Assembly (NCBI GenBank): GCA_028583605.1
Contig: CM053331.1
Location: 6,110,508-6,174,507, forward strand
Reading direction: 5' to 3'
Length of the DNA stretch: 64,000 bases
DNA from: Dastarcus helophoroides
Taxonomy: Eukaryota; Arthropoda; Insecta; Coleoptera; Bothrideridae
Positions within the stretch are counted from its first letter, which is position 1; each line of letters begins with the position of its first letter. A program made the position numbers and the translations under genes. Positions 1-64,000 of this stretch are shown here, piece after piece. The notes under the pieces were generated by a model. The model was not told the origin of the DNA and did not search any database. It was given only the letters and a program-made list of their open reading frames with translations.

Positions 1-270
1 TGAAAAACAACCCTGCCGACTAAGCACAAATTTTCGCTTGATTGCATGAGCCAGGGGTAGGCAATGCCCCAATCTCTTCTACCGTGGCATGTCAGAAAGC
101 TCTCAGGAACTCCAATATTTTGAGAAAAAATGAATTAATTTCCAAAAAATCGAGCTTGGTCGATTCTTCCAAAGAAATTCTCTTTTTGTTACAGTAACCT
201 AATTTAGAAAAAAGTTGAAATCTCCAAATCATTGAATTTCGAGAAGAGGGACGTTCGCTTTTATACTTAC
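1..270. other. d4 intron, partial
   Basis: AT-rich sequence downstream of the last visible d4 exon. Bases 1-120 are less biased than the rest, but no PHD-finger coding sequence or other gene is visible on either strand. Confidence 0.6.
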
Positions 271-383
271 GTCGTTGTCAGAATTTCCGCAAACGGAGCA
301 GCATTTACATTCAATACATTGCCATCGGTACTTCTTCACAGAGATCATCATATTTGGCGTAAACTGGAGACATGTTGGATGAC
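271..383 (-). CDS. d4: d4 exon 7 (end of PHD1, start of PHD2)
   Basis: TTTTTGCAG acceptor at 386-384 and GTAAGT donor at 270-269; 113 nt with phases matching exon 6. It encodes [24 protein letters not shown] and [10 protein letters not shown], the classic continuation of DPF PHD1 into PHD2. The remaining PHD2 exon (expected to contain FCDDCDRGYH-type sequence) was looked for in 1-270 on this strand and is absent, so the gene continues beyond the window. Confidence 0.92.
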
Positions 384-3300
384 CTGCAAAAATGTGTTAC
401 ACGGTTTATCAAGATTTTAACATATTTTTTTTTCTAATGGTACGGGTCAATAGGTTTCAATATTTATCGAATTTAGAGTTCGAGAACCAAAGACCGGTGT
501 CGGTCTGATAAGATCTCGTCAGTTTGGCATACCCAACTCGAACGCTGATCAATGTTTCGACAAGTGCACACTTAAAAGTCAATGGACTTCGCACCCAAGA
601 AATTCCTAAGTATAACCTAACCTAACCTAAGTATAGCGCCACCTATCGGTCCGTGGAGTAGCCCCAGCAAATGCTGGAGAAAGTTTTTTTTTTGCTTAAC
701 GTTGAATCTGTATGACATTATTCTATCGACAAAAATATTGGAAATATTTCTATGAAAACTGAAATACAAATTTTGTCCCCTAAAACCCTTGCTCTAACGC
801 GTTTCGATAACCATGCCATCATCTTCAGATATCATCAGTACCTCTCTGAAGATGATAGCTTAGCTATCGAAACGCGTTAGAGCAACTTTCTTTGTTGTGT
901 TTTTTAACCTTTCTTGGTTTCATGGGACAAGATTTGTATTTCAATTTTTGAAGATAACCAAGGACCAGTCCGTTTAGTGTTATGCCGTTGGTCAAAAATC
1001 AAAAATCGTTGGTCAATTGGCCAGTTCTAAAAATTTCGATTTCAAAATTTCGATTTCGAAATTTTAATTGCATTTCCAAAAGTCGACATTTTTTTCGAAA
1101 ATATATCCTTCTTTTCAAAACCTGACTTTCTCTGTTACTTTTCCTAAATTTCGACTTTTCTAAATTCTGGCTTTTCTCGAAATGTTGATAGTTAGAATCT
1201 CGACTTTCCTTTCCAAATTGTGATTATTTCAAAGTTTTAATTTTTCTTGCAATTCGATCACTTCTGCAAATCGAACTGATTAAATCCCATTTTTGAAAAT
1301 TTCATTTTGTTTCTTACGTTTTGTCCTTCCAAAATTTAAACTTTTCTATCAAAATTGTTACTAACAAAATTTATTTTTCGGCAAACGATTTCCTCGAAAT
1401 TCGTCTTTTTATCGAAAGCGGATTTTTTCTCAATTCTACTTATTAACTACAATTTATCGACAATACTGGAACGTTTTTAATGTTAACTGATTAATTTTTT
1501 TGAAACTTCGGTCTTTTTTGGAAATTTAGAAGTTTTTTTTTTTCCAAATTGACCCTTTAAATTAGTCTTTTGTAGGATATTAGTTTGTTCTTAAAATTTA
1601 GCCCTACATTTCAAAATTTTCCATTTATTCCCAAAGTTAGATATTTTTTCTCACAAATTGATTTTCTAATGGAAAATCCACCTCAGCTATTATTCAAAAT
1701 GTTGATTTTTTACTAAAAAATTCGACTTGTTTCGAATTCGTCTTCACATTTCTCAAAGTTTGGCTTTTCCTGAAAATGCACTTTCATGTCAAAATTTCAC
1801 ATATTTCTTTCTGAAAAATTTTTTCTCTTAAATTCTTAAATTTGTCTTTTTTTCTTCACATTTCTTAAAGTTTGGCTCTGGAAATGCAGATTTACATGTC
1901 GAAATTTCACATTTCCAGTCTCTCGAAATTTTGATTTTTTTCCGATTTTTTCCGAAAGATTAGGATTTTATTTTAAACATTTAATTTTAGGCATTACAAT
2001 TGAAATTTCGATATTTAAGTCCAAATTTCAATAAACAACTTTAATATTTTAAGACCTATTCGATTATTAAACTTTAAAACCAAAATTTTGAGGAAGAAGT
2101 GAAAATTTAGAGTTTAAAATTACAAATTAAAATTTCAAAAAGATAGTCAAAATTTCTCAAAAAAAATCGGAATTTTGTCTAGAAACTTTTTAAATTTTTC
2201 CAAAAAATAGAAACTATTTTTTATTTTCGACTTCAGAAATAAAATGTGGCGAATACAGTCAAAATTTTGACACTAAAATCGAAATTCCAAGAAACAAGTT
2301 CAAAATGTTGAAATTATTAAGACAAGAGTTTGAGAAAAATTAAAATACAAAAATTGTCCCCTGAAACCAAGAAAGATTAAAAACCACAACAAAGGTTGCT
2401 CTAACGCGTTTCGACAGCCAAGCTATCTTCATTCAACTTTTTTCAAAAAATTTGACTTTGGGACAACTTTTTTCTAAATTTCCACAACATTTTTACCTTT
2501 TTTCTTTTAATTCGTGCCTTTTGGAATGTTGCCATTTTTTTAAACTTCGGTTTTCTGATAATTTCGACTTTTTTTCCAACAATTCGAATTTTTGAAAATG
2601 TTGATCTGGTCGGAATTATTCGTTTGTTCGCCTTTTTAAAATGTCGAAATTGTCAAAAAAGCATAATGCTTAGATAATAAGCCTTGTATATACGAATATA
2701 TACAAGTTTATTACGATGCAATTGAAATCTAATTTCATTAGAATCTAACGAAAATTAGACTGCAATTGCAAAGTTCACGTAGATGAGGCAAAGCTTGTAT
2801 CACGGGTTGCATCGCAACATCCATAGATACAAACGTCCTCGGCGTGACTTTACTTTCATCTTGTTTTGACAAATGACCAATTAAATGTTCTGTAATTAAA
2901 CAGTTAAACATGCTTAAAATTGAAAATATGTACAACCGCAACCATAGACTAGTTTCGGCCGAAACTAGTCTATGGTTGCGGTTGTACATATTTTCAATTT
3001 TAAGCACGTTTAACTGTTTAATTACAGAACATTTAATTGGTCATTTGTCAAAAAAGCATAATTTTTTAAAGAAAGTCGAGATCTACAACAAAATAAAAAT
3101 TTCCTGAAAAAGTTGAAATTTTGAAAAATTAGGAAGTTCCAAAAATAGCACTATTTTAGAAAAAGGGAAAATTTTGAAATGGTTACAATTTTCTAATTAA
3201 GTCAAAATTTTGTTTTTTTTTTAATGAGAATTTGAAATAAGTGGAAATTTTAAAATGTCCAACTCGAAATCATTAAAAAAGTAGAAATTAAAAATGTCAA

Positions 3301-6300
3301 ATTCTTCAAGAAAAACGAGAGATTTTGAAAAAAAGTTGAAAATATGTATCAGAAAATAGGAATTCTCAGGAAAAGTCGAAATATTTAGCGAGTGGTCAAA
3401 ATTTTAAAAACTATATAAGGAAAAATCGAAATTATTATAAAAATCATATTTCTCAAAAAAATCATAATTTTCAAAAACAGTCCAAAGTTTTAAGATGTCG
3501 AAATTGTGAAAAAAGTTGAGATTTTCAAACAAAAGTAGATTTTTAAAAAATTATCGAAATTTTGAAAAAGGCCAAAATTTTCGAAGAATTCGAAATTTTC
3601 AAAGAACTCAAATTTTTATTTTTCCACGCATTTTCTCGTATCGTTAAGATAACTAAATATCTGCATATAAATACCTATTAATTAATTATGTGAAAAACAA
3701 TTTCGTTCTTTGCAGATATAATTAGTCGATTTTCGACTACAAGTGATGCTAGTAGAATATAACATTTCCAATTTAAATGATATTGTAACGCAATGTAAAT
3801 AGATGGAGTAGAATTTAGAATAGAATTGTATAATTTAGTAAATAAAAAAAGTTTCTAGAAGGATCTGACAAGGGGAAAGCGACCGCGATAACGAAACAAA
3901 TGGCAGATAAGCGTTCCAGAAATTTCGGGAACGATAAGCCTTATCTGTCGAAAAGTTCTAGAAGCCAGGGGCCAAAACTAAAAAAGACGGTCAGCTTTCC
4001 CTCGCGTCAGTGAGTTAGTCGGTGTAATTAGTGAGTTAGTAGAAGTTAATAATGTAAGAGGGCCCGCTAATAATCGAATAAAAAATTCATTTCAGTCAAA
4101 ACGGTATATTTCTTACTCTTCGTCACAAACATTCTTACACATCTCTGCCAGAGAGTGGACTTTCCCGCGCTGGCGCTAAATTTAAAATTGTGGGAAATCT
4201 GCCTACAATAATAAAGTGAGTTAATTGTTCAATTCAGGTGATCCAAGTTAAGTTTGGTAATAAAGTGGTGCAATTCACACGTGGTAATCAATTCGAACCG
4301 ATAAGCCCCTAACATCTAGTGTCAGAAGCGGGATTATTCGTGGATTGTGCTTATTACTCAAAAGAAATTGGTGCCAGGTGCCTTAGTTGACTTTATCTCA
4401 GACGTTTTCAACTGTTAAAGAGTTATACGAGGCGGGTCAAGTAAAATCTTGAACATTCAGATACGCTTTATGAATACGAGATTAAAATCGGCCAAAATGG
4501 AACAACAATTACAAACGTTATTAGAACTGTATAAAGACGCACAAAAAAGAGAAGAAGAACGAAGTCGACGAAGAAAAGAACAAGAGGAACGAAAACGACA
4601 AGATAAAGAACGAAAACGACAAGAAAAACAACGAGATGAAGAACGAAAACGACAAGAAAAAGAAGAGATGAAGAACGAAGACGACAAGAAAAAGAGCAGA
4701 AGGAAGAACGAAGACGACAAGGTGAAGAACGAAAACGACAAGAAAAAGAGCAGGAGGAAGAACGAAGACGACAAGAAAAAGAACAGGAGGAAGAACGAAG
4801 ACAACAAGATGAAGAACGAAGACGACAAGAATTGCGTAGTTCATTAGCAAATATAACTGAAAAAATGGGAGTAGACGTTGCAAAAATGAAAGAAGAAGTG
4901 AAAGAACAAATTATCGGAATGAGAGAAGAAATGAAAGAAGAAGTGAAAGAACAAATTACAGGAATGCGAGAAGAGATTGGCGAATTTAAGGAAGAAATTA
5001 GGGAAGTAAAATAAAAATTCAACAGAAAGCTTCTTGATTTGGAAAATAAAACACATAAAAAGATCAGCATCAAAAAAATCATGAAGAAGTTGCTAAGTGG
5101 ACAAGTCATACGACACGAATCCGAAAGTGTACCTGCTAGTTCTTCCCAAAAGGTGAAACCTCCGACCTATGATGGACAAACATCTTTCCAGGCCTACAGA
5201 ATTCAGTTCGAAGCTGCTGCTAGAGCCAATCGATGGACCCAAGACGAAAAGGCGACCTCATTGGTGGTTTCCCTGCGCGGAGAAGCTTTGGAACTACTCC
5301 GAGCTCTATCTGACTACGAACTAGCTAACTATGAAGATTTAGTTAGGGCTTTAGAGCTGAGATTTGGAGACCATCGTTTGCCACAAGTGGCCCAGGCGCA
5401 ACTACTAGTAAGGAAGCAGAAAAGTAATGAAACGCTGCAAAAATTCTAGGCTGACGTAAAAAGACTGGCTTATGCAGCTTATCCAACAGCACTAACTGAA
5501 TTTTTGGAACTTACACAGCTAGAATTTTCTTAGAAGAAATACGAGACTCAGAAGTCCAGGGAGTGATGCGCTTGTCAAACTTCCGAACATCAAGGGAGGC
5601 ATTGATTAGAGCTTTGGAAGTAGAAGCTGCTTATAAGGTTTCGGAGCCAGAGGCGTCACGGAGAATAAGGAAGGCCAACATCGAGGAGGTTGTGAATAAC
5701 CCTGATCTTGCGAACATGAGCGCTAACATAAACGACACGAATGCGAACATAAGTGCTAGCATGAAAGAAATGAACGCGAGCATCAAAGAACTGCTGGAAG
5801 CTCTTAAATGTAAATCCAACAGAAGAAGCACGACATGTTACAACTGCGGCAAACCGGGACACAGCAAGAAGGACTGCAGGTCAACCCCCAAGAAGTCGAC
5901 AAGCCCCACATTAGGAAGACAACATGGCGAGAAAGAGAACTCAAAGTTAACGTGAAGAAACCAATTCCCAAAATTCTTCCCATCAAAGATAAAAAGCACC
6001 AAGGAGGGTTCGGTGGTGGAAGCCAGTGGGGATGGAAGGAATGTACAGGCAACAGTGGACCCAGGAGTCAAGGTTACTGTGGTACGCGATACTCAAACAA
6101 TCCGTGACTGGCCAAGACTCAAAGATAAACATGAACTGAGGAGTTTCCTGGGGTTATGCACCTATTACAGAAGATTTGTGAAAGGTTTCGCCAACATCGC
6201 TGCGCCGTTACACCGACTAACTGAAGGAAGAACACCTTATGTCTGAACTTCCGATTGTGATACCGCTTTCCGAAAATTGAAGTCTGCCTTGTGCACAAGC

Positions 6301-9300
6301 CCTATCTTGGCTTATCCTCAGCGAGATGGGACGTTTGTGTTGGACACTGATGCCAGCAACGTCGGCATTGGGGCTGTGCTGTCCCAAGTTCAAGACGGTG
6401 AAGAAAGAGTCATCGAATATTACAGCAAGATCCTGACGAAGCCGGAGAGGAACTATTGTACCACCAGGAAGGAACTTCTTGCGATAGTGAAGGCCATGGA
6501 ACAGTTTCACAAGTATTTGTACGGGCAAGAATTCCTTATCAGAACAGACCATTCGGCTCTTTCTTGGTTACTTTGAATGAAGAACGCAGAGGGGCAGACG
6601 GCTAGATGGTTAGAAAGACTTCAACAGTATCACTTCAAGGTGGATCATCGAACGGGACGACAGCATAACAGCGCTGACGCGTTGTCCAGAAGACCTTGTG
6701 GGGATTGCAAACACTGCAAACGAGTTGAGGATCATGAGAACATGGTGAATATAAGGGTAACGTCTGTTCAGCCAGAAGACGAATGGACTGTTGAAGGTCT
6801 TCGGGAGTTACAGAAGAGCGACGGTGATATCGGACCCATATTGGAATAGAAAGAAGCTGGAGATAGACCTGAATGGCAAGAGGTTTCGACAGAAGTCCAG
6901 CTCTTAAGAATTTGTGGGCCCAATGGAAATCCCTACAGGTACAGGGGTGCTGAAGAGAGCATGGGAAAGCGCGGATGAAAAGCGCGTCAACTTGCAGTTG
7001 GTGGTGCCTCAGGAGAAGATTCCACAGGAAGTGCACAATGGGACTTCTGGTGGACATTTAGGATGAACAAGACTCTGGAGAAGGTACGAAAACGGTTCTA
7101 TTGGGTTAACTGCCGGGAGGACGTCGAGCGGTGGTGTCGGAAATGTGTCACCTGCGCTGCATCCAAGGGTCCTAGTACAAGAACAAAAGGGGCCCTGAAG
7201 CAATACAATACGAGAGCTCCATTCGAAAGAATTGCAATCGATGTGGCAGGATCATTCCCAGCTTCAGACCATGGCAACAAGTACATCCTGGTGGCCATGG
7301 ATTATTTCAGTAAATGGCCTGAAGCTTATGCCATCCCGAACCAGGAAGCTACCACAGTCGCAAGGGTTCTTGTGAACAACTTCATCTGTCGATTTGGCGT
7401 TCCCTTGGAACTACACTCGGACCAAGGAAGGAACTTTGAATGGGGGTTTTCCAAGAGATGTGTCGTCTTCTTGGAATAAGAAAAACTCGAACAACACCTC
7501 TTCATCCACAGCCTGATGGAATAGTGGAGAGATTTAACAGGACCTTAGAGAAACATCTTTCGAAGGTCGTTTTCAAACATCAGACAGACTGGGACCGATA
7601 TCTACCACTGTTTCTGATGGCCTATCGAGCGGCAACTCATGAAACTACAAGTCAGAACTCCGGCAAAAGTGATCTTCGGGAGGGAACTGCGGCTTCCGTG
7701 TGATTTGGTGTTTGAATCACCAAGGGAGATCCCCAGGGAGACGATGGTTTTCGTAGACGACTTGAGGAAAGCGATATTGGAGACGCATGCCCTTGTGCGG
7801 ACGAAGATCAACTTGGCGACGGACCGGATGAAGACAAGGTATAACATAAATGCCAGCCATGGTGGTTTCAGTGAAGGCGAATTGGTGTGGCTATACAACC
7901 CTCAGTGAAAGAAAGGAGTTTCGCCGAAGTTTACGCCATCTTGGGAAGGGCCGTACAAAGTGCTGAAGAGGATCAACGACTTGGTATACAGGATCCAGCG
8001 TAACTCCAGGAGTAAAATGAAAGTGGTACACCTGAACAGACTATGCAAATTTAGTGGCGAAGTGACTAATTGGAACTGATCAGGACGATCATTCCTAAGG
8101 GAGAGGCAGTGTAACGCAATGTAAATAGATGGAATAGAATTTAAAATAGAATTGTATAATTTAGTAAATAAAAAAAGTTTCTAGAAGGATCTGATAAGGG
8201 GAAAGCGACCGCGATAACGAAACAAATGGCAGATAGATTTCGGGAACGATAAGCCTTATCTGCCGAAAAGTTCTAGAAGCCAGGGGCCAAAACTATAAAA
8301 GGCGGTCAGCTTTCCCTCGAGTCAGTCAGTTAGAGTCAGTGTAATTAGTGAATTAGTAGAAGTTAATAATAAGTGAGTTAATTGTTCAATTGTGGTGATC
8401 CAAGTTAAGTTTGGTAATAAAGTGGTGTAATTCACACGTGGTAATCAATTCGAAGCGATAAGCCCGTAACAATATAAAATTAATTTTTCTTTTTTAGCTT
8501 AATGCTGCCATAACATTTATTTACCTAAACAATTTATATTTTTCCAAAGAGAAATATAAAAATGTTACTAAGGAGAGAAATAAATTCTTCTAAACATATC
8601 AAAACAAAAACCACTAAATATTCAGTAAATTATTGTAAGCTACAAATACTAAACAAACTCTGGTAGAACAAATGTTTTACTATTGTTTATTATTATTGAT
8701 ATATCCGCCGTGCTTAGATAAAAAATATAAGCTTGAAAGCCGAAGGTACTTCGTTCGTTGATGACGTATTGGGGAAGGGGCAAAAATGTCTCTGCTCTGC
8801 ATCACGTCTGTCTTCATACCCTGCCTGACCCGAGTGAGCGCAACCGAAATCTAAGCGCAATTTTTACGTCAAACAGCGCTCTACCATTTTACAAATGGTG
8901 CCTTTATTTTTCAACATTTTGTTTTCAAATTCGGAGAACTTATGAAGCAAGGATGTCGAATTCGCGCCTTGGAAGCACTTTTTTCAAATTCCGTTTAGTT
9001 TCCGAGTTATTCGCTTCTGAAAACAGGCAAAAAGAGACAAATTGTACGTCCATTTGTGGAAATACTAAGAAAAAAATCAAAACTGTGCTTCCGAAGCCCG
9101 AATTCCCCAACATTTCTAAACATTATTACCAAATTTCATTAAATTCTAAGCGGTAGTATTGACGTAGTCTGTAAAATGGCAAGCGAATTTCGACGTTTTA
9201 AGAGTACCAGACCGTCGCTTTAATGATTTTTCTTCTCAGTCATCTGGCAATATCAACTTCAATTGATCAAAACACAGAAAACATCTTCGCAAATTATTTC

Positions 9301-12300
9301 TAACGCATTACTAATTTCGTCAACATTTTACAAAAATCGTCTGCAGGATATCCGAAATTAATGGATAAAGGTGGGGTTTGAGTGCCGAAGAACAGTGACT
9401 TTCCAAGTTACGTAATTTTTCTCGAAAATTATTTTGATGCATTAAAATAACGTTTAACATGATGGGTATTCAATGCATTAAAATAACAGGAAAAATTTGC
9501 GCTAGAAAAATTCACATAATTTGAAGTGCACCAATCTTCAGCACTAAAAAAGCAACAAAATTCCATTGGCGATCGTTTATTGCACCAATTTAAATTACAT
9601 CTTGGAAAATAACTGTTCTTACAACAACTCAAACTATAATAGTTACATAGAAATCATTCTGAATAATTTTCACTGGCAATGCATTGACCGGCGAAAACCA
9701 TTCAAAACGGAAAACAATCTAGTGTCCTAGTGGAATAATTATGATCTACGACCTATTTTCCTTTCTAAAAAAGAATAAACATAATAAAATTCGAGATTCC
9801 TAAACAGCCCATGTGACATTTAAAATTTCTGACTTAGTTTTAGACTTAACATAAAGCAAATAAATCGTGAAATCTGGAAGACAACTTTTAAACTAATAAT
9901 GTAAATAAATATTTGGTTATTTCGGCCAATTCAACAAAACTAGTTACATACTGGCAAAAAAAACTTCTTCTTTCTAACAATAATAAATATCTTTATAATG
10001 GTGTGAACCTAAACCATTATTTACTAAACTTTGTACAGTTTTAGTGTTAATTTATACGGACTAGCCTCAAAAAGCGACACCCCCAAACAAAAAAAATGTT
10101 GCATTCAACCGATTTTTATTATCATTATTTTTTATTGAAACCTAGCAGTTAATTTGGAACTAGATCAACGACGTGGCAGTTAAAGTTTCTGTTAACTGCG
10201 AACGTGACGATGTCAATTGCAATTGAAATTTGGTCGTTCGAGGTTCAAATATTGTAGCATTTTGAGGTTAGTAAACAAGAGGCAGTTGAAATACTGGACA
10301 TAACCCAGAACTGACTGATTTTTTAAACGAGTGCTAAAGCAACATATCACAGGTTCTAAATTTAAAAAAAAAATGCAACGCGGCAATTTTGTACACATTT
10401 GGCAGCTCTTGTCTATAAATTAACATTGCTTTTTGAGTAAAATGCCCAGTATTGGTCCTTTTTATCTATCTAGGTGTTCGCGCGGCTACGCACGATATTT
10501 AAAAAATACAATTACACGAAATTGTAAAAATTTTGATATAATGGTGTTATCTTTTGATTTCAGTGACGTGCCTTTGGCTAAAATAAATGCATTAAATAGG
10601 AACTTTCGTCGATTGGCTCCCATAATTTCAACTCAAAGAAGCTCTCAGATCTAACTTTAGGAAAATAAAAACTAGATAAAACTTCCGATTAGGGGTGCAT
10701 TCAAATTTTGACTTGTCACACATTTAAAATGTAGTAAGGCACTTTTATGCAAATAATTTCCCAAATCTAATCGATTTAAAAACTGTCAGCCACTCTTGAG
10801 GTTTTACCCAAAATTGTAATTTCGTTTCAAAATTGTAGTTTAATTGTCGAATTTTAGATTCTCAACTAAAAATGTTGACTATTTGACGGAAAATTTCAAT
10901 TTTTTTTAAGTACAACTTCGAAAACGTTTTCTCGAAATGTCATCTACTTTTTCCAAAGTTTGCTCGAAATATCATTTTTTCTAAATGTTTGTCGAAATGC
11001 TTCAAATTTTGATAACTCATCTTAGGATCCTTTAACGAAAATATAGTTTTTAATTTAAACATTTTGGATATATAACTGAAAACTTCGATTTCTCGTTGAA
11101 TACATCGCTCCTGTACGTGTAAAATGGGTTAAGTGAAATTTCGAGAAAATGAGTTCAAGTCGTTTTCGTACATAACTTTGAAGTTACTGTCGTTGTTTAA
11201 AGAAAGTTAAGTCAAGTCTATCTCAGGGATCAACAAACCGCGGCCCGCGAGCCGCATGCGGCTCTCAAAAGAAAATTGCGGCTCTTTAAATTCCCTCAAT
11301 AAATAAATAAATAAAAGCTAGAGTGGGGACACACCCAGACACTCACTAAACAAGTGACCTACAGAAGTCGAAATTTCTAAAAATACTTTTCTAGGAATTT
11401 TTACGTTTTACTTAAATTTTGACAAAAAGTTTCAAGAAACATTTTTCCTAAATGTTTGATTGATTTGTATTAACATTTAAAAAAAAACACATAAAATTTG
11501 AAATTTCTAGAAAAAGACCAACTTGAGGAGTCGAAATTTCTTAAAAAATATTGATTTTTACTTTTTTATTTGTAAATTTTCTAAAACTTTGAATTTCGTT
11601 AAAAAAATGCGAATTACTTTTTGTGAGAAAAAAAATCTACAGAAATTTACAGAATCGGGAAATATCAAAGTTCGAAATAAAAGCTGAAATTTCTAGAAAA
11701 AGCCGAATTTTGAGAAGAGATTTCGAAAAAATTGAGAAAAAGAAACTTCGAAAAAATTCAGAGAATTGTAAAAATTAACTGGAAGTTTAGAAAAAATTGT
11801 CGATCTCTTAAAAAAGTCGAAGTATTTCAGTAAAGAAGAAAAAAGTTGAATATTAGGAAGAATTTTAGGGAAAAGGTTTGGAACAACTCGAAATTTCGAT
11901 AAAAAAAATGGCAATTTTCCAGAGAAAGCTAAATTTCGAAAATAAATTTGCAATTTCGAGAACAAGACGTATTAAAAAAACTCCAAATTTTCAGATAAAT
12001 TCGAAATTTCGAGAAGTGTTGAACTTTAAAAAGAATCAAAATTTCGTTACAAAAACCAAATTTTGAGAAAAAGGAAGAGATTTCTAAAATTATTGGAAAA
12101 ATGAAGAGATTAAAAAAATGAATTGTCTAATTCGGAAAAAGGGAGAAATTTCAAAAAAAATTAATTTATCGAAAATTCTCAAAAAAGGCAAAATATTAGA
12201 ATAAAAAACGTAGAATTTTGACAATAGATTGAAACCCAGGACAAATTAAAAACCTGAAATTATTAGACAATTTCGAATTTTTATTTTTTGAAATACAGTA

Positions 12301-15300
12301 AAATTTCGAAAAGAGAAATTGAAAAAATTAACTGGATTTTTTTTATTTTTGATGGAAAGGGTTGGTCCTTGGTTATCTTCAAAAATTGAAATACAGAACT
12401 TGAGAGAAACTCTCTCTGAAAATGACAGCTTGGCTGTCGAAACGCGTTAAAGCAACCTTTGTTGTGTTTTTTAATATTTCTTGGTTTCAGAGGACAAGTT
12501 CTATATTTCAATTTTTAAAATTAACTGGAAGCTTAGAAAAAATTGCCGATCTCTAAAAAAGTCAAAGTTTTTCAGTGAAGAAGAACAATTTCATGGAAAA
12601 AGTTTGGAACAACTCGAAATTTCGAATAAAAATTGCAAATTTCCAGAAAAAGCTCAATTTCGAAAAGAAATTTGCAATTTCGAGAACAAGACGAATTAAA
12701 AAAAAAACTCCAAATTTTCAGATAAATTCGAATTTTGAGAAAATTGGTACAATAACTTCGAAAGAAAATTCCAAGAAAATTTCGAGAAGTGTTAAACCTT
12801 AAAAAATATCAATATTTCCCAAAAGAAGACAAATTTGAGAAAAAGGAAGAGATTTCTAAAAAAAATTAGAAAATGAAGAGATTAAAAAAAATGAATTGTC
12901 TAATTCGGAAAAAAGGAGAAATTTCGAAAAAATGAATTTATCGAAAATTCTCAAAAAAGGCAAAATTTTAGGATAAAAAAAACCTACAATTTCGACAATA
13001 AATTGAAACCCAGGACAAATTAAAAACCTGAAATTTTTAGACAATCTTGAGTTTTTTAAAAAATAGTAAAATTTCGAAAAGTGGAATTGTAAAAATTAAC
13101 TGGAAGCTTAGAAAAAATTGTCGATCTCTAAAAAAGTCGAAGTTTTTCAGTGAAGAAGAAAAAAGTTGAATTTTAGGAAGAATTTCATAGAAAAAGTTTA
13201 GAACAACTCGAAATTTCGATAAAAAATTGCAATTTTCCCACAGAATGCTAAATTTCGAAAATAAATTTGCAATTTCGAGAACAAGGCGAATTAACTCCAA
13301 ATTTTCAGATAAATTCGAATTTTGAATTTTTTTAAATATAGGCAAATTTCGAAGAGTGGAACTGTAAAAATTAACTGGAAGCTTAGAAAAAATTGTCGAT
13401 CTCTAAAAAAAATCGAAGTTTTCCAGTGAAGAAGAAAAAAGCTTAATTTTAGGAACAATTTCATGGAAACCGTTTAGAACGACTCGAAATTTCGATAAAA
13501 AATTGCAATTTTCCCGAGAATGCTAAATTTCGAAAATAAATTTGCGATTTTGGGAACAGGACGAATCAAAAAAACTCCAAATTTTCAGATAAATTCGAAT
13601 TTTGAAAAAACTGGTAAAATAATTAAGAAAAAAAATTCCATGAACATTTCGAGAAGTGTTGAACCTTAGAAAAAGATCAAAATTTCCTAGATAAAGCCAA
13701 ATTTGAGAAAAATCAAAAATTTCTAAAAAAATGGGAAAATGAAGAGATTAAAAAAAATGAATTTGCCTAATTCGAAAAAAGGGAGAAATTTTGAAAAAAT
13801 GATATTATCGAAAATTCTCAAAAAGGGCAAAATTTTTGAATAAAAAGACGTAGAATTTTGAAAATAGATTGAAACCCAGGACAAATTAAAAACTTGAAAT
13901 TTTTAGACAATTTTGAATTTTTTGAAATAACAGTAAAATTTCGAAAAGAGAAATTTTAAAAATTAACTGGAAACTTAGAAAAAATTGTCGATCTCTATAA
14001 AAGTCGAAGTTTTTCAGTGAAGAAGAAAAAAGTTTAATTTTAGGAACAATTTCATGGAAAAAGTTTAGAACAACTCGAAATTTCGATAAAAAAATTGCAA
14101 TTTTCCAGAGAATGCTAAATTTCGAAAATAAATTTGCAATTTCGAGAACAAGACGAATTAAAAAAAACTCCAAATTTTTAGATAAATTCGAATTTTGAAA
14201 AAACTGGTAAAATAATTAAGAAAAAAAATTCCATGAACATTTCGAGAAGTGTTGAACCTTAAACAAAGATCAAAATTTTCCAGAAAAAGCCAAATTTGAG
14301 AAAAAGGAAGAGATTTCTAAAAAAAATTGGGAAAATGAAGAGATTAAAAAAAATGAATTTGTCTAATTCGGAAAAAGGGAGAAATTTCGAAAAAACGAAT
14401 TTATCGAAAATTCTCAAAAAAGGCAAAATTTTAGAATAAAAAGACGTAGAATTTTCACAATAGATTGAAACCCAGGACAAATTAAAAACCTGAAATTTTT
14501 AGACAATTTTGAGTTTTTTAAAATATAGTAAAATTTCGAAAAGTGGAATTGTAAAAATTAACTGAAAGCTTAGAAAAAATTGTCGATCTCTAAAAAAAGT
14601 CGAAGTTTTCCAGTGAAGAAGAAAAAAGTTTAATTTTAGCAACAATTTCATGGAAAAATTTAAAACAAATCGAAATTTCGATAAAAAATTGCAATTTTCC
14701 AGAGAAAGCTAAATTTCGAAAATAAATTTGCAATTTCGAGAACAAGACGAACTAAAAAAAATTCCAAATTTTCAGACAAATTCAATTTTTGAGAAAATTG
14801 GTAAGATAATTTCGAAAGAAAATTTCGAAAAGTGTCGAACCTTAAAAAAACATCAAAATTTCCCAAAAGAAGCCAAATTTGAGAAAAAGGAAGAGATTTC
14901 TAAAAAAATGGGAAAATGAAGAGATTAAAAAAAATAAATTGCCTAATTCGAAAAAAGGGAGAAATTTCGAAAAAATGAATTTATCGAAAATTCTCAAAAA
15001 AAGCAAAGTTTTAAAATAAAAAAAAACGTAGAATTTTGACAATAGATTAAAACCCAGGATAAATTAAAAACCTGAAATTTTTAGAAAATTTTAAATTTTT
15101 TGAAATACAGTAAAATTTCGGAAAAAAAATTAACTGGAAGCTTAGAAAAAAATTGTCGATCTCTAAGAAAGGCGAAGTTTTTTAGTGAAGAAGAAAATAG
15201 TTTAATTTTAGGAAGAACTTCATGGAAAAAGTTTGGAATAAATCGAAATTTTGCTAAAAAAAAAAATAGCAATTATCCAGAGAAACCCAAATTTCGAAAA

Positions 15301-18300
15301 TAAATTTGCAATTTCCAGAACAAGACGAACTAAAAAAAACTCCAAATTTTCAGATAAATTCGAATTTTGAAAACACTGGTAAAATAATTACGAAAAAAAA
15401 TTCCAAGAAAATTTCGAGAAGTGTTGAATCTTAAAAAAAGATCAAAATTTCCCAGAAAAAGCCAAATTTGAGAAAAGGGAAAAGATTTCTAAAAATAAAT
15501 GGGAAAATGAAGAGATTACAAAAAATGAATTTGTCTAATTCGGACAAAGGGAGAAATTTCGAAAAAATGATATGTATTATCGAAAATTCTCAAAAAAAAG
15601 CAAAATTTTAGAATAAAAAAACGTAGAATTTAAAAAAGTGCGAGAAGTAGATTAAAAGTTAGTCAATATTTAAAAAAAAGTAAAGATTTTAAAAAAATTT
15701 AAAAATATTCGATCCAATTTTCGAAAAGTATTAATACTGAAGCAAAGCCAATAAAAATTTGTTCTTTTCCCCACAAATTTCAAATCTTCCGTGGCATTTT
15801 TCCAAAATGTTCTCTCATTCAAAATATCGATTTTTTTAATCTAATTTTTTCTATAAATAGTGACTTTTATGAAATTTCTCAATTACTGCGATAATCGTTC
15901 GTGCAAAAGTCGAAATTTTGATGTTTCTCCAAAAACTTAATAATTGCTTGTAAAGCAAAATTTCTAAAAAACAATTCCGGTTTTTATTTTATTCTTTACC
16001 ACAAAATTTCGATCTTTAACTTCATAAAATTTCCAATTTTTCGAATTTTCGGTTTTTCCAAATTTTTCCACGAAGTTTCGATGCTTCCCCAAAATGTGTT
16101 CTCTTCCCTAGAAATTTCCAGTCTTGACATTTTTCAAAATGTCCTTGCTCTCGAAATATCGATTTTTCACGATTTTGAATTCTTCGCAAGATTTCGAATT
16201 TCGTGAAATTGCTATGAAAATTCGAAATTTGGGTTTTTGGTTTCTGGAAAAACGAAATTTAGAGAAGAAACATCGACTTTTCCTTAAAAAACAAACTTAA
16301 GTAAGAGCTGTAATTTTGAGACTGCATAAAATTTCCAATTTCGTGAATTTTCGATTTTTCCAAATATTTCCATGCAGTTTCGATACTTCACCCTAGAAAT
16401 TTTCAGTCTTGACATTTTTCAAAATGTCCTTGCTCTCGAAATATCGATTTTTCACGATTTTGAATTCTTCGCAAAATTTCGAATTTCACGAAATTCAAAT
16501 TTTTCCAAAATTCTTCTCGATATACAAATCTTGTCCCCTGAAATCAAGAAAGGTTAAAAAACACAACAGTTACTTTCAGCAACTGTCGCGTTTTTTTATC
16601 TTTCTTGGTTTCAGGGTTGTACATCAATTTTTGAAGATAATCAAGGACCAGTTCGTTCTCCCACAATTCTTCCCCAAATTTCGGCGTTTTATCATAATTT
16701 TAACACCTTCTTCGATATTTTTCAAAATGTCAAAATGTTATATTAAATGAAATGGCGATTTTTCTGAAATTCGTGGTAGTTTTCGAAATTTCCGCCAAAT
16801 TTAACGAATTCTGGGGGAAAAAATCGATATTTAGAAAAAACATCGGAGTTTCAGGGAAAGGGGGAATATTGAAAAAAAAATTCTGGAAAAAGTTCTCTTA
16901 GTTGAGCTAGGGGGGTCAAGCGCCCTACCCTGCCCTATTCAAGCTACGCCTTTTTGTTTTGCAAAGCACTTTGGGCTCCTTCTGCAAGTCACCTACCTAC
17001 GCAACTGATTCAGCTGATTGGTTCTTCGCTAGATTGTACCAGGTTTTAAAATGAGACCTGTTTTTTTTGCAGCAAAGATTTTCACTTATGCTAGATATCT
17101 AATATTTAGGAATCTGTGGCTTGGTTCCTTTTTGCAAAAAGCACTCCAAATGTCCGTTTTCTCGAAATATAGATTTTTCACGATTTTAGATACAAAATTT
17201 AAAATTTTGTTTTAAAAAAATGAAGCAAACATTTAAGGGAAAAAAAAAACAGAATTTGGGAAGAGAAAAAAATTGGAAACACGGACAACTTCGCAAAGAA
17301 AGTACACAAACAACTTCGGAAAGCGGATAACCATTTTTACATTTTTCTTGTATTGTCGACTTTTTTTACTAAATTTGTCGAGGATGGATTTATTGATACA
17401 TTTTTTAAAATGTCATTTTTTCCGACATTTCGGTGCTTTCTCAAAAATTGAAAGATTTCCCGTCCGAGTAGTAACTTTCCTCAAAATCCTAACCATTTTT
17501 TTTTTAAATTTTGGCGTTTTCCCCAAATTATTACTTTTGTTCATTTTCCACAATATTTCGACTTTTTTCAAATTTTTTTCCTAAAATTTTGTCAGTCGAA
17601 AAATTGAAGTTTCAATTTGACATATCAACATTTTGGCTTTCTTTTCGAATTTATAAATTAACACAAAATTTAGCAGCACACAAGTAGCAAGAGAACCGTA
17701 TTTAAGAATTTCTAAAAAGTGATTTCAACGAATGATTTTTATGTCAACTCGATAATCGATCGATCGGGTATCAGTTTGTTAAAATGTGACTAGTAAATAA
17801 ATTTTATTAATAATTCACCCATTTGTATGAATGTTAAAAAACGAAATCATATATAAATGATAAATTATTCAATTTTTTATATATTGTTATATAAAGATAT
17901 AAATACATATGACTACTACTTGACATAAATGTCAAAATCTTGACTAGATATGAAAATTTCTTCTTCCAATAATAAATTTAGAATCACTTTGGCATCTCAT
18001 CTTATAAACAAAGATCTGGAATGACTACAAAACAGTCTTAGCCAAAGGCAGTCATCAAACCAATAAACCCTTAAAGCTACCCCTACTTTCTTTTCCTCCC
18101 TTTTTTAATGGCACTCCTAATGTCAGTCTTACCTGATCGTCCGCAATCGGAACAAGAAACCAACTCTTCCGATCCGCCAGTCTTTTTGTTCTCCCGAGAA
18201 TCACCCAAACAAAAATCGCAATAAGGACTAGGAGCGGCCTTCACATCTTTAGGAACATCCAATGATGTCGAGGGAGGAGGTTCGACGGGATTTTCCGGCA

Positions 18301-21300
18301 CCAGAATCGGCATCGGGGGATCCTCCACGTTCGGTGGAGGTTGAACGCTCGGTGGAAGGTTAGGGGGTAGATTGGGAGGAGCGGGGATCATGGGCATGGG
18401 CGGCCCTTGGCCCTGGAGGGGCGGCGCTAAGGGGGGTTGGTTGGGCTGTCTGCCGCGACGAGCGCCTGGTGTACCTGTAGGATATATTGCTCAGTTAGCT
18501 CCACCATTATCTTCTAAAAAGGATACAACAGAAAGTTACAAAGGTGATCAGAAAGTTGGTGGCCTTTCGTCCACAGATTTCAGTCATTTGGTGGCCAATT
18601 TCGATCATCAATTTTCTGAAGTTTGATAAAATTTTGAATGTTGACAATTTTTTTCCCCCCAATCAAACAGAATTTTGCCACACTCGATTTCAAAAACCGT
18701 TGACGAAAGGGCACGTAAAAGATGATTTAAAAAGGGAATACATTCATGCCAAACACTCACATTAAAATGAAACGCCGTAAATTATAATTACAAGTGGCTC
18801 TATACAAAACGTGTTAACCTTGCTGAAAATTAGAATGTTAATGTATTTATAGTGAAAATTAAACTACGGAAAAAAATTGAAATTAGATTCTAAGAGAGCT
18901 CGTCATTCCAACTACACAAGCATGCAAAATCACACAAAATGATGATTAAAATAAAACATCATAACATAATGGCAGTACCGGGTGTCTGGTTCAAAAAGGA
19001 AACATAACTATCTTGGTACACTTGTCCTTGGTTGGGAGGCCCTTGTGGCATGTTGGTCGGCACTTCCCCCATGCCCCCGAGAAGGGGCGGCATCACGACG
19101 CCCATTTGCGCGGGAGTGGGGGCGTTACTGTCGCGTGAATTTTCATCGCTAGCGCCCTCTTTGTGCGAATGGCCGTAGTGGTATGTCAACCCGGGACGTG
19201 TCTTGTATCGCGCTCCGCACACTGAAATTTTTGAAAAAACAAAAAACAATGCCGAAATCCTTGATTTCCACTGATTAATGTTGTTCAAAAGCAGCCGACT
19301 CGTTCGCTTAATTAATAATGCAAATGTGTTAATGAAATTCCGATTTTTTGATATTATTACTTTTTTTTTCATTTTTTGGTATTCTCCTTGTCTATTTTCA
19401 AATTGTTAGAAGCCAAAAATTGACACATTTCAAATTATTCGTTATCTGCGTTTCAAACTATGCAACAATTCACCTACGCCTCTGATTATTGTTGCCATGG
19501 GAACAAAGCATGTATAATTAATTTGTTCTAATTCCAAAATGACAGTTCCATTGGCTTTTTTTTCCAATAAAACATCAATGAAAATAACATTACTTCGCAA
19601 AGAAGATACATATCTATGACAGTTCAACCCTTCTTCTGATCGAAAATCTCGACTTTTTGCTCTTTTTGAAAAACTCGACTATTTTTGAGTTCGTCAATTG
19701 ATTTTTATCAAAACTACTTTATTTTCAAAATTTTGACTTCTCAAAATTTCGATATTTTCTGAACGTCTTAATTTTTTTCAATATCGACTCTTTCTCAAAA
19801 TTTCGACTTCCATAGTTTCCAATTTTTTCAGAAATTCTACCTGTTACGAATTTTTTTTAATTCGTCACTCAAAATTTTGAGCTTTTTTAAAGTTTGGGAC
19901 TTTTTCAGAATTTCGACCTTTTTTAAAACTTCAACATTTTCGACTGTTATTGAAAATTTCCACCTTTTTGAATAATGTAATTTAAAAAAAAGACTTCACT
20001 AAAAATCAATTTTTTTCGTCAATTTCCACTTCTGTGAAAACTTTAGCTTGAATATTTAAGTTTTTTAAAGTTCGCCTTTTTTGAAAATTTTAACATTTCG
20101 GCTTTATCGAATTTGGACATTTACCGAAAATATCGACTTTTATCGCTTTATTTACGAAATTTTCACTCCTCAAAATTTTGAATTTTTTTTCGATTTCCTG
20201 TTCAAAATTTCGTACTATTTTGGAACCTCAACTTTTATAAAAAAATCGAAAAACTCGAAAAATTCAATTATTTATAGAAGTGGAAACCTGTAAACTTTGA
20301 AAATGTCAAATTTTCCAAAAATCTGGAATTTTTCAAAGATTGGTGATTTTTTTTATCTTTAAACCTTTTATGCAAGAAGAATGCAACCTAGACTACAAAT
20401 TCATGCGGCCCTCCAGGCGTGTATAGTAAATCATAGGTAGCTGAACTACCAACAGTTGAAACACTGCCACCTAGCGAAACGGTTGCTCTCTAGGAGAGTT
20501 CCCAGAAGACAAGGATTCTATAATGCACAGACCAATAGGTTTGAACATTTATTAGATTCGAAGTTTGGAAACCAAATACCGGTTTCGATCTTATTAGATC
20601 TCGTCAGTTTGGTATATCCAACTCGAATGCTAATAAATGTTCCGACAAGTAAGTACTAAAGCATTCACAAGCGTTGCATTCTTCTTGCATACGACATTGT
20701 TGGCGATGGCCATAGTTTCTCTATGGGCCAATAGGTGGTAGTACTAAAGAGTCACTCGCTTGACGCTTGTGAATGCTTTAGTACTTACTTGTCGGAACAT
20801 TTATTAGCATTCGAGTTGGATATACCAAACTGACGAAATCTAACAAGATCGAAACCGGTATTTGGTTTCCAAACTTCGAATCTAATAAATGTTCAAATCT
20901 ATTGGTCTGTGCATTATAGAATTTAAACCTTTTACCAAATTTCCAGTTTTTAGGAACGTTCGACTTTTTTGCGAAAATTTTCACTTTTCCACTTTTTTGA
21001 AAAATGTAGATTTTAAAAAAGAAACGACTTCATTGAAATATCAATTTTTTTCGTCGATCTCCACTTCTGTGATCGACTTTTCGTGAAAACTTTAGCAACA
21101 TTTAAGTTTTTTAAAGTTCGCTTTTTTGAAAATTTTAACATTTCGGCTTTATCGAATTTGGACATTTACCGAAAATATCGACTTTTATCGCTTTATTTAC
21201 GAAATTTTCACTCCTCAAAATTTTGAATTTTTTTTCGATTTCCTGTTCAAAATTTCGTACTATTTTGGAACCTCAACTTTTATAAAAAAAAATCGACTTT

Positions 21301-24300
21301 TTTACAAATTTTTCTCGAAAAATTCAATTATTTATAGAAGTGGAAACCTGTAAACTTTGAAAATCTCAAATTTTCCAAAAATTTGGAATTTTTCCAAGAT
21401 TGGTGATTTTTTTAAATTCAAACATTTTACCAAATCTCCAGTTTTTAGAAAAGTTCGACTTATTTGAGAAAAATTTCACCTCTTTCACTTTTTTGAAAAA
21501 TGTAGATTTTAAAAAAGAAACGACTTCATTGAAATATCAATTTTTTTCGTCAATTTCCACTTCTGTGATCGACTTTTCGTGAAAACTTTAGCTTGAACAT
21601 TTAAGTTTTTTAAAGTTCGCCTTTTTTGAAAATTTTAATATTTCGGCTTTATCGAATTTGGACATTTACCGAAAATATCGACTTTTATCACATTATTTAC
21701 GAAATTTTCACTCCTCAAAATTTTGAATTTTTTTTCGATTTCCTGTTCAAAATTTTGTACTTTTTTGGAACCTCGACTTTTATAAAAAAAAATCGAGTTT
21801 TTTACAATTTTTTCTCGAAAAATTCAATTTTTTATAGGAGAAGTGGAAACCTGCAAACTTTGAAAATGTCAAATTTTCCAAAAATTTGGAATTTTTCGAA
21901 GATTGGTGATTTTTTTTATCTTCAAACGTTTTACCAAATTTCCAGTTTTTAGAAACGTTCGACATTTTTTGAGAAAAATTTCACCTTTTTCACTTTTTTG
22001 AAAAATGTAGATTTTAAAAAAGAAACGACTTCATTGAAATATCAATTTTTTTCGTCAATTTCCACTTCTGTGATCGACTTTTCGTGAAAAATTTAGCTTC
22101 AACATTAAGTTTTTTAAAGTTCGCTTTTTTTGAAAATTTTAACATTTCGGCTCTATCGAATTTGGACATTTACCGAAAATATCGACTTTTCAAAAAATTC
22201 GACTTTTCAAAAATCTCGACTTTTTCTCCAAATTTCAATTTTTCTCATAACATCAAACTTGTTTTAAAAATATGCTTTTTCTTCAAAATTTCGACGTTTT
22301 TTTCAAAAATGAAGCTTTTTTGAAAATTTTGGCTTTTAAAAATGTTGATGTTTTTCTCAAAATTTCGCTTTCTCGCGACATCGACTTTTTTGAAAATTTC
22401 GACCATTTTCAAATATGTCGACTCTTTAAATCTTCCATTTTTTCTCAAATTTAGATTTTTTTTTTGTAAACTTCGACTTCTTATAAATACTATCCTTCCT
22501 CAAAATTTCGACTTTTTTGAAAAATTCAACCTTTTTCCAAAATTTTCCAAAATTTTCACTCCTGAAAATTATATGAAAAACTCGACTTTTTTACAATTTT
22601 TTTTCGAAAAATTTGATTTTTTATGCAAAAGTTGAAATATAAACTCGCAACTTTTTCAAAAATTTATGCTTTGTTAAAATTTTAAATTTTTTAACAAAAT
22701 TACGAATTTTTCTCGAAATTCTGATTTTTTGGAAAAGGCCCCCAATATTTCTACCTCCTCCAAAACTTCCAAACTTTTTAAAAAAAAAATTTTTCCCAAT
22801 TTTGATTTTCTGTATTGATACTTTTTCCAAAATTTGGATTTTTTTGAAAAATTCGACCTTTTTTATTTTTTTAAAATTCGGTTTTCAAAATTGCGAATTT
22901 TTAAAAATTTGGTCCTTTTTCAAAATTTCGATTTTTTTGAGATTCTGAATTTGCCAAAAATGTTCACTGCTCAAGAAGAATGTTTTCCTTTTATACTCAA
23001 AATTTCAACTTTTACAATTTTTTTTTTTAATGCGACTTTTTTATGGAAAAGTTGAAATCTAAACTCTCAAGAATTTTTCAAGTTGATGCTTTGTTAAAAT
23101 TTTAAATCTTTTACCAAAATTTCGAATTTTTGTCAAAATTTTGATTTTTTTGAAGTCCTCTCTCCCAATATTTTGAAAAATTCAATTTTTTCATGGAAAA
23201 GTTGAATTCTAAACTCTCAAGACTATTTCAAAAGTTTATGCTTTGTTAAAATTTTAAATCTTTTAACAAAATTTTAAATTTTTCTCGAAATTCTGATTTT
23301 TTTGAAAAGTCCTCCTCCCCAATATTTTAACCTTGTCCAAAATTTGAACCTTTTAAAAAATATGTGCATATTTTATTTTTATTTATTTTTTTTTTTTTCA
23401 TAATTTTGACTTATTTTAAACTTCGGTTTTCTGTACTGATACATTTTCTCATAATTTCGACCTTTTTTTAAACATTCAACCTTTTTCAATTTCTTTTTTA
23501 ATTCGTCTTTCAAATTTTCGAATTTTAATAATCGTTCGTTCCTTTTTCAGAATTAGGATTTTTTTGAAATTTCGATTTTTTTAAATTTTGAATTTTTCAA
23601 AAATTTTCACTCCTCAAAATTTTGAACTTTTTTCCTTTTCTACTCAAAATTTCGTCTTTTTTTTGTAACTTCAGACTTTTTAAAAAAATTCCAACTTTTT
23701 TTACAATTTTTTTTTCGAAAAATTCGATTTTTTTTACGGAAAAGTTGAAATCTAAACTCTCAAGACTTTTTCAAAAGTTTATGCTTTGTTAAAATTTTAA
23801 ATCTTTTAACAAAATTTTGGAATTTTTCTCGAAATTCTGATTATTTTTGAAAAGTCATCCGCCCCAATATTTCGACCTTATCCAAAATTTTAACTTTTTA
23901 AAACATATTTGCACTTTTTAAAATGTTGTTTTTCATAATTTTGACTATTATTTTAAACTTCGGTTCCCTGTATTGATACTTTTTCTCAAAATTTCGACTT
24001 TTCATGAAAAATTCGACCTTTTTTTTTAATTCGTCTTTCAAAATTTCGAATTTTAAAACAGGTCCTTTTTAAAAGTTCGATTTTTTGAAATTTTGAATTT
24101 TTCAAAAATTTTCACTCCTCAAAATTTTGAACTTTTTCCTTTTCTATTCAAAATTTCGCCTTTTTTGTAACTTCAGACTTTTTTTTGAAAATTCCGACTT
24201 TTTTACATTTTTTTTTCGAAAAATTTGATTTTTTTATGGACAAGTTGAAATCTAAACTCTCAAGACTTTTTCAAAAGTTTATGTTTTGGAAAAATTTTAA

Positions 24301-27300
24301 ATCTTTCAACAAAATTTTGAAGTTTTCTCGAAATTCTGGTTTTTTTGAAAAGTCCTTCACAATATTTTGACCTTGTCCAAAATTTTAACTTTTTAAAACA
24401 TATTTGCACTTATCCAAATTTTATTTTTCATAATTCTAAATTTTCGGTTTTCTGTATTGATACTTTTTCTCAAAATTTCGACTTTTCTTGAAAAATTCGA
24501 TCTTTTTCATTTTTTTTAATTCATTATAGCGTACCTTCTAGAAATAATGTCCCGGCGTAGACACAATTATCATTACGTCTTAATGACGTTATTGAAATCG
24601 TCATTGGGATTTTACGATCTTCCTTGATGAGTGTAAATACGTACAAACATCATTAGAGTTTTCACAATAGTATTTTCTCCGAAAGCCATTAACATTATTT
24701 CTAGAAGACGAGAGAACCTATAAGTGGAGAAGAAAAAATACAAGAATCAGTTCTGTTCTGTCTTGAATATAGTTAGTCCATCAGTTCACTGTTATTCCTA
24801 TTTAATATAATGTTTAAATAAATGTGGTTTTTATGTTCCAATCGAACCAACATCGCCACATCGTCTTTCAAAATTTCGAATTTTTAAAATTGGTCCTTTT
24901 TCAAAATTTCAATTTTTTGAACTTTGGAATTTCGCCTTTTTTTTTCGTAACCACACTTTCCTTAAAAATGAAATTTTTTACCATTTTTTTTCTCGAAAAA
25001 TTGATTTTTTTTGGGAAAAATTGACGTCTTTAAACTCTTCTTTTTCAAAGGTTTATGATAATTTTTAATTTTAAATCTTTTACCAAAATTTCGAATTTTT
25101 GTCAAAATTTTGATTTTTTTGAAGTTTCCTTCTCCAACATTTCATTCAACCTTTGTCCAAAATCTCAACTTTTTTTTTGTTTTAAAAATTTTGACTTTTT
25201 TTGTAATTTTAATTCTCTGAAACGTTGACACTTTCTCGAAATTTCGACCTTTTTTTAAACATTCAACCTTTTTCAATTTCTTTTTTAATTCGTCTTTCAA
25301 AATTTGAAATTTTTAAAAAATTAATCTATTTTCAATATTTAGACTTTTTGAAATTTTGACTTTATTTTCGGAATTTTCAATCTTTAAAAATCATTGACCC
25401 TTTTTCAATTTTTATTTAATTCATCTTTCAAATTTTCGTATTTGTAAAAAATTAGCTGCTTTTTGAAAGTTTCGAATTTTTGAAATTTTCGCTTTATTTT
25501 CAAAATTTTTACTCCTTAAAATTTTGAGTTTTTTTAAATTTCCTGTTCCAAAATTTCGTATTTTTTGTAACCTCGACTTTTTAGAATAATTTGACTTTTT
25601 TTTCAATATTTTCTCGAAAAATTCGATTTTTTCTCCAAAAATTGGATTTTTTATAGGAAAAGTTGAAATCTTTAAACTCTGAAAATTTCAACTTTTCCAT
25701 AAATTTAAAATTTTGCAAAGGTTTGTGATTTTTTTTATTAGAACATTTTATCAAAATTTCCAGTTTTCTCAAAATTTCTTTTTTTTTGAAAATGTTCACC
25801 TTTTTCAATTCGTCTTTCAAATTTTCGTATTTTTAAAAAAATATGTCCTACTTCAAACTTTTTTATTTTCGAAATTTTTACTCCTCAAAATTTTGATTTT
25901 TTTTTAATTTCCTGTTCAAAATTTCGTATTTTTTGTAGCCTCGACTTTTTTAAAAAAATTCGACTTTTCTACAATTTTTCCTAGAAAAATTCAATTTTTT
26001 ATAGGAGAAATCTGTAAACTGAAAATGTCAACTTTTCCAAAAATTTTGAATATTTCAAAGATTTGTGATTTTTTTTAATTCAAATCTTTTACCAAAATAT
26101 CCACTTTTTCAAAATTTCGACCTTTTTGAAAAATTTCAGCTTTTTCAATTAGTCCGTCAAATTTTCGTATTATTAAAAAATTAGGTCAATTTGAAAAATT
26201 TCAAATTTTCGAAATTTTCGCTTTATTTTCGAAATTTTCATTCCTCAAAATTTTGAATTTTTTTCGTCTGCCTGTTCAAAATTTCGTATTTTTTTGTAGC
26301 CTCGACTTTTTTGATAAATTCGACTTTCCTACAATTTTTTCTCGAAAAATTCAATTTTTTATAGGAGAAAATGTCAACTTTTCCAAAAATTTGGAATTTT
26401 TTAAAGATTTGTGATTTTTTTAATTCAAATCGTTTACCAAATTTCCAGTTTTTATAAAAGTTTAACTTTTTTGAAAAATTTCACCTTTTCCAATTCGCCT
26501 TTCAAATTTTCGTATTTTTAAAAAATTTCGAATTTTCACTCCTCGAAATTTTGAATTTTTTTTCGTTTTCCTGTTCAAAATTTTTAAAGTCTTTGACAAT
26601 TTCAACTTTACCAAAATTTTTTATTTTTTCAAACGTTTGTGATTTTTTTTAACTCAAACCTTTTACCAAAATTTCTAGTTTTTTCCAAAATTTCACCTTT
26701 TTCAATTCGTCTTTCAAATCTTTGTATTTTTAAAAAATTAGGTCCTATTCAAGTTTCGAATTTTTGAACTTTTAACTTTATTTTCGAAATATTCACTCCC
26801 CAAAATTTTGAATTTTTTTCGATTTTCTGTTCAAAATTTAGTATTTTTTTGTAACCTCGATTTTTTGAAAAGTCCGACGTTTTCACAATTTTTTCTCGAA
26901 AAACTCAATTTTATATAGGAAAAATTGAAATCTTTAAACTTCCAAAATTACAAATTATCAAAAAATTTTGACTTTTTCAAAAGTTTGTGGTTTTTTTTTA
27001 ACTCAAACCTTTCAGCCTTCCAATTTTTTTTAAAATTGCAACTTTTAAAAAAAAATTCACCTTTTTCAATTTGTCTTCCAAATTTTCGTACTTTTAAAAA
27101 ATTAGGTCCCTTTTCAAAATTTCGAATTTTGGCTTTATTTTCGAAATTTTCACTCCTCAAAATTTTGAATTTTTTCGATTTCCTGTTCAAAATTTCGTAT
27201 TTTTTTTGTAACCTGAAAAATTCGACTCTTTTACAAAGGAATCGAATATATTTAAAAAAAAACTCACAATTTTGAGATATTTTGATAAAAATGAGAACTT

Positions 27301-30300
27301 AAAAATTAAAGAAATGTTGAATTTAACAAAATGGGACTACAGAAGTTTCTTAAAAACGTAGAAATGTCGAGAAAACACTCGTAATTCTCGAAATTTCGAA
27401 TTTCCCAAAATTTTGAATGTTTATTTAAAATCGGAACTGTAAAAAATGTTGTCTTAAAATTTTGATATTTTCCTGTAAATCTTTATTTTTATCTGAAATT
27501 TCGTCTTTAATCTTGAAACGAAATCTTATAATGTCCAGAAACAATTTGTAAACAAATTTCATTTTTTTGAAATCTTGCTTTAACTCGGTTTTGGAATTTT
27601 GAATATTTTCTCCTCTAAATTTTTTAGTAAATTTGGAATTTATTCTTGAAACTCCATAAAAAATCCGAATCTACATTTTTTAAATGTCTAGAAAATATAA
27701 CTCATATCTTTTTAATGCTTTAATTTCGAGTTTCATTTTAAATTACTGATCTTCTATAAACTTCCTTTTTTTTATGTTTTTTTCAATTTATTTAACATTT
27801 CTTCGGACCAGTCAACAAACCATAAAAATTTAAATATTTCCAAACTGGGCCGAAGAAATTTTAAATAAATTGAAAAAAACATAATATTTCCGGTCAATAA
27901 GGGTCTACCATGAAGAATTCCTTTTTTTAGTTCGTTCAAATCAAACTTTTTCTCGAAAATTTTACCAATTCTTCTCTTATTATCGAAATTTTGAGAATTT
28001 TTTGTTCAAACTCTCTAAATTTCAAAATTCCTTACTTTCAATTTCTAGATACTGTTTTTAACTAAAATTTAGACTTCATAAAACTTCCAAAAAAATTTCA
28101 TTTTTTCGAAATGTCACCTTCAACCTCGAAGTATCCACCCTTTTTTGGCCAAATTTCGAGAGAGTTTAAAATGTCGATTTTAACTTCGAAATTTCGAATA
28201 TTTTCTGAAAATGTTGACTATTTTCTTAAAAATGAAATTTCGAAAATTTTTTATCGTCAAAATTTTTTTAGAATCGAAATTTGAGAACTTGTTTGCAAAG
28301 TTGATGTTATTTTCTCTAAATTTCGACTTTTTCTCAAAATTCCCACTTCACATATCTTCAATGTTAACTTTGATTTTCGCGAAATGTTAATCTTTTTTTA
28401 ATGCAAATTTCAACAATGTTTTCTTAATTCAAATTGTGTTTTTTTTTTATTCGACATCGTACAAGTTTCTTCTACGAAATTTCGACTTTGTTCCCAATAT
28501 TTTGAGTTCACACGTTTAACGTGTAATCTTATTTCTTAAAAATTCGACTTTAAATTCGAAATTTCGATTTTTTAAAAATAAAATCTTGATACTTCCTAAA
28601 GTTTTGACCATAACCTGGGAATTTCGAATTTTTTTTCGTATTCTAGAATTTCAACTCGAATTTTTCCTATAACTGGAGGTATTTTTTTTGTAATTGTAAC
28701 TTATAAATATCTTTTGTAAATTTCCGATTTTATACTTTCAATGTTTACTGTTTTTTAAAGTTAGACTTCAAATTCGATATTTCAAATTTTTCTAGAAATT
28801 TTAACTCTGCACTTTTGACTTTAACCTCAGGATTTCGAATGTTTTCTCAAATTTTAGAATTTCAACTCTAATTCTTCGCTTGGAGTTTTTTTAATTTGGA
28901 TATCTTGATTTTTTTTTAAATCATAACTTCGACATACTTTTTGTAAATTTCCAATTTTATATCTTCAATTTTTCTCTTTTTTTAACCACATTTCGAAAAA
29001 GTCAACTTTTTTCTGAAAATCTCGGAAATAGTTGTTTTGTATATTCCAAAATTCTAATTTCGAAAGCTTTTTTTGACAATATTCCGAGTTTACACTTCAT
29101 TGGTTACTCTTTTCCTTGACGTTCTACTTTAAATTCGAAATTTTGATTTTTCTAGAAATGTTGATTTTGAAATTTTGATTTAATCTGGGAATCTTGGCTT
29201 TTTCCTCAAATTTTAGAATTTCTACTCAAATTTTTCCTCCAACTATGGATTTTTTTTTAATTTCGACTTTTTTCTAGACATTTTTAACATTCTCTTGGAA
29301 TCATAATTTCGAGATATTTTTTTACAAATTTTCAATTTTAACTTGTTTTTACTAAAATGGCAACTCTTTTATAGAAATTTCAACAATAATGATTTTTTTT
29401 TGTATATTTCAAATTTTTTCTAATTTCGAGAGCTCTTTTCAATATTCGACTTTTTCTTCTAGAAAGTTGGGGTAATGTTTACGTTTTCCTTTAAAGCACT
29501 ATTCTAAATTTAGACTTTTTCTCAAAATCTTGACCTTTTACAAAACTTCCCAACTCTAATTTTCTTGTTTTGACAATTTTCCCGAAATTTTCAATTTCAA
29601 TTTTTCTAGAAATTAATTTTTATCAGAAAATGTTGGGCTTCCTCGAAATTTCTAACTTCAACTCAAAATTTCTAACTTCAACTCGAAATTTCAATGTCAA
29701 TCTTGAAATGTTGGCCAAAATCTCAACATAAATTTGGAAATGTTGGCAATATTCAAGAAATTTCGTCTTCAACTCACAATTTCGACTCGACTTAGAAGTT
29801 TTATTTTTTTAATTAATAATGCCTGTTTCGCGACAGTTGATCAATGAAATTTATAAAATCAATATTTAAATAGAAACGTAATGGTTTTGGAAATAACTGA
29901 TCAGAGAGTTTAATTTTCATTAAACAATAACGTAGCTAAACTTCTAAAATATAGTCTGTCCATAGTTTTATAATGAAAATATTTCTATTTACATACTGAC
30001 GATTACAAAAATTTGTGTTTGTTCATCATGCGAGTAGAATTAAAGACTCCAAAAACACATTTTATTATTAACTCCGCTGTCAGCTTTAACTTTTGACAAA
30101 AATATTTTTCCAATTTAAAAATGAAAACCTTCTGAATTAAAAGCCAATATGGTACACCGACTTCTCGTCTCTTCCGATCGATTACTTAAGGACCTCTCCT
30201 ATCTCATCGTTTAAATAAGATGACTCCTGCCCTGCTTCGTAACTGGTAAAACGTTAGTAAACAAGCCATACAATATTATAGTAAGCAAAGTTCTTTCAAT

Positions 30301-33243
30301 TACTCAAATACTGTCACCAAAAAATAAAATTCAGAAGATTGTCATTTTGAAACCGTTAAAATAGGGACTGGAACCGAACAGAAACAACTCAGAAAACGAT
30401 TGTGCGGCCTCTCTAGAATCTCCCTTAACCCTCAATTGCATCTTCTGTTTAATTGGGAAGAACTCAAGCGCCAGGTATGAACCCGAACCGAAAGTTGAAC
30501 AATACAAAACATTCACAATAACCAATTTCGAACAAGATAGGTCATACGTTTTAACTTAATCGAAACTCTTCTGCTGGAAGAAAATCAAAATTTTACAGAA
30601 ATCAGAATTTATGCAAAACAAACTCTTGACCGCAAAGTTCTTACGCCAAAATGCTTAGATAACATGAAGCTAGGAATAATTTTTTTGTTTTCTGTATTTG
30701 ACGACTCAATTTTATTTAGCTTTTTGAGAATATTCGTTTACAAGGAAATGCGCCAAACATTCTTCACTTTTTTTCTTTTTTCAAATAGATCTATAAGTGA
30801 TGCAATGTGAAAAAAAAGGTTGCACTAAATGCATTTGAAATCAAAAATGATTTAAAACAGCTAATTTTTCGCAGTGAAATGACACCGACTGAAACGAAAA
30901 AAAATTGCAAAAAAGGATTAAGTTCGGATTATTTATTTTCATGACGATGACTACCAAATCTGGAATGAATAACACCAAATTCGTTATAATTTAAATCTTG
31001 ATGATAATTTTCGGTTCGAGTCCCTGCCTAAATAATAAGAAGAAAAAGCTGTTCTAAGCAGCAAGCTTATGAAACACCATTATTACTAATTTACTACTTG
31101 ATCACAGTAAATATGGTTCGTAAGAAGTTATTGCATTAACATGCTCAAGCATATTTTTAATTTGAACTTAAAACATTTTTAGAATGTTATTGAATTTTTG
31201 CACTTCAGCTTCCAATTTGAGTAACACAGGAATGACAACCGACATTACAGATATTAACGAGGAGAAAAACTGAAGCACAAAAAACCAACAAAGATGTACA
31301 ACTTCAGAACCAACGAAACAGTAAAAGTTGAACGTTTCTGGATTAAATACTTACGTTCACAAGCAAATGGTTTATCTGGGTCTCCGGGTGTGGGTTCAAA
31401 ACTGTGGCCGGACTTTTTTCTACCGCGTCCGGCGCCTTTTCTTCTACCAGGGGCGCTAGGAGAGTCGCTACCCCTCCCCTGCAATAACTTTAAATAGAGA
31501 CGCTTATAATTTTAATATGTAAATGTCAGAGGGGTGGGCTTACCCGTCCTACTCCTTTTCTTCGCTTGCTCCTTTTACTGTAGGTCTCTTCATAATCTAA
31601 ATCAGAATCCGGGTCTGGCTCGTCGTAGGCGTCTATCTCTAACATGTCTTGCTCGTCATAAAACCACTCCTATAAAAATGATAAATCGAATAATGTACGA
31701 CTTGGTTTATTTTTCTTTTTTTTTTCTTACTATTCACAGGAAATTATTTCAAGGTACAGAATTTTGAAAACCACATAGTTAACTTATTTCATAAATTCAT
31801 TTCAAAATATACATTCAAATTTGATATGGTGATTCCCACAAGACTTAAATATAATTAACATTTAAAAAAAAAATGCAAATTAACACTCAAATATTGCCTT
31901 TTTTCTTAATTTTTTTAGCTCTCAAATTAATAAATTTTCAGCTCTTGAATTGATAAATTTTCAACTTTGAGGAAAATCTCGAGTTTAAAGAGTAAAACTT
32001 TAAAATTCGAATATTCAGTTTACAGACGAAGTTGAGAGATTAAAGTTGTTAAAGCCCTTTTATATAATTTTTTTGAAATGTTTTGTTTGTTCTCACCGTT
32101 CCAACTTTAAACCTGCAATTTTTAATTTGGTTTCTTTCAATATTTGATCTAAAACTGCCAACTAGGTTTTTTTTTTAGATATTTTGACTTAGTTTCTCAG
32201 CTAAGGTTAACGAAATTTCGACTTTAACTAAAAATTTCGAAATTTCTTTGAGTCTAATTTGCAGATTTTGATCCTAAATTCGAGGCTTCAACTTTAATTC
32301 TTCTTACTACTCCTTTTTAAAGAAATTAACCTTTTTAAAATCTGAATCTTTTTAAAAAATTGATTTTTTGTTAAATTTCGACCTTTCTTATTTACCTAAA
32401 TTTTTGATATTTTCCCTTTTTCAGAAAAATTTGTTATTAAAATTTTTATTTTTGACTTTTTTTAATTTCATCTGGATTTGATTTTTTTGAAAATTTTGGG
32501 TCGTTCAAATTAAAAATTTTGAAAAAAATCAGACATTACAAAGATAAAACGGAAAAAAGTTCAAATATAAGCCAAGAATTTTGAGAAAAAGTCGATATTT
32601 CTGTAAAAATTTCAATTCTATATTAAAAACCAATTAAGTTTAAACTAGTAATTTCAAAAAGGAAAAATTTCAAATGCAAAAACGCAATCTAGTGGCTAAA
32701 ATAATAAACACTCGATTTACCTTTGAAACTTCATCCTTCAGAAGTAGCTGACTATCTTTGCTATCAGTATCTTGTAAGGCAGGATTCTCAACTTGTGATA
32801 TGTTATGTACGTCTGTATCCCCATCCAATATGGAATCAGCAGCCCGAGCGAATGCTCTCGAATTCATAACTAAATATTGCCGCCGTCTTTTTCTCCACCG
32901 CGGCCTGGGGTATGTGTATATCTGCCCGGGCAACAACCCCGGTATCCTCTGCCTCCTATGCATAAATAATGAAGAGTGATTTTGGGCGACGCCAGTTTGT
33001 GTATCTATGAAGGGTAGTCGCATCCTCCTTTCTATGCATAGCCTCGTATTAAAATTTGCCGAACTTTCCACCACTTCTTTATATTGGGGATCGTTCATAA
33101 AACTGAAAACATGGTATATTGATTAGGCAACCGCCCAGTTAATCAATGGTAGGAGTAGAATCTCACGAAGTAGCTCGTGTTTACCTTTCGATTTTTTGCA
33201 AATTTTCCTGATTTACTTGTATATCCAAGGTGGTGGCACTCAT
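271..33243 (-). CDS. d4: d4/DPF-family double PHD finger protein, 7 exons seen, 3' end off the window
   Basis: Joined minus-strand exons 33243-33185, 33102-32721, 31669-31544, 31478-31355, 19221-18979, 18474-18133 and 383-271 give about 463 codons with matching phases at every junction. Order of domains: the conserved N-terminal Requiem/DPF region (residues about 20-100, with [12 protein letters not shown] and a basic WRKRRR patch), an acidic then Lys/Arg-rich linker (150-220), a C2H2 finger (C229, C232, H245, H250), a Pro-rich linker (about 290-390), then PHD finger 1 (from about 395) and the start of PHD finger 2. In this family (vertebrate DPF1/2/3, fly d4) the protein is a BAF-type chromatin-remodelling subunit whose tandem PHD fingers read histone H3 tails; that role is from family knowledge. 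The remainder of PHD2 must lie left of base 1. Introns of 12.1 and 17.7 kb are repeat-filled. Family identity is very secure; the exon 5 donor is the weakest junction. Confidence 0.93.
440..680 (-). repeat. decayed copy of the hammerhead-bearing retrozyme-like repeat
   Basis: Diverged but collinear with the repeat at 45771-46009: the segment around CAATAGGTTT, the ACCGG and TCTCGTCAGTTTGG blocks, CCAACTCGAACGCTGATCAA, CGACAAG and the CCACCTAT block are in the same order. The ribozyme region (minus strand, about 479-536) keeps CUGACGA, but the GAAA box is GACA and stem II is broken, so it should be inactive. Edges are approximate. A short CCTAA run (612-631) lies inside. Confidence 0.6.
761..972. 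repeat. foldback element with hammerhead-like core, copy A (two opposed cores)
   Basis: The left half carries GCTCTAACGCGTTTCGATAA then ATCATCTTCAGA; the right half carries TCTCTGAAGATGATAGC then TATCGAAACGCGTTAGAGC, so the element folds back on itself. The right end is TTTGAAGATAACCAAGGACC, the same terminus as in other copies (58357-58453, 16520-16655). Confidence 0.75.
842..882 (+). ncRNA. hammerhead-like ribozyme core, foldback family
   Basis: CTCT, then CTGAAGA, an extra T, stem II GATAGC-TTA-GCTATC (six Watson-Crick pairs), GAAA, then the palindrome CGCGT and T, then AGAG, which pairs with the leading CTCT. This is the type I hammerhead layout with a 3-bp loopless stem III. The extra U between the CUGANGA box and stem II is a deviation that could abolish activity, so function is uncertain. 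Confidence 0.4.
2342..2431. repeat. foldback element copy B, half element
   Basis: Carries AAATACAAAAATTGTCCCCT, ACCAAGAAAGATTAAAAACC and GCTCTAACGCGTTTCGACAG, then breaks off into A/T-rich repeat after the core. Only one arm is present. Confidence 0.65.
2651..3062. repeat. insertion with a 95-bp-arm palindrome, flanked by 17-bp direct repeats
   Basis: Arms 2864-2958 and 2959-3053 are reverse complements with one mismatch noticed, meeting with no spacer at GGCC. The 17-mer TGTCAAAAAAGCATAAT is present at 2651-2667 and again at 3046-3062, overlapping the right arm. Inside, 2683-2707 is a smaller palindrome around TATATACGAATATATA. The two overlapping open frames here are one frame read from each arm. 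No transposase or known terminal repeat is recognised. Confidence 0.65.
3784..4314 (+). repeat. 5' LTR of the Gypsy element, with internal insertion
   Basis: 531 bp versus 362 bp for the 3' LTR. The extra length is mainly 4054-4212. There is also an 11-bp difference near 3908-3918, and the TATA box present in the 3' LTR reads CTAAAAAAGA here. The sequence just after 4314 (AGTGTCAGAAGCGGGA) is in the position of a tRNA primer-binding site; I do not name the tRNA. Confidence 0.9.
4054..4212. mobile_element. about 159-bp insertion in the 5' LTR
   Basis: Compared with the 3' LTR, this segment interrupts TTAATAAT / AAGTGAG and appears bounded by a short AATAAT-type duplication. It has a GC-richer part (GGGCCCGC near its start, CCCGCGCTGGCGC near 4170). 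No terminal inverted repeat is evident. Deletion from the 3' LTR is the alternative. Confidence 0.5.
4470..5955 (+). pseudogene. gag remnant of the Gypsy element
   Basis: ATG at 4470. Roughly the first 180 codons are an unusually long Glu/Arg/Lys/Gln repeat predicted to be a coiled coil, with one frameshift inside (the frame moves near 4670 to the one continuing as [11 protein letters not shown]). A capsid-like segment follows (5150-5440, [17 protein letters not shown] through [12 protein letters not shown]). Then a zinc knuckle, [14 protein letters not shown], at about 5837-5878. Inactivating changes: TAA at 5012, TAG at 5447 and a frameshift near 5515. The purine-rich start also opens long antisense frames that are artefacts. 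Confidence 0.85.
6013..8079 (+). pseudogene. pol remnant: protease fragment, RT thumb, RNase H, integrase
   Basis: The active-site region of protease (DPGVKVTVV, 6058-6084) is followed within about 30 bases by the RT thumb/connection ([18 protein letters not shown]), so the intervening protease and RT fingers/palm, including the catalytic Asp pair, are gone. RNase H keeps LDTDASN, KELLAIV and RTDHSAL. Integrase keeps the zinc-binding His and Cys pairs ([15 protein letters not shown]), the three catalytic acidics ([24 protein letters not shown]) and a WEGPYKV motif; the last stop is 8077-8079. Breaks: in-frame stops at 6244, 6574, 6847 and 7906, and frameshifts near 7062, 7440 and 7650. Confidence 0.9.
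8097..8109 (+). promoter_or_regulatory. polypurine tract of the Gypsy element
   Basis: AAGGGAGAGGCAG directly abuts the 3' LTR start, the expected position of the plus-strand primer site in LTR elements. Confidence 0.7.
8110..8471 (+). repeat. 3' LTR of the Gypsy element
   Basis: 362 bp, TG...CA ends, closely matching the 5' LTR except for its missing 159-bp and 11-bp segments. It keeps a TATA box (TATAAAAGG, 8294-8302) followed by TCAGTCAGTT at a promoter-like distance. Confidence 0.92.
8472..11220. other. d4 intron 6, middle part, low-repeat DNA
   Basis: AT-rich but largely free of the TCGAAATTTCGA-type repeats up to about 10800. The longest frames are ATG 8761-9156 (131 codons) and 10442-10654. 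Neither resembles a family I know, and neither has supporting codon bias or introns, so I do not call them genes. Confidence 0.5.
11224..11318 (+). mobile_element. hAT-like transposon terminus fragment
   Basis: CAGGGATCAACAAACCGCGG continuing into CCCGCGAGCCGCATGCGGCT is the sort of GC-rich end found on many hAT DNA transposons, which begin with CAG and carry a CGCGG..CCGCATGCGG block. It is followed by an (AAAT)n run at 11299-11315. No matching opposite end or transposase was seen nearby, so this is probably a solo end or a truncated element. Confidence 0.5.
11690..15640. repeat. higher-order tandem array, unit about 590 bp
   Basis: The landmark GAAACCCAGGACAAATTAAA recurs near 12230, 13007, 13870 and 14467, and in slightly changed form near 15050. 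TTAACTGGAAGCTTAGAAAA and AAATTTGCAATTTCGAGAAC recur with the same spacing. Intervals of 583-597 bp show the base unit; the 777-bp and 863-bp intervals contain the foldback insertion at 12351 and an extra partial unit at 13080-13340. Frames read as proteins here differ only by repeat drift and are not genes. Confidence 0.85.
12351..12517. repeat. foldback element copy C
   Basis: Left end GGTCCTTGGTTATCTTCAAA; core CTCTCTGAAAATGACAGC then GCTGTCGAAACGCGTTAAAG; right part TTGGTTTCAGAGGACAAG. It is inserted in one unit of the 590-bp array. The core has lost the conserved G of CUGANGA, so no ribozyme activity is expected. Confidence 0.7.
15641..18132. other. d4 intron 6, 3' part near exon 6
   Basis: Mostly T-rich repeat sequence up to 16880 and again from 17100 to 17660. 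Between them, 16890-17100 is more complex and GC-richer (GGGGGGTCAAGCGCCCTACC), looking like a separate unclassified insertion. 17660-18132 is AT-rich intron without the repeat. No gene is seen. Confidence 0.5.
16520..16655. repeat. foldback element copy D, core deleted
   Basis: Has both halves of the CTTGTCCCCTGAAATCAAGA / TCTTTCTTGGTTTCAGGG stem and the TTTTTGAAGATAATCAAGGA end, but the hammerhead-like core is missing and the centre reads CAACAGTTACTTTCAGCAAC. Confidence 0.65.
18133..18474 (-). CDS. d4: d4 exon 6 (Pro-rich linker and first part of PHD1)
   Basis: TACAG acceptor, GTAAGA donor. It encodes a strongly Pro-rich linker, then [18 protein letters not shown] and [12 protein letters not shown], the first half of PHD finger 1. 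It ends one base into a Gly codon that is completed by exon 7, 17.7 kb away. Confidence 0.92.
18475..18978. other. d4 intron 5 (504 bp)
   Basis: AT-rich intron between exons 5 and 6. It is not part of the repeat blocks and no further feature is visible. Confidence 0.7.
18979..19221 (-). CDS. d4: d4 exon 5 (second half of C2H2 finger, Pro/Gly linker)
   Basis: TTTCAG acceptor. The first two bases complete a Leu codon and give [22 protein letters not shown] across the junction, a full C-x2-C-x12-H-x4-H finger. A Gly/Pro/Met-rich linker follows. The 3' end is less certain: the only GT donor giving the phase required by exon 6 is GTACTG after 18979, which is non-canonical at several positions. 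The frame stays open to 18959. Confidence 0.85.
20563..20621 (-). ncRNA. hammerhead ribozyme, type I, apparently intact
   Basis: Read on the minus strand: CUGACGA, stem II GAUCU-AAUA-AGAUC, GAAA, then CCGGU closing a 3-bp loopless stem III, and A as the base before the predicted cleavage site. Stem I is ACCAAA with UUUGGU, then UUGGA with UCCAA beyond a small internal loop. All the core bases expected of a hammerhead are present. Confidence 0.75.
20816..20874 (+). ncRNA. hammerhead ribozyme copy with a stem II defect
   Basis: Same motif in the inverted arm of the insertion. The CUGACGA and GAAA boxes, stem I and stem III are intact, but the first stem II base is A (20837) instead of G, breaking the pair next to the core, which usually lowers or abolishes activity. 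Confidence 0.65.
22200..27250. repeat. T-rich repeat block with local tandem periods of about 490 and 350 bp
   Basis: GTTTATGCTTTGTTAAAATT recurs near 23086, 23238 and 23780, with related versions near 22669 and 24279. AATTCGTCTTTCAAATTTTC-type segments recur near 25806, 26500 and 27070. Everything is built on CAAAATTTCGACTTTTT, and no genes are present. Confidence 0.65.
24527..24862 (+). mobile_element. LTR-like insertion in the satellite (possible solo LTR)
   Basis: About 335 bp of complex sequence interrupts a satellite unit (TTTTAATTCAT / TCGTCTTTCAAAATTTC). It has the parts of an LTR in order: CTATAAG (24718-24724), ATCAGTTCTGTTCTG, AATAAA (24817-24822) and a CACA end. It also contains a perfect 16-bp inverted repeat, CTTCTAGAAATAATGT (24535-24550) with its complement at 24692-24707. 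The left edge does not show an obvious TG, so the class is uncertain. Confidence 0.45.
27773..27884. repeat. foldback, arms about 39 bp
   Basis: TTTCAATTTATTTAACATTT plus CTTCGG on the left is answered by CCGAAGAAATTTTAAATAAA plus TTGAAA on the right, around a 31-bp spacer. Arms are near-identical with a few mismatches. No target duplication was identified. Confidence 0.6.
31355..31478 (-). CDS. d4: d4 exon 4 (basic linker and first half of C2H2 finger)
   Basis: TTGCAG acceptor, GTAAGT donor, 41 codons plus one base. It encodes Gly/Arg/Lys-rich sequence and then PDKPFACE, the start of the Kruppel-type finger. The first zinc-binding Cys is here; the second is in exon 5, across a 12.1 kb intron. 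Confidence 0.9.
31544..31669 (-). CDS. d4: d4 exon 3 (acidic/basic linker)
   Basis: TATAG acceptor and GTAAGC donor; exactly 42 codons in phase 0. It encodes an acidic stretch ([20 protein letters not shown]) followed by SKRSKRRKG, corresponding to the Asp/Glu-rich linker of DPF proteins. Separated from exon 4 by a 65-bp intron. Confidence 0.88.
31670..32720. other. d4 intron 2 (1051 bp)
   Basis: AT-rich intron with T-rich repeat sequence (about 31920-32520) switching to A-rich (32520-32660). No gene is seen. Confidence 0.65.
32721..33102 (-). CDS. d4: d4 exon 2 (N-terminal Requiem/DPF domain)
   Basis: CAG acceptor before 33102 and GTAAAT donor after 32721; 382 nt, ending in phase 0. It encodes the family's signature block, including [20 protein letters not shown], a [11 protein letters not shown] segment and WRKRRR, followed by a Ser/Asp-rich tail. 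This is the strongest single match to DPF proteins in the window. Confidence 0.93.
33185..33243 (-). CDS. d4: d4 exon 1 (start codon exon)
   Basis: ATG at 33243-33241 opens [19 protein letters not shown] and ends two bases into a Ser codon, followed by a GTAAAC donor. It joins in phase to exon 2 (AG plus T makes Ser). The N-terminus resembles the short start of d4 proteins. No in-frame extension upstream is needed. No TATA box was recognised in the upstream flank (33244-33500), which is comparatively GC-rich. Confidence 0.85.
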
Positions 33244-36200
33244 TTTATGCACTTTATTTCATTGTAAATTAGGATAAATATAACAGGATAAAATGCTGAT
33301 TTGATGATAAGCCGGCGTCAAAAATTGAGGAAGTCTAATGAGTCTGCGTAAGAGGTGTTTGCGCTCGCGCATAAGGTGGCACTGTGGCTTGCGTGAGTTA
33401 TAATTACCTCCAGTTCTAAAATTGCCCTTTTGAGAATATACTTTGTAGGTTTTGACTAAATAAGTTTCGAGTGATTTCAAGTCGCATAATGTAGAACAAG
33501 GATTAACTTTTAATTAGTTTCTCTAAATTTTAGAATATGATACAAAAAATTATTATACGTAGTGTCGTAGAGAGCTAGCCTAATGTACTCATATTTAATT
33601 TGACGTGAGAAGTGTCAATTCTAATGTCATAGTCATCGAATTAAATAGTTACCAAAAATATCCCTAGAACTAAAGCTTGCTTCACGAAGAACATTTTTGT
33701 GTTTAATGTGTTGCCTGTATTTGAGGGGTTGTTTAGCTAATATAATTGGACTAAATGTTTTCTGCCATAATTTTTAATTGTCATTACTAACAATTTAATA
33801 ACTTCAAAAGATTTTAATGTCATCTCTTACTATTAAAACAACCCACAACATTTGCTAGTTGCCTGCGATTGGGGGGCGCAATGGCAAATGCTTAGGTCCT
33901 TGCGTATCTTGGAGGCCCTGCGCATCCGTATCGTTGAACTATGCAATGACAGGTCTATGGAAAAGGGGAGCGGGAGAGAGCACGCAATAGTAGCGTAGAC
34001 CATTTTTAGATTTTTAATTTAATTTATAAAAATTTCTTAGTTCTTAAATTAATATCGACACCAGTATTGCCAACCCGAAAATATCTATTTCTGTCACGCC
34101 GAACAAAAAATCCTGTTATTTGTGCGCAAAACCTGCTGCCCACTCTTGAATCTTTTATAAACAAAGTTGTTACACAAATGGTACGCACGGCGGATCTTCT
34201 CCCTTACGACACAACAATAGTTGTTTGATTAGCAACGGAAAGAAGTTCATTGTCAATCAAGTAAGACATTTGTTTGTCTGGATTTGCAGAATGAAACTAA
34301 CTGCTTAACAAAAATAAAATATATGTTGTGAAATGCCAAATCAATATTAGAACTATTTACCTTCTTTAGGTTGGCATTGCATTGTTCTATGTTTGCTAAA
34401 AATGTCAAATGTCAATCAATAATATTTTTTAATAAAACAGTAAGAAGTTTCTCTATGCAATATATTAAAAGAATCCAGCATCCTGCTTAAAAGCTATTCC
34501 ACTAATCAAAATTAACAACAATATACAATTTATAGCTTAAGAGAAAAGAACTGCACTACGTAATTGGGTTTATGTTGATTGTACAGGTACTGAAATATTC
34601 AAATTAGATATACATGCATATTATGTCCGAATTGGAGATTTTAGCAAAATCCCGTTACAATCTTTCTAATTTGAAAAACCTTCCGGCTACATGCTACTAG
34701 CATCAAAATTCTGCTACTGTAGCAGAATTCTGCTACGGTTGGCAACACTGATCGACACTAAGAAATTTGGAAATTAAATTGAAAATAAATAACCTTGTCC
34801 TCGAAAATTCCTTTTAAAATTCAGTTTTTTAATATAACTTTATTTATTCTTTTATTGATTAATTTTCTTAAAATTCTATGTCTAAATTTAAAACTCGACT
34901 ATTTGTATGTGAAAGCGTAGAAAGGTTATCTCTTAAAATTCAGAAACTTCGGGTTTAAAATCGAAATTAATCTCGAAATTCTACCTTGTTTTCTTGAAAT
35001 TTCGACTTTTATTTCTAAAAATTTTTGCTTTAATCTCGAAACTTCGACTTTAATGTCGAAATTTCGACTTTAATCTCAAGATTTTAATACTCTGTGGTTA
35101 GGTTAGGCAGATGACAGTTGCATTCCCCACACCCCCATACCAAAAATATTTAGAGTTGTTAGTAGGCTGTGTTCAGTAATTTCTATTTTTAATTACCATA
35201 ATTTCGTTTCTTTTTCTCGAAACTTCGGCATTAAAGTTGAAATTTCGAGAAAAAAATCGAAAATTCGAGTTTAAACACGAAATTTCAAGAAAAAGGTCGA
35301 AATTTCGAGTTTAAATTCGAAATTTCAAGAAAAAGGTCGAAATTTCGAGTTTAAAGTCTCTAAATTCCGAGATTAAAGTCAAAATCTCGTGATTAAAGTG
35401 CAAATTTCGAGAAAAAAAGGAGAAATTTCGAGAAAAAAGTCGAAATTTCTAAAAAAAATGTTTTGATCGCTGCCCTTTCTGCGCCTTTGTATTTCTATTA
35501 TAAATTTCCAGTTTTTTTCTTTTAGGAAAAATTAAATATTTATAAAACGATTTCAAGGTTTAACTCGAAATTATGATTTTAAAATTAAAAGAGAAAGTTT
35601 TCTATAAATATCTTGCGGCCAAATTCGACAATAGCTTTAATAATAGAAAAAAAATCTCAAAATGTCAGGTTAAAAACTGAATCTTTTTCGAATTTTAGAC
35701 ATTAATTCCAAAATTTTTGCCGATTTTCAACTTCCGACATTTCCAGGGTAAAATCAAAATTTTTGGAAAATTATTTTTTGAAATTTATGTCAACTTTGGG
35801 GTTAAAGTTGAAGTTCTAAGAAAAAATTCTTTTAAGTCCAAAATGGAAATTTTGGCTGAAAGCACGATATTTCGAAAAAGTAGACATTTTAGGTTTGAAA
35901 TTTAGATTTATAGAAATATTGAGATTAAAGTTTCAAATTCCCACTTTTTTCCTCAATGTTTCAGCATAAAATAAAAAATTTAAAAAATAAAAATTTTTAA
36001 TTAATTATTTGGAGAAAACAAATAAAATTATGTAAAAAGCCAAATTTTGCAGCAATTTGAAAAAAAAATCGTTTAAGGAAAATGTAGAAATTTGAAATTA
36101 ACCCAAACTTTTCATGATAGTATGTGAAAAACCAAAAATTCACTATTTCTATTATTGAAAAAACAAAGAATAAACATGAATGTTTATGATATATATTTGG

Positions 36201-36451
36201 AAATTTGTGTAAAATACGTAATTATATTGTTTTTATGCATTTTGCGGCTTTATATACCTCCTAAACCATCTTTAATTTTGGTTACATAACCTCAATTTAA
36301 TTTAGGGTCTATTTTTATTACCTAAAATGATTATCTTGCGGGAAATGCAATTTTCATTAAAATAAATATTTTAAAATTGCCTTATTCCTTACAGAATTTA
36401 ATGTGTGAAACTCATTATGTTTAGAACGCAAATTCTTTATCTACTACAATA

Positions 36452-36472
36452 AAGATGGCGGCAATGACGTCA
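36452..36472 (+). promoter_or_regulatory. AAGATGGCGGC (YY1/Pho-type) plus TGACGTCA (CRE) upstream of Tom20
   Basis: AAGATGGCGGC at 36452-36462 is followed after two bases by the full CRE palindrome TGACGTCA at 36465-36472, about 530 bp upstream of the Tom20 start. Both are familiar promoter-type motifs; whether they belong to Tom20 is inference. Confidence 0.4.
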
Positions 36473-36954
36473 GCAATTTTGCGGTTTATTACAGTGGTAG
36501 ATCTAGAGGAGCAAATAACGTGTCCATTTAACCATAATAATTATTAAACCTTTTATGTAATCTTTTATAATCCTATAATACCGAAATTTAAATTCAATTC
36601 AATTTAAACCTATACAGTTTTCTAATATTATTCGTCTAAAGTGTAATGCTGGCTTAATCTACCATCCATTTGAGCTAGCGGGCACATAAAAATTGTTGAG
36701 AAAGCGGACGCGAAAACCATATTTTGGACCGTGAAGCCTACTAAACTCTTTTTGGATAAAACAATTGTATAGACAAATTTGTCATTGTCAAAAAGAATTT
36801 TGTAATTATTTTGGCAATTATTTCTTGACTCACATCAATAAATCAACGATTTGAATTAAATTCGACATTTGGAAATTCGAAGTAACAGGAACGGAGCTTT
36901 GACCTTGAGTAGCGTAGTTCAAAAACTTTTCACCTCCTCTTCGCGTCGTGCGTG

Positions 36955-36969
36955 ATGGATGTGGTGTAA
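36955..36969 (+). promoter_or_regulatory. short upstream ORF in the Tom20 leader
   Basis: ATG GAT GTG GTG TAA ends 36 bp before the Tom20 ATG. It would be translated only if transcription starts upstream of 36955, which is unknown. Confidence 0.35.
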
Positions 36970-37005
36970 TAGTTTTACGAAAATTTTAAGTTAAATTATT
37001 TTTCA

Positions 37006-37135
37006 ATGGAGATCTTAACGTCGAAAGCGGCACTAGTAGCAGCAGGTGTCTGTGGGACATTATTTTTGGGTTACTGCATCTATTTCGACCACCAAAGACA
37101 CAGTGATCCCGATTTCAAGAGAAAACTACGCGAAC
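37006..37135 (+). CDS. Tom20: Tom20 exon 1 (membrane anchor)
   Basis: 43 codons plus one base, from ATG at 37006 to the GTAAGT donor. It holds the transmembrane anchor and the start of the basic linker; the split Arg codon is completed in exon 2. Confidence 0.93.
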
Positions 37136-37515
37136 GTAAGTCGATTAGTTAGGTTATGTCCCTCTATTAAAAACCTCCCGTTTCAGGCCGAAGGGCCAAG
37201 AAGGCGGCCGCCTCTTCTGGTAAACGCACAAATACCGTATTTCCCGATATGAAAGATCACGAGGCCGTGCAAAGGTTCTTCTTGCAAGAAATCCAATTAG
37301 GGGAAGAATTATTGGCCGCTGGTGACCTTGAAAATGGGGTTGACCACTTGGGTAATGCCGTGGCCGTTTGTGGGCAACCTAACGATCTTTTGCAAGTGTT
37401 ACAACAAACTCTGCAACCTCAAGTTTTCCACTTACTCGTTCAGAGGTTGCCCGCTGTAGCGCCTCGATTGATGAAGGCCCAATCGGCCCCCATGCAGGAG
37501 GACGATGTTGAATAG
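37006..37515 (+). CDS. Tom20: Tom20, mitochondrial import receptor subunit
   Basis: Exons 37006-37135 and 37187-37515 with a 51-bp GTAAGT...TTTCAG intron encode 152 residues, close to the usual 145. Residues about 8-28 (AALVAAGVCGTLFLGYCIYF) are the N-terminal membrane anchor, followed by FDHQRHSDPDFKRKLRERR and a Lys/Ala-rich linker. The receptor domain has EAVQRFFLQEIQLGEELLAA, the TPR-like helices and NAVAVCGQPNDLLQVLQQTL, ending in the acidic EDDVE typical of Tom20. In this family the protein sits in the outer mitochondrial membrane with its receptor domain in the cytosol and binds mitochondrial presequences as part of the TOM complex. The gene is divergent from d4 and convergent with cofilin. 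AATAAA lies at 37632. Confidence 0.96.
37187..37515 (+). CDS. Tom20: Tom20 exon 2 (receptor domain)
   Basis: Begins after TTTCAG with the remainder of an Arg codon and runs to TAG at 37513-37515. It encodes the cytosolic TPR-like presequence-binding domain and the acidic C-terminus. The ATG at 37249 is internal, not the start. Confidence 0.95.
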
Positions 37516-37631
37516 ATTTAATTACTAGGTCACTAGTCTGATTCTTAGGAAGTTGTTACTGTAAAATTTATTGGTTTTTACAATACACTGGAAATGTTTA
37601 TTTATGTCTTTTTTAAGTGTTTTTCTGTGTA

Positions 37632-37637
37632 AATAAA
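37632..37637 (+). terminator. Tom20 polyadenylation signal
   Basis: AATAAA 117 bp after the Tom20 stop, followed by TGTTATAAAT-type sequence. Confidence 0.6.
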
Positions 37638-38124
37638 ATGTTATAAATATGCAAAGATTTCATTAAAATCATATGCATTTAGAAAATTATGTTTTTCCTA
37701 ATAGGTTATTACTGTATCATTGTCGCTTTTTCTAAACATCATGGCCACTGTTTAAAACGTCATGGTTGTCACTTTTTCCATTTGATTATATTAACCTTCG
37801 GGGAAAGTTTGTTTTAATTGGGAAAAAGTTACCTTGTAGATTAACAATCACTTTACATCCGCCTGAGAGGCCAGCTACAGCATACGTAATTAAAAATTCA
37901 CGAATTTGTGTGTGCACGTTATTTAAATTGAATAAATATTCGAAGATGTACAAAAAAATTGTTTTGCAACATCAGTACTAACTGGACCAAAGTTATCGAG
38001 AACTTTGGTTGTTAATTTTTCTTCTTGAAGATAAAATTTTAAAGTGATGTATTATTTTTTCATAAATTCCATTTCCATAAATTAAGTAAGATTAAAATCG
38101 AAATTTTAAAGATAATTTTTTTTT

Positions 38125-38260
38125 GGTGAAACGGATTGGTTCTTAGTTATCTTCAAAAATTGAAATACAAATCTTGTCCCCTGAAACCAAGAAAGATTAA
38201 AAAACGCAACAAAGGTTGCTCTAACGAGTTTCGATAGCCAAGCTATCATCTTCAGAGATA
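38125..38260. repeat. foldback element copy E
   Basis: Left end GGTGAAACGGATTGG, TCTTAGTTATCTTCAAAAAT, CTTGTCCCCTGAAACCAAGA, then the core on the minus strand (CTGAAGATGATAGC, TTG, GCTATCGAAACTCG). The stem III palindrome is broken by one base. The other arm is missing. Confidence 0.7.
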
Positions 38261-40970
38261 GACTGATTGGAATTTTGAAAAGATCGGTCAACTTTTCGAG
38301 TTTAGTATTGAAGTTTGTGGAAAATGAAAGGTTAAAATAAAAAGTCAAAATTCAAAGTTAAAAATTTCGGAAAAAGTTTGACAAAATTCAAATGTTGAGA
38401 TTTTTCTTAAAAAACTTAAATTTCGCAAAAGAAAATTGTTGACTTTTTTTCCTTTTGAAATTCTAGTTTATGTAAAATTCGAAGTTTTGAGAAAACGGAA
38501 AATTTCGAGAAAAAAAATTATAACTATGTCATAATGTCAACATTTCTACTTTAAAAAATTGTTAAATCCGAAAATTTTATTTGGAAATTCCGCTCAAAAC
38601 TAAAAAAATTCAAGAAAAAGCCGAATTTTTTAGATTTGATTCTAGACTTTTTTTGAAATCTTGATTTTTGTTCTTAGAATCTAATTCAATCAATAATTTG
38701 TTAGATTTTTGTTAAAAATGTTGACTTCGAATTCAAAATGTTGCCTTTCTGGAAACTATCGCTCCTTTTTCTCAAAGTTTAGACTTCAGTCTTCATATTT
38801 CTAGATTTCCCTCAATATTTTGAGTTTAAATTTGAGCTAAAGAACTGAAGATTACAGGTTTAAACTTCGAGTTTTGCTAAACATGACTTTTTGCTCAAAG
38901 TTTCTAGTCATAATTGTGAATTAAACTCGACATTTTAATTAATAATTTCTAATATTAAATTTAGTTTGTTTTTTCGAAATTTTGGCCAACTTGAAATAGG
39001 AACTTTTTTTAAATTTTGAGTGTGTTGAAATTCGAATATTTTTCGAGATATTGGATATTTTTCAAGGTTTCGAAGTAAAACTAAATAAAAAAGAATCAGA
39101 TTTCAAAAAACGTTGAAGTAGATATTTTGAGCAAAAATTCAAAATTTTAAAATATTACAATGGAAATTTTCAAGGTGAAAGAAAAAAATTTCCGAAAAAA
39201 TCGACTTTCAACTTCTAAGCTCAAATTTTCTAGGAAAAAATGCCATTTCAGAATCAACAACAAACACATGGGGAAAAAATTCAAATTTTCTAATTTAAAG
39301 TAGATATTTTAGGAAAACAAAAGTGAATAAAAACGTGTTCACTTTTAGCTAAAAAAATTCGTGAAAAAAAAGTGTTTATGTTTTAATAAATTGGAATTTC
39401 ATTCAAAATCAAATTTAAACGCAAACATTCGAGGAATGGAAAGATCTTTCGAGTTTAAATCCGAAATTTCAAGAAAAAGATCAATATTTTCAAATTAAAA
39501 TTTGTAAGAAAAATGTGAAATGCTTTAGAAAAAACAAAATTTTGACTTTCAAAGTCAAAGCAATTTGAAAAGACTGCAATTTTGAGACTAAAGACGAAAT
39601 TTTGAGAAAAAAGTCGGAATTTCTAAAAAAATATAGTTTTAAGATAAACATGGAAAATTAAATTAGTTTAATTTCAAAATTTCAATCTTAAATTGAAAAA
39701 AAAAGAACAAATTTAAAGATAAAACTTCGAAATTTTGAGACGGTCGAATTTTGATAAAAGAATCAAATTTTAGAATAAATTTGAAACTTCAAAAGAAAAA
39801 GAAATTTAAAAAAAAACGGAATTTGGGAAAAAGGTCGACATTTTCTCGAAATGTCGATCTTTTTCCCATTCAAGGAAAATCTGGTTTTTCCTCAGTATCT
39901 TTTCTGATATTTTCACAATAGCCCCAAATTATCAATCACAGTGGCATTTTAAAAAAATAATCTGAAAATTAAAGTCACCTTTTGTTATTCTGAGAAATTG
40001 TTGAGATTTGTAAAAATAATTTTTACAATTTAGCAAATATACTTTCTTCAAAAAAATCTTTATTCGAAAACGTTGTAAATGGATATAAAAAATATAGAAA
40101 CTCCAAGAAAATCGAAATTCTAGATTAAAAAAAAATCAAACCTTTGAAGCGTTCGTTCAGTTTTAAGAAAAAAAAAGTTTGAAATTTCTAAATGTTTCGA
40201 TTTATTATTTAATAAATTTTTTTTACAAGTTGCAGGATTTTGACATCTCAAAATTTTAATTTTTGTCCTAAAATGTGACGTTATTTCTCGATATTTTAAA
40301 GTTTATTCTCAAAATTTCGATACCATTTCCAAATTTTGTTCTGCTTAAACTCAAAGTTTTGGCAAAATTTAAAAGTTTTTTTGACCTTAATCCCTTCCCG
40401 TATTTTAAATTTAAAACTTTACTTTAGATTTCAAATTTTAAGATTTTTTTTTAATTATCTGGTTTTTCTTTGTTTTCTGATATATTCGTGTTAGTCCCAA
40501 ATCAATCATAAAGTTGCAATTTTTACAAAATATATAAACAGAAAATTAAAATTTTTTTTTATTATGAGAAAAAGTCGATACTTCCAAAAATAATTTTTAC
40601 AATCTTGCAAAATATAATTTTAAAAAAAATTCTTGATTTGTAAAAATTTGGAAATCGAAATAAAAAATACTGAAATTCCAACAAAGTCGAAATTCTGGAA
40701 AAAAATAAATTGAACATCCAAAGCCTTGGGTCCCAGATTTAAGAAAAAAATTGGAATCTTCTAAACTGGTTTAAATTTTTCTCTAATCAAAAATTTCTTT
40801 TACAAGCTTCAGGATTTTGACATATCTTAAAATTTTTTATCAATACGATGTTATTCTCGACATTTCGTTTTTAGTCCAAATTAAAAAAAAAAACTTTGGC
40901 AATTCCCATTTCAAATTTAAAACTGGGAAAATATGCTTGAAAAGATGTGGGGGGTTAATTTCGAATCTCT

Positions 40971-41019
40971 CTTAGCAGCTGCCTATTTCATGCCCTACAT
41001 GAAATAGGCAGCTGCTAAG
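40971..41019. repeat. perfect 22-bp hairpin
   Basis: CTTAGCAGCTGCCTATTTCATG (40971-40992) and its exact reverse complement (40998-41019) are separated by CCCTA. It lies in unique sequence about 360 bp beyond the cofilin poly(A) signal. Confidence 0.85.
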
Positions 41020-41374
41020 CTACCAAATTTCAGGTTTTAAGTTATATAATTTCAGAGATTTCATCGAGTGGTGGTTATTTAGACGAATTTTTTAAGGTTA
41101 GATATTTTACTCATTTTTGTTCTGTTTCTTCAGAACTACCGGCACTAAAGTTAAACTCTGTCAACTAACTACATGCAAAACTTGATGGGCAAACCTAGTT
41201 CCAGTACAGGAAAATAAATCTGTTGTCAACTCCATAAACTTTCATGCAATATTGAGAAAAACTCGTCAAATTTGAAAATTGTATTTAATTTCGGGATTAT
41301 CTAATTACACCAGTATTTTTTACATGAATACATTACAGTAATAAAACACTTTCCATACAGTTTAAAAATGAAGC

Positions 41375-41380
41375 TTTATT
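41375..41380 (-). terminator. cofilin polyadenylation signal
   Basis: AATAAA on the minus strand, about 90 bp downstream of the cofilin stop codon. Confidence 0.6.
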
Positions 41381-41469
41381 TAAATATTCAAATACTTATA
41401 AATAATACACCTCGGATAGGTTTGGTGCGTTGAGTACAGTCGTAGCAAAAGAAAAAAAAAATTGATAAA

Positions 41470-41590
41470 CTACTGACGATCGGTGGCTCGTAATTTCTCC
41501 TCAACAGCTTCCTGGCTGGCCTCTGACAAGTCCGTCGCTTGGATATACTTTTGTACACCTACCAGGGATTTTTTAAGGGCATCAAAGGAG
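41470..41590 (-). CDS. tsr: cofilin last coding exon
   Basis: GTTGCAG acceptor. The first base completes Ser, then SFDALKKSLVGVQKYIQATD to ATDRQ and TAG (41472-41470). The phase matches exon 2 exactly. Confidence 0.95.
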
Positions 41591-44500
41591 CTGCAACAAC
41601 ACCAAAATTATTAACGAGTCATCAATGCAAAACAATTTTTTGATATTGTCAACTTTATATTTGAAAATAGAACACTTGAAAAAGTTGGAAGTTGAAACTT
41701 TACGGGAGAAGTCAACATTCAAAATTAATCCTAATTTCATGAAAAAGAAATATTCGATTTCAAAATCTGGGGAACCAAATTAAAAATGTTTACGATTAAA
41801 CTGGAGTTTTAGGCAAAACCGAGAAATTGGTCGAAATTTATTTTCAAATTCAAATTGAGGGTTGAAACATGAATGGTTACAAAAATAGTTAATTTTATTC
41901 AAAATTTCGACCCCTTCATTTGAATTTTTGACTCTAATCTTAGAAAATTGATATACACATCGTGTCCTGGCTCTGGAACAATTGTTGTGCTTTTAATCGT
42001 TTAGTTGCAGGGGACAAGAATTGTATATCAGTTTTTGAATCTTCAAAAATTGATATACAAATCTCTATCTAGCCAACGACCAGTTAAAATTATCTAATTT
42101 TAGAATTGATAAAAAATTCTATATTTCGAGTTAAACATTTTGAGGAAAAGTTGACATTTCGAAAGAAATTGAACATTTAAAAAAATCAAATTCGAAATTT
42201 AACAAGAAATGTTGGGAACAAAGTCGAAATTTAGAGAAAATTTTGAAGTGAATGAATTGTGACATTTAAACTAGAAGTTGACAAAACTTGGAACTTTAGG
42301 CTCGAAATTTCCAAGAGGATGGAAATTTTTAATTTTTTTGGTATAAATTCACTCACCTGGAATACAACATCTTCTTCTTAACCTTGGCGGTGTCGGGACA
42401 CCAGGACATTAGGAAGAGTTTTTGTTTTTTAGAGGACTCCGAAGTACCCTGACATTGATGCATATATTCAAAATCGAAAAGACCGTAGCGGCATTCACCG
42501 GCACCGCCAGCCTGCAGGTTCTGCAAGAACTGATCGTATTCCTCATCACGGGCCCCTATCACCTCTACGTCGATCTGTTTTTCATCTTTAATAAAGAAAA
42601 TTACGTAGCGGTGTTTTTTGTCTTTCTTGATTTCTTCGTATGTCGTTTTACACGAATCGGAAACTGTTACACCTGATGCCTGCAAAAAAAAATTTTTATT
42701 AGTTAAGTGGAGCCAAAAATGTTAGGTACAAAGCGAAAACATTCACAAAAATTACTTAAATAATCAACAGGTGCTGCTGGGAAAGTTAAGTTATATTATT
42801 TATTAGAGATTATTTCGGTCACTTTAATTTTCTTTTTTCTTCTTTTCATCTCCTGTATCAGATCTTTTTAATTTTCTCTCTCCACTCAAGCGCTTTATTC
42901 TCTCGGCTCTTTCCCTTTCCTTTTTTCTCTACCTTTTCCGCCCCTATCTCTTCCTTCCGAGTCTCTTTCACTCTTCCTCATTATATTGCGTCTCTCGTTT
43001 AAAAAGCTTTACTAAAAAGGACTGAGGGAGTGATGACAACAATTTGAAGAAACCTGACGATGACAACAAACTGAAGAATGCCGATGACAACAAACTGAAG
43101 AAAGTCGATGACAACAAACTGAAGAAAGCCGATGACAACAAACTGAAGAAATCCGATGGCAACAAACTGAAGAAAGCCGATGACAACAAACTGAAGAAAA
43201 CCGATGACAACAAACTGAAAAAAATCGATGACAAAAAACTGACGAGGCGAAAAATTGAGAAAAGTTAATAACAATAATCAATTCGAGAAGGAATCAGCTG
43301 TGAAGCAATTTACTCATACGAGATGAACGAGATGATAATAGAAATATTTAAACTGTCAATGGATGGACACTTGATAATATTATCCCAAATTAATGAAAAA
43401 TTATTTGTTTCTGTTGTACTATAATTAACTAATGACCTACAACAGATTACTTAAATTTTGGAAATTTGCCGAATATTAAACACTAAAGCAATTTTGTCAA
43501 TGTGCCCACTGTTTATATTATTTTCTAACATTTTCATTTCTGCGTATTTTTAAAGCGTGTAGCAACCATATGAGCTCCAATTCAGTAACTAATAATAAAA
43601 TAAATTGCATTTGAATCTTTTTATAACAAAAGGAAATGAGTAATTGGTATATTTACTCCTAACTAAATATTAAAAAAAAATTGATTGTTATGAATACTGT
43701 TCGCATAAAAATGTACACAAATTTAATTGTTTTGTTAAATATTTTTTTTGCGTTGTTCCCAAATAAATTAAATTTTAATAACCTAGTCAGAAACTCATAC
43801 GATTAACCACTTTTCAAATTACTTTCCTGAAAAGTCAACATGTAAGTTTTTTTTTTAAATTTCTGGATTTAAGTCAAAAAAGAGGAAGAACTTTTAAATG
43901 CTGAATTCAAAATTTGGCTTCCCTTTCAAATTTCGACTTTTTTCCCGAAAGTTCGAGCTTATCAGCAAAATGTTGACACAAAAGTCGAAATTCCAGACTT
44001 TCCTTGGAAGTTAAGAAAGGTCAACATTTTAAATTTGGAATCTATATGACTTCAAAAGCATTTCTAGTTAACATTGGCTTTTTTTTGTAAAATTTGATTG
44101 TTCAACCCAAGATCTAGACTAGTTTTTGAAATTCTGATGATTTTGTCGTGATTTGGAGCTTTTCTTAAAATTTCGAGCTTACCCTGACGTTTTCAACTTT
44201 TGAATTCATTCCATTTTATTAATTTCGAGTTTTTCGTTAAATGATTTTAAAATTTTGAACATAAACTCGAATTTTGAACTTTTTTTTTTTGAATGCTTAT
44301 CGTTTTGAGAATTTTTTTCCCGACCTTGACATTTTGACTCGTCTGGAAATTTCCACTTGTCTGGAAATTTCGACCTCTCCTTCAAAATTTTAGTTGGCGC
44401 TCGAAACTTGGGCCTTTTTCTCGAACCCTTCTGGAAATTTCGATGTTTTTTGGAAATCTCCACTGTGAGTGGCCAATTTTGATATTTTTTTCCTGCTATG

Positions 44501-47500
44501 GCGAAAGAGTCGAACATTATGAAAATTCCGGCATTTTTTGAATTTTACTTTTATTTAAAAAAATCCATAAAATTTCGAGTTTTTTCATAAGATGGATTTT
44601 TTAGGACTTTTTTGAAACTTCCAACATTTTTTCAAAATTTCCATGTTTTTTAAATTCCCACTTTTTAAAATTTCGATTTTTTTTTAAATTTTAACCTTTT
44701 TCAAAATTTGGACCTTTTTCAAAATTTTGATCTTCATTCAAAATTTCGATCTATTTTCAAACTTTTTACTTTCCCACGAAACTATCAAGATTCACAAATT
44801 CCAATTTTTTTAAAAATTCGCCTTTACCTGAAAATTTCGTTTTTTTTTAAATCTGACTATTTTTGAATTGCGAATTTTCAAAATGTTGAAAACTTGAAAA
44901 ATGTCACTTTTTAAAATAGAACCTTTAAAATCGAAATTTACTTGAGCCTCGAATTCGTTCGAAATTTAAAAATTCGCAATTAGGAAAGTAAAATTCTTCA
45001 AAAAAATTAAAAACTCTCAGGAACAGATTAATTTTTCAAAAAATCAATTACAAAAATTCGAAGTTTTCACCAGAACCGAACTTTTAAAAAGATAGAAATT
45101 TCGAAAAAATTCAGACATTGAAAAAAACCACAGCTTTAAAAAAGGCCAAATTTGGATGATGAAAGATAGAAATTTTCAAAAAAAAGTGAAAATTCTGAAA
45201 AAATTCGAGAGTTTCAAAGTCGCAATTTTAGAAAATCAATTTTTCAAAAAGTAATATTTTCGGAAAAAGTCGACTTTTTTAAATAAAAGCCCAATGTACT
45301 ACATGCTTCAAGGGCGAAACTTCGAGAAAAAGTAACATTTTTGAAAAAAAAAATGTCGAAATTTCGAAAAAAGGTTGAAACTTCGAAATTTAACATTTTT
45401 TTTTGGTGGAACAGACTGATCCTTGGTTATCTTCAAAAATTGAAATACAAAACTTGTCCCCTGAAACCAAGAAAGATTAAAGATGATAGCTTGGCTGTGG
45501 AAACGCGTTAGAGCAACCAATTTTTGGAGCATATTTATAAGAGACCAAAACTTTGAAAAAAAATCGAAATTTTGACAAAACAGTTTCGTGTCAAAATTTT
45601 TACAAAAAATGGAAATTTTCAAAAAAGGGAGACATTTGCGAAAAAAAATTAATTTTCATAATAAATGGCAGAGATTTAAAAAAAACTGGAATAAGTTAGA
45701 AAATTTTAAAAATATCAAGTTTGAGAAAAATTCAATTTTTCAAAAAATCGAAATTTAACAAACTCGAATTCTATAATGCACAGACCAATAGGTTTGAACA
45801 TTTATTAGATTCGAAGTTTGGAAACCAAATACCGGTTTCGATCTTGTTAGATCTCGTCAGTTTGGTATATCCAACTCGAATGCTAATAAATGTTCCGACA
45901 AGTAAGTACTAAAACATTCACAGGCGTCAAGCGAGTGATTCTTTAGTACTACCACCTATTGGCCCATAGAGAAACTATGGCCATCGCCAACAATGTCGTA
46001 TGCAAGAAGACTCGAATTATTCAAATAAAAGTTCAATTTACTATAATAAAAATCCTGCTTAAAAAAGTCAAATTAATCAAAAAGGTCGAAATTAAAAAAA
46101 ATCGTTATCATAAAAAAATAATCTTTCAAGAAGTCGAAATTTCCAAAAAAAATCACAAAATACGACATTTTGAAAGAAAAGGTGGAAATTTTCAGTTTTT
46201 ATTTGAGAGAAAAATAGGAAAATAAATAGAAATAAATTTGAGGAAAAGCGAAAATTTTGAAGAATGTGACAATTTTCAAAAACCAAAATTTTGGAAAAAC
46301 ACCTAAATTTTGAACGCAGTGAAAATCAATCAAAAATTTGAGAAAAATTGAAATTTTCAAAGTCAAAATTTCGACAAAAATGAAATGTCGAAATTTAAAA
46401 AATCGAATTTACAAAAAAGTCGTAATTTCGAGAAAATCAAAATTTAAAAAAAAAAAACTTTTTAAGAAGTCCAAATTTTGAAAAAATCGATTTTTAAAAA
46501 TATAGTCGCAATTTAACAATTGAAACATTCAAAATGACGAGAATTTTCACAAAATGTCAAAAAGCTGAGAAAAATCAAAATTTTCAAAAAAAAAATGGAT
46601 TTTCAGGAAGTCAAACTTTTGAAAAAACAGTCGGAATTTAAAAAGATAAGTCGAAATTTAAAATTTTAAAATGTAAAAAAAATTAAAATTTTTCAAAAAT
46701 ATCAAAAATTTCAGAAAATTGAAATTTTTAGTCAAAACTTCGAAAGTCAAAATTTCGAAACAAGGTTAAAATAAAAAAAAGCGATTTTCAGGAAGTCAAA
46801 ATTTTAAAAAACAGTCTAAATTAAAAAAAGAAAGTTAGGATTATTCAAATAAAAGTTCAATTTACTACAATAAAAATCCAAACTTAGAGAAAAAGTTAAA
46901 ATTCTTGAAAATTTGCCATTTTCAAAGAAAAGTCAAAAATTTCGAAAAATTGTCAAAAGCTGGACAAAGGTGAAAATTTTCAAAAAAAGGGTAGAAGCTT
47001 TCAAAAGTCAGTATTTCGACATGATCAAATTTATAGAAAAATTAAAATTTTGAACCAAAATCACAATTTTGAGAAAAGATGAAATTTTGAGAAGACTGAA
47101 ATTTTAAGAAAAGAGTAAAATTTTGAGAAGATCGAAATTTTGAGAGAAGATTGGAATTTTGTGAAATTTTTTTTAAAACAATTATAATTTAGAAAATAAA
47201 TTAAAATTCCAAAGAAAGGCGAAACTATTTTCAGAAAAATCGAAAACCAAATTTTCAATTCTCGAAATTGTTCAAAAAGTCGACATTATTAAAACAATCG
47301 AATTTCAAAGAGATCAATTTTTTTAAAAATAAATAAGTAAAACGTTTAGAAAATGTCGAAAAGTTAAGCAAAATCGAAATTCTCTGAAAGTCAAAATTTC
47401 GAAAAAGTCAAAATTTAGAAACAAGGTTAAAATTGAAAAAAAGCGATTTTCAGGAAGTCAAAATTTTGAAAAACAGTCGAAATTAAAAAAAAGTTGGAAT

Positions 47501-50500
47501 TATTCAAATTGAAGTTCAATTTACTACAATAAAAATTGAAACTTGGAGAAAAAGTCAAAATTCTTGAAAAGTCACAATTTTTAAAGAAAAGTAAAAAATT
47601 GTCAAAAGCTGGACAAAGGTGAAAATTTTCAAAAAAAGGGTAGAAGCTTTCAAAAGTCAGTATTTCGACATGATCAAATTTATAGAAAAATTAAAATTTT
47701 AAACAAAATCACAATTTTGAGAATGGTGGAACGGAGTGATCCTTAGTTATCTTCAAAATTTGAAATACAGTCTCTCTGAAGATGATAGCTTGGCTGTCGA
47801 AACGCGTTAGAGCAACCTTTGTTGTGTTTTTTAATCTTTCTTGGTTTCAGGGGACAAGATTTGTATTTCAATTTTGAGAAGATTGAAATTTTGAGAAAAG
47901 ATTGAAATTTTGAGAAGAGTAAAATTTTGAGAAAAGATTGAAATTTTGTGAAAAAATTTTTAACAAAATTATAATTTAGAGAATAAATTAAAATTCCAAA
48001 GAAAGGCGAAACTATTTTTCCGAAAAATCGAAAATCAAATTTTCAATTCTTGAAATGTTCAAAAAGTCGACATTATTAAAATAATCGAATTTCAAAGAGA
48101 TCAAAATTTTTTAAAATGAGAAAGTAAAACGTTTAGAAAATGTCGAAAAGTTGAGCAAAATCGAAATTATCAGAAAGTCAAAATGGCGAGAAAACCAAAA
48201 TTTTAAAACAAGGTTAAAATAAAAAAAAACGATTTTCAGGAAGTCAAAATTTTGAAAAATAGTCTAAATTAAAAAAAAAGTTGAAATTATTCAAATAAAG
48301 GTTCAATTTACTACAATAAAAATCGAAACTTGGAGAAAAAGTCAAATTCTTAAAAAGTTGCAATTTTCAAAAAAGGTTAAAAATTTCGAAAAATTGTCAA
48401 CAGCTGGACAAAGGTGAAAATTTTCAAAATAGGGTAGAACCTCTCAAAAGTCGGTATTTCGACATGATCAAATTTATAGAAAAATTAAAATTTTGAACAA
48501 AATCACAATTTTGAGAATGGTGGAACGGAGTGGTCCTTGGTTATTTTCAAAATTTGAAATACAGTCTCTCTAAAGATAAAAGCTTGGCTGTCGAAACGCG
48601 TTAGAGCAACCTTTGTTGTGTTTTTTAATCTTTCTTGGTTTCAGGGGACAAGATTTGTATTTCAATTTTGAGAAAAGATTGAAATTTTGTGAAAAAATTT
48701 TTAACAAAATTATAATTTAGAGAATAAATTAAAATTCCAAAGAAAGGCGAAACTATTTTTCCGAAAAATCGAAAATCAAATTTTCAATTCTTGAAATGTT
48801 CAAAAAGTCGACATTATTAAAATAATCGAATTTCAAAGAGATCAAAATTTTTTAAAATGAGAAAGTAAAACGTTTAGAAAATGTCGAAAAGTTGAGCAAA
48901 ATCGAAATTATCAGAAAGTCAAAATGGCGAGAAAACCAAAATTTTAAAACAAGGTTAAAATAAAAAAAAACGATTTTCAGGAAGTCAAAATTTTGAAAAA
49001 TAGTCTAAATTAAAAAAAAAGTTGAAATTATTCAAATAAAGGTTCAATTTACTACAATAAAAATCGAAACTTGGAGAAAAAGTCAAATTCTTAAAAAGTT
49101 GCAATTTTCAAAAAAGGTTAAAAATTTCGAAAAATTGTCAACAGCTGGACAAAGGTGAAAATTTTCAAAAAAGGGTAGAACCTCTCAAAAGTCGGTATTT
49201 CGACATGATCAAATTTATAGAAAAATTAAAATTTTGAACAAAATCACAATTTTGAGAACGGTGGAACGGAGTGGTCTTTGGTTATTTTCAAAATTTGAAA
49301 TACAGTATCTCTAAAGATAATAGCTTGGCTGTCGAAAAGCGTTAGAGCAACCTTTGTTGTGTTTTTTAATCTTTCTTGGTTTCAGGGGACAAGATTTGTA
49401 TCTCAATTTTGAGAAAAGAGTAAAATTTTGAGAAAAGATTGAAATTTTGTGAAACAATTTTTAAAAAAATTATAATTTAAAAAATAAATTAAAATTCCAA
49501 AGAAAGGCGAAACTATTTTCAGAAAAATCGAAAACCAAATTTTCAATTCTCGAAATTGTTCAAAAAGTCGACATTATTAAAACAATCGAATTTCAAAGAG
49601 ATCAATTTTTTTAAAAATAAATAAGTAAAACGTTTAGAAAATGTCGAAAAGTTAAGCAAAATCGAAATTCTCTGAAAGTCAAAATTTAGAAACAAGGTTA
49701 AAATTGAAAAAAAGCGATTTTCAGGAAGTCAAAATTTTGAAAAAGTCGGAATAATAAAAAAAAAAAGTTGGAATTATTTATATAAAAGTTCAATTTACTA
49801 CAATAAAAATCGAAACTTGGAGAAAAAGTCAAAATTCTTGAAAAGTCGCAATTTTCAAATGGTCAAAAATTTCGAAAAATTGTCAAAAGCTGGACAAAGG
49901 TGAAAATTTTCAAAAAAAGGGTAGAAGCTTTCAAAAGTCAGTATTTCGACATGATCAAATTTGTGGAAAAAATAAAATTTTATACAAAATCACAATTTTG
50001 AGAAAAGATTGAAATTTTGAGAATAGAGTAAAATTTTGAAAAGATTGAAATTTTGAGAAAAGAGTAAAATTTTGAGAAAAGATCAAAATTTTCAGAAATG
50101 ATTGGAATTTTGTGAAAAAATTTTGAAAAAAATTATAATTTAGAAAATAAATTAAAATCCCAAAGAAAGGCGAAACTATTTTCAGAAAAATCGAAAACCA
50201 AATTTTCAATTTTCGAAATGTTCAAAAAGTCGACATTATTAAAACAATCGAATTCGAAAGGCATCAACTTTTTTTAAAACAAATAAGTAAAATGTTTAGA
50301 AAATGTCGAAAAGTTGAGCAAAATCGAAATTCAAGTCAAAATTTCGAAACAAGGTTAAAATTTAGAAAAAAGCGATTTTCAGGAAGTCAAAATTTTGAAA
50401 AAGTCGGAATAATAAAAAAAAAAAGTTGGAATTATTTATATAAAAGTTCAATTTACTACAATAAAAATCGAAACTTGGAGAAAAAGTCAAAATTCTTGAA

Positions 50501-53500
50501 AAGTCGCAATTTTCAAATGGTCAAAAATTTCGAAAAATTGTCAAAAGCTGGACAAAGGTGAAAATTTTCAAAAAAAGGGTAGAAGCTTTCAAAAGTCAGT
50601 ATTTCGACATGATCAAATTTATAGAAAAATTAAAATTTTAAACAAAATCACAATTTTGAGAAAAGATTGAAATTTTGAGAAAAGATTGAAATTTTGAGAA
50701 AAGATTGAAATGTTGAGAAAAGATTGAAATTTTGAGAAAAGATTGAAATTTTGAGAAAAGATTGAAATTTTGAGAAAAGATTGAAATTTTGAGAAAAGAT
50801 TGAAATTTTGAGAAAAGATTGAAATTTTGAGAAAAGATTGAAATTTTGAGAAAAGATTGAAATTTAGAGAAAAAATTAAAATTTAGAGAAAAGATCGAAA
50901 TTTTAAGAAAAAATTGAAATGTTGAGAAAAGATTGAAATTTTGAGAAATGATTGAAATTTTGTGAAAAAAACTTTCAAAAAAATATAATTTAGAAAATAA
51001 ATTAAAATCCCAAAAAAGGCGAAACTGTGAAAGTCTTACGTAGAATTTTTCAAAATATAGAGAAGAAATGTTAAAAAAAAAGTCGACAAATGTTTAAGAA
51101 GTTTCGATAAACATCGGAGACAAATTTTCCAAAAGAATCGTCATTTTTAGAAAATCCAAATTTTGAAAAAAAAACGAGTTAAAAAAAAATCCATCGCCGA
51201 GAGAGCCGATGTTTGCAAAAGTGGAAACTTTCAAAAACTTCAAATTTCAAAAGAATTCAAATATTTTGAAAAGATCGAATTTTTAAAAGAGAAAAAGAGT
51301 CAGATTTGCAAAACAATTGAAATTTCGAGTGGGAATTTTGAAGGTCCTAGTTTTAAGTTTTCACTTCTGTCGGCAGTCGTAATGACTGTCTAACTTTTTT
51401 GATTAATTTTAAGTCATATGCAGTTCCAGTTTTTACTTTTTATAAAGATTTTGATTATAAACTTGCAATTTAAAGAAAAAAATGTCAATTGGGTTTGTTG
51501 GAAACTTTTATTTTTTTCCCCAATATTATTCCCAATTTTTTTTTAATTCAAATTAGAAATTTCAATTTTTTTAAATTTTTGGCCCTATTTTCGAAATTTC
51601 GATCTTGCTTTCAAAATTCTCCCTCCTTGGCAATTTTCTGGGTGCATTCCTGTCGAATAAAGTCAACATTTTAACAAGAGTTGACAGTTCTACTTGTATT
51701 TGAAAAGTTTCAAGTCGAAATATTAAAAAACAAAAGTAGTTACGAACTAGGAGGAATTTTTAAAATTTATATTCCTTATGACTCATTGATTACTAATTCC
51801 AACAAATTACACGTTTACCCGAACAGATAACGTACGTATTTTGTCCACAGATTTGATGATAAATTTTAATCGTAAATTCATTTCATTATCAGTTATCGTA
51901 AGTCGAGTGTTTGGGGATATAACAAACCTCGGAAACTCGTTCGTCAGACGAATTTAAAATTACATTTTATTTTATAAATTCGGGTGTTAAATATTATTAG
52001 AACATGATTTTATTAATAGGAGAGCCTTGATGTTATAAATAACCTTTAGGGATTATAAACTACTTCACTACATCCGCCACATTGTGATCTTTTTGAAGTA
52101 ATTTTGTGATATTCCTTATTTTATAAACATTTTCTTATTTTTGTAAATATTTGGTCATGTCTTATCAGTAATTTGTTTTGTCACCAAACTCAATTACGAG
52201 TCGCAAATTAATTAAGAGAATTTTATGTGGAAGGGAAAACAAACATTTTTTCATGTCGTGCGTTTATCATCGCTCAGTACTTCTGCTCTCCTAATTATTT
52301 GTTATCAGTTAATAAAATAAAACATATGTATGCCATGACAGCTTAACATACAATTGATCCACAGACGAAATTTTCATGACCTTTTCACGAAATTTCGAGG
52401 CTTTTTTTCTCGAAAATTTCGACTTCAATTTCGAAATTCAAAACCAAAAGTTGCAGCAAACGGGACTCGAAAAGTCAAAAATTTAAAGATCTGCCTGAAT
52501 CCAGAAATGTTTACGTAATAAATTCTAATTTTGTGTAATTAAAATTTCTGAATTACAATACACGAATCTCGTTCTCAAGGATTCCTTTTCCAAGAGCTAG
52601 ATGGTTATACGGCCGACGATTCTGTGAATACCGCGCTTGCAACGATAACGATTTCTTTTATCGCTTTACTTGATCAAATAGTAAAGGTTATTTCGTTTAA
52701 TGCATGACTGGATATAATGGAAGTTATCTGTATCGGTATTTTTAAGCAAAGTGTGACATCAAGCTGCGCATTGTCACGGGTTTTTTCTTAATCACAAAGT
52801 GCATTATTTACCTACCGTCCTTAGAGAGCCACACTTCACTTTTAATCATGTCAACGGATATGATCTCAAAGCCGATTGTAGAAGTGGCTTTCTACGGGTT
52901 ATCAACTATTAAAGTCATTCGTCCGATCGTTCCAACTAGTACGTGAATGTGGAGACATTATTCTCTAAATTTTTTCAAGTAATTAATTCCGCACCGTACG
53001 TTCGAATTTCATTAAATTTAAATGAGGAATTTCATCTCAAATCTTATTAAAATATGGTCCTCTTTCCTGATAGCGTATTTCAACGCCTCATTAGCGCTGC
53101 TGACGCGGAGAAATTCTTTAAAAGCGGTATTTCTAGGTTACGGTGGCCCAAGTCACCATTTTTGAATATCAGGTCAGTTTGGAAACAACGTATTTTCAAC
53201 TGTACACTAAAAACTCGCAAACAAATCCGAAATTTGGATAAAACATTTTCGGGAACAAAATTTCCAAAAATTAAAGGCAAAGGTTTTAAAAATCCTACTT
53301 TTGGAAAAAGTTAAAATTATCAAAAAAAGTCGAATATAAAAAAAATCAAAACAAAACCAAAATTCGATATTTCAAGAAATCGAAATTTTCATCAAAATAC
53401 CAAATTTTGAAAGTGGAAATATCCAAAGTTTTGGTTCTGGAAAAACAAAAATGGACATGGCGAGTCGAAATTAAAAATAAATTCGAGGGAAAAGCCAAAA

Positions 53501-56500
53501 ATTTGAAGAAAATCACAATTTTTAAAAGCCAAAGTTTTGAAAAAGTGGAAATTTTGAGATTCATTGTTCTCAAAAATACGTAAAAATGTTAGGAAAACGG
53601 CGAAATTTTGAAAACAGTGGAAATCTGGAAAAAGTGGAAATTTTGAAATAAAATTTTGAAAAAAATCAAATTTTCGAAAGTGACAATTAAAAAATAAGGA
53701 TTTGCAGGAAAAAAGGTTGAACTCTTCGGAAAAGAAAAGGTCAAATGCTTAAAAAAACGTCGAATTCTTCAAAAAAAAATTGGAAATGTTGAAAAGTTAA
53801 CATTTTTAAGAAAAAAAACCGAATTTACAAAATTTTGCAAAAGGAAATTTTTAAAAAACTGAAAATTTTTAATTAGTGTCCAAAATTTTCTTTAAGCCAT
53901 GATTTTAAAAATGTAAATTAATCAAAAAAGTCGAAATCCAAAAAATCAAATTTTAAAGAAAACAAAATTTTGAAGAAAAAAACATAATTTTCAAAAACCA
54001 AAATTTTGAAAATGAGCTAAATTTTGAGATTCATTATTCTCAAAATAAGTCAGAATTTTAGGAAATTTTTAAAATAGTGAAAATCTTGAAAATATTGAAA
54101 CTTTGAACTAAAATTTTCAAAAAAGTCAAATTTTGATCCGAAATTAACAATAAATTCGAGGGAAAAGCCTAAAATTTGAAGAAAATCACAATTTTTAAAA
54201 ACCAAAATTTTGAAAAAGTCGAAATTTTGAGATTCATTATTCTCAAAATACGTAAAAGTGTTAGGAAAACGGCGAAATTTTGAAAACAGTGGAAATCTGG
54301 AAAAAGTTGAAAATTTGAAATAAAATTTTGAAAAAATCAAATTTTTGAAAGTGACAATTAAAAAATAAGGATTTGCAAGAAAAAAAGTCGAACTCTTGGA
54401 AAAAGAAAAGGTCAAGTGCTTAAAAAAAACATCGAATTCTTCAAAAAAAATTGGAAACGTTGGAAAAAGTCAAAATTTTGAAAAAAAAAACCAAATTTAC
54501 AAAATTTTGTAAAGGGAAATTTTTAAAAAACTCAAAATTTTTAATTAGTGTCCAAAATTTTCTTCAAGTCGTGATTTTAAAAATGTAAATTACCCAAAAA
54601 AGTCGAAATTAAAACATCAAATTTTGAAGAAAATATAAAATTTTGAAAGTGGAAATTTCCAAAGTTTTGGTTCTGGAAAAACAAAAATGGAAATTTTGAG
54701 TCGAAATGAAAAATAAATTCGAGGAAAAAGCGAAAAATTTGAAGAAAGTCACAATTTTCAAAAACCAAAATTTTGAAAATGTGCTAAACTTTGAGATTCA
54801 TTATTCACAAAATAAGTAAGAATGTTGGGAAATTTTTAAAATAGTGGAAATCTTGAAAACATTAAAATTTTGAACTAAAATTTTCAGTCAAATTTTCGGG
54901 TCGAAATTTCAAAAAAAAAGGCAAATTTTCACAAAAAGGTCGAATTCTTCAAAAAAACGCGGAATCTTATAAGGTCAAAATTTTCAAAAAACAAATTTCT
55001 CATAAAAAATTCGAAATTTAAAGTCAAATTTCGGAGAAAAAGTAGACATTTTGAAAAAAAATTACTAATTTGAAAAACTAAAATTTTGAAAATAGGCAAA
55101 GTTTTGAAAATAAAGGAAATCTCGAAAAAAGAGAAAAGTAAAAATTTTGAAGGTCACAATTTTTAAAAAGGAGAATTTTCGAAATAGGCGAAATTTTGAG
55201 ATTCAATATTCTCAATATGAATAAGAATTTTGGGAAAACGGCGAAATTTTGAAAATAATGCGAATCTCGAAAAAATGGAATTTTAAAATAAAATTCTTAA
55301 GTCAATTTTCGAAAGTCACAATTTCAAAAAAATATAAATTTTCAAAAAAAAAAGGTCGAATTCTTCAAAAACGTCAAAATCTTAAATGAAAAAAGTCGAA
55401 ATCTAGAAAATACTCTAAATTTAAAAAAAATAATTTACAAAATTTTGCAAAAAATGGAATCTTGAGTGTAAATTCTGGAAACATATAATTTCGCGGAAAA
55501 TGCAATTCATAATTTTCAAAAACCAAAATTTTGAAAATAGACGTAGTTTTGAGATTCAACATTCCCAAAATGAGTAAGAATTTTAAATTTAAAAGTAATG
55601 GAACCTTGAAAAAATTGAAATTTTTAAATAAAATTTTTTAATAATCAAATTTTCGAAAGTCAACATCTCAATCAAATACGGATTTTCAAAAAAAGGTGGA
55701 AATCTTGAAAAAAGTCGAAATAACAAAACAAAATCAAATTTACAAGTTTGCAAAAAATTGAAATTTTGAGTCTAAATTTTGAAAAAAAAATGTAATTTCT
55801 CAAAAAAGTGACTAAAAATTCACAAATTTCAAAAACTAAAATTTTGAAAATGGACGAAACTTTAATATTTAATATCCTCAAAATAAGTAAGAATTTTGAG
55901 AAAACGCCGAAATTTTGAAAAGACATAAAATCACGGAAAAAAATTAAAATTTTGAAAAAATACCGTTTACTTCAAAAAAGTCGAAATTTTCGAAAGGAAA
56001 AATCAAAACAGCCGAAATTTAAGTCAAATTTCGGGGAAAAAGTAAAAATTTTGAAGAAAGTCACAATTTTCCAAATAATTAAGAATTTTGAAAAGAACTT
56101 TGTAAATAATAGAAATCTAGAGAAGATTGATATTTTGAAATAAAATTTTCAAAAAGTCAAAATTTCGAAAATCAGAATTTCAAAAAAAAAGCACGTATTT
56201 TCAAAAATAAGTTCGAATTCGAAGTCAAAATGTTGAAAAAAGTCAATTTTTCCAACAAAAAAAAAACGCAAATTTACAAAATATTGCAAAAAATCTAAAT
56301 TTTAAGTCTAAACTCTGAAAAAATGTAAATTTGTCAAGCAAGTCGATGATATTTAAGTCAACTTTTAAACAAGGAAAAAGAGTCGAAAATTTTAAAATGA
56401 GTCGAAATTTAAAAAATGGAAAATTTTAAAACAAGCATTTTTCCAAAGTGTCAAATATTTAAGAAAATTGGAAATTTTAAAGGAAAGTGGATTTTTTTTA

Positions 56501-59500
56501 TAAAGGGAGCCAAAGAGTTAAAATTTCGAGAAAGTCAAAATTTTGAGAAAAAGTGGAAATTTTACGAAAAAAGTTTATTTCTTCAGAAGATAGCAAAATT
56601 TCGGAAAAAAAATAGAATTTTTTTGAAAAATGAAATTTTAAAAAATGGAAAAAAAAAGATTATTTCAAATATGTCAAAACTTTGAGAAAGAACGAAATTT
56701 TTAAAGGATCGATATTAACAAAAAAAACAACGAAATTTTCAACAAAAATAAGTAAAAATTTTTAACAAAGACAAAATGTAGAAAAAAAACCGAAATTTTC
56801 AAGGAAAATGGAATTTTTTTAAAAATTTCAAATTTATCAGTTAAAAAAAAAATTCAATATTTCGAAAAAAAAACCGAGATTTTGCGCAACGTTGATATTT
56901 TCTTCAAAAAGTCAAAATTTCGAAAAAGTTGAGTTTTTTTGAAAAATTCCAAATGTTCAAATGGTTGACATTTCTAAAATAATCGAATGTTTCAAAGAAG
57001 TCAAAATTTCTCAAAAAAGTTGAAATTCACAAAAAGTGCGACAGTTTCAAAAAAACAATTGAAATCGAATTTTTCAACAAATCGAATTTAAAAAAGTTGA
57101 AATTTCGAGAAAACAAATTTTTGAAACAGGGCTGAATGTTTAAAAAGAGCAGGTTTCCAAGAATGGTGGAAATTTTGAAAAAATCGAAATTTAAAACATG
57201 AGAAATTCGAAAAAATTTAAAATTTTTCAAAAATGTTAAAACTGATAAAACTTCAAAAGGGCCGAAGTTTAAAAAAAATTAAATTTTCAGAAAAAGTATA
57301 ATTTTGAAAAAAGTGAAAATTTTGAAGAGACAATTTTGAAATAAAGTTAAAACTTTCAAAAAACTCAAAGTGTAGAAAAATATAGAAATTAACAGGAAAA
57401 GTCGAATTTTTTCAAAAAAATCGAGTCAAAATTTCAGAAAGTCAATAATTTCAAAAATAGGCGGAAATTTTGAAGTCTAAATTTTCGGCAAAAAGTCAAA
57501 ATTTTGAAGAAAAAGCAGACATTTTGAAAAAAGTTAAAATTTTGGCAAAAAGTCAAAATTTTGAGAAAACAGTCGAAATATTAAAAAAAAGTCGATATTT
57601 TCGCCAAAAGTTAAAATTTTGGCAAAAAGTCAAAATTTTGAGAAAAGTCGAAATATTGAAACAAAAGTCGATATTTTTGCTAAAAAGTCAAAATTTTGGA
57701 AATAGAAGCATTTTTTTTGAAAGAGTGAAAATATTCCAAAAGTCCACACTTCTAGAATAAACATCTTTACAGAAGTCGAAATTTTTGAAAAAGAAGTCAA
57801 AATCAAAAAGTTGGAAAAAGTCGCAAAACGAATTAATAAAATCGAAATTTTTTTTTTAAAAAAGGGAAATTTTCAACAATTTGATAAATAACTAAATTTT
57901 GAAGAAAATCGAAATGTAGAACTTCAAGAAAGAAACATTTTTCAAAGTCAAAAGTCAAAGTCGCAATCTTGGGAAAAGTCGAAATTTTTGTAAGGATCGA
58001 CTTTTACAAAAAAATCAAGTTTTTAAAAAAATCCAAAATTTTCAAAAATGTCAAAATCTAAAATAAAATCTGAAGATGATATCTTGGTCGAAACGTTTCG
58101 AAATTTATTAATTTTGACTTTTTCCACTTCCAAAATTTTTCTAAATTCCATTTTCCTTGAAAGGGAAGTAATTTTTTTTCAAAAAAGGTCAAATCGAGTT
58201 AAAATTTCTAGAAAAACCCATAATTTCGCCAAAAGCAGATTTTTTTTAAATAGTCAACATTTTTTAAATAAGTCAAAATTTTTGAGAAGTCGAAATTTTA
58301 ATTGTCGAAATCCTTCAAAAGTCTGCATTTTAAAAATAGTCGAAACTTCCAAAGAATTGAAATACACATCTTGTCCCCTGAAACCATCTTTCTTGGTTTC
58401 AGAGGACAAGATTTGTATTTTAATTTTTGAAGGTAACCAAAGACCAGTCCACCAAAACTTCCAAAGTCGAAATTTTCAAAAAAGTCAAAGTTCCAATAAG
58501 AATGAAACGTGTCAAATTCCAAGTAGCAAAATAAAGCTGAAAGTTATAAAGTTAAATGCTCTACAGTTAATTTTCTAGAAGTCAGAAATTTCCTCACTTC
58601 GGATTCTTTTTAGTTCAATCATTTTTGGTTTCAACCAAAATAAAAAAATAACGATGTCCAATTAAATTTAGTAATTATGCAAATATACACATAAAAAATG
58701 TTTTTTTCAGCATTTTTGTAGTCTCTGTAGGAAAAATAAATCTTGAAACTCAAACAATTTATAAAAATATAAATATTTCTTCAAGAATCTCTTATTATTA
58801 AGCGATGATTTAAAAAATAACGTCACTAGATTTTGCGAAAAAAATTCTGCTCAACCCAAGCCTCATTAACCTTTAAATCATGTCTTGCTTTGACCATCAT
58901 TTCCCCAATCAATAATTTTAATCCGCTTTTAATGCTTAGACAATATTTACCCCCAAGTCGTAATTTTCCGGCATAGGCGCCGCCTAAACTAATAAAAAAA
59001 TACCCAAATCCGGTAACCGTGCCTGTTTCAAATTAAAGGAGGTCGAAACGATCGAAATAGAATTATTTCAAGAGCAAGGTAAACTTAAATCAAGATGCCA
59101 TACATAGCGAAATGCTATTTATATAAAGGCCACATGTGAAGAATGTTTTTTGAGTTATCTGCCACGAGGAATTCGTCGGGGTCGGGTTTGTTTGAGAGCG
59201 TCTAGCCGTATCGTATTATTAAACATTTTTAAAAGCATATTAAATATCGGATGTCACGTATCCATATTTATCCACACTGCTTCCGAAAAAGCATCCATGA
59301 ATAATTCCACACAAAACGAGATAATCCGTTAACACATTAACATTAACCTTGACAAGCTACTGACTTTAAAGAGAATGAATCATAGTGCATCAGGTAAATG
59401 GATAAGAGATAAAAAGAAGTCATCTTCGTGGAACCTTTGACTCACTTTAACGGAAAAAATACCCAAACCGAAGCCACTTTAACTAGTAATAATAGGGAAG

Positions 59501-59704
59501 AATCGATTTATCTACAGTTATAACTTTTTATCGGCACTTTACCATATAAGTATTGTTGATATCACCGGAGTTAAATTTAGCAATGTATGCAAAAATAATG
59601 ATGGCTGTCTCCGTTCGATGCCTCAAAGCTAAATTTGAGGAGCTCACTCTGCGTATTTTCACACACACAAACTTTCCACGTATATAAAAGAAGAGACTTA
59701 CCAT
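41470..59704 (-). CDS. tsr: cofilin/ADF (twinstar), actin-depolymerising factor
   Basis: Coding exons 42679-42357 and 41590-41470 encode residues 2-148 of a protein matching insect twinstar in length and sequence: ASGVTVSDSCKTTYEEIKK, the ADF-homology core with YGLFDFEYMHQCQGTSESSK, LFLMSWCPDTAKVKKKMLYS, and the end LRATDRQ. Exon 2 begins exactly at Ala2 after TTTGCAG, so the start Met must come from an upstream exon, as is known for fly tsr; the best candidate is 59704-59702 (ATG followed by GTAAGT). Cofilin binds and severs actin filaments in the cytoplasm and, in the family, is switched off by phosphorylation of Ser3, present here. Intron 1 would be 17.0 kb and repeat-filled. Identity is very secure; the first exon is inferred. 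Confidence 0.93.
41591..42356. other. cofilin intron 2 (766 bp)
   Basis: AT-rich, A-rich repeat sequence containing foldback copy F. Nothing else is visible. Confidence 0.65.
41946..42087. repeat. foldback element copy F, rearranged
   Basis: Contains GATATACACATCGTGTCC, GGGGACAAGAATTGTATATC and a near-perfect hairpin (42021-42039 with 42042-42060, one mismatch), ending CCAACGACCAGTT. The hammerhead-like core is absent and the internal part is replaced by other sequence. Confidence 0.55.
42357..42679 (-). CDS. tsr: cofilin exon 2 (main ADF-homology exon)
   Basis: 323 nt between TTTGCAG and GTGAGT. It encodes residues 2-108 and the first two bases of residue 109. Reading upstream of Ala2 runs into the poly-T acceptor, so an in-exon start is not credible. 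The plus-strand frame 42422-42676 is its antisense shadow. Confidence 0.96.
43031..43245 (+). repeat. 24-bp minisatellite, 9 units
   Basis: GATGACAACAAACTGAAGAAAGCC repeated nine times with point changes, mainly at the last codon position. Being a multiple of three, it opens a frame of DDNKLKK repeats (43044-43268), but there is no clear gene context. Confidence 0.85.
45405..45518. repeat. foldback element copy G
   Basis: Left end GGTGGAACAGACTGATCCTT, then TTATCTTCAAAAATTGAAAT, CTTGTCCCCTGAAACCAAGA, then AGATGATAGCTTGGCTGTGG and AACGCGTTAGAGCAACC. The CUGA part of the core and the right terminus are deleted. Confidence 0.7.
45771..46009 (-). mobile_element. retrozyme-like element, single unit with 9-bp target duplication
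   Basis: 239 bp from CTATAATGCACAG to GTATGCAAGAAG, flanked by ACTCGAATT on both sides (45762-45770, 46010-46018). It is the same sequence as the inverted arm at 20681-20915, with few differences. It carries an intact hammerhead on the minus strand within a long self-complementary region (GAACATTTATTAG against CTAATAAATGTTC). No coding capacity; the open frame across it is incidental. Confidence 0.75.
45816..45874 (-). ncRNA. hammerhead ribozyme, type I, intact
   Basis: On the minus strand: stem I ACCAAA/UUUGGU extended by UUGGA/UCCAA; core CUGACGA (45860-45854); stem II GAUCU-AACA-AGAUC (45853-45840); GAAA (45839-45836); stem III ACC/GGU without a loop; A at the cleavage position 45830. It matches the hammerhead consensus at every invariant core base I can check. 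Loopless 3-bp stem III hammerheads are known from Penelope-like elements and are thought to act better as dimers. Confidence 0.8.
47725..47874. repeat. foldback element copy H
   Basis: 150 bp: GGTGGAACGGAGTGATCCTT, TTATCTTCAAAATTTGAAAT, intact hammerhead-like core (47772-47812), TTTGTTGTGTTTTTTAATCT, TTCTTGGTTTCAGGGGACAA, GATTTGTATTTCAATTTT. The right end is truncated relative to copies ending in AAGGACC. Confidence 0.8.
47772..47812 (+). ncRNA. hammerhead-like ribozyme core, foldback family
   Basis: CTCT, CTGAAGA, extra T, stem II GATAGC-TTG-GCTGTC (one G-T pair), GAAA, CGCGT, T, AGAG. Same layout as 842-882 and the best preserved of the three array copies. The extra U is the main objection to activity. 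Confidence 0.4.
48519..48668. repeat. foldback element copy I
   Basis: Same 150-bp segment as copy H at the same place in the next satellite unit. The core reads CTCTAAAGATAAAAGC, so CUGA is lost. Confidence 0.8.
49260..49409. repeat. foldback element copy J
   Basis: Same segment again, one unit further. Core CTCTAAAGATAATAGC and GTCGAAAAGCG: both the CUGA box and stem III are damaged. Confidence 0.8.
50658..50960. repeat. 19-bp minisatellite
   Basis: GAGAAAAGATTGAAATTTT repeated about 16 times head to tail, the first dozen nearly identical, the later ones drifting (AATTTAGAGAAAAAATT). It lies at the end of the 650-bp array, where sparser copies of the same motif occur in each unit. Confidence 0.85.
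53380..55900. repeat. tandem array, unit about 670 bp
   Basis: TTAGGAAAACGGCGAAATTT recurs at about 53589 and 54262. TTTTTAATTAGTGTCCAAAA recurs at about 53867 and 54538. AGTTTTGGTTCTGGAAAAAC recurs at about 53428 and 54664. Later units are more divergent and partly shortened. Confidence 0.75.
58357..58453. repeat. foldback element copy K, core deleted
   Basis: ATTGAAATACACATCTTGTC / CCCTGAAACC joins directly to TCTTTCTTGGTTTCAGAGGA, then TTTTTGAAGGTAACCAAAGA and CCAGTCC. The two arms meet with no core. A stray TCTGAAGATGATATCTTGGT lies 270 bp away at about 58070. Confidence 0.65.
59702..59704 (-). CDS. tsr: inferred cofilin exon 1 coding part (start codon only)
   Basis: On the minus strand, AAAGCAAAATGGTAAGTCTC gives a start codon in good context immediately followed by a consensus GTAAGT donor. 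This is the layout expected because exon 2 begins at Ala2 and because fly tsr also splits after its ATG. Other ATG-GT candidates in the intron (53154, 43566) have poor donors. Confidence 0.6.
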
Positions 59705-60720
59705 TTTGCTTTAATCCAGGAATATGTAAATTTAGACAATTACGAACTACTGCAAACACCGCTTTTTAACGACTGTTCGCTGTCTCTAGACCGTAAGCGG
59801 ACGTTGATCTACCGGCAGTACCAACTGCTCATGCGCTAAAAAATTAATATTAAATCGCGATTATTATATAAAACTGTAAAACAGCCGGATATTTTGTCGT
59901 TAACCTGCGACAATTTTAAATTTATAATTACAAAATACAACCGTACCTTCCGCTAATCTAATTAAAGCGATAGCAAATTTGAAAATCCTGCGCTTGAACA
60001 GTAATCTACTTTCGTTGGCGCATGAAACAATGACCTTTTTTAAAACGAGTTTTTAAACAAACTTCAAATAGTTACAAGTGTCGAAAGGTATTCAAAGGTT
60101 GTCTATTTGACACATCTAACGAAATAAAACAAATACTTCGCCCTTATATCCATAGAAATGTAATTATTTTTAAATAAATACGGCTGATTGTGACTCATAG
60201 GTTTTCAGCCAATCTAAAAGCCGGTCTCACCAAATGCCCATAAATGGGCAAACCCCGATTATATCAAAATGGCGGCAAGAATTGAATCTTCGCGCCACGC
60301 CCCTCATTTATCGTTTTTCGGTGTAATTTTCTATTTTTCGTTTTATCTGGGGGGCAAGATTTTCGTGGAAACTACAAATATAGTTGATGCGACTTACGTT
60401 TTACGAGTAACCTACAAATAATACTTGAAGTATATGTCATTTTAAATTATTTCCTATTAAGGGAAAAAATGCGAACAGGGAAAACAACGTAGTCGAATTT
60501 TTTTCAGATAAGTAGCGATAACAATTTGAGATACCCCATATTAGGTCAAATTCCTGACGGCTTTGATACAATGGGAAAAATTAAATTAAGCGTTTGGACA
60601 GTGGCGTAACATAAACGTAAATGTAAAAAAAATAGTGAGTAATGCCGTGTTGCCAGATGGCCAATAAACGTTTAGAAACCCCGTAAAAATTTCGCAATTT
60701 GACTCAACATGCCTCATCAT
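59705..60720. promoter_or_regulatory. probable cofilin 5' UTR and promoter region
   Basis: This 1 kb upstream of the inferred start is low in repeats and more balanced in composition. It contains TGACTCA (60191-60197), CCAAT (60209-60213), CCATAAATGG (60238-60247) and AAAATGGCGGC (60266-60276) within 86 bp. No TATA box is obvious at the expected distance. A 50-codon plus-strand frame from the ATG at 60269 coincides with the last motif and is unproven. Confidence 0.45.
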
Positions 60721-60811
60721 GTCCATTGCACGTATTTTCGAAAAATTTCAATTTATCGAAAAAAGAAATCGAGTTTAAGCTCGAAATTTTTGAAAAAAAA
60801 GTCGAAATTTT

Positions 60812-60910
60812 GAAGACAGGTCGACATTTTGAAGACAGGCCGACATTTTGAAGACAAGGCGACATTTTGAAGACATGCCGACATTTTGAAGACAAGCCAA
60901 CATTTTGAAA
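60812..60910. repeat. 19-bp minisatellite, 5 units
   Basis: GAAGACAGGTCGACATTTT and four close variants in tandem, changed mainly at the AGGTC positions. It follows immediately after standard A-rich repeat sequence. Confidence 0.8.
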
Positions 60911-61239
60911 ATAAAGGCAAATTTTCTAAAAAAACTCAAAATTTTGAGTTTGTAATGAGACTTTTAAGAAAGAAATAAAAATTAAAATTGAATAAGAAAA
61001 AACTCGAAGTTTCCAAAAATAAATACATAATTTAATTCAACAATTTTAGAGTTTACAATTAAAATTTTAGAAAAACATAGAAACTTAAAAATATGAATTA
61101 TGAAAAAATCATTTTGCGTTTACAAGGCAAAATTTTAAAAAATAAATCCGTTTCAATTACCAAATTTGACGAAAAATGTTGAAATTTCTTTAAAAAAATT
61201 GAAATTTCAATGAAAATGTAAGTTAAAATTTTATGTAGT

Positions 61240-61320
61240 CATTGCTGGATTAACCACTTAGTAAAGGTTAGCCTCCTTAGGGCATCCCACGTCCAATTAT
61301 TTACTTTACCGAGTTAAATC
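61240..61320. other. short unique interruption of repeat DNA
   Basis: TTGCTGGATTAACCACTTAG to CATCCCACGTCC is complex sequence between A-rich and T-rich repeat blocks. Origin unknown. Confidence 0.3.
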
Positions 61321-61899
61321 ATTTATTTGTCAAATTAAAATTTCAGTTTTTTAAATCTTTGTGAATTAAATTTGGACTCTTTCCCAAGTTTAGACTTTTT
61401 TTACAAAATTTGAATTTTTTCAAAATGTTTTTTTATCCAGAACATTTTCACGATTGTGAGAATTTCGGATTTTATTTTTTTTTAAATTGACCTTCCGAAA
61501 ATTTCTGCAGAATTTTACCTTTTTTTTATTTTCGTTTTTTGAAACTGTATTTTATGCATAACTGCAGTTTTCTCGGTATTGCGATTTTATTTCAAAATTT
61601 CGATTCTTCTCTTGAAATGTTTTTCAAAATTTCAACTTTTTTTTGAAAATTTTGATTGTTTCTGATAATTTTGGAGTTTCTCTCGAAAATTTCCGATTTG
61701 TCTTTAAATTTGACGCAAAATTTCGAGTTTTCTCTTGAAATTTTAGCTTTTTTGAAAACTGCCTTTGATGTCGAGTTTTTTTTAAGCTTGGATTTTTTCA
61801 AATTACCAATTTTATTTAAAAATGCATACTATTTTTTTCCAAAATTTCGACTTCTTTTAGTTATTTGGACTTTTTTTTTAAGATTTTCGTTTTTTCTCA

Positions 61900-64000
61900 A
61901 AACTTTGACTTTTTCAAAATTTTTAAATTTTTGAAAATTTCGCCTCTTAAAAGTTTCGACTTTTCCAAAAATTTCTGTTTTTATGAAAATGAAATTTCGA
62001 CTTTTTTCCGAAATTTTGACTTTTACCGAAATTTCGACTTTTTTCTCAAAATTTCGACTTTAATTCCGAATCGTCGACTTTAATCTCGAAATTTCGACTT
62101 TTTTTTGAAATTCAGACTTTTGTCCACGATTGAGGTAAAAATTTCGAAATTGAAGTCGAAATGTTCAGAAAAAAGTCGAGATTTTGAGAAAAAAGTCGAA
62201 ATGTCGAGATTAGAGTCGAAGTTTCGAAATTAAAATCGAAGTTTCGAGAAAAAAGTCGAAATTTTGAGTTGAAAAGTCGAAATTCCGATATTAAATAAGT
62301 CGAAATTTCTCAAAATTTCTGATTTTTTTTAAAATTAACTTTAGTCTCACAATTTCGACAAAAAAGTCAGAATTTTAAGTTTTAAAGTCGAATTTCCAAG
62401 ATTAAAGTCGAAATTTCGACTTTACCTTCAAAAATTTCGACTTTTTTTTAGAGATTTCGACTTTTTTCACAAAATTCCGAGAATATAAAGTCGAAATTTC
62501 GAGAAAAAAGTCGAAATTTCTCAAAATTTCTGATTTTTTAAAAAAAATAACTTCAGTGTCGAAATTTCGAAAAAAAAATCAAAATTTTAAGTTCAAAAGT
62601 CGAAAATCCGAGATTAAAGGCAAAATTTCTCAAAATTTCGACTTTAATTTCGAAAATTTGACTTTAATTTTGAAATTTCGACTTTTTTCGCATAATTCCG
62701 AAATTATAAACTCGAAATTTCTGATTTTTTTAAAAATTAACTTTAGTCTCGCAAATTCGAGAAAAAAGTCAAAATTTTGAGTTTAAAAGTCGAATTTTCG
62801 AGATTAACTTCGAAAATTTCGACTCTTTTTTAGAGATTTCGACTTTTTTCACAAAATTCCGGGATTATAGAGTCGAAATTTTGAGAAAAAAGTCGAAATT
62901 TCTCAAAATTTCTGATTTAAAAAAAATTAACTTCAGTCTCGAAATTTCGACAAAAAAGTCAAAATTTTGAGTTTAAAAGTCGAAAATTTGAGATTAAAGG
63001 CAAAATTTCTCAAAATTTCGACTTTAATTTTGAAAATTTGACTTTAATTTTGAAATTTCGACTTTTTTTTCGAAATTTCGGCTTTTTTCGTAAATTTCCG
63101 AGATTACAAAGTCGAAATTTTGAAATAAAAGTCTAAATTTTCAGAAAAAAAGTTGACATTTTGGGATTAAAGTCGAATTTTCGAAATTAAAGTAATGTTA
63201 AGAAAAATGTCGAAATTCCAAGATGAAAGTAGAAATTTCCAAAAAAGTCGAAATTTTGAGAAATTTCGACTTTAAATTTTGAAACTTCGACTATGATCTC
63301 GAAATTTCGACGTTTTTGAGGAAATTTCGACTTTTTTCTCAAAATATCGACTTTAATTTCAACATTTAATCTGAAAATTCCGACTTTTCTCGAAATTTCG
63401 ACTTTAATCTCGAAATTTCGACTTTTTTTCCGAAGTTTCGACTTTTTTCCGAAATTTCGACTTTCTTAAAATTTCGACTTTAATTTCGAATCGTCGACTT
63501 TAATTTCGAAATTCCTCCTTTTTTTTTGAAATTCCGTTTTTTTTTTACGATTGGGGTAGAAATTCCGAAATTGAAGTCAAAATTTTGAGGAAAAAAGTCG
63601 AAATTTTGAGAAAAAAAGTTGCAATTTCGAGATTAGAGTCGAAGTTTCGAAATTAAAATCGAAATTTTGAGAAAAAAGTCGAAATTTTGAGTTTAAAAGT
63701 CGAAATTCCGAGATTAAATAAGTAGAAATTTCGAGAAAAAACTCGAAATTTCTCAAAATTTCGACTTTGATTTCGATAATTCGTCATTAATCTCGAAATT
63801 TCGACTTTTTTCCCGAAATTTCGACTTTTTTCTCAAAATTCCAAAAGTCGAAATTTCAAAATTTAAGTCGACATTTTGAGGAAAAAGTTGAAACGTTGAG
63901 AAAAAAGTCGAAATTTCTCAAAATTTCCGATTTTAAAAAAAAATTAACTTTAGTCTCGAAATTTCGAGAAAAAAAATCAAAATTTTGAGTTTAAAAGTCA
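61900..64000. repeat. dense TCGAAATTTCGA-type repeat block
   Basis: The least diverged part of the window-wide repeat: AAAGTCGAAATTTCGAGATT and its complement AATCTCGAAATTTCGACTTT alternate in short runs. A larger sub-repeat (TTTAGAGATTTCGACTTTTT, then CACAAAATTCCG, near 62451 and 62829) and the paired segment near 62040-62280 and 63480-63720 show a period of roughly 380 and 1440 bp. It continues past the window. Confidence 0.75.

Follow-up and report, generated by a model that had tools for sequence, protein, structure and literature searches.

Animal retrozymes are abundant RNA circles made by ribozymes, and the available text of their description (PMC7229834) leaves the mobilising enzyme undecided between LINEs and Penelope-like elements. 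This question is still treated as undecided in the accessible part of a 2024 review (PMC11722881). Penelope insertions comprise inverted pLTRs and 9–10 bp duplications, with an optional tail on one inverted pLTR, and the preferred explanation of the head-to-head copies of A. vaga Penelope is self-priming on antisense RNA (available sections of PMC3846280). For PAc of Anolis, the accessible part of PMC11167929 describes the tail as the stretch between two internal reverse transcription starts, with both target strands cut and extended. Reverse transcription starts are equal on both strands, and ribozyme mutants still inserted. The PAc ORF begins at hammerhead stem II, 26 bp ahead of the cut. 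Here, a 64,000-nt stretch of the beetle Dastarcus helophoroides (hereafter the window; host assembly of 538.9 Mb in 50 contigs) was analysed together with related loci retrieved from the same genome, which carry the prefix L.

Results

Hammerhead motif and its copies in the window

The motif lies at 45816–45874 on the minus strand, with a predicted cut between 45830 and 45829; the coordinates, strand, core and cut site given in a preliminary description of this DNA are all correct, and the observation of a hammerhead motif is confirmed at the level of sequence. It consists of stem I (ACCAAA/UUUGGU plus an outer extension), CUGACGA, stem II (GAUCU/AGAUC) with the loop AACA, GAA, ACCGGU, an A and the cut site. 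Accordingly, CUGANGA, GAA and NUH occur in the correct order of a type I core, together with stems I and II. A second site at 20563–20621 (−), likewise announced as intact with a different stem II loop base, has a complete core and differs from the first by a single C/T exchange in loop II. Both sites are supported by the sequence, a core scan and a relaxed Rfam match. In a third motif at 20816–20874 (+, core at 20830), recognised from the sequence and a relaxed Rfam match, the first stem II pair is broken (A/C). Also belonging to this family is an old relic (81%) at 448–565 (−), whose decayed core at 522 has GAC in place of GAA.

A type I scan, composed after the finding was known and permitting a loop-less stem III, returned two sites in the window, 45816–45874 and 20563–20621, against a chance expectation of 0.02 sites per window (four sites across 200 windows simulated from the dinucleotide frequencies of the window). 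The preliminary description had set the lack of a hammerhead hit above threshold as grounds for refutation, and formally this is the outcome, as the Rfam search of the window gave no match above the gathering score. Under relaxed settings, RF02275 (Hammerhead_HH9) was the best Rfam match for three copies, at 20554–20625 (−; E = 4.8e-5, 34.9 bits), 45807–45878 (−; E = 6.9e-5, 34.4 bits) and 20812–20883 (+; E = 8.6e-3, 27.9 bits), all below the cut-off of 52 bits; the likeness to this family concerns the shared core. A whole-genome search with RF00163 produced one match, also under the cut-off (E = 6.5e-4), on a relative of the repeat (L001). The hammerhead reading stands, since the missed cut-off carries less weight than the E-values, a complete core and a family spread through the genome. 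No match to the ribozyme pattern was found in the viral contigs searched.

Among 79 motif instances with intact flanks, 66 are identical and complete. In 62 older arms (85–97% identical), position H17 is A in 44, C in 24, T in one and G in none of 69 cells; hammerheads do not tolerate G at this position. The mismatch rate is 2.4% in the core and 4.0% elsewhere in the unit, a difference that is not taken as proof, given that some of the loci had been retrieved by a ribozyme-spanning query. Compensatory stem changes were not seen among the copies, which are too alike. The earlier suggestion that the fold was retained despite sequence drift has a weak basis in the single differing loop base, and the H17 pattern serves it better. 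The epithet "textbook" is too strong for a motif of putative activity whose helix III appears in a reduced, dimer-type form.

Helix III is the palindromic ACCGGU without a loop. Folding energies assign −13.0 kcal/mol to the hammerhead-type fold of a lone ribozyme, as opposed to −16.6 kcal/mol for the best fold, which pairs CUG with CGG. For two copies, the predicted double hammerhead (−35.3 kcal/mol) lies close to the best dimer fold (−35.6 kcal/mol), and tandem arms make two ribozyme copies available per transcript. This near-optimal predicted fold supports the proposed link between the loop-less stem III and dimer action. According to the available text of PMC7229834, amphibian HHR_Amex1 and its newt relatives similarly possess a one-pair helix III under a palindromic tetraloop and are weak alone and better as dimers; the beetle motif differs in its CCGG tetraloop and in its unit length (377 nt versus 330–350).

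Repeat unit and its relation to animal retrozymes

The hammerhead is contained in a repeat unit of 377 nt with 42.7% GC, which occurs singly and in head-to-tail runs, the longest of which reaches 3.07 units in one arm (L005). Queried with 247 nt surrounding the reported copy, the genome yielded 1086 first-look candidates, and the 40 that were scored are full-length matches with 98–100% identity. Searches with the remainder of the unit and with the old relic gave 794 and 911 candidates, respectively, again with 40 scored. These candidate numbers (794–1086) are not copy counts, and young copies are over-represented because the loci were chosen by similarity, with 40 candidates scored per search. 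The predicted 377-nt circle folds at −132.8 kcal/mol, compared with a mean of −91.4 kcal/mol for 100 shuffles (z = −6.6), and the 239-nt window copy has a fold z of −8.8. Antisense stop-to-stop stretches of about 90–114 aa span the unit in several copies (e.g., L075, L018 and L060).

The tandem units of 150–450 bp, each holding a single type I hammerhead, the GC content below 50%, the duplications longer than 4 bp and the strongly self-paired predicted circle are all shared with the animal non-LTR retrozymes described in the available text of PMC7229834. By these features, the 377-nt repeat is best read as a non-autonomous animal non-LTR retrozyme of the beetle, in agreement with the retrozyme link drawn in the preliminary description. 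The beetle element differs from the published ones in that its RNA circle is a prediction. It also differs in having two fixed reverse transcription starts, one-each pairing of these starts and head-to-head copies, which that text does not mention.

Insertion anatomy of the retrozyme

The reported copy is a single-arm insertion at 45771–46009 (−; locus L002), covering unit positions 2 to about 240 and flanked by a 9-bp duplication, ACTCGAATT, at 45762–45770 and 46010–46018. The second and third motifs belong to one two-arm, head-to-head insertion at 20371–20921, bounded by a 13-bp duplication, TTTAAACCTTTTA, at 20358–20370 and 20922–20934. Its left arm (20371–20674, −) has its outer 3′ end at unit position ~10, a point denoted E2, and its right arm (20673–20921, +) ends at ~242, a point denoted E1, which is also the outer 3′ end of the single-arm insertion. 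Two neighbouring repeat copies represent the empty target site: the sequences at 21314–21554 (+) and 21814–22059 run straight across the joined flanks with 92.6% and 93.5% identity, respectively.

Unit coordinates were mapped on 91 search loci and the window, and removal of two edge copies and of duplicates with identical flanks left 84 insertions. L016 and L017, at two contig places (C6 and C1), share their retrozyme and Penelope-like insertions as well as the flanks, and represent either a segmental duplication or an assembly duplicate. The outer ends of the arms fall on two points, E1 (median unit position 241) and E2 (median 10). E1 lies 60 nt past the ribozyme cut (unit position 181), and E2 lies about 147 nt farther, approximately 206 nt past the cut. 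With ranges of 230–252 for E1 and 1–22 for E2, fixed after the first data were seen, the 84 insertions comprise 37 head-to-head E1/E2 copies, 20 single arms with E1, 15 with E2 and five with another end; the remaining head-to-head copies are two E1/other, four E2/other and one other/other. Thus, 37 of 44 head-to-head insertions pair E1 with E2 and seven have an end outside these ranges, while same-end pairs are absent among the 44 (no E1/E1 and no E2/E2). The 30 loci fetched later (L062–L091) contributed nine E1/E2 and no same-end pairs. Free choice at the single-arm frequencies (20:15) would yield 49% mixed pairs, and the probability of 37 mixed pairs out of 37 is 3e-12. The seven odd loci are L029, L036, L051, L072, L076, L083 and L091. 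L076 and L091 are E1/E2 when judged by their alignment ends. L083 falls 2 nt and L072 3 nt outside the E1 range, and the ends of L029, L036 and L051 do not fit E1/E2. The insertion at L051:1196–1642 is a young head-to-head copy. Its arms match the unit at 100% identity, and the second of them terminates at unit position 156 rather than at E1. This copy shows a possible 8-bp duplication and may reflect a third, rare start site.

Duplications of at least 9 bp were detected in 39 insertions, namely 31 E1/E2, two single-arm E1, four single-arm E2 and two with other ends; in the 31 E1/E2 insertions they measure 9–14 bp with a mode of 12. Both outer ends of the head-to-head copies resemble cDNA starts, in that the target 3′ ends continue into the unit in antisense. 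The duplications suggest, from this layout, a staggered break with 3′ overhangs of approximately 12 nt. Micro-homology at the two primer ends scored 52 and 42, as against re-paired means of 17.8 and 14.0 (0 of 5000), but this measure was left out of the evidence because picking the longest duplication inflates it and creates part of the signal. All 42 insertions of exactly two arms have mutually different junctions, and each insertion is therefore a separate event.

Arms longer than one unit account for 47 of 134, and eight exceed two units. The 5′ ends of five of the 134 arms fall at 176–188, around the cut, which is close to an even spread. The lack of a pile-up led us to reject cDNA run-off at the ribozyme cut, with cut linear monomers as the main template. 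Since the arms cross the cut site in this manner, the template must have been continuous there, either as a circle or as uncut tandem RNA; linear tandem transcripts could serve as the template equally with circles. Arm 5′ ends are densest at unit positions 81–110 (27/134), just inside a predicted hairpin at ~59–107, where reverse transcriptase perhaps stops. In the predicted circle, E1 and E2 occupy opposite strands and adjoin the same internal loop (pairs 1–3/239–241 and 7–12/229–234).

Penelope-like family in the same genome

A Penelope-like family adjoins the retrozyme repeat in the window. Head-to-head arms are present at 755–975, where the right arm bears a hammerhead-like motif (846, +) and a tail; at 16503–16663 and at 58346–58450, each with one tail-less and one tailed arm and the latter with a 12-bp duplication; and at 47724–47883, which has a hammerhead-like CTGAAGA at 47776 (+), a tailed left arm, a right arm unclassified by the script and an 11-bp duplication. 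Further copies occupy 12348–12526, 38100–38258, 45402–45526, 48518–48676 and 49260–49417. By eye, the motif comprises CUGAAGA, one extra U, stem II GAUAGC/GCUAUC (GCUGUC at 47776) and the palindrome ACGCGU, and an ATG at stem II opens a reading frame, with the cut position 26 nt on. The extra U before stem II makes the motif no more than hammerhead-like, and neither the relaxed Rfam search nor the strict type I scan of the window reported it.

After duplicate removal, the window and the loci contain 73 arms of this family, whose 3′ ends were classified as A (23), B (33) or unclassified (17); A and B are about 35 nt apart and correspond to tail-less and tailed arms, respectively. They form 26 head-to-head pairs, namely 11 A/B, 11 B/unclassified, two A/unclassified, one A/A and one with both ends unclassified, and these are partly dependent, as those at 47724, 48518 and 49260 lie in mutual repeats and two L021 pairs have a common arm. 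The 11 A/B pairs occupy different places. No tail/tail (B/B) pair was observed among the 26, and 11 of them show a duplication of at least 9 bp. End A lies about 66 nt past the motif cut position, near the 60-nt distance of E1 in the retrozyme. By eye, UCUGUG occurs 8–10 nt ahead of the start in several copies, in the contexts ..TCTGTGTTTCAATTTT (end A, Penelope-like) and ..TCTGTGCATTATAG (E1, retrozyme).

Relics of a GIY-YIG endonuclease were found at four distinct loci (L063/L092, L011/L054/L055, L034/L035 and L061). Pfam PF01541 scores above the cut-off at L063/L092 and L011/L054/L055, is weak in L061 and is absent in L035. The motif-and-tail family and these relics indicate Penelope-like elements in the same genome; a complete Penelope ORF was not seen in the window and the retrieved loci, and neither was any long sequence similarity between the retrozyme and the Penelope-like pLTR.

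Other features of the window include remains of a Gypsy-like retrotransposon at 4419–7700 (zinc knuckle, reverse transcriptase motif and integrase-like pieces, with a K/E/R-rich repeat; named by eye), to which pieces in L011/L054 are related. A foldback at 2884–3033 (−) matches the plant miRNA model MIR7723 (E = 1.9e-12, 72 bits versus a cut-off of 200) and is probably an inverted repeat. Exon pieces resembling, by eye, cofilin/twinstar and a PHD-finger DPF protein lie at 42356–42721 (−) and 18086–18490 (−), respectively, and a TOM20 exon at 37171–37512 is 94% identical to a Henosepilachna protein. The former two hint at an insect host. The best named protein matches come from beetles, and Henosepilachna is a ladybird, so that the sequence itself suggests a cucujiform beetle.

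Discussion

The retrozyme insertions combine inverted arms, one of which is tailed, with duplications of about 10 bp (37 of 44 head-to-head copies being E1/E2), and this arrangement equals the published layout of Penelope-like insertions, which supports the Penelope link proposed in the preliminary description. According to the available sections of PMC3846280 and PMC11167929, the Penelope/Poseidon clade likewise has inverted pLTR arms, duplications of about 10 bp, a hammerhead upstream of the starts and, on a single arm, a tail equal to the stretch between two internal reverse transcription starts. The same arrangement recurs in the Penelope-like family of the beetle, whose tail measures about 35 nt compared with about 147 nt in the retrozyme; in the clade the tail is 30–40 nt. 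The retrozyme unit is not an autonomous Penelope-like element, because 377 nt leave no room for an ORF encoding reverse transcriptase and GIY-YIG endonuclease. Because the layout is Penelope-like, the enzyme is most likely a Penelope-type reverse transcriptase with a GIY-YIG endonuclease. We therefore assign a probability of roughly 0.78 to the reading that the ribozyme belongs to a beetle non-LTR retrozyme copied by such an enzyme from two fixed starts.

In the proposed mechanism, tandem retrozyme copies would be transcribed, and adjacent hammerheads of one transcript would pair through ACCGGU, forming a double hammerhead that cuts. RNAs of 377 nt would be set free and probably closed to circles. 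The insertions indicate a target break with an approximately 12-nt stagger, where the 3′ ends of the two target strands would each act as a primer for copying the retrozyme RNA into cDNA, one at the fixed internal point E1 and the other at E2. Synthesis of cDNA would proceed toward the RNA 5′ end, across the ribozyme cut and sometimes for up to three rounds of the unit. It would halt at varied sites, after which either the two cDNAs would be united head to head or one arm would be attached to the target on its own. A tentative extension, which we hold at slightly less than even odds, is that a dimer of the Penelope-type reverse transcriptase works on a single circle of retrozyme RNA. In its rod-like fold, the circle would present the two starts beside one internal loop, and each protomer would take one strand of the staggered break, giving one E1 arm and one E2 arm. 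The tail/no-tail pairing of Penelope could have the same cause, and animal retrozymes might then be parasites of Penelope, as SINEs are of LINEs.

Several other explanations can be weighed against this reading. A Penelope-type enzyme might use a single target-primed start and then generate the second arm by self-priming or a switch of template, the route suggested for A. vaga Penelope (available sections of PMC3846280), rather than by priming from both target strands. By our own count, the arm ends lie within 5 nt of each other at seven of 42 two-arm junctions, where about one would be expected from an even spread, which favours such a route. At the other 35, however, the arms end farther apart, mostly at unrelated unit positions, and self-priming does not account for the second outer end being the other fixed point; we regard this mechanism as unlikely. 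The 377-nt unit could also be the pLTR of an unseen Penelope-like element dispersed as solo pLTRs, given that its hammerhead, pair of ends, tail and head-to-head layout are each characteristic of Penelope. Against this, the 377-nt units follow one another directly with nothing between them, and the Penelope-like pLTR in the genome has a different sequence, which makes a solo pLTR quite improbable. Mobilisation by a LINE, with ordinary target-primed reverse transcription and twin priming as the source of head-to-head copies, would also be compatible with target duplications and variable 5′ truncation. Twin priming by LINEs, however, is not known to use two fixed starts with one-each pairing. 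Poly-A is absent at the 26 junction pairs inspected, and in its two fixed ends the retrozyme resembles the Penelope-like family of this beetle. LINEs have been named in the literature as a candidate source of the enzyme (available text of PMC7229834), yet we consider their involvement here rather improbable.

The hammerhead might also be a chance or dead sequence without a role, in keeping with the lack of any score over the Rfam gathering threshold and the preference of a lone copy for another fold. This is very unlikely in view of the chance expectation of 0.02 sites per window, the predominance of identical and complete motifs among intact-flank instances (66/79) and the restriction of H17 to A or C, with T once and G never (69 cells). 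A foldback or MITE-type DNA transposon with an incidental hammerhead-like sequence would account for two-arm copies that look like long inverted repeats with duplications. The duplications vary from 9 to 14 bp, however, single-arm copies exist, and the 42 differing junctions together with the multi-turn copies led us to reject it for the two-arm insertions; we consider it extremely improbable.

Animal retrozymes themselves are already known, and the new part lies in the insertion anatomy, namely the two starts, their one-each pairing and the head-to-head arms. No report of such a rule for retrozymes was found in the openly accessible literature searched. No beetle retrozyme appeared in the literature on hammerhead ribozymes and Coleoptera, as judged by titles and the beginnings of abstracts, and the literature joining retrozymes with target-primed reverse transcription yielded, by its listing, an LTR-element study only. 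The retrozyme insertions record the reaction that made them, preserving the start points of the enzyme, the length of its runs and the joining of the ends. This record agrees with that left by the beetle's Penelope-like family and points to a Penelope-type reverse transcriptase. The pairing rule, by which each start site provides one arm, is a constraint that any mechanism of Penelope insertion should explain.
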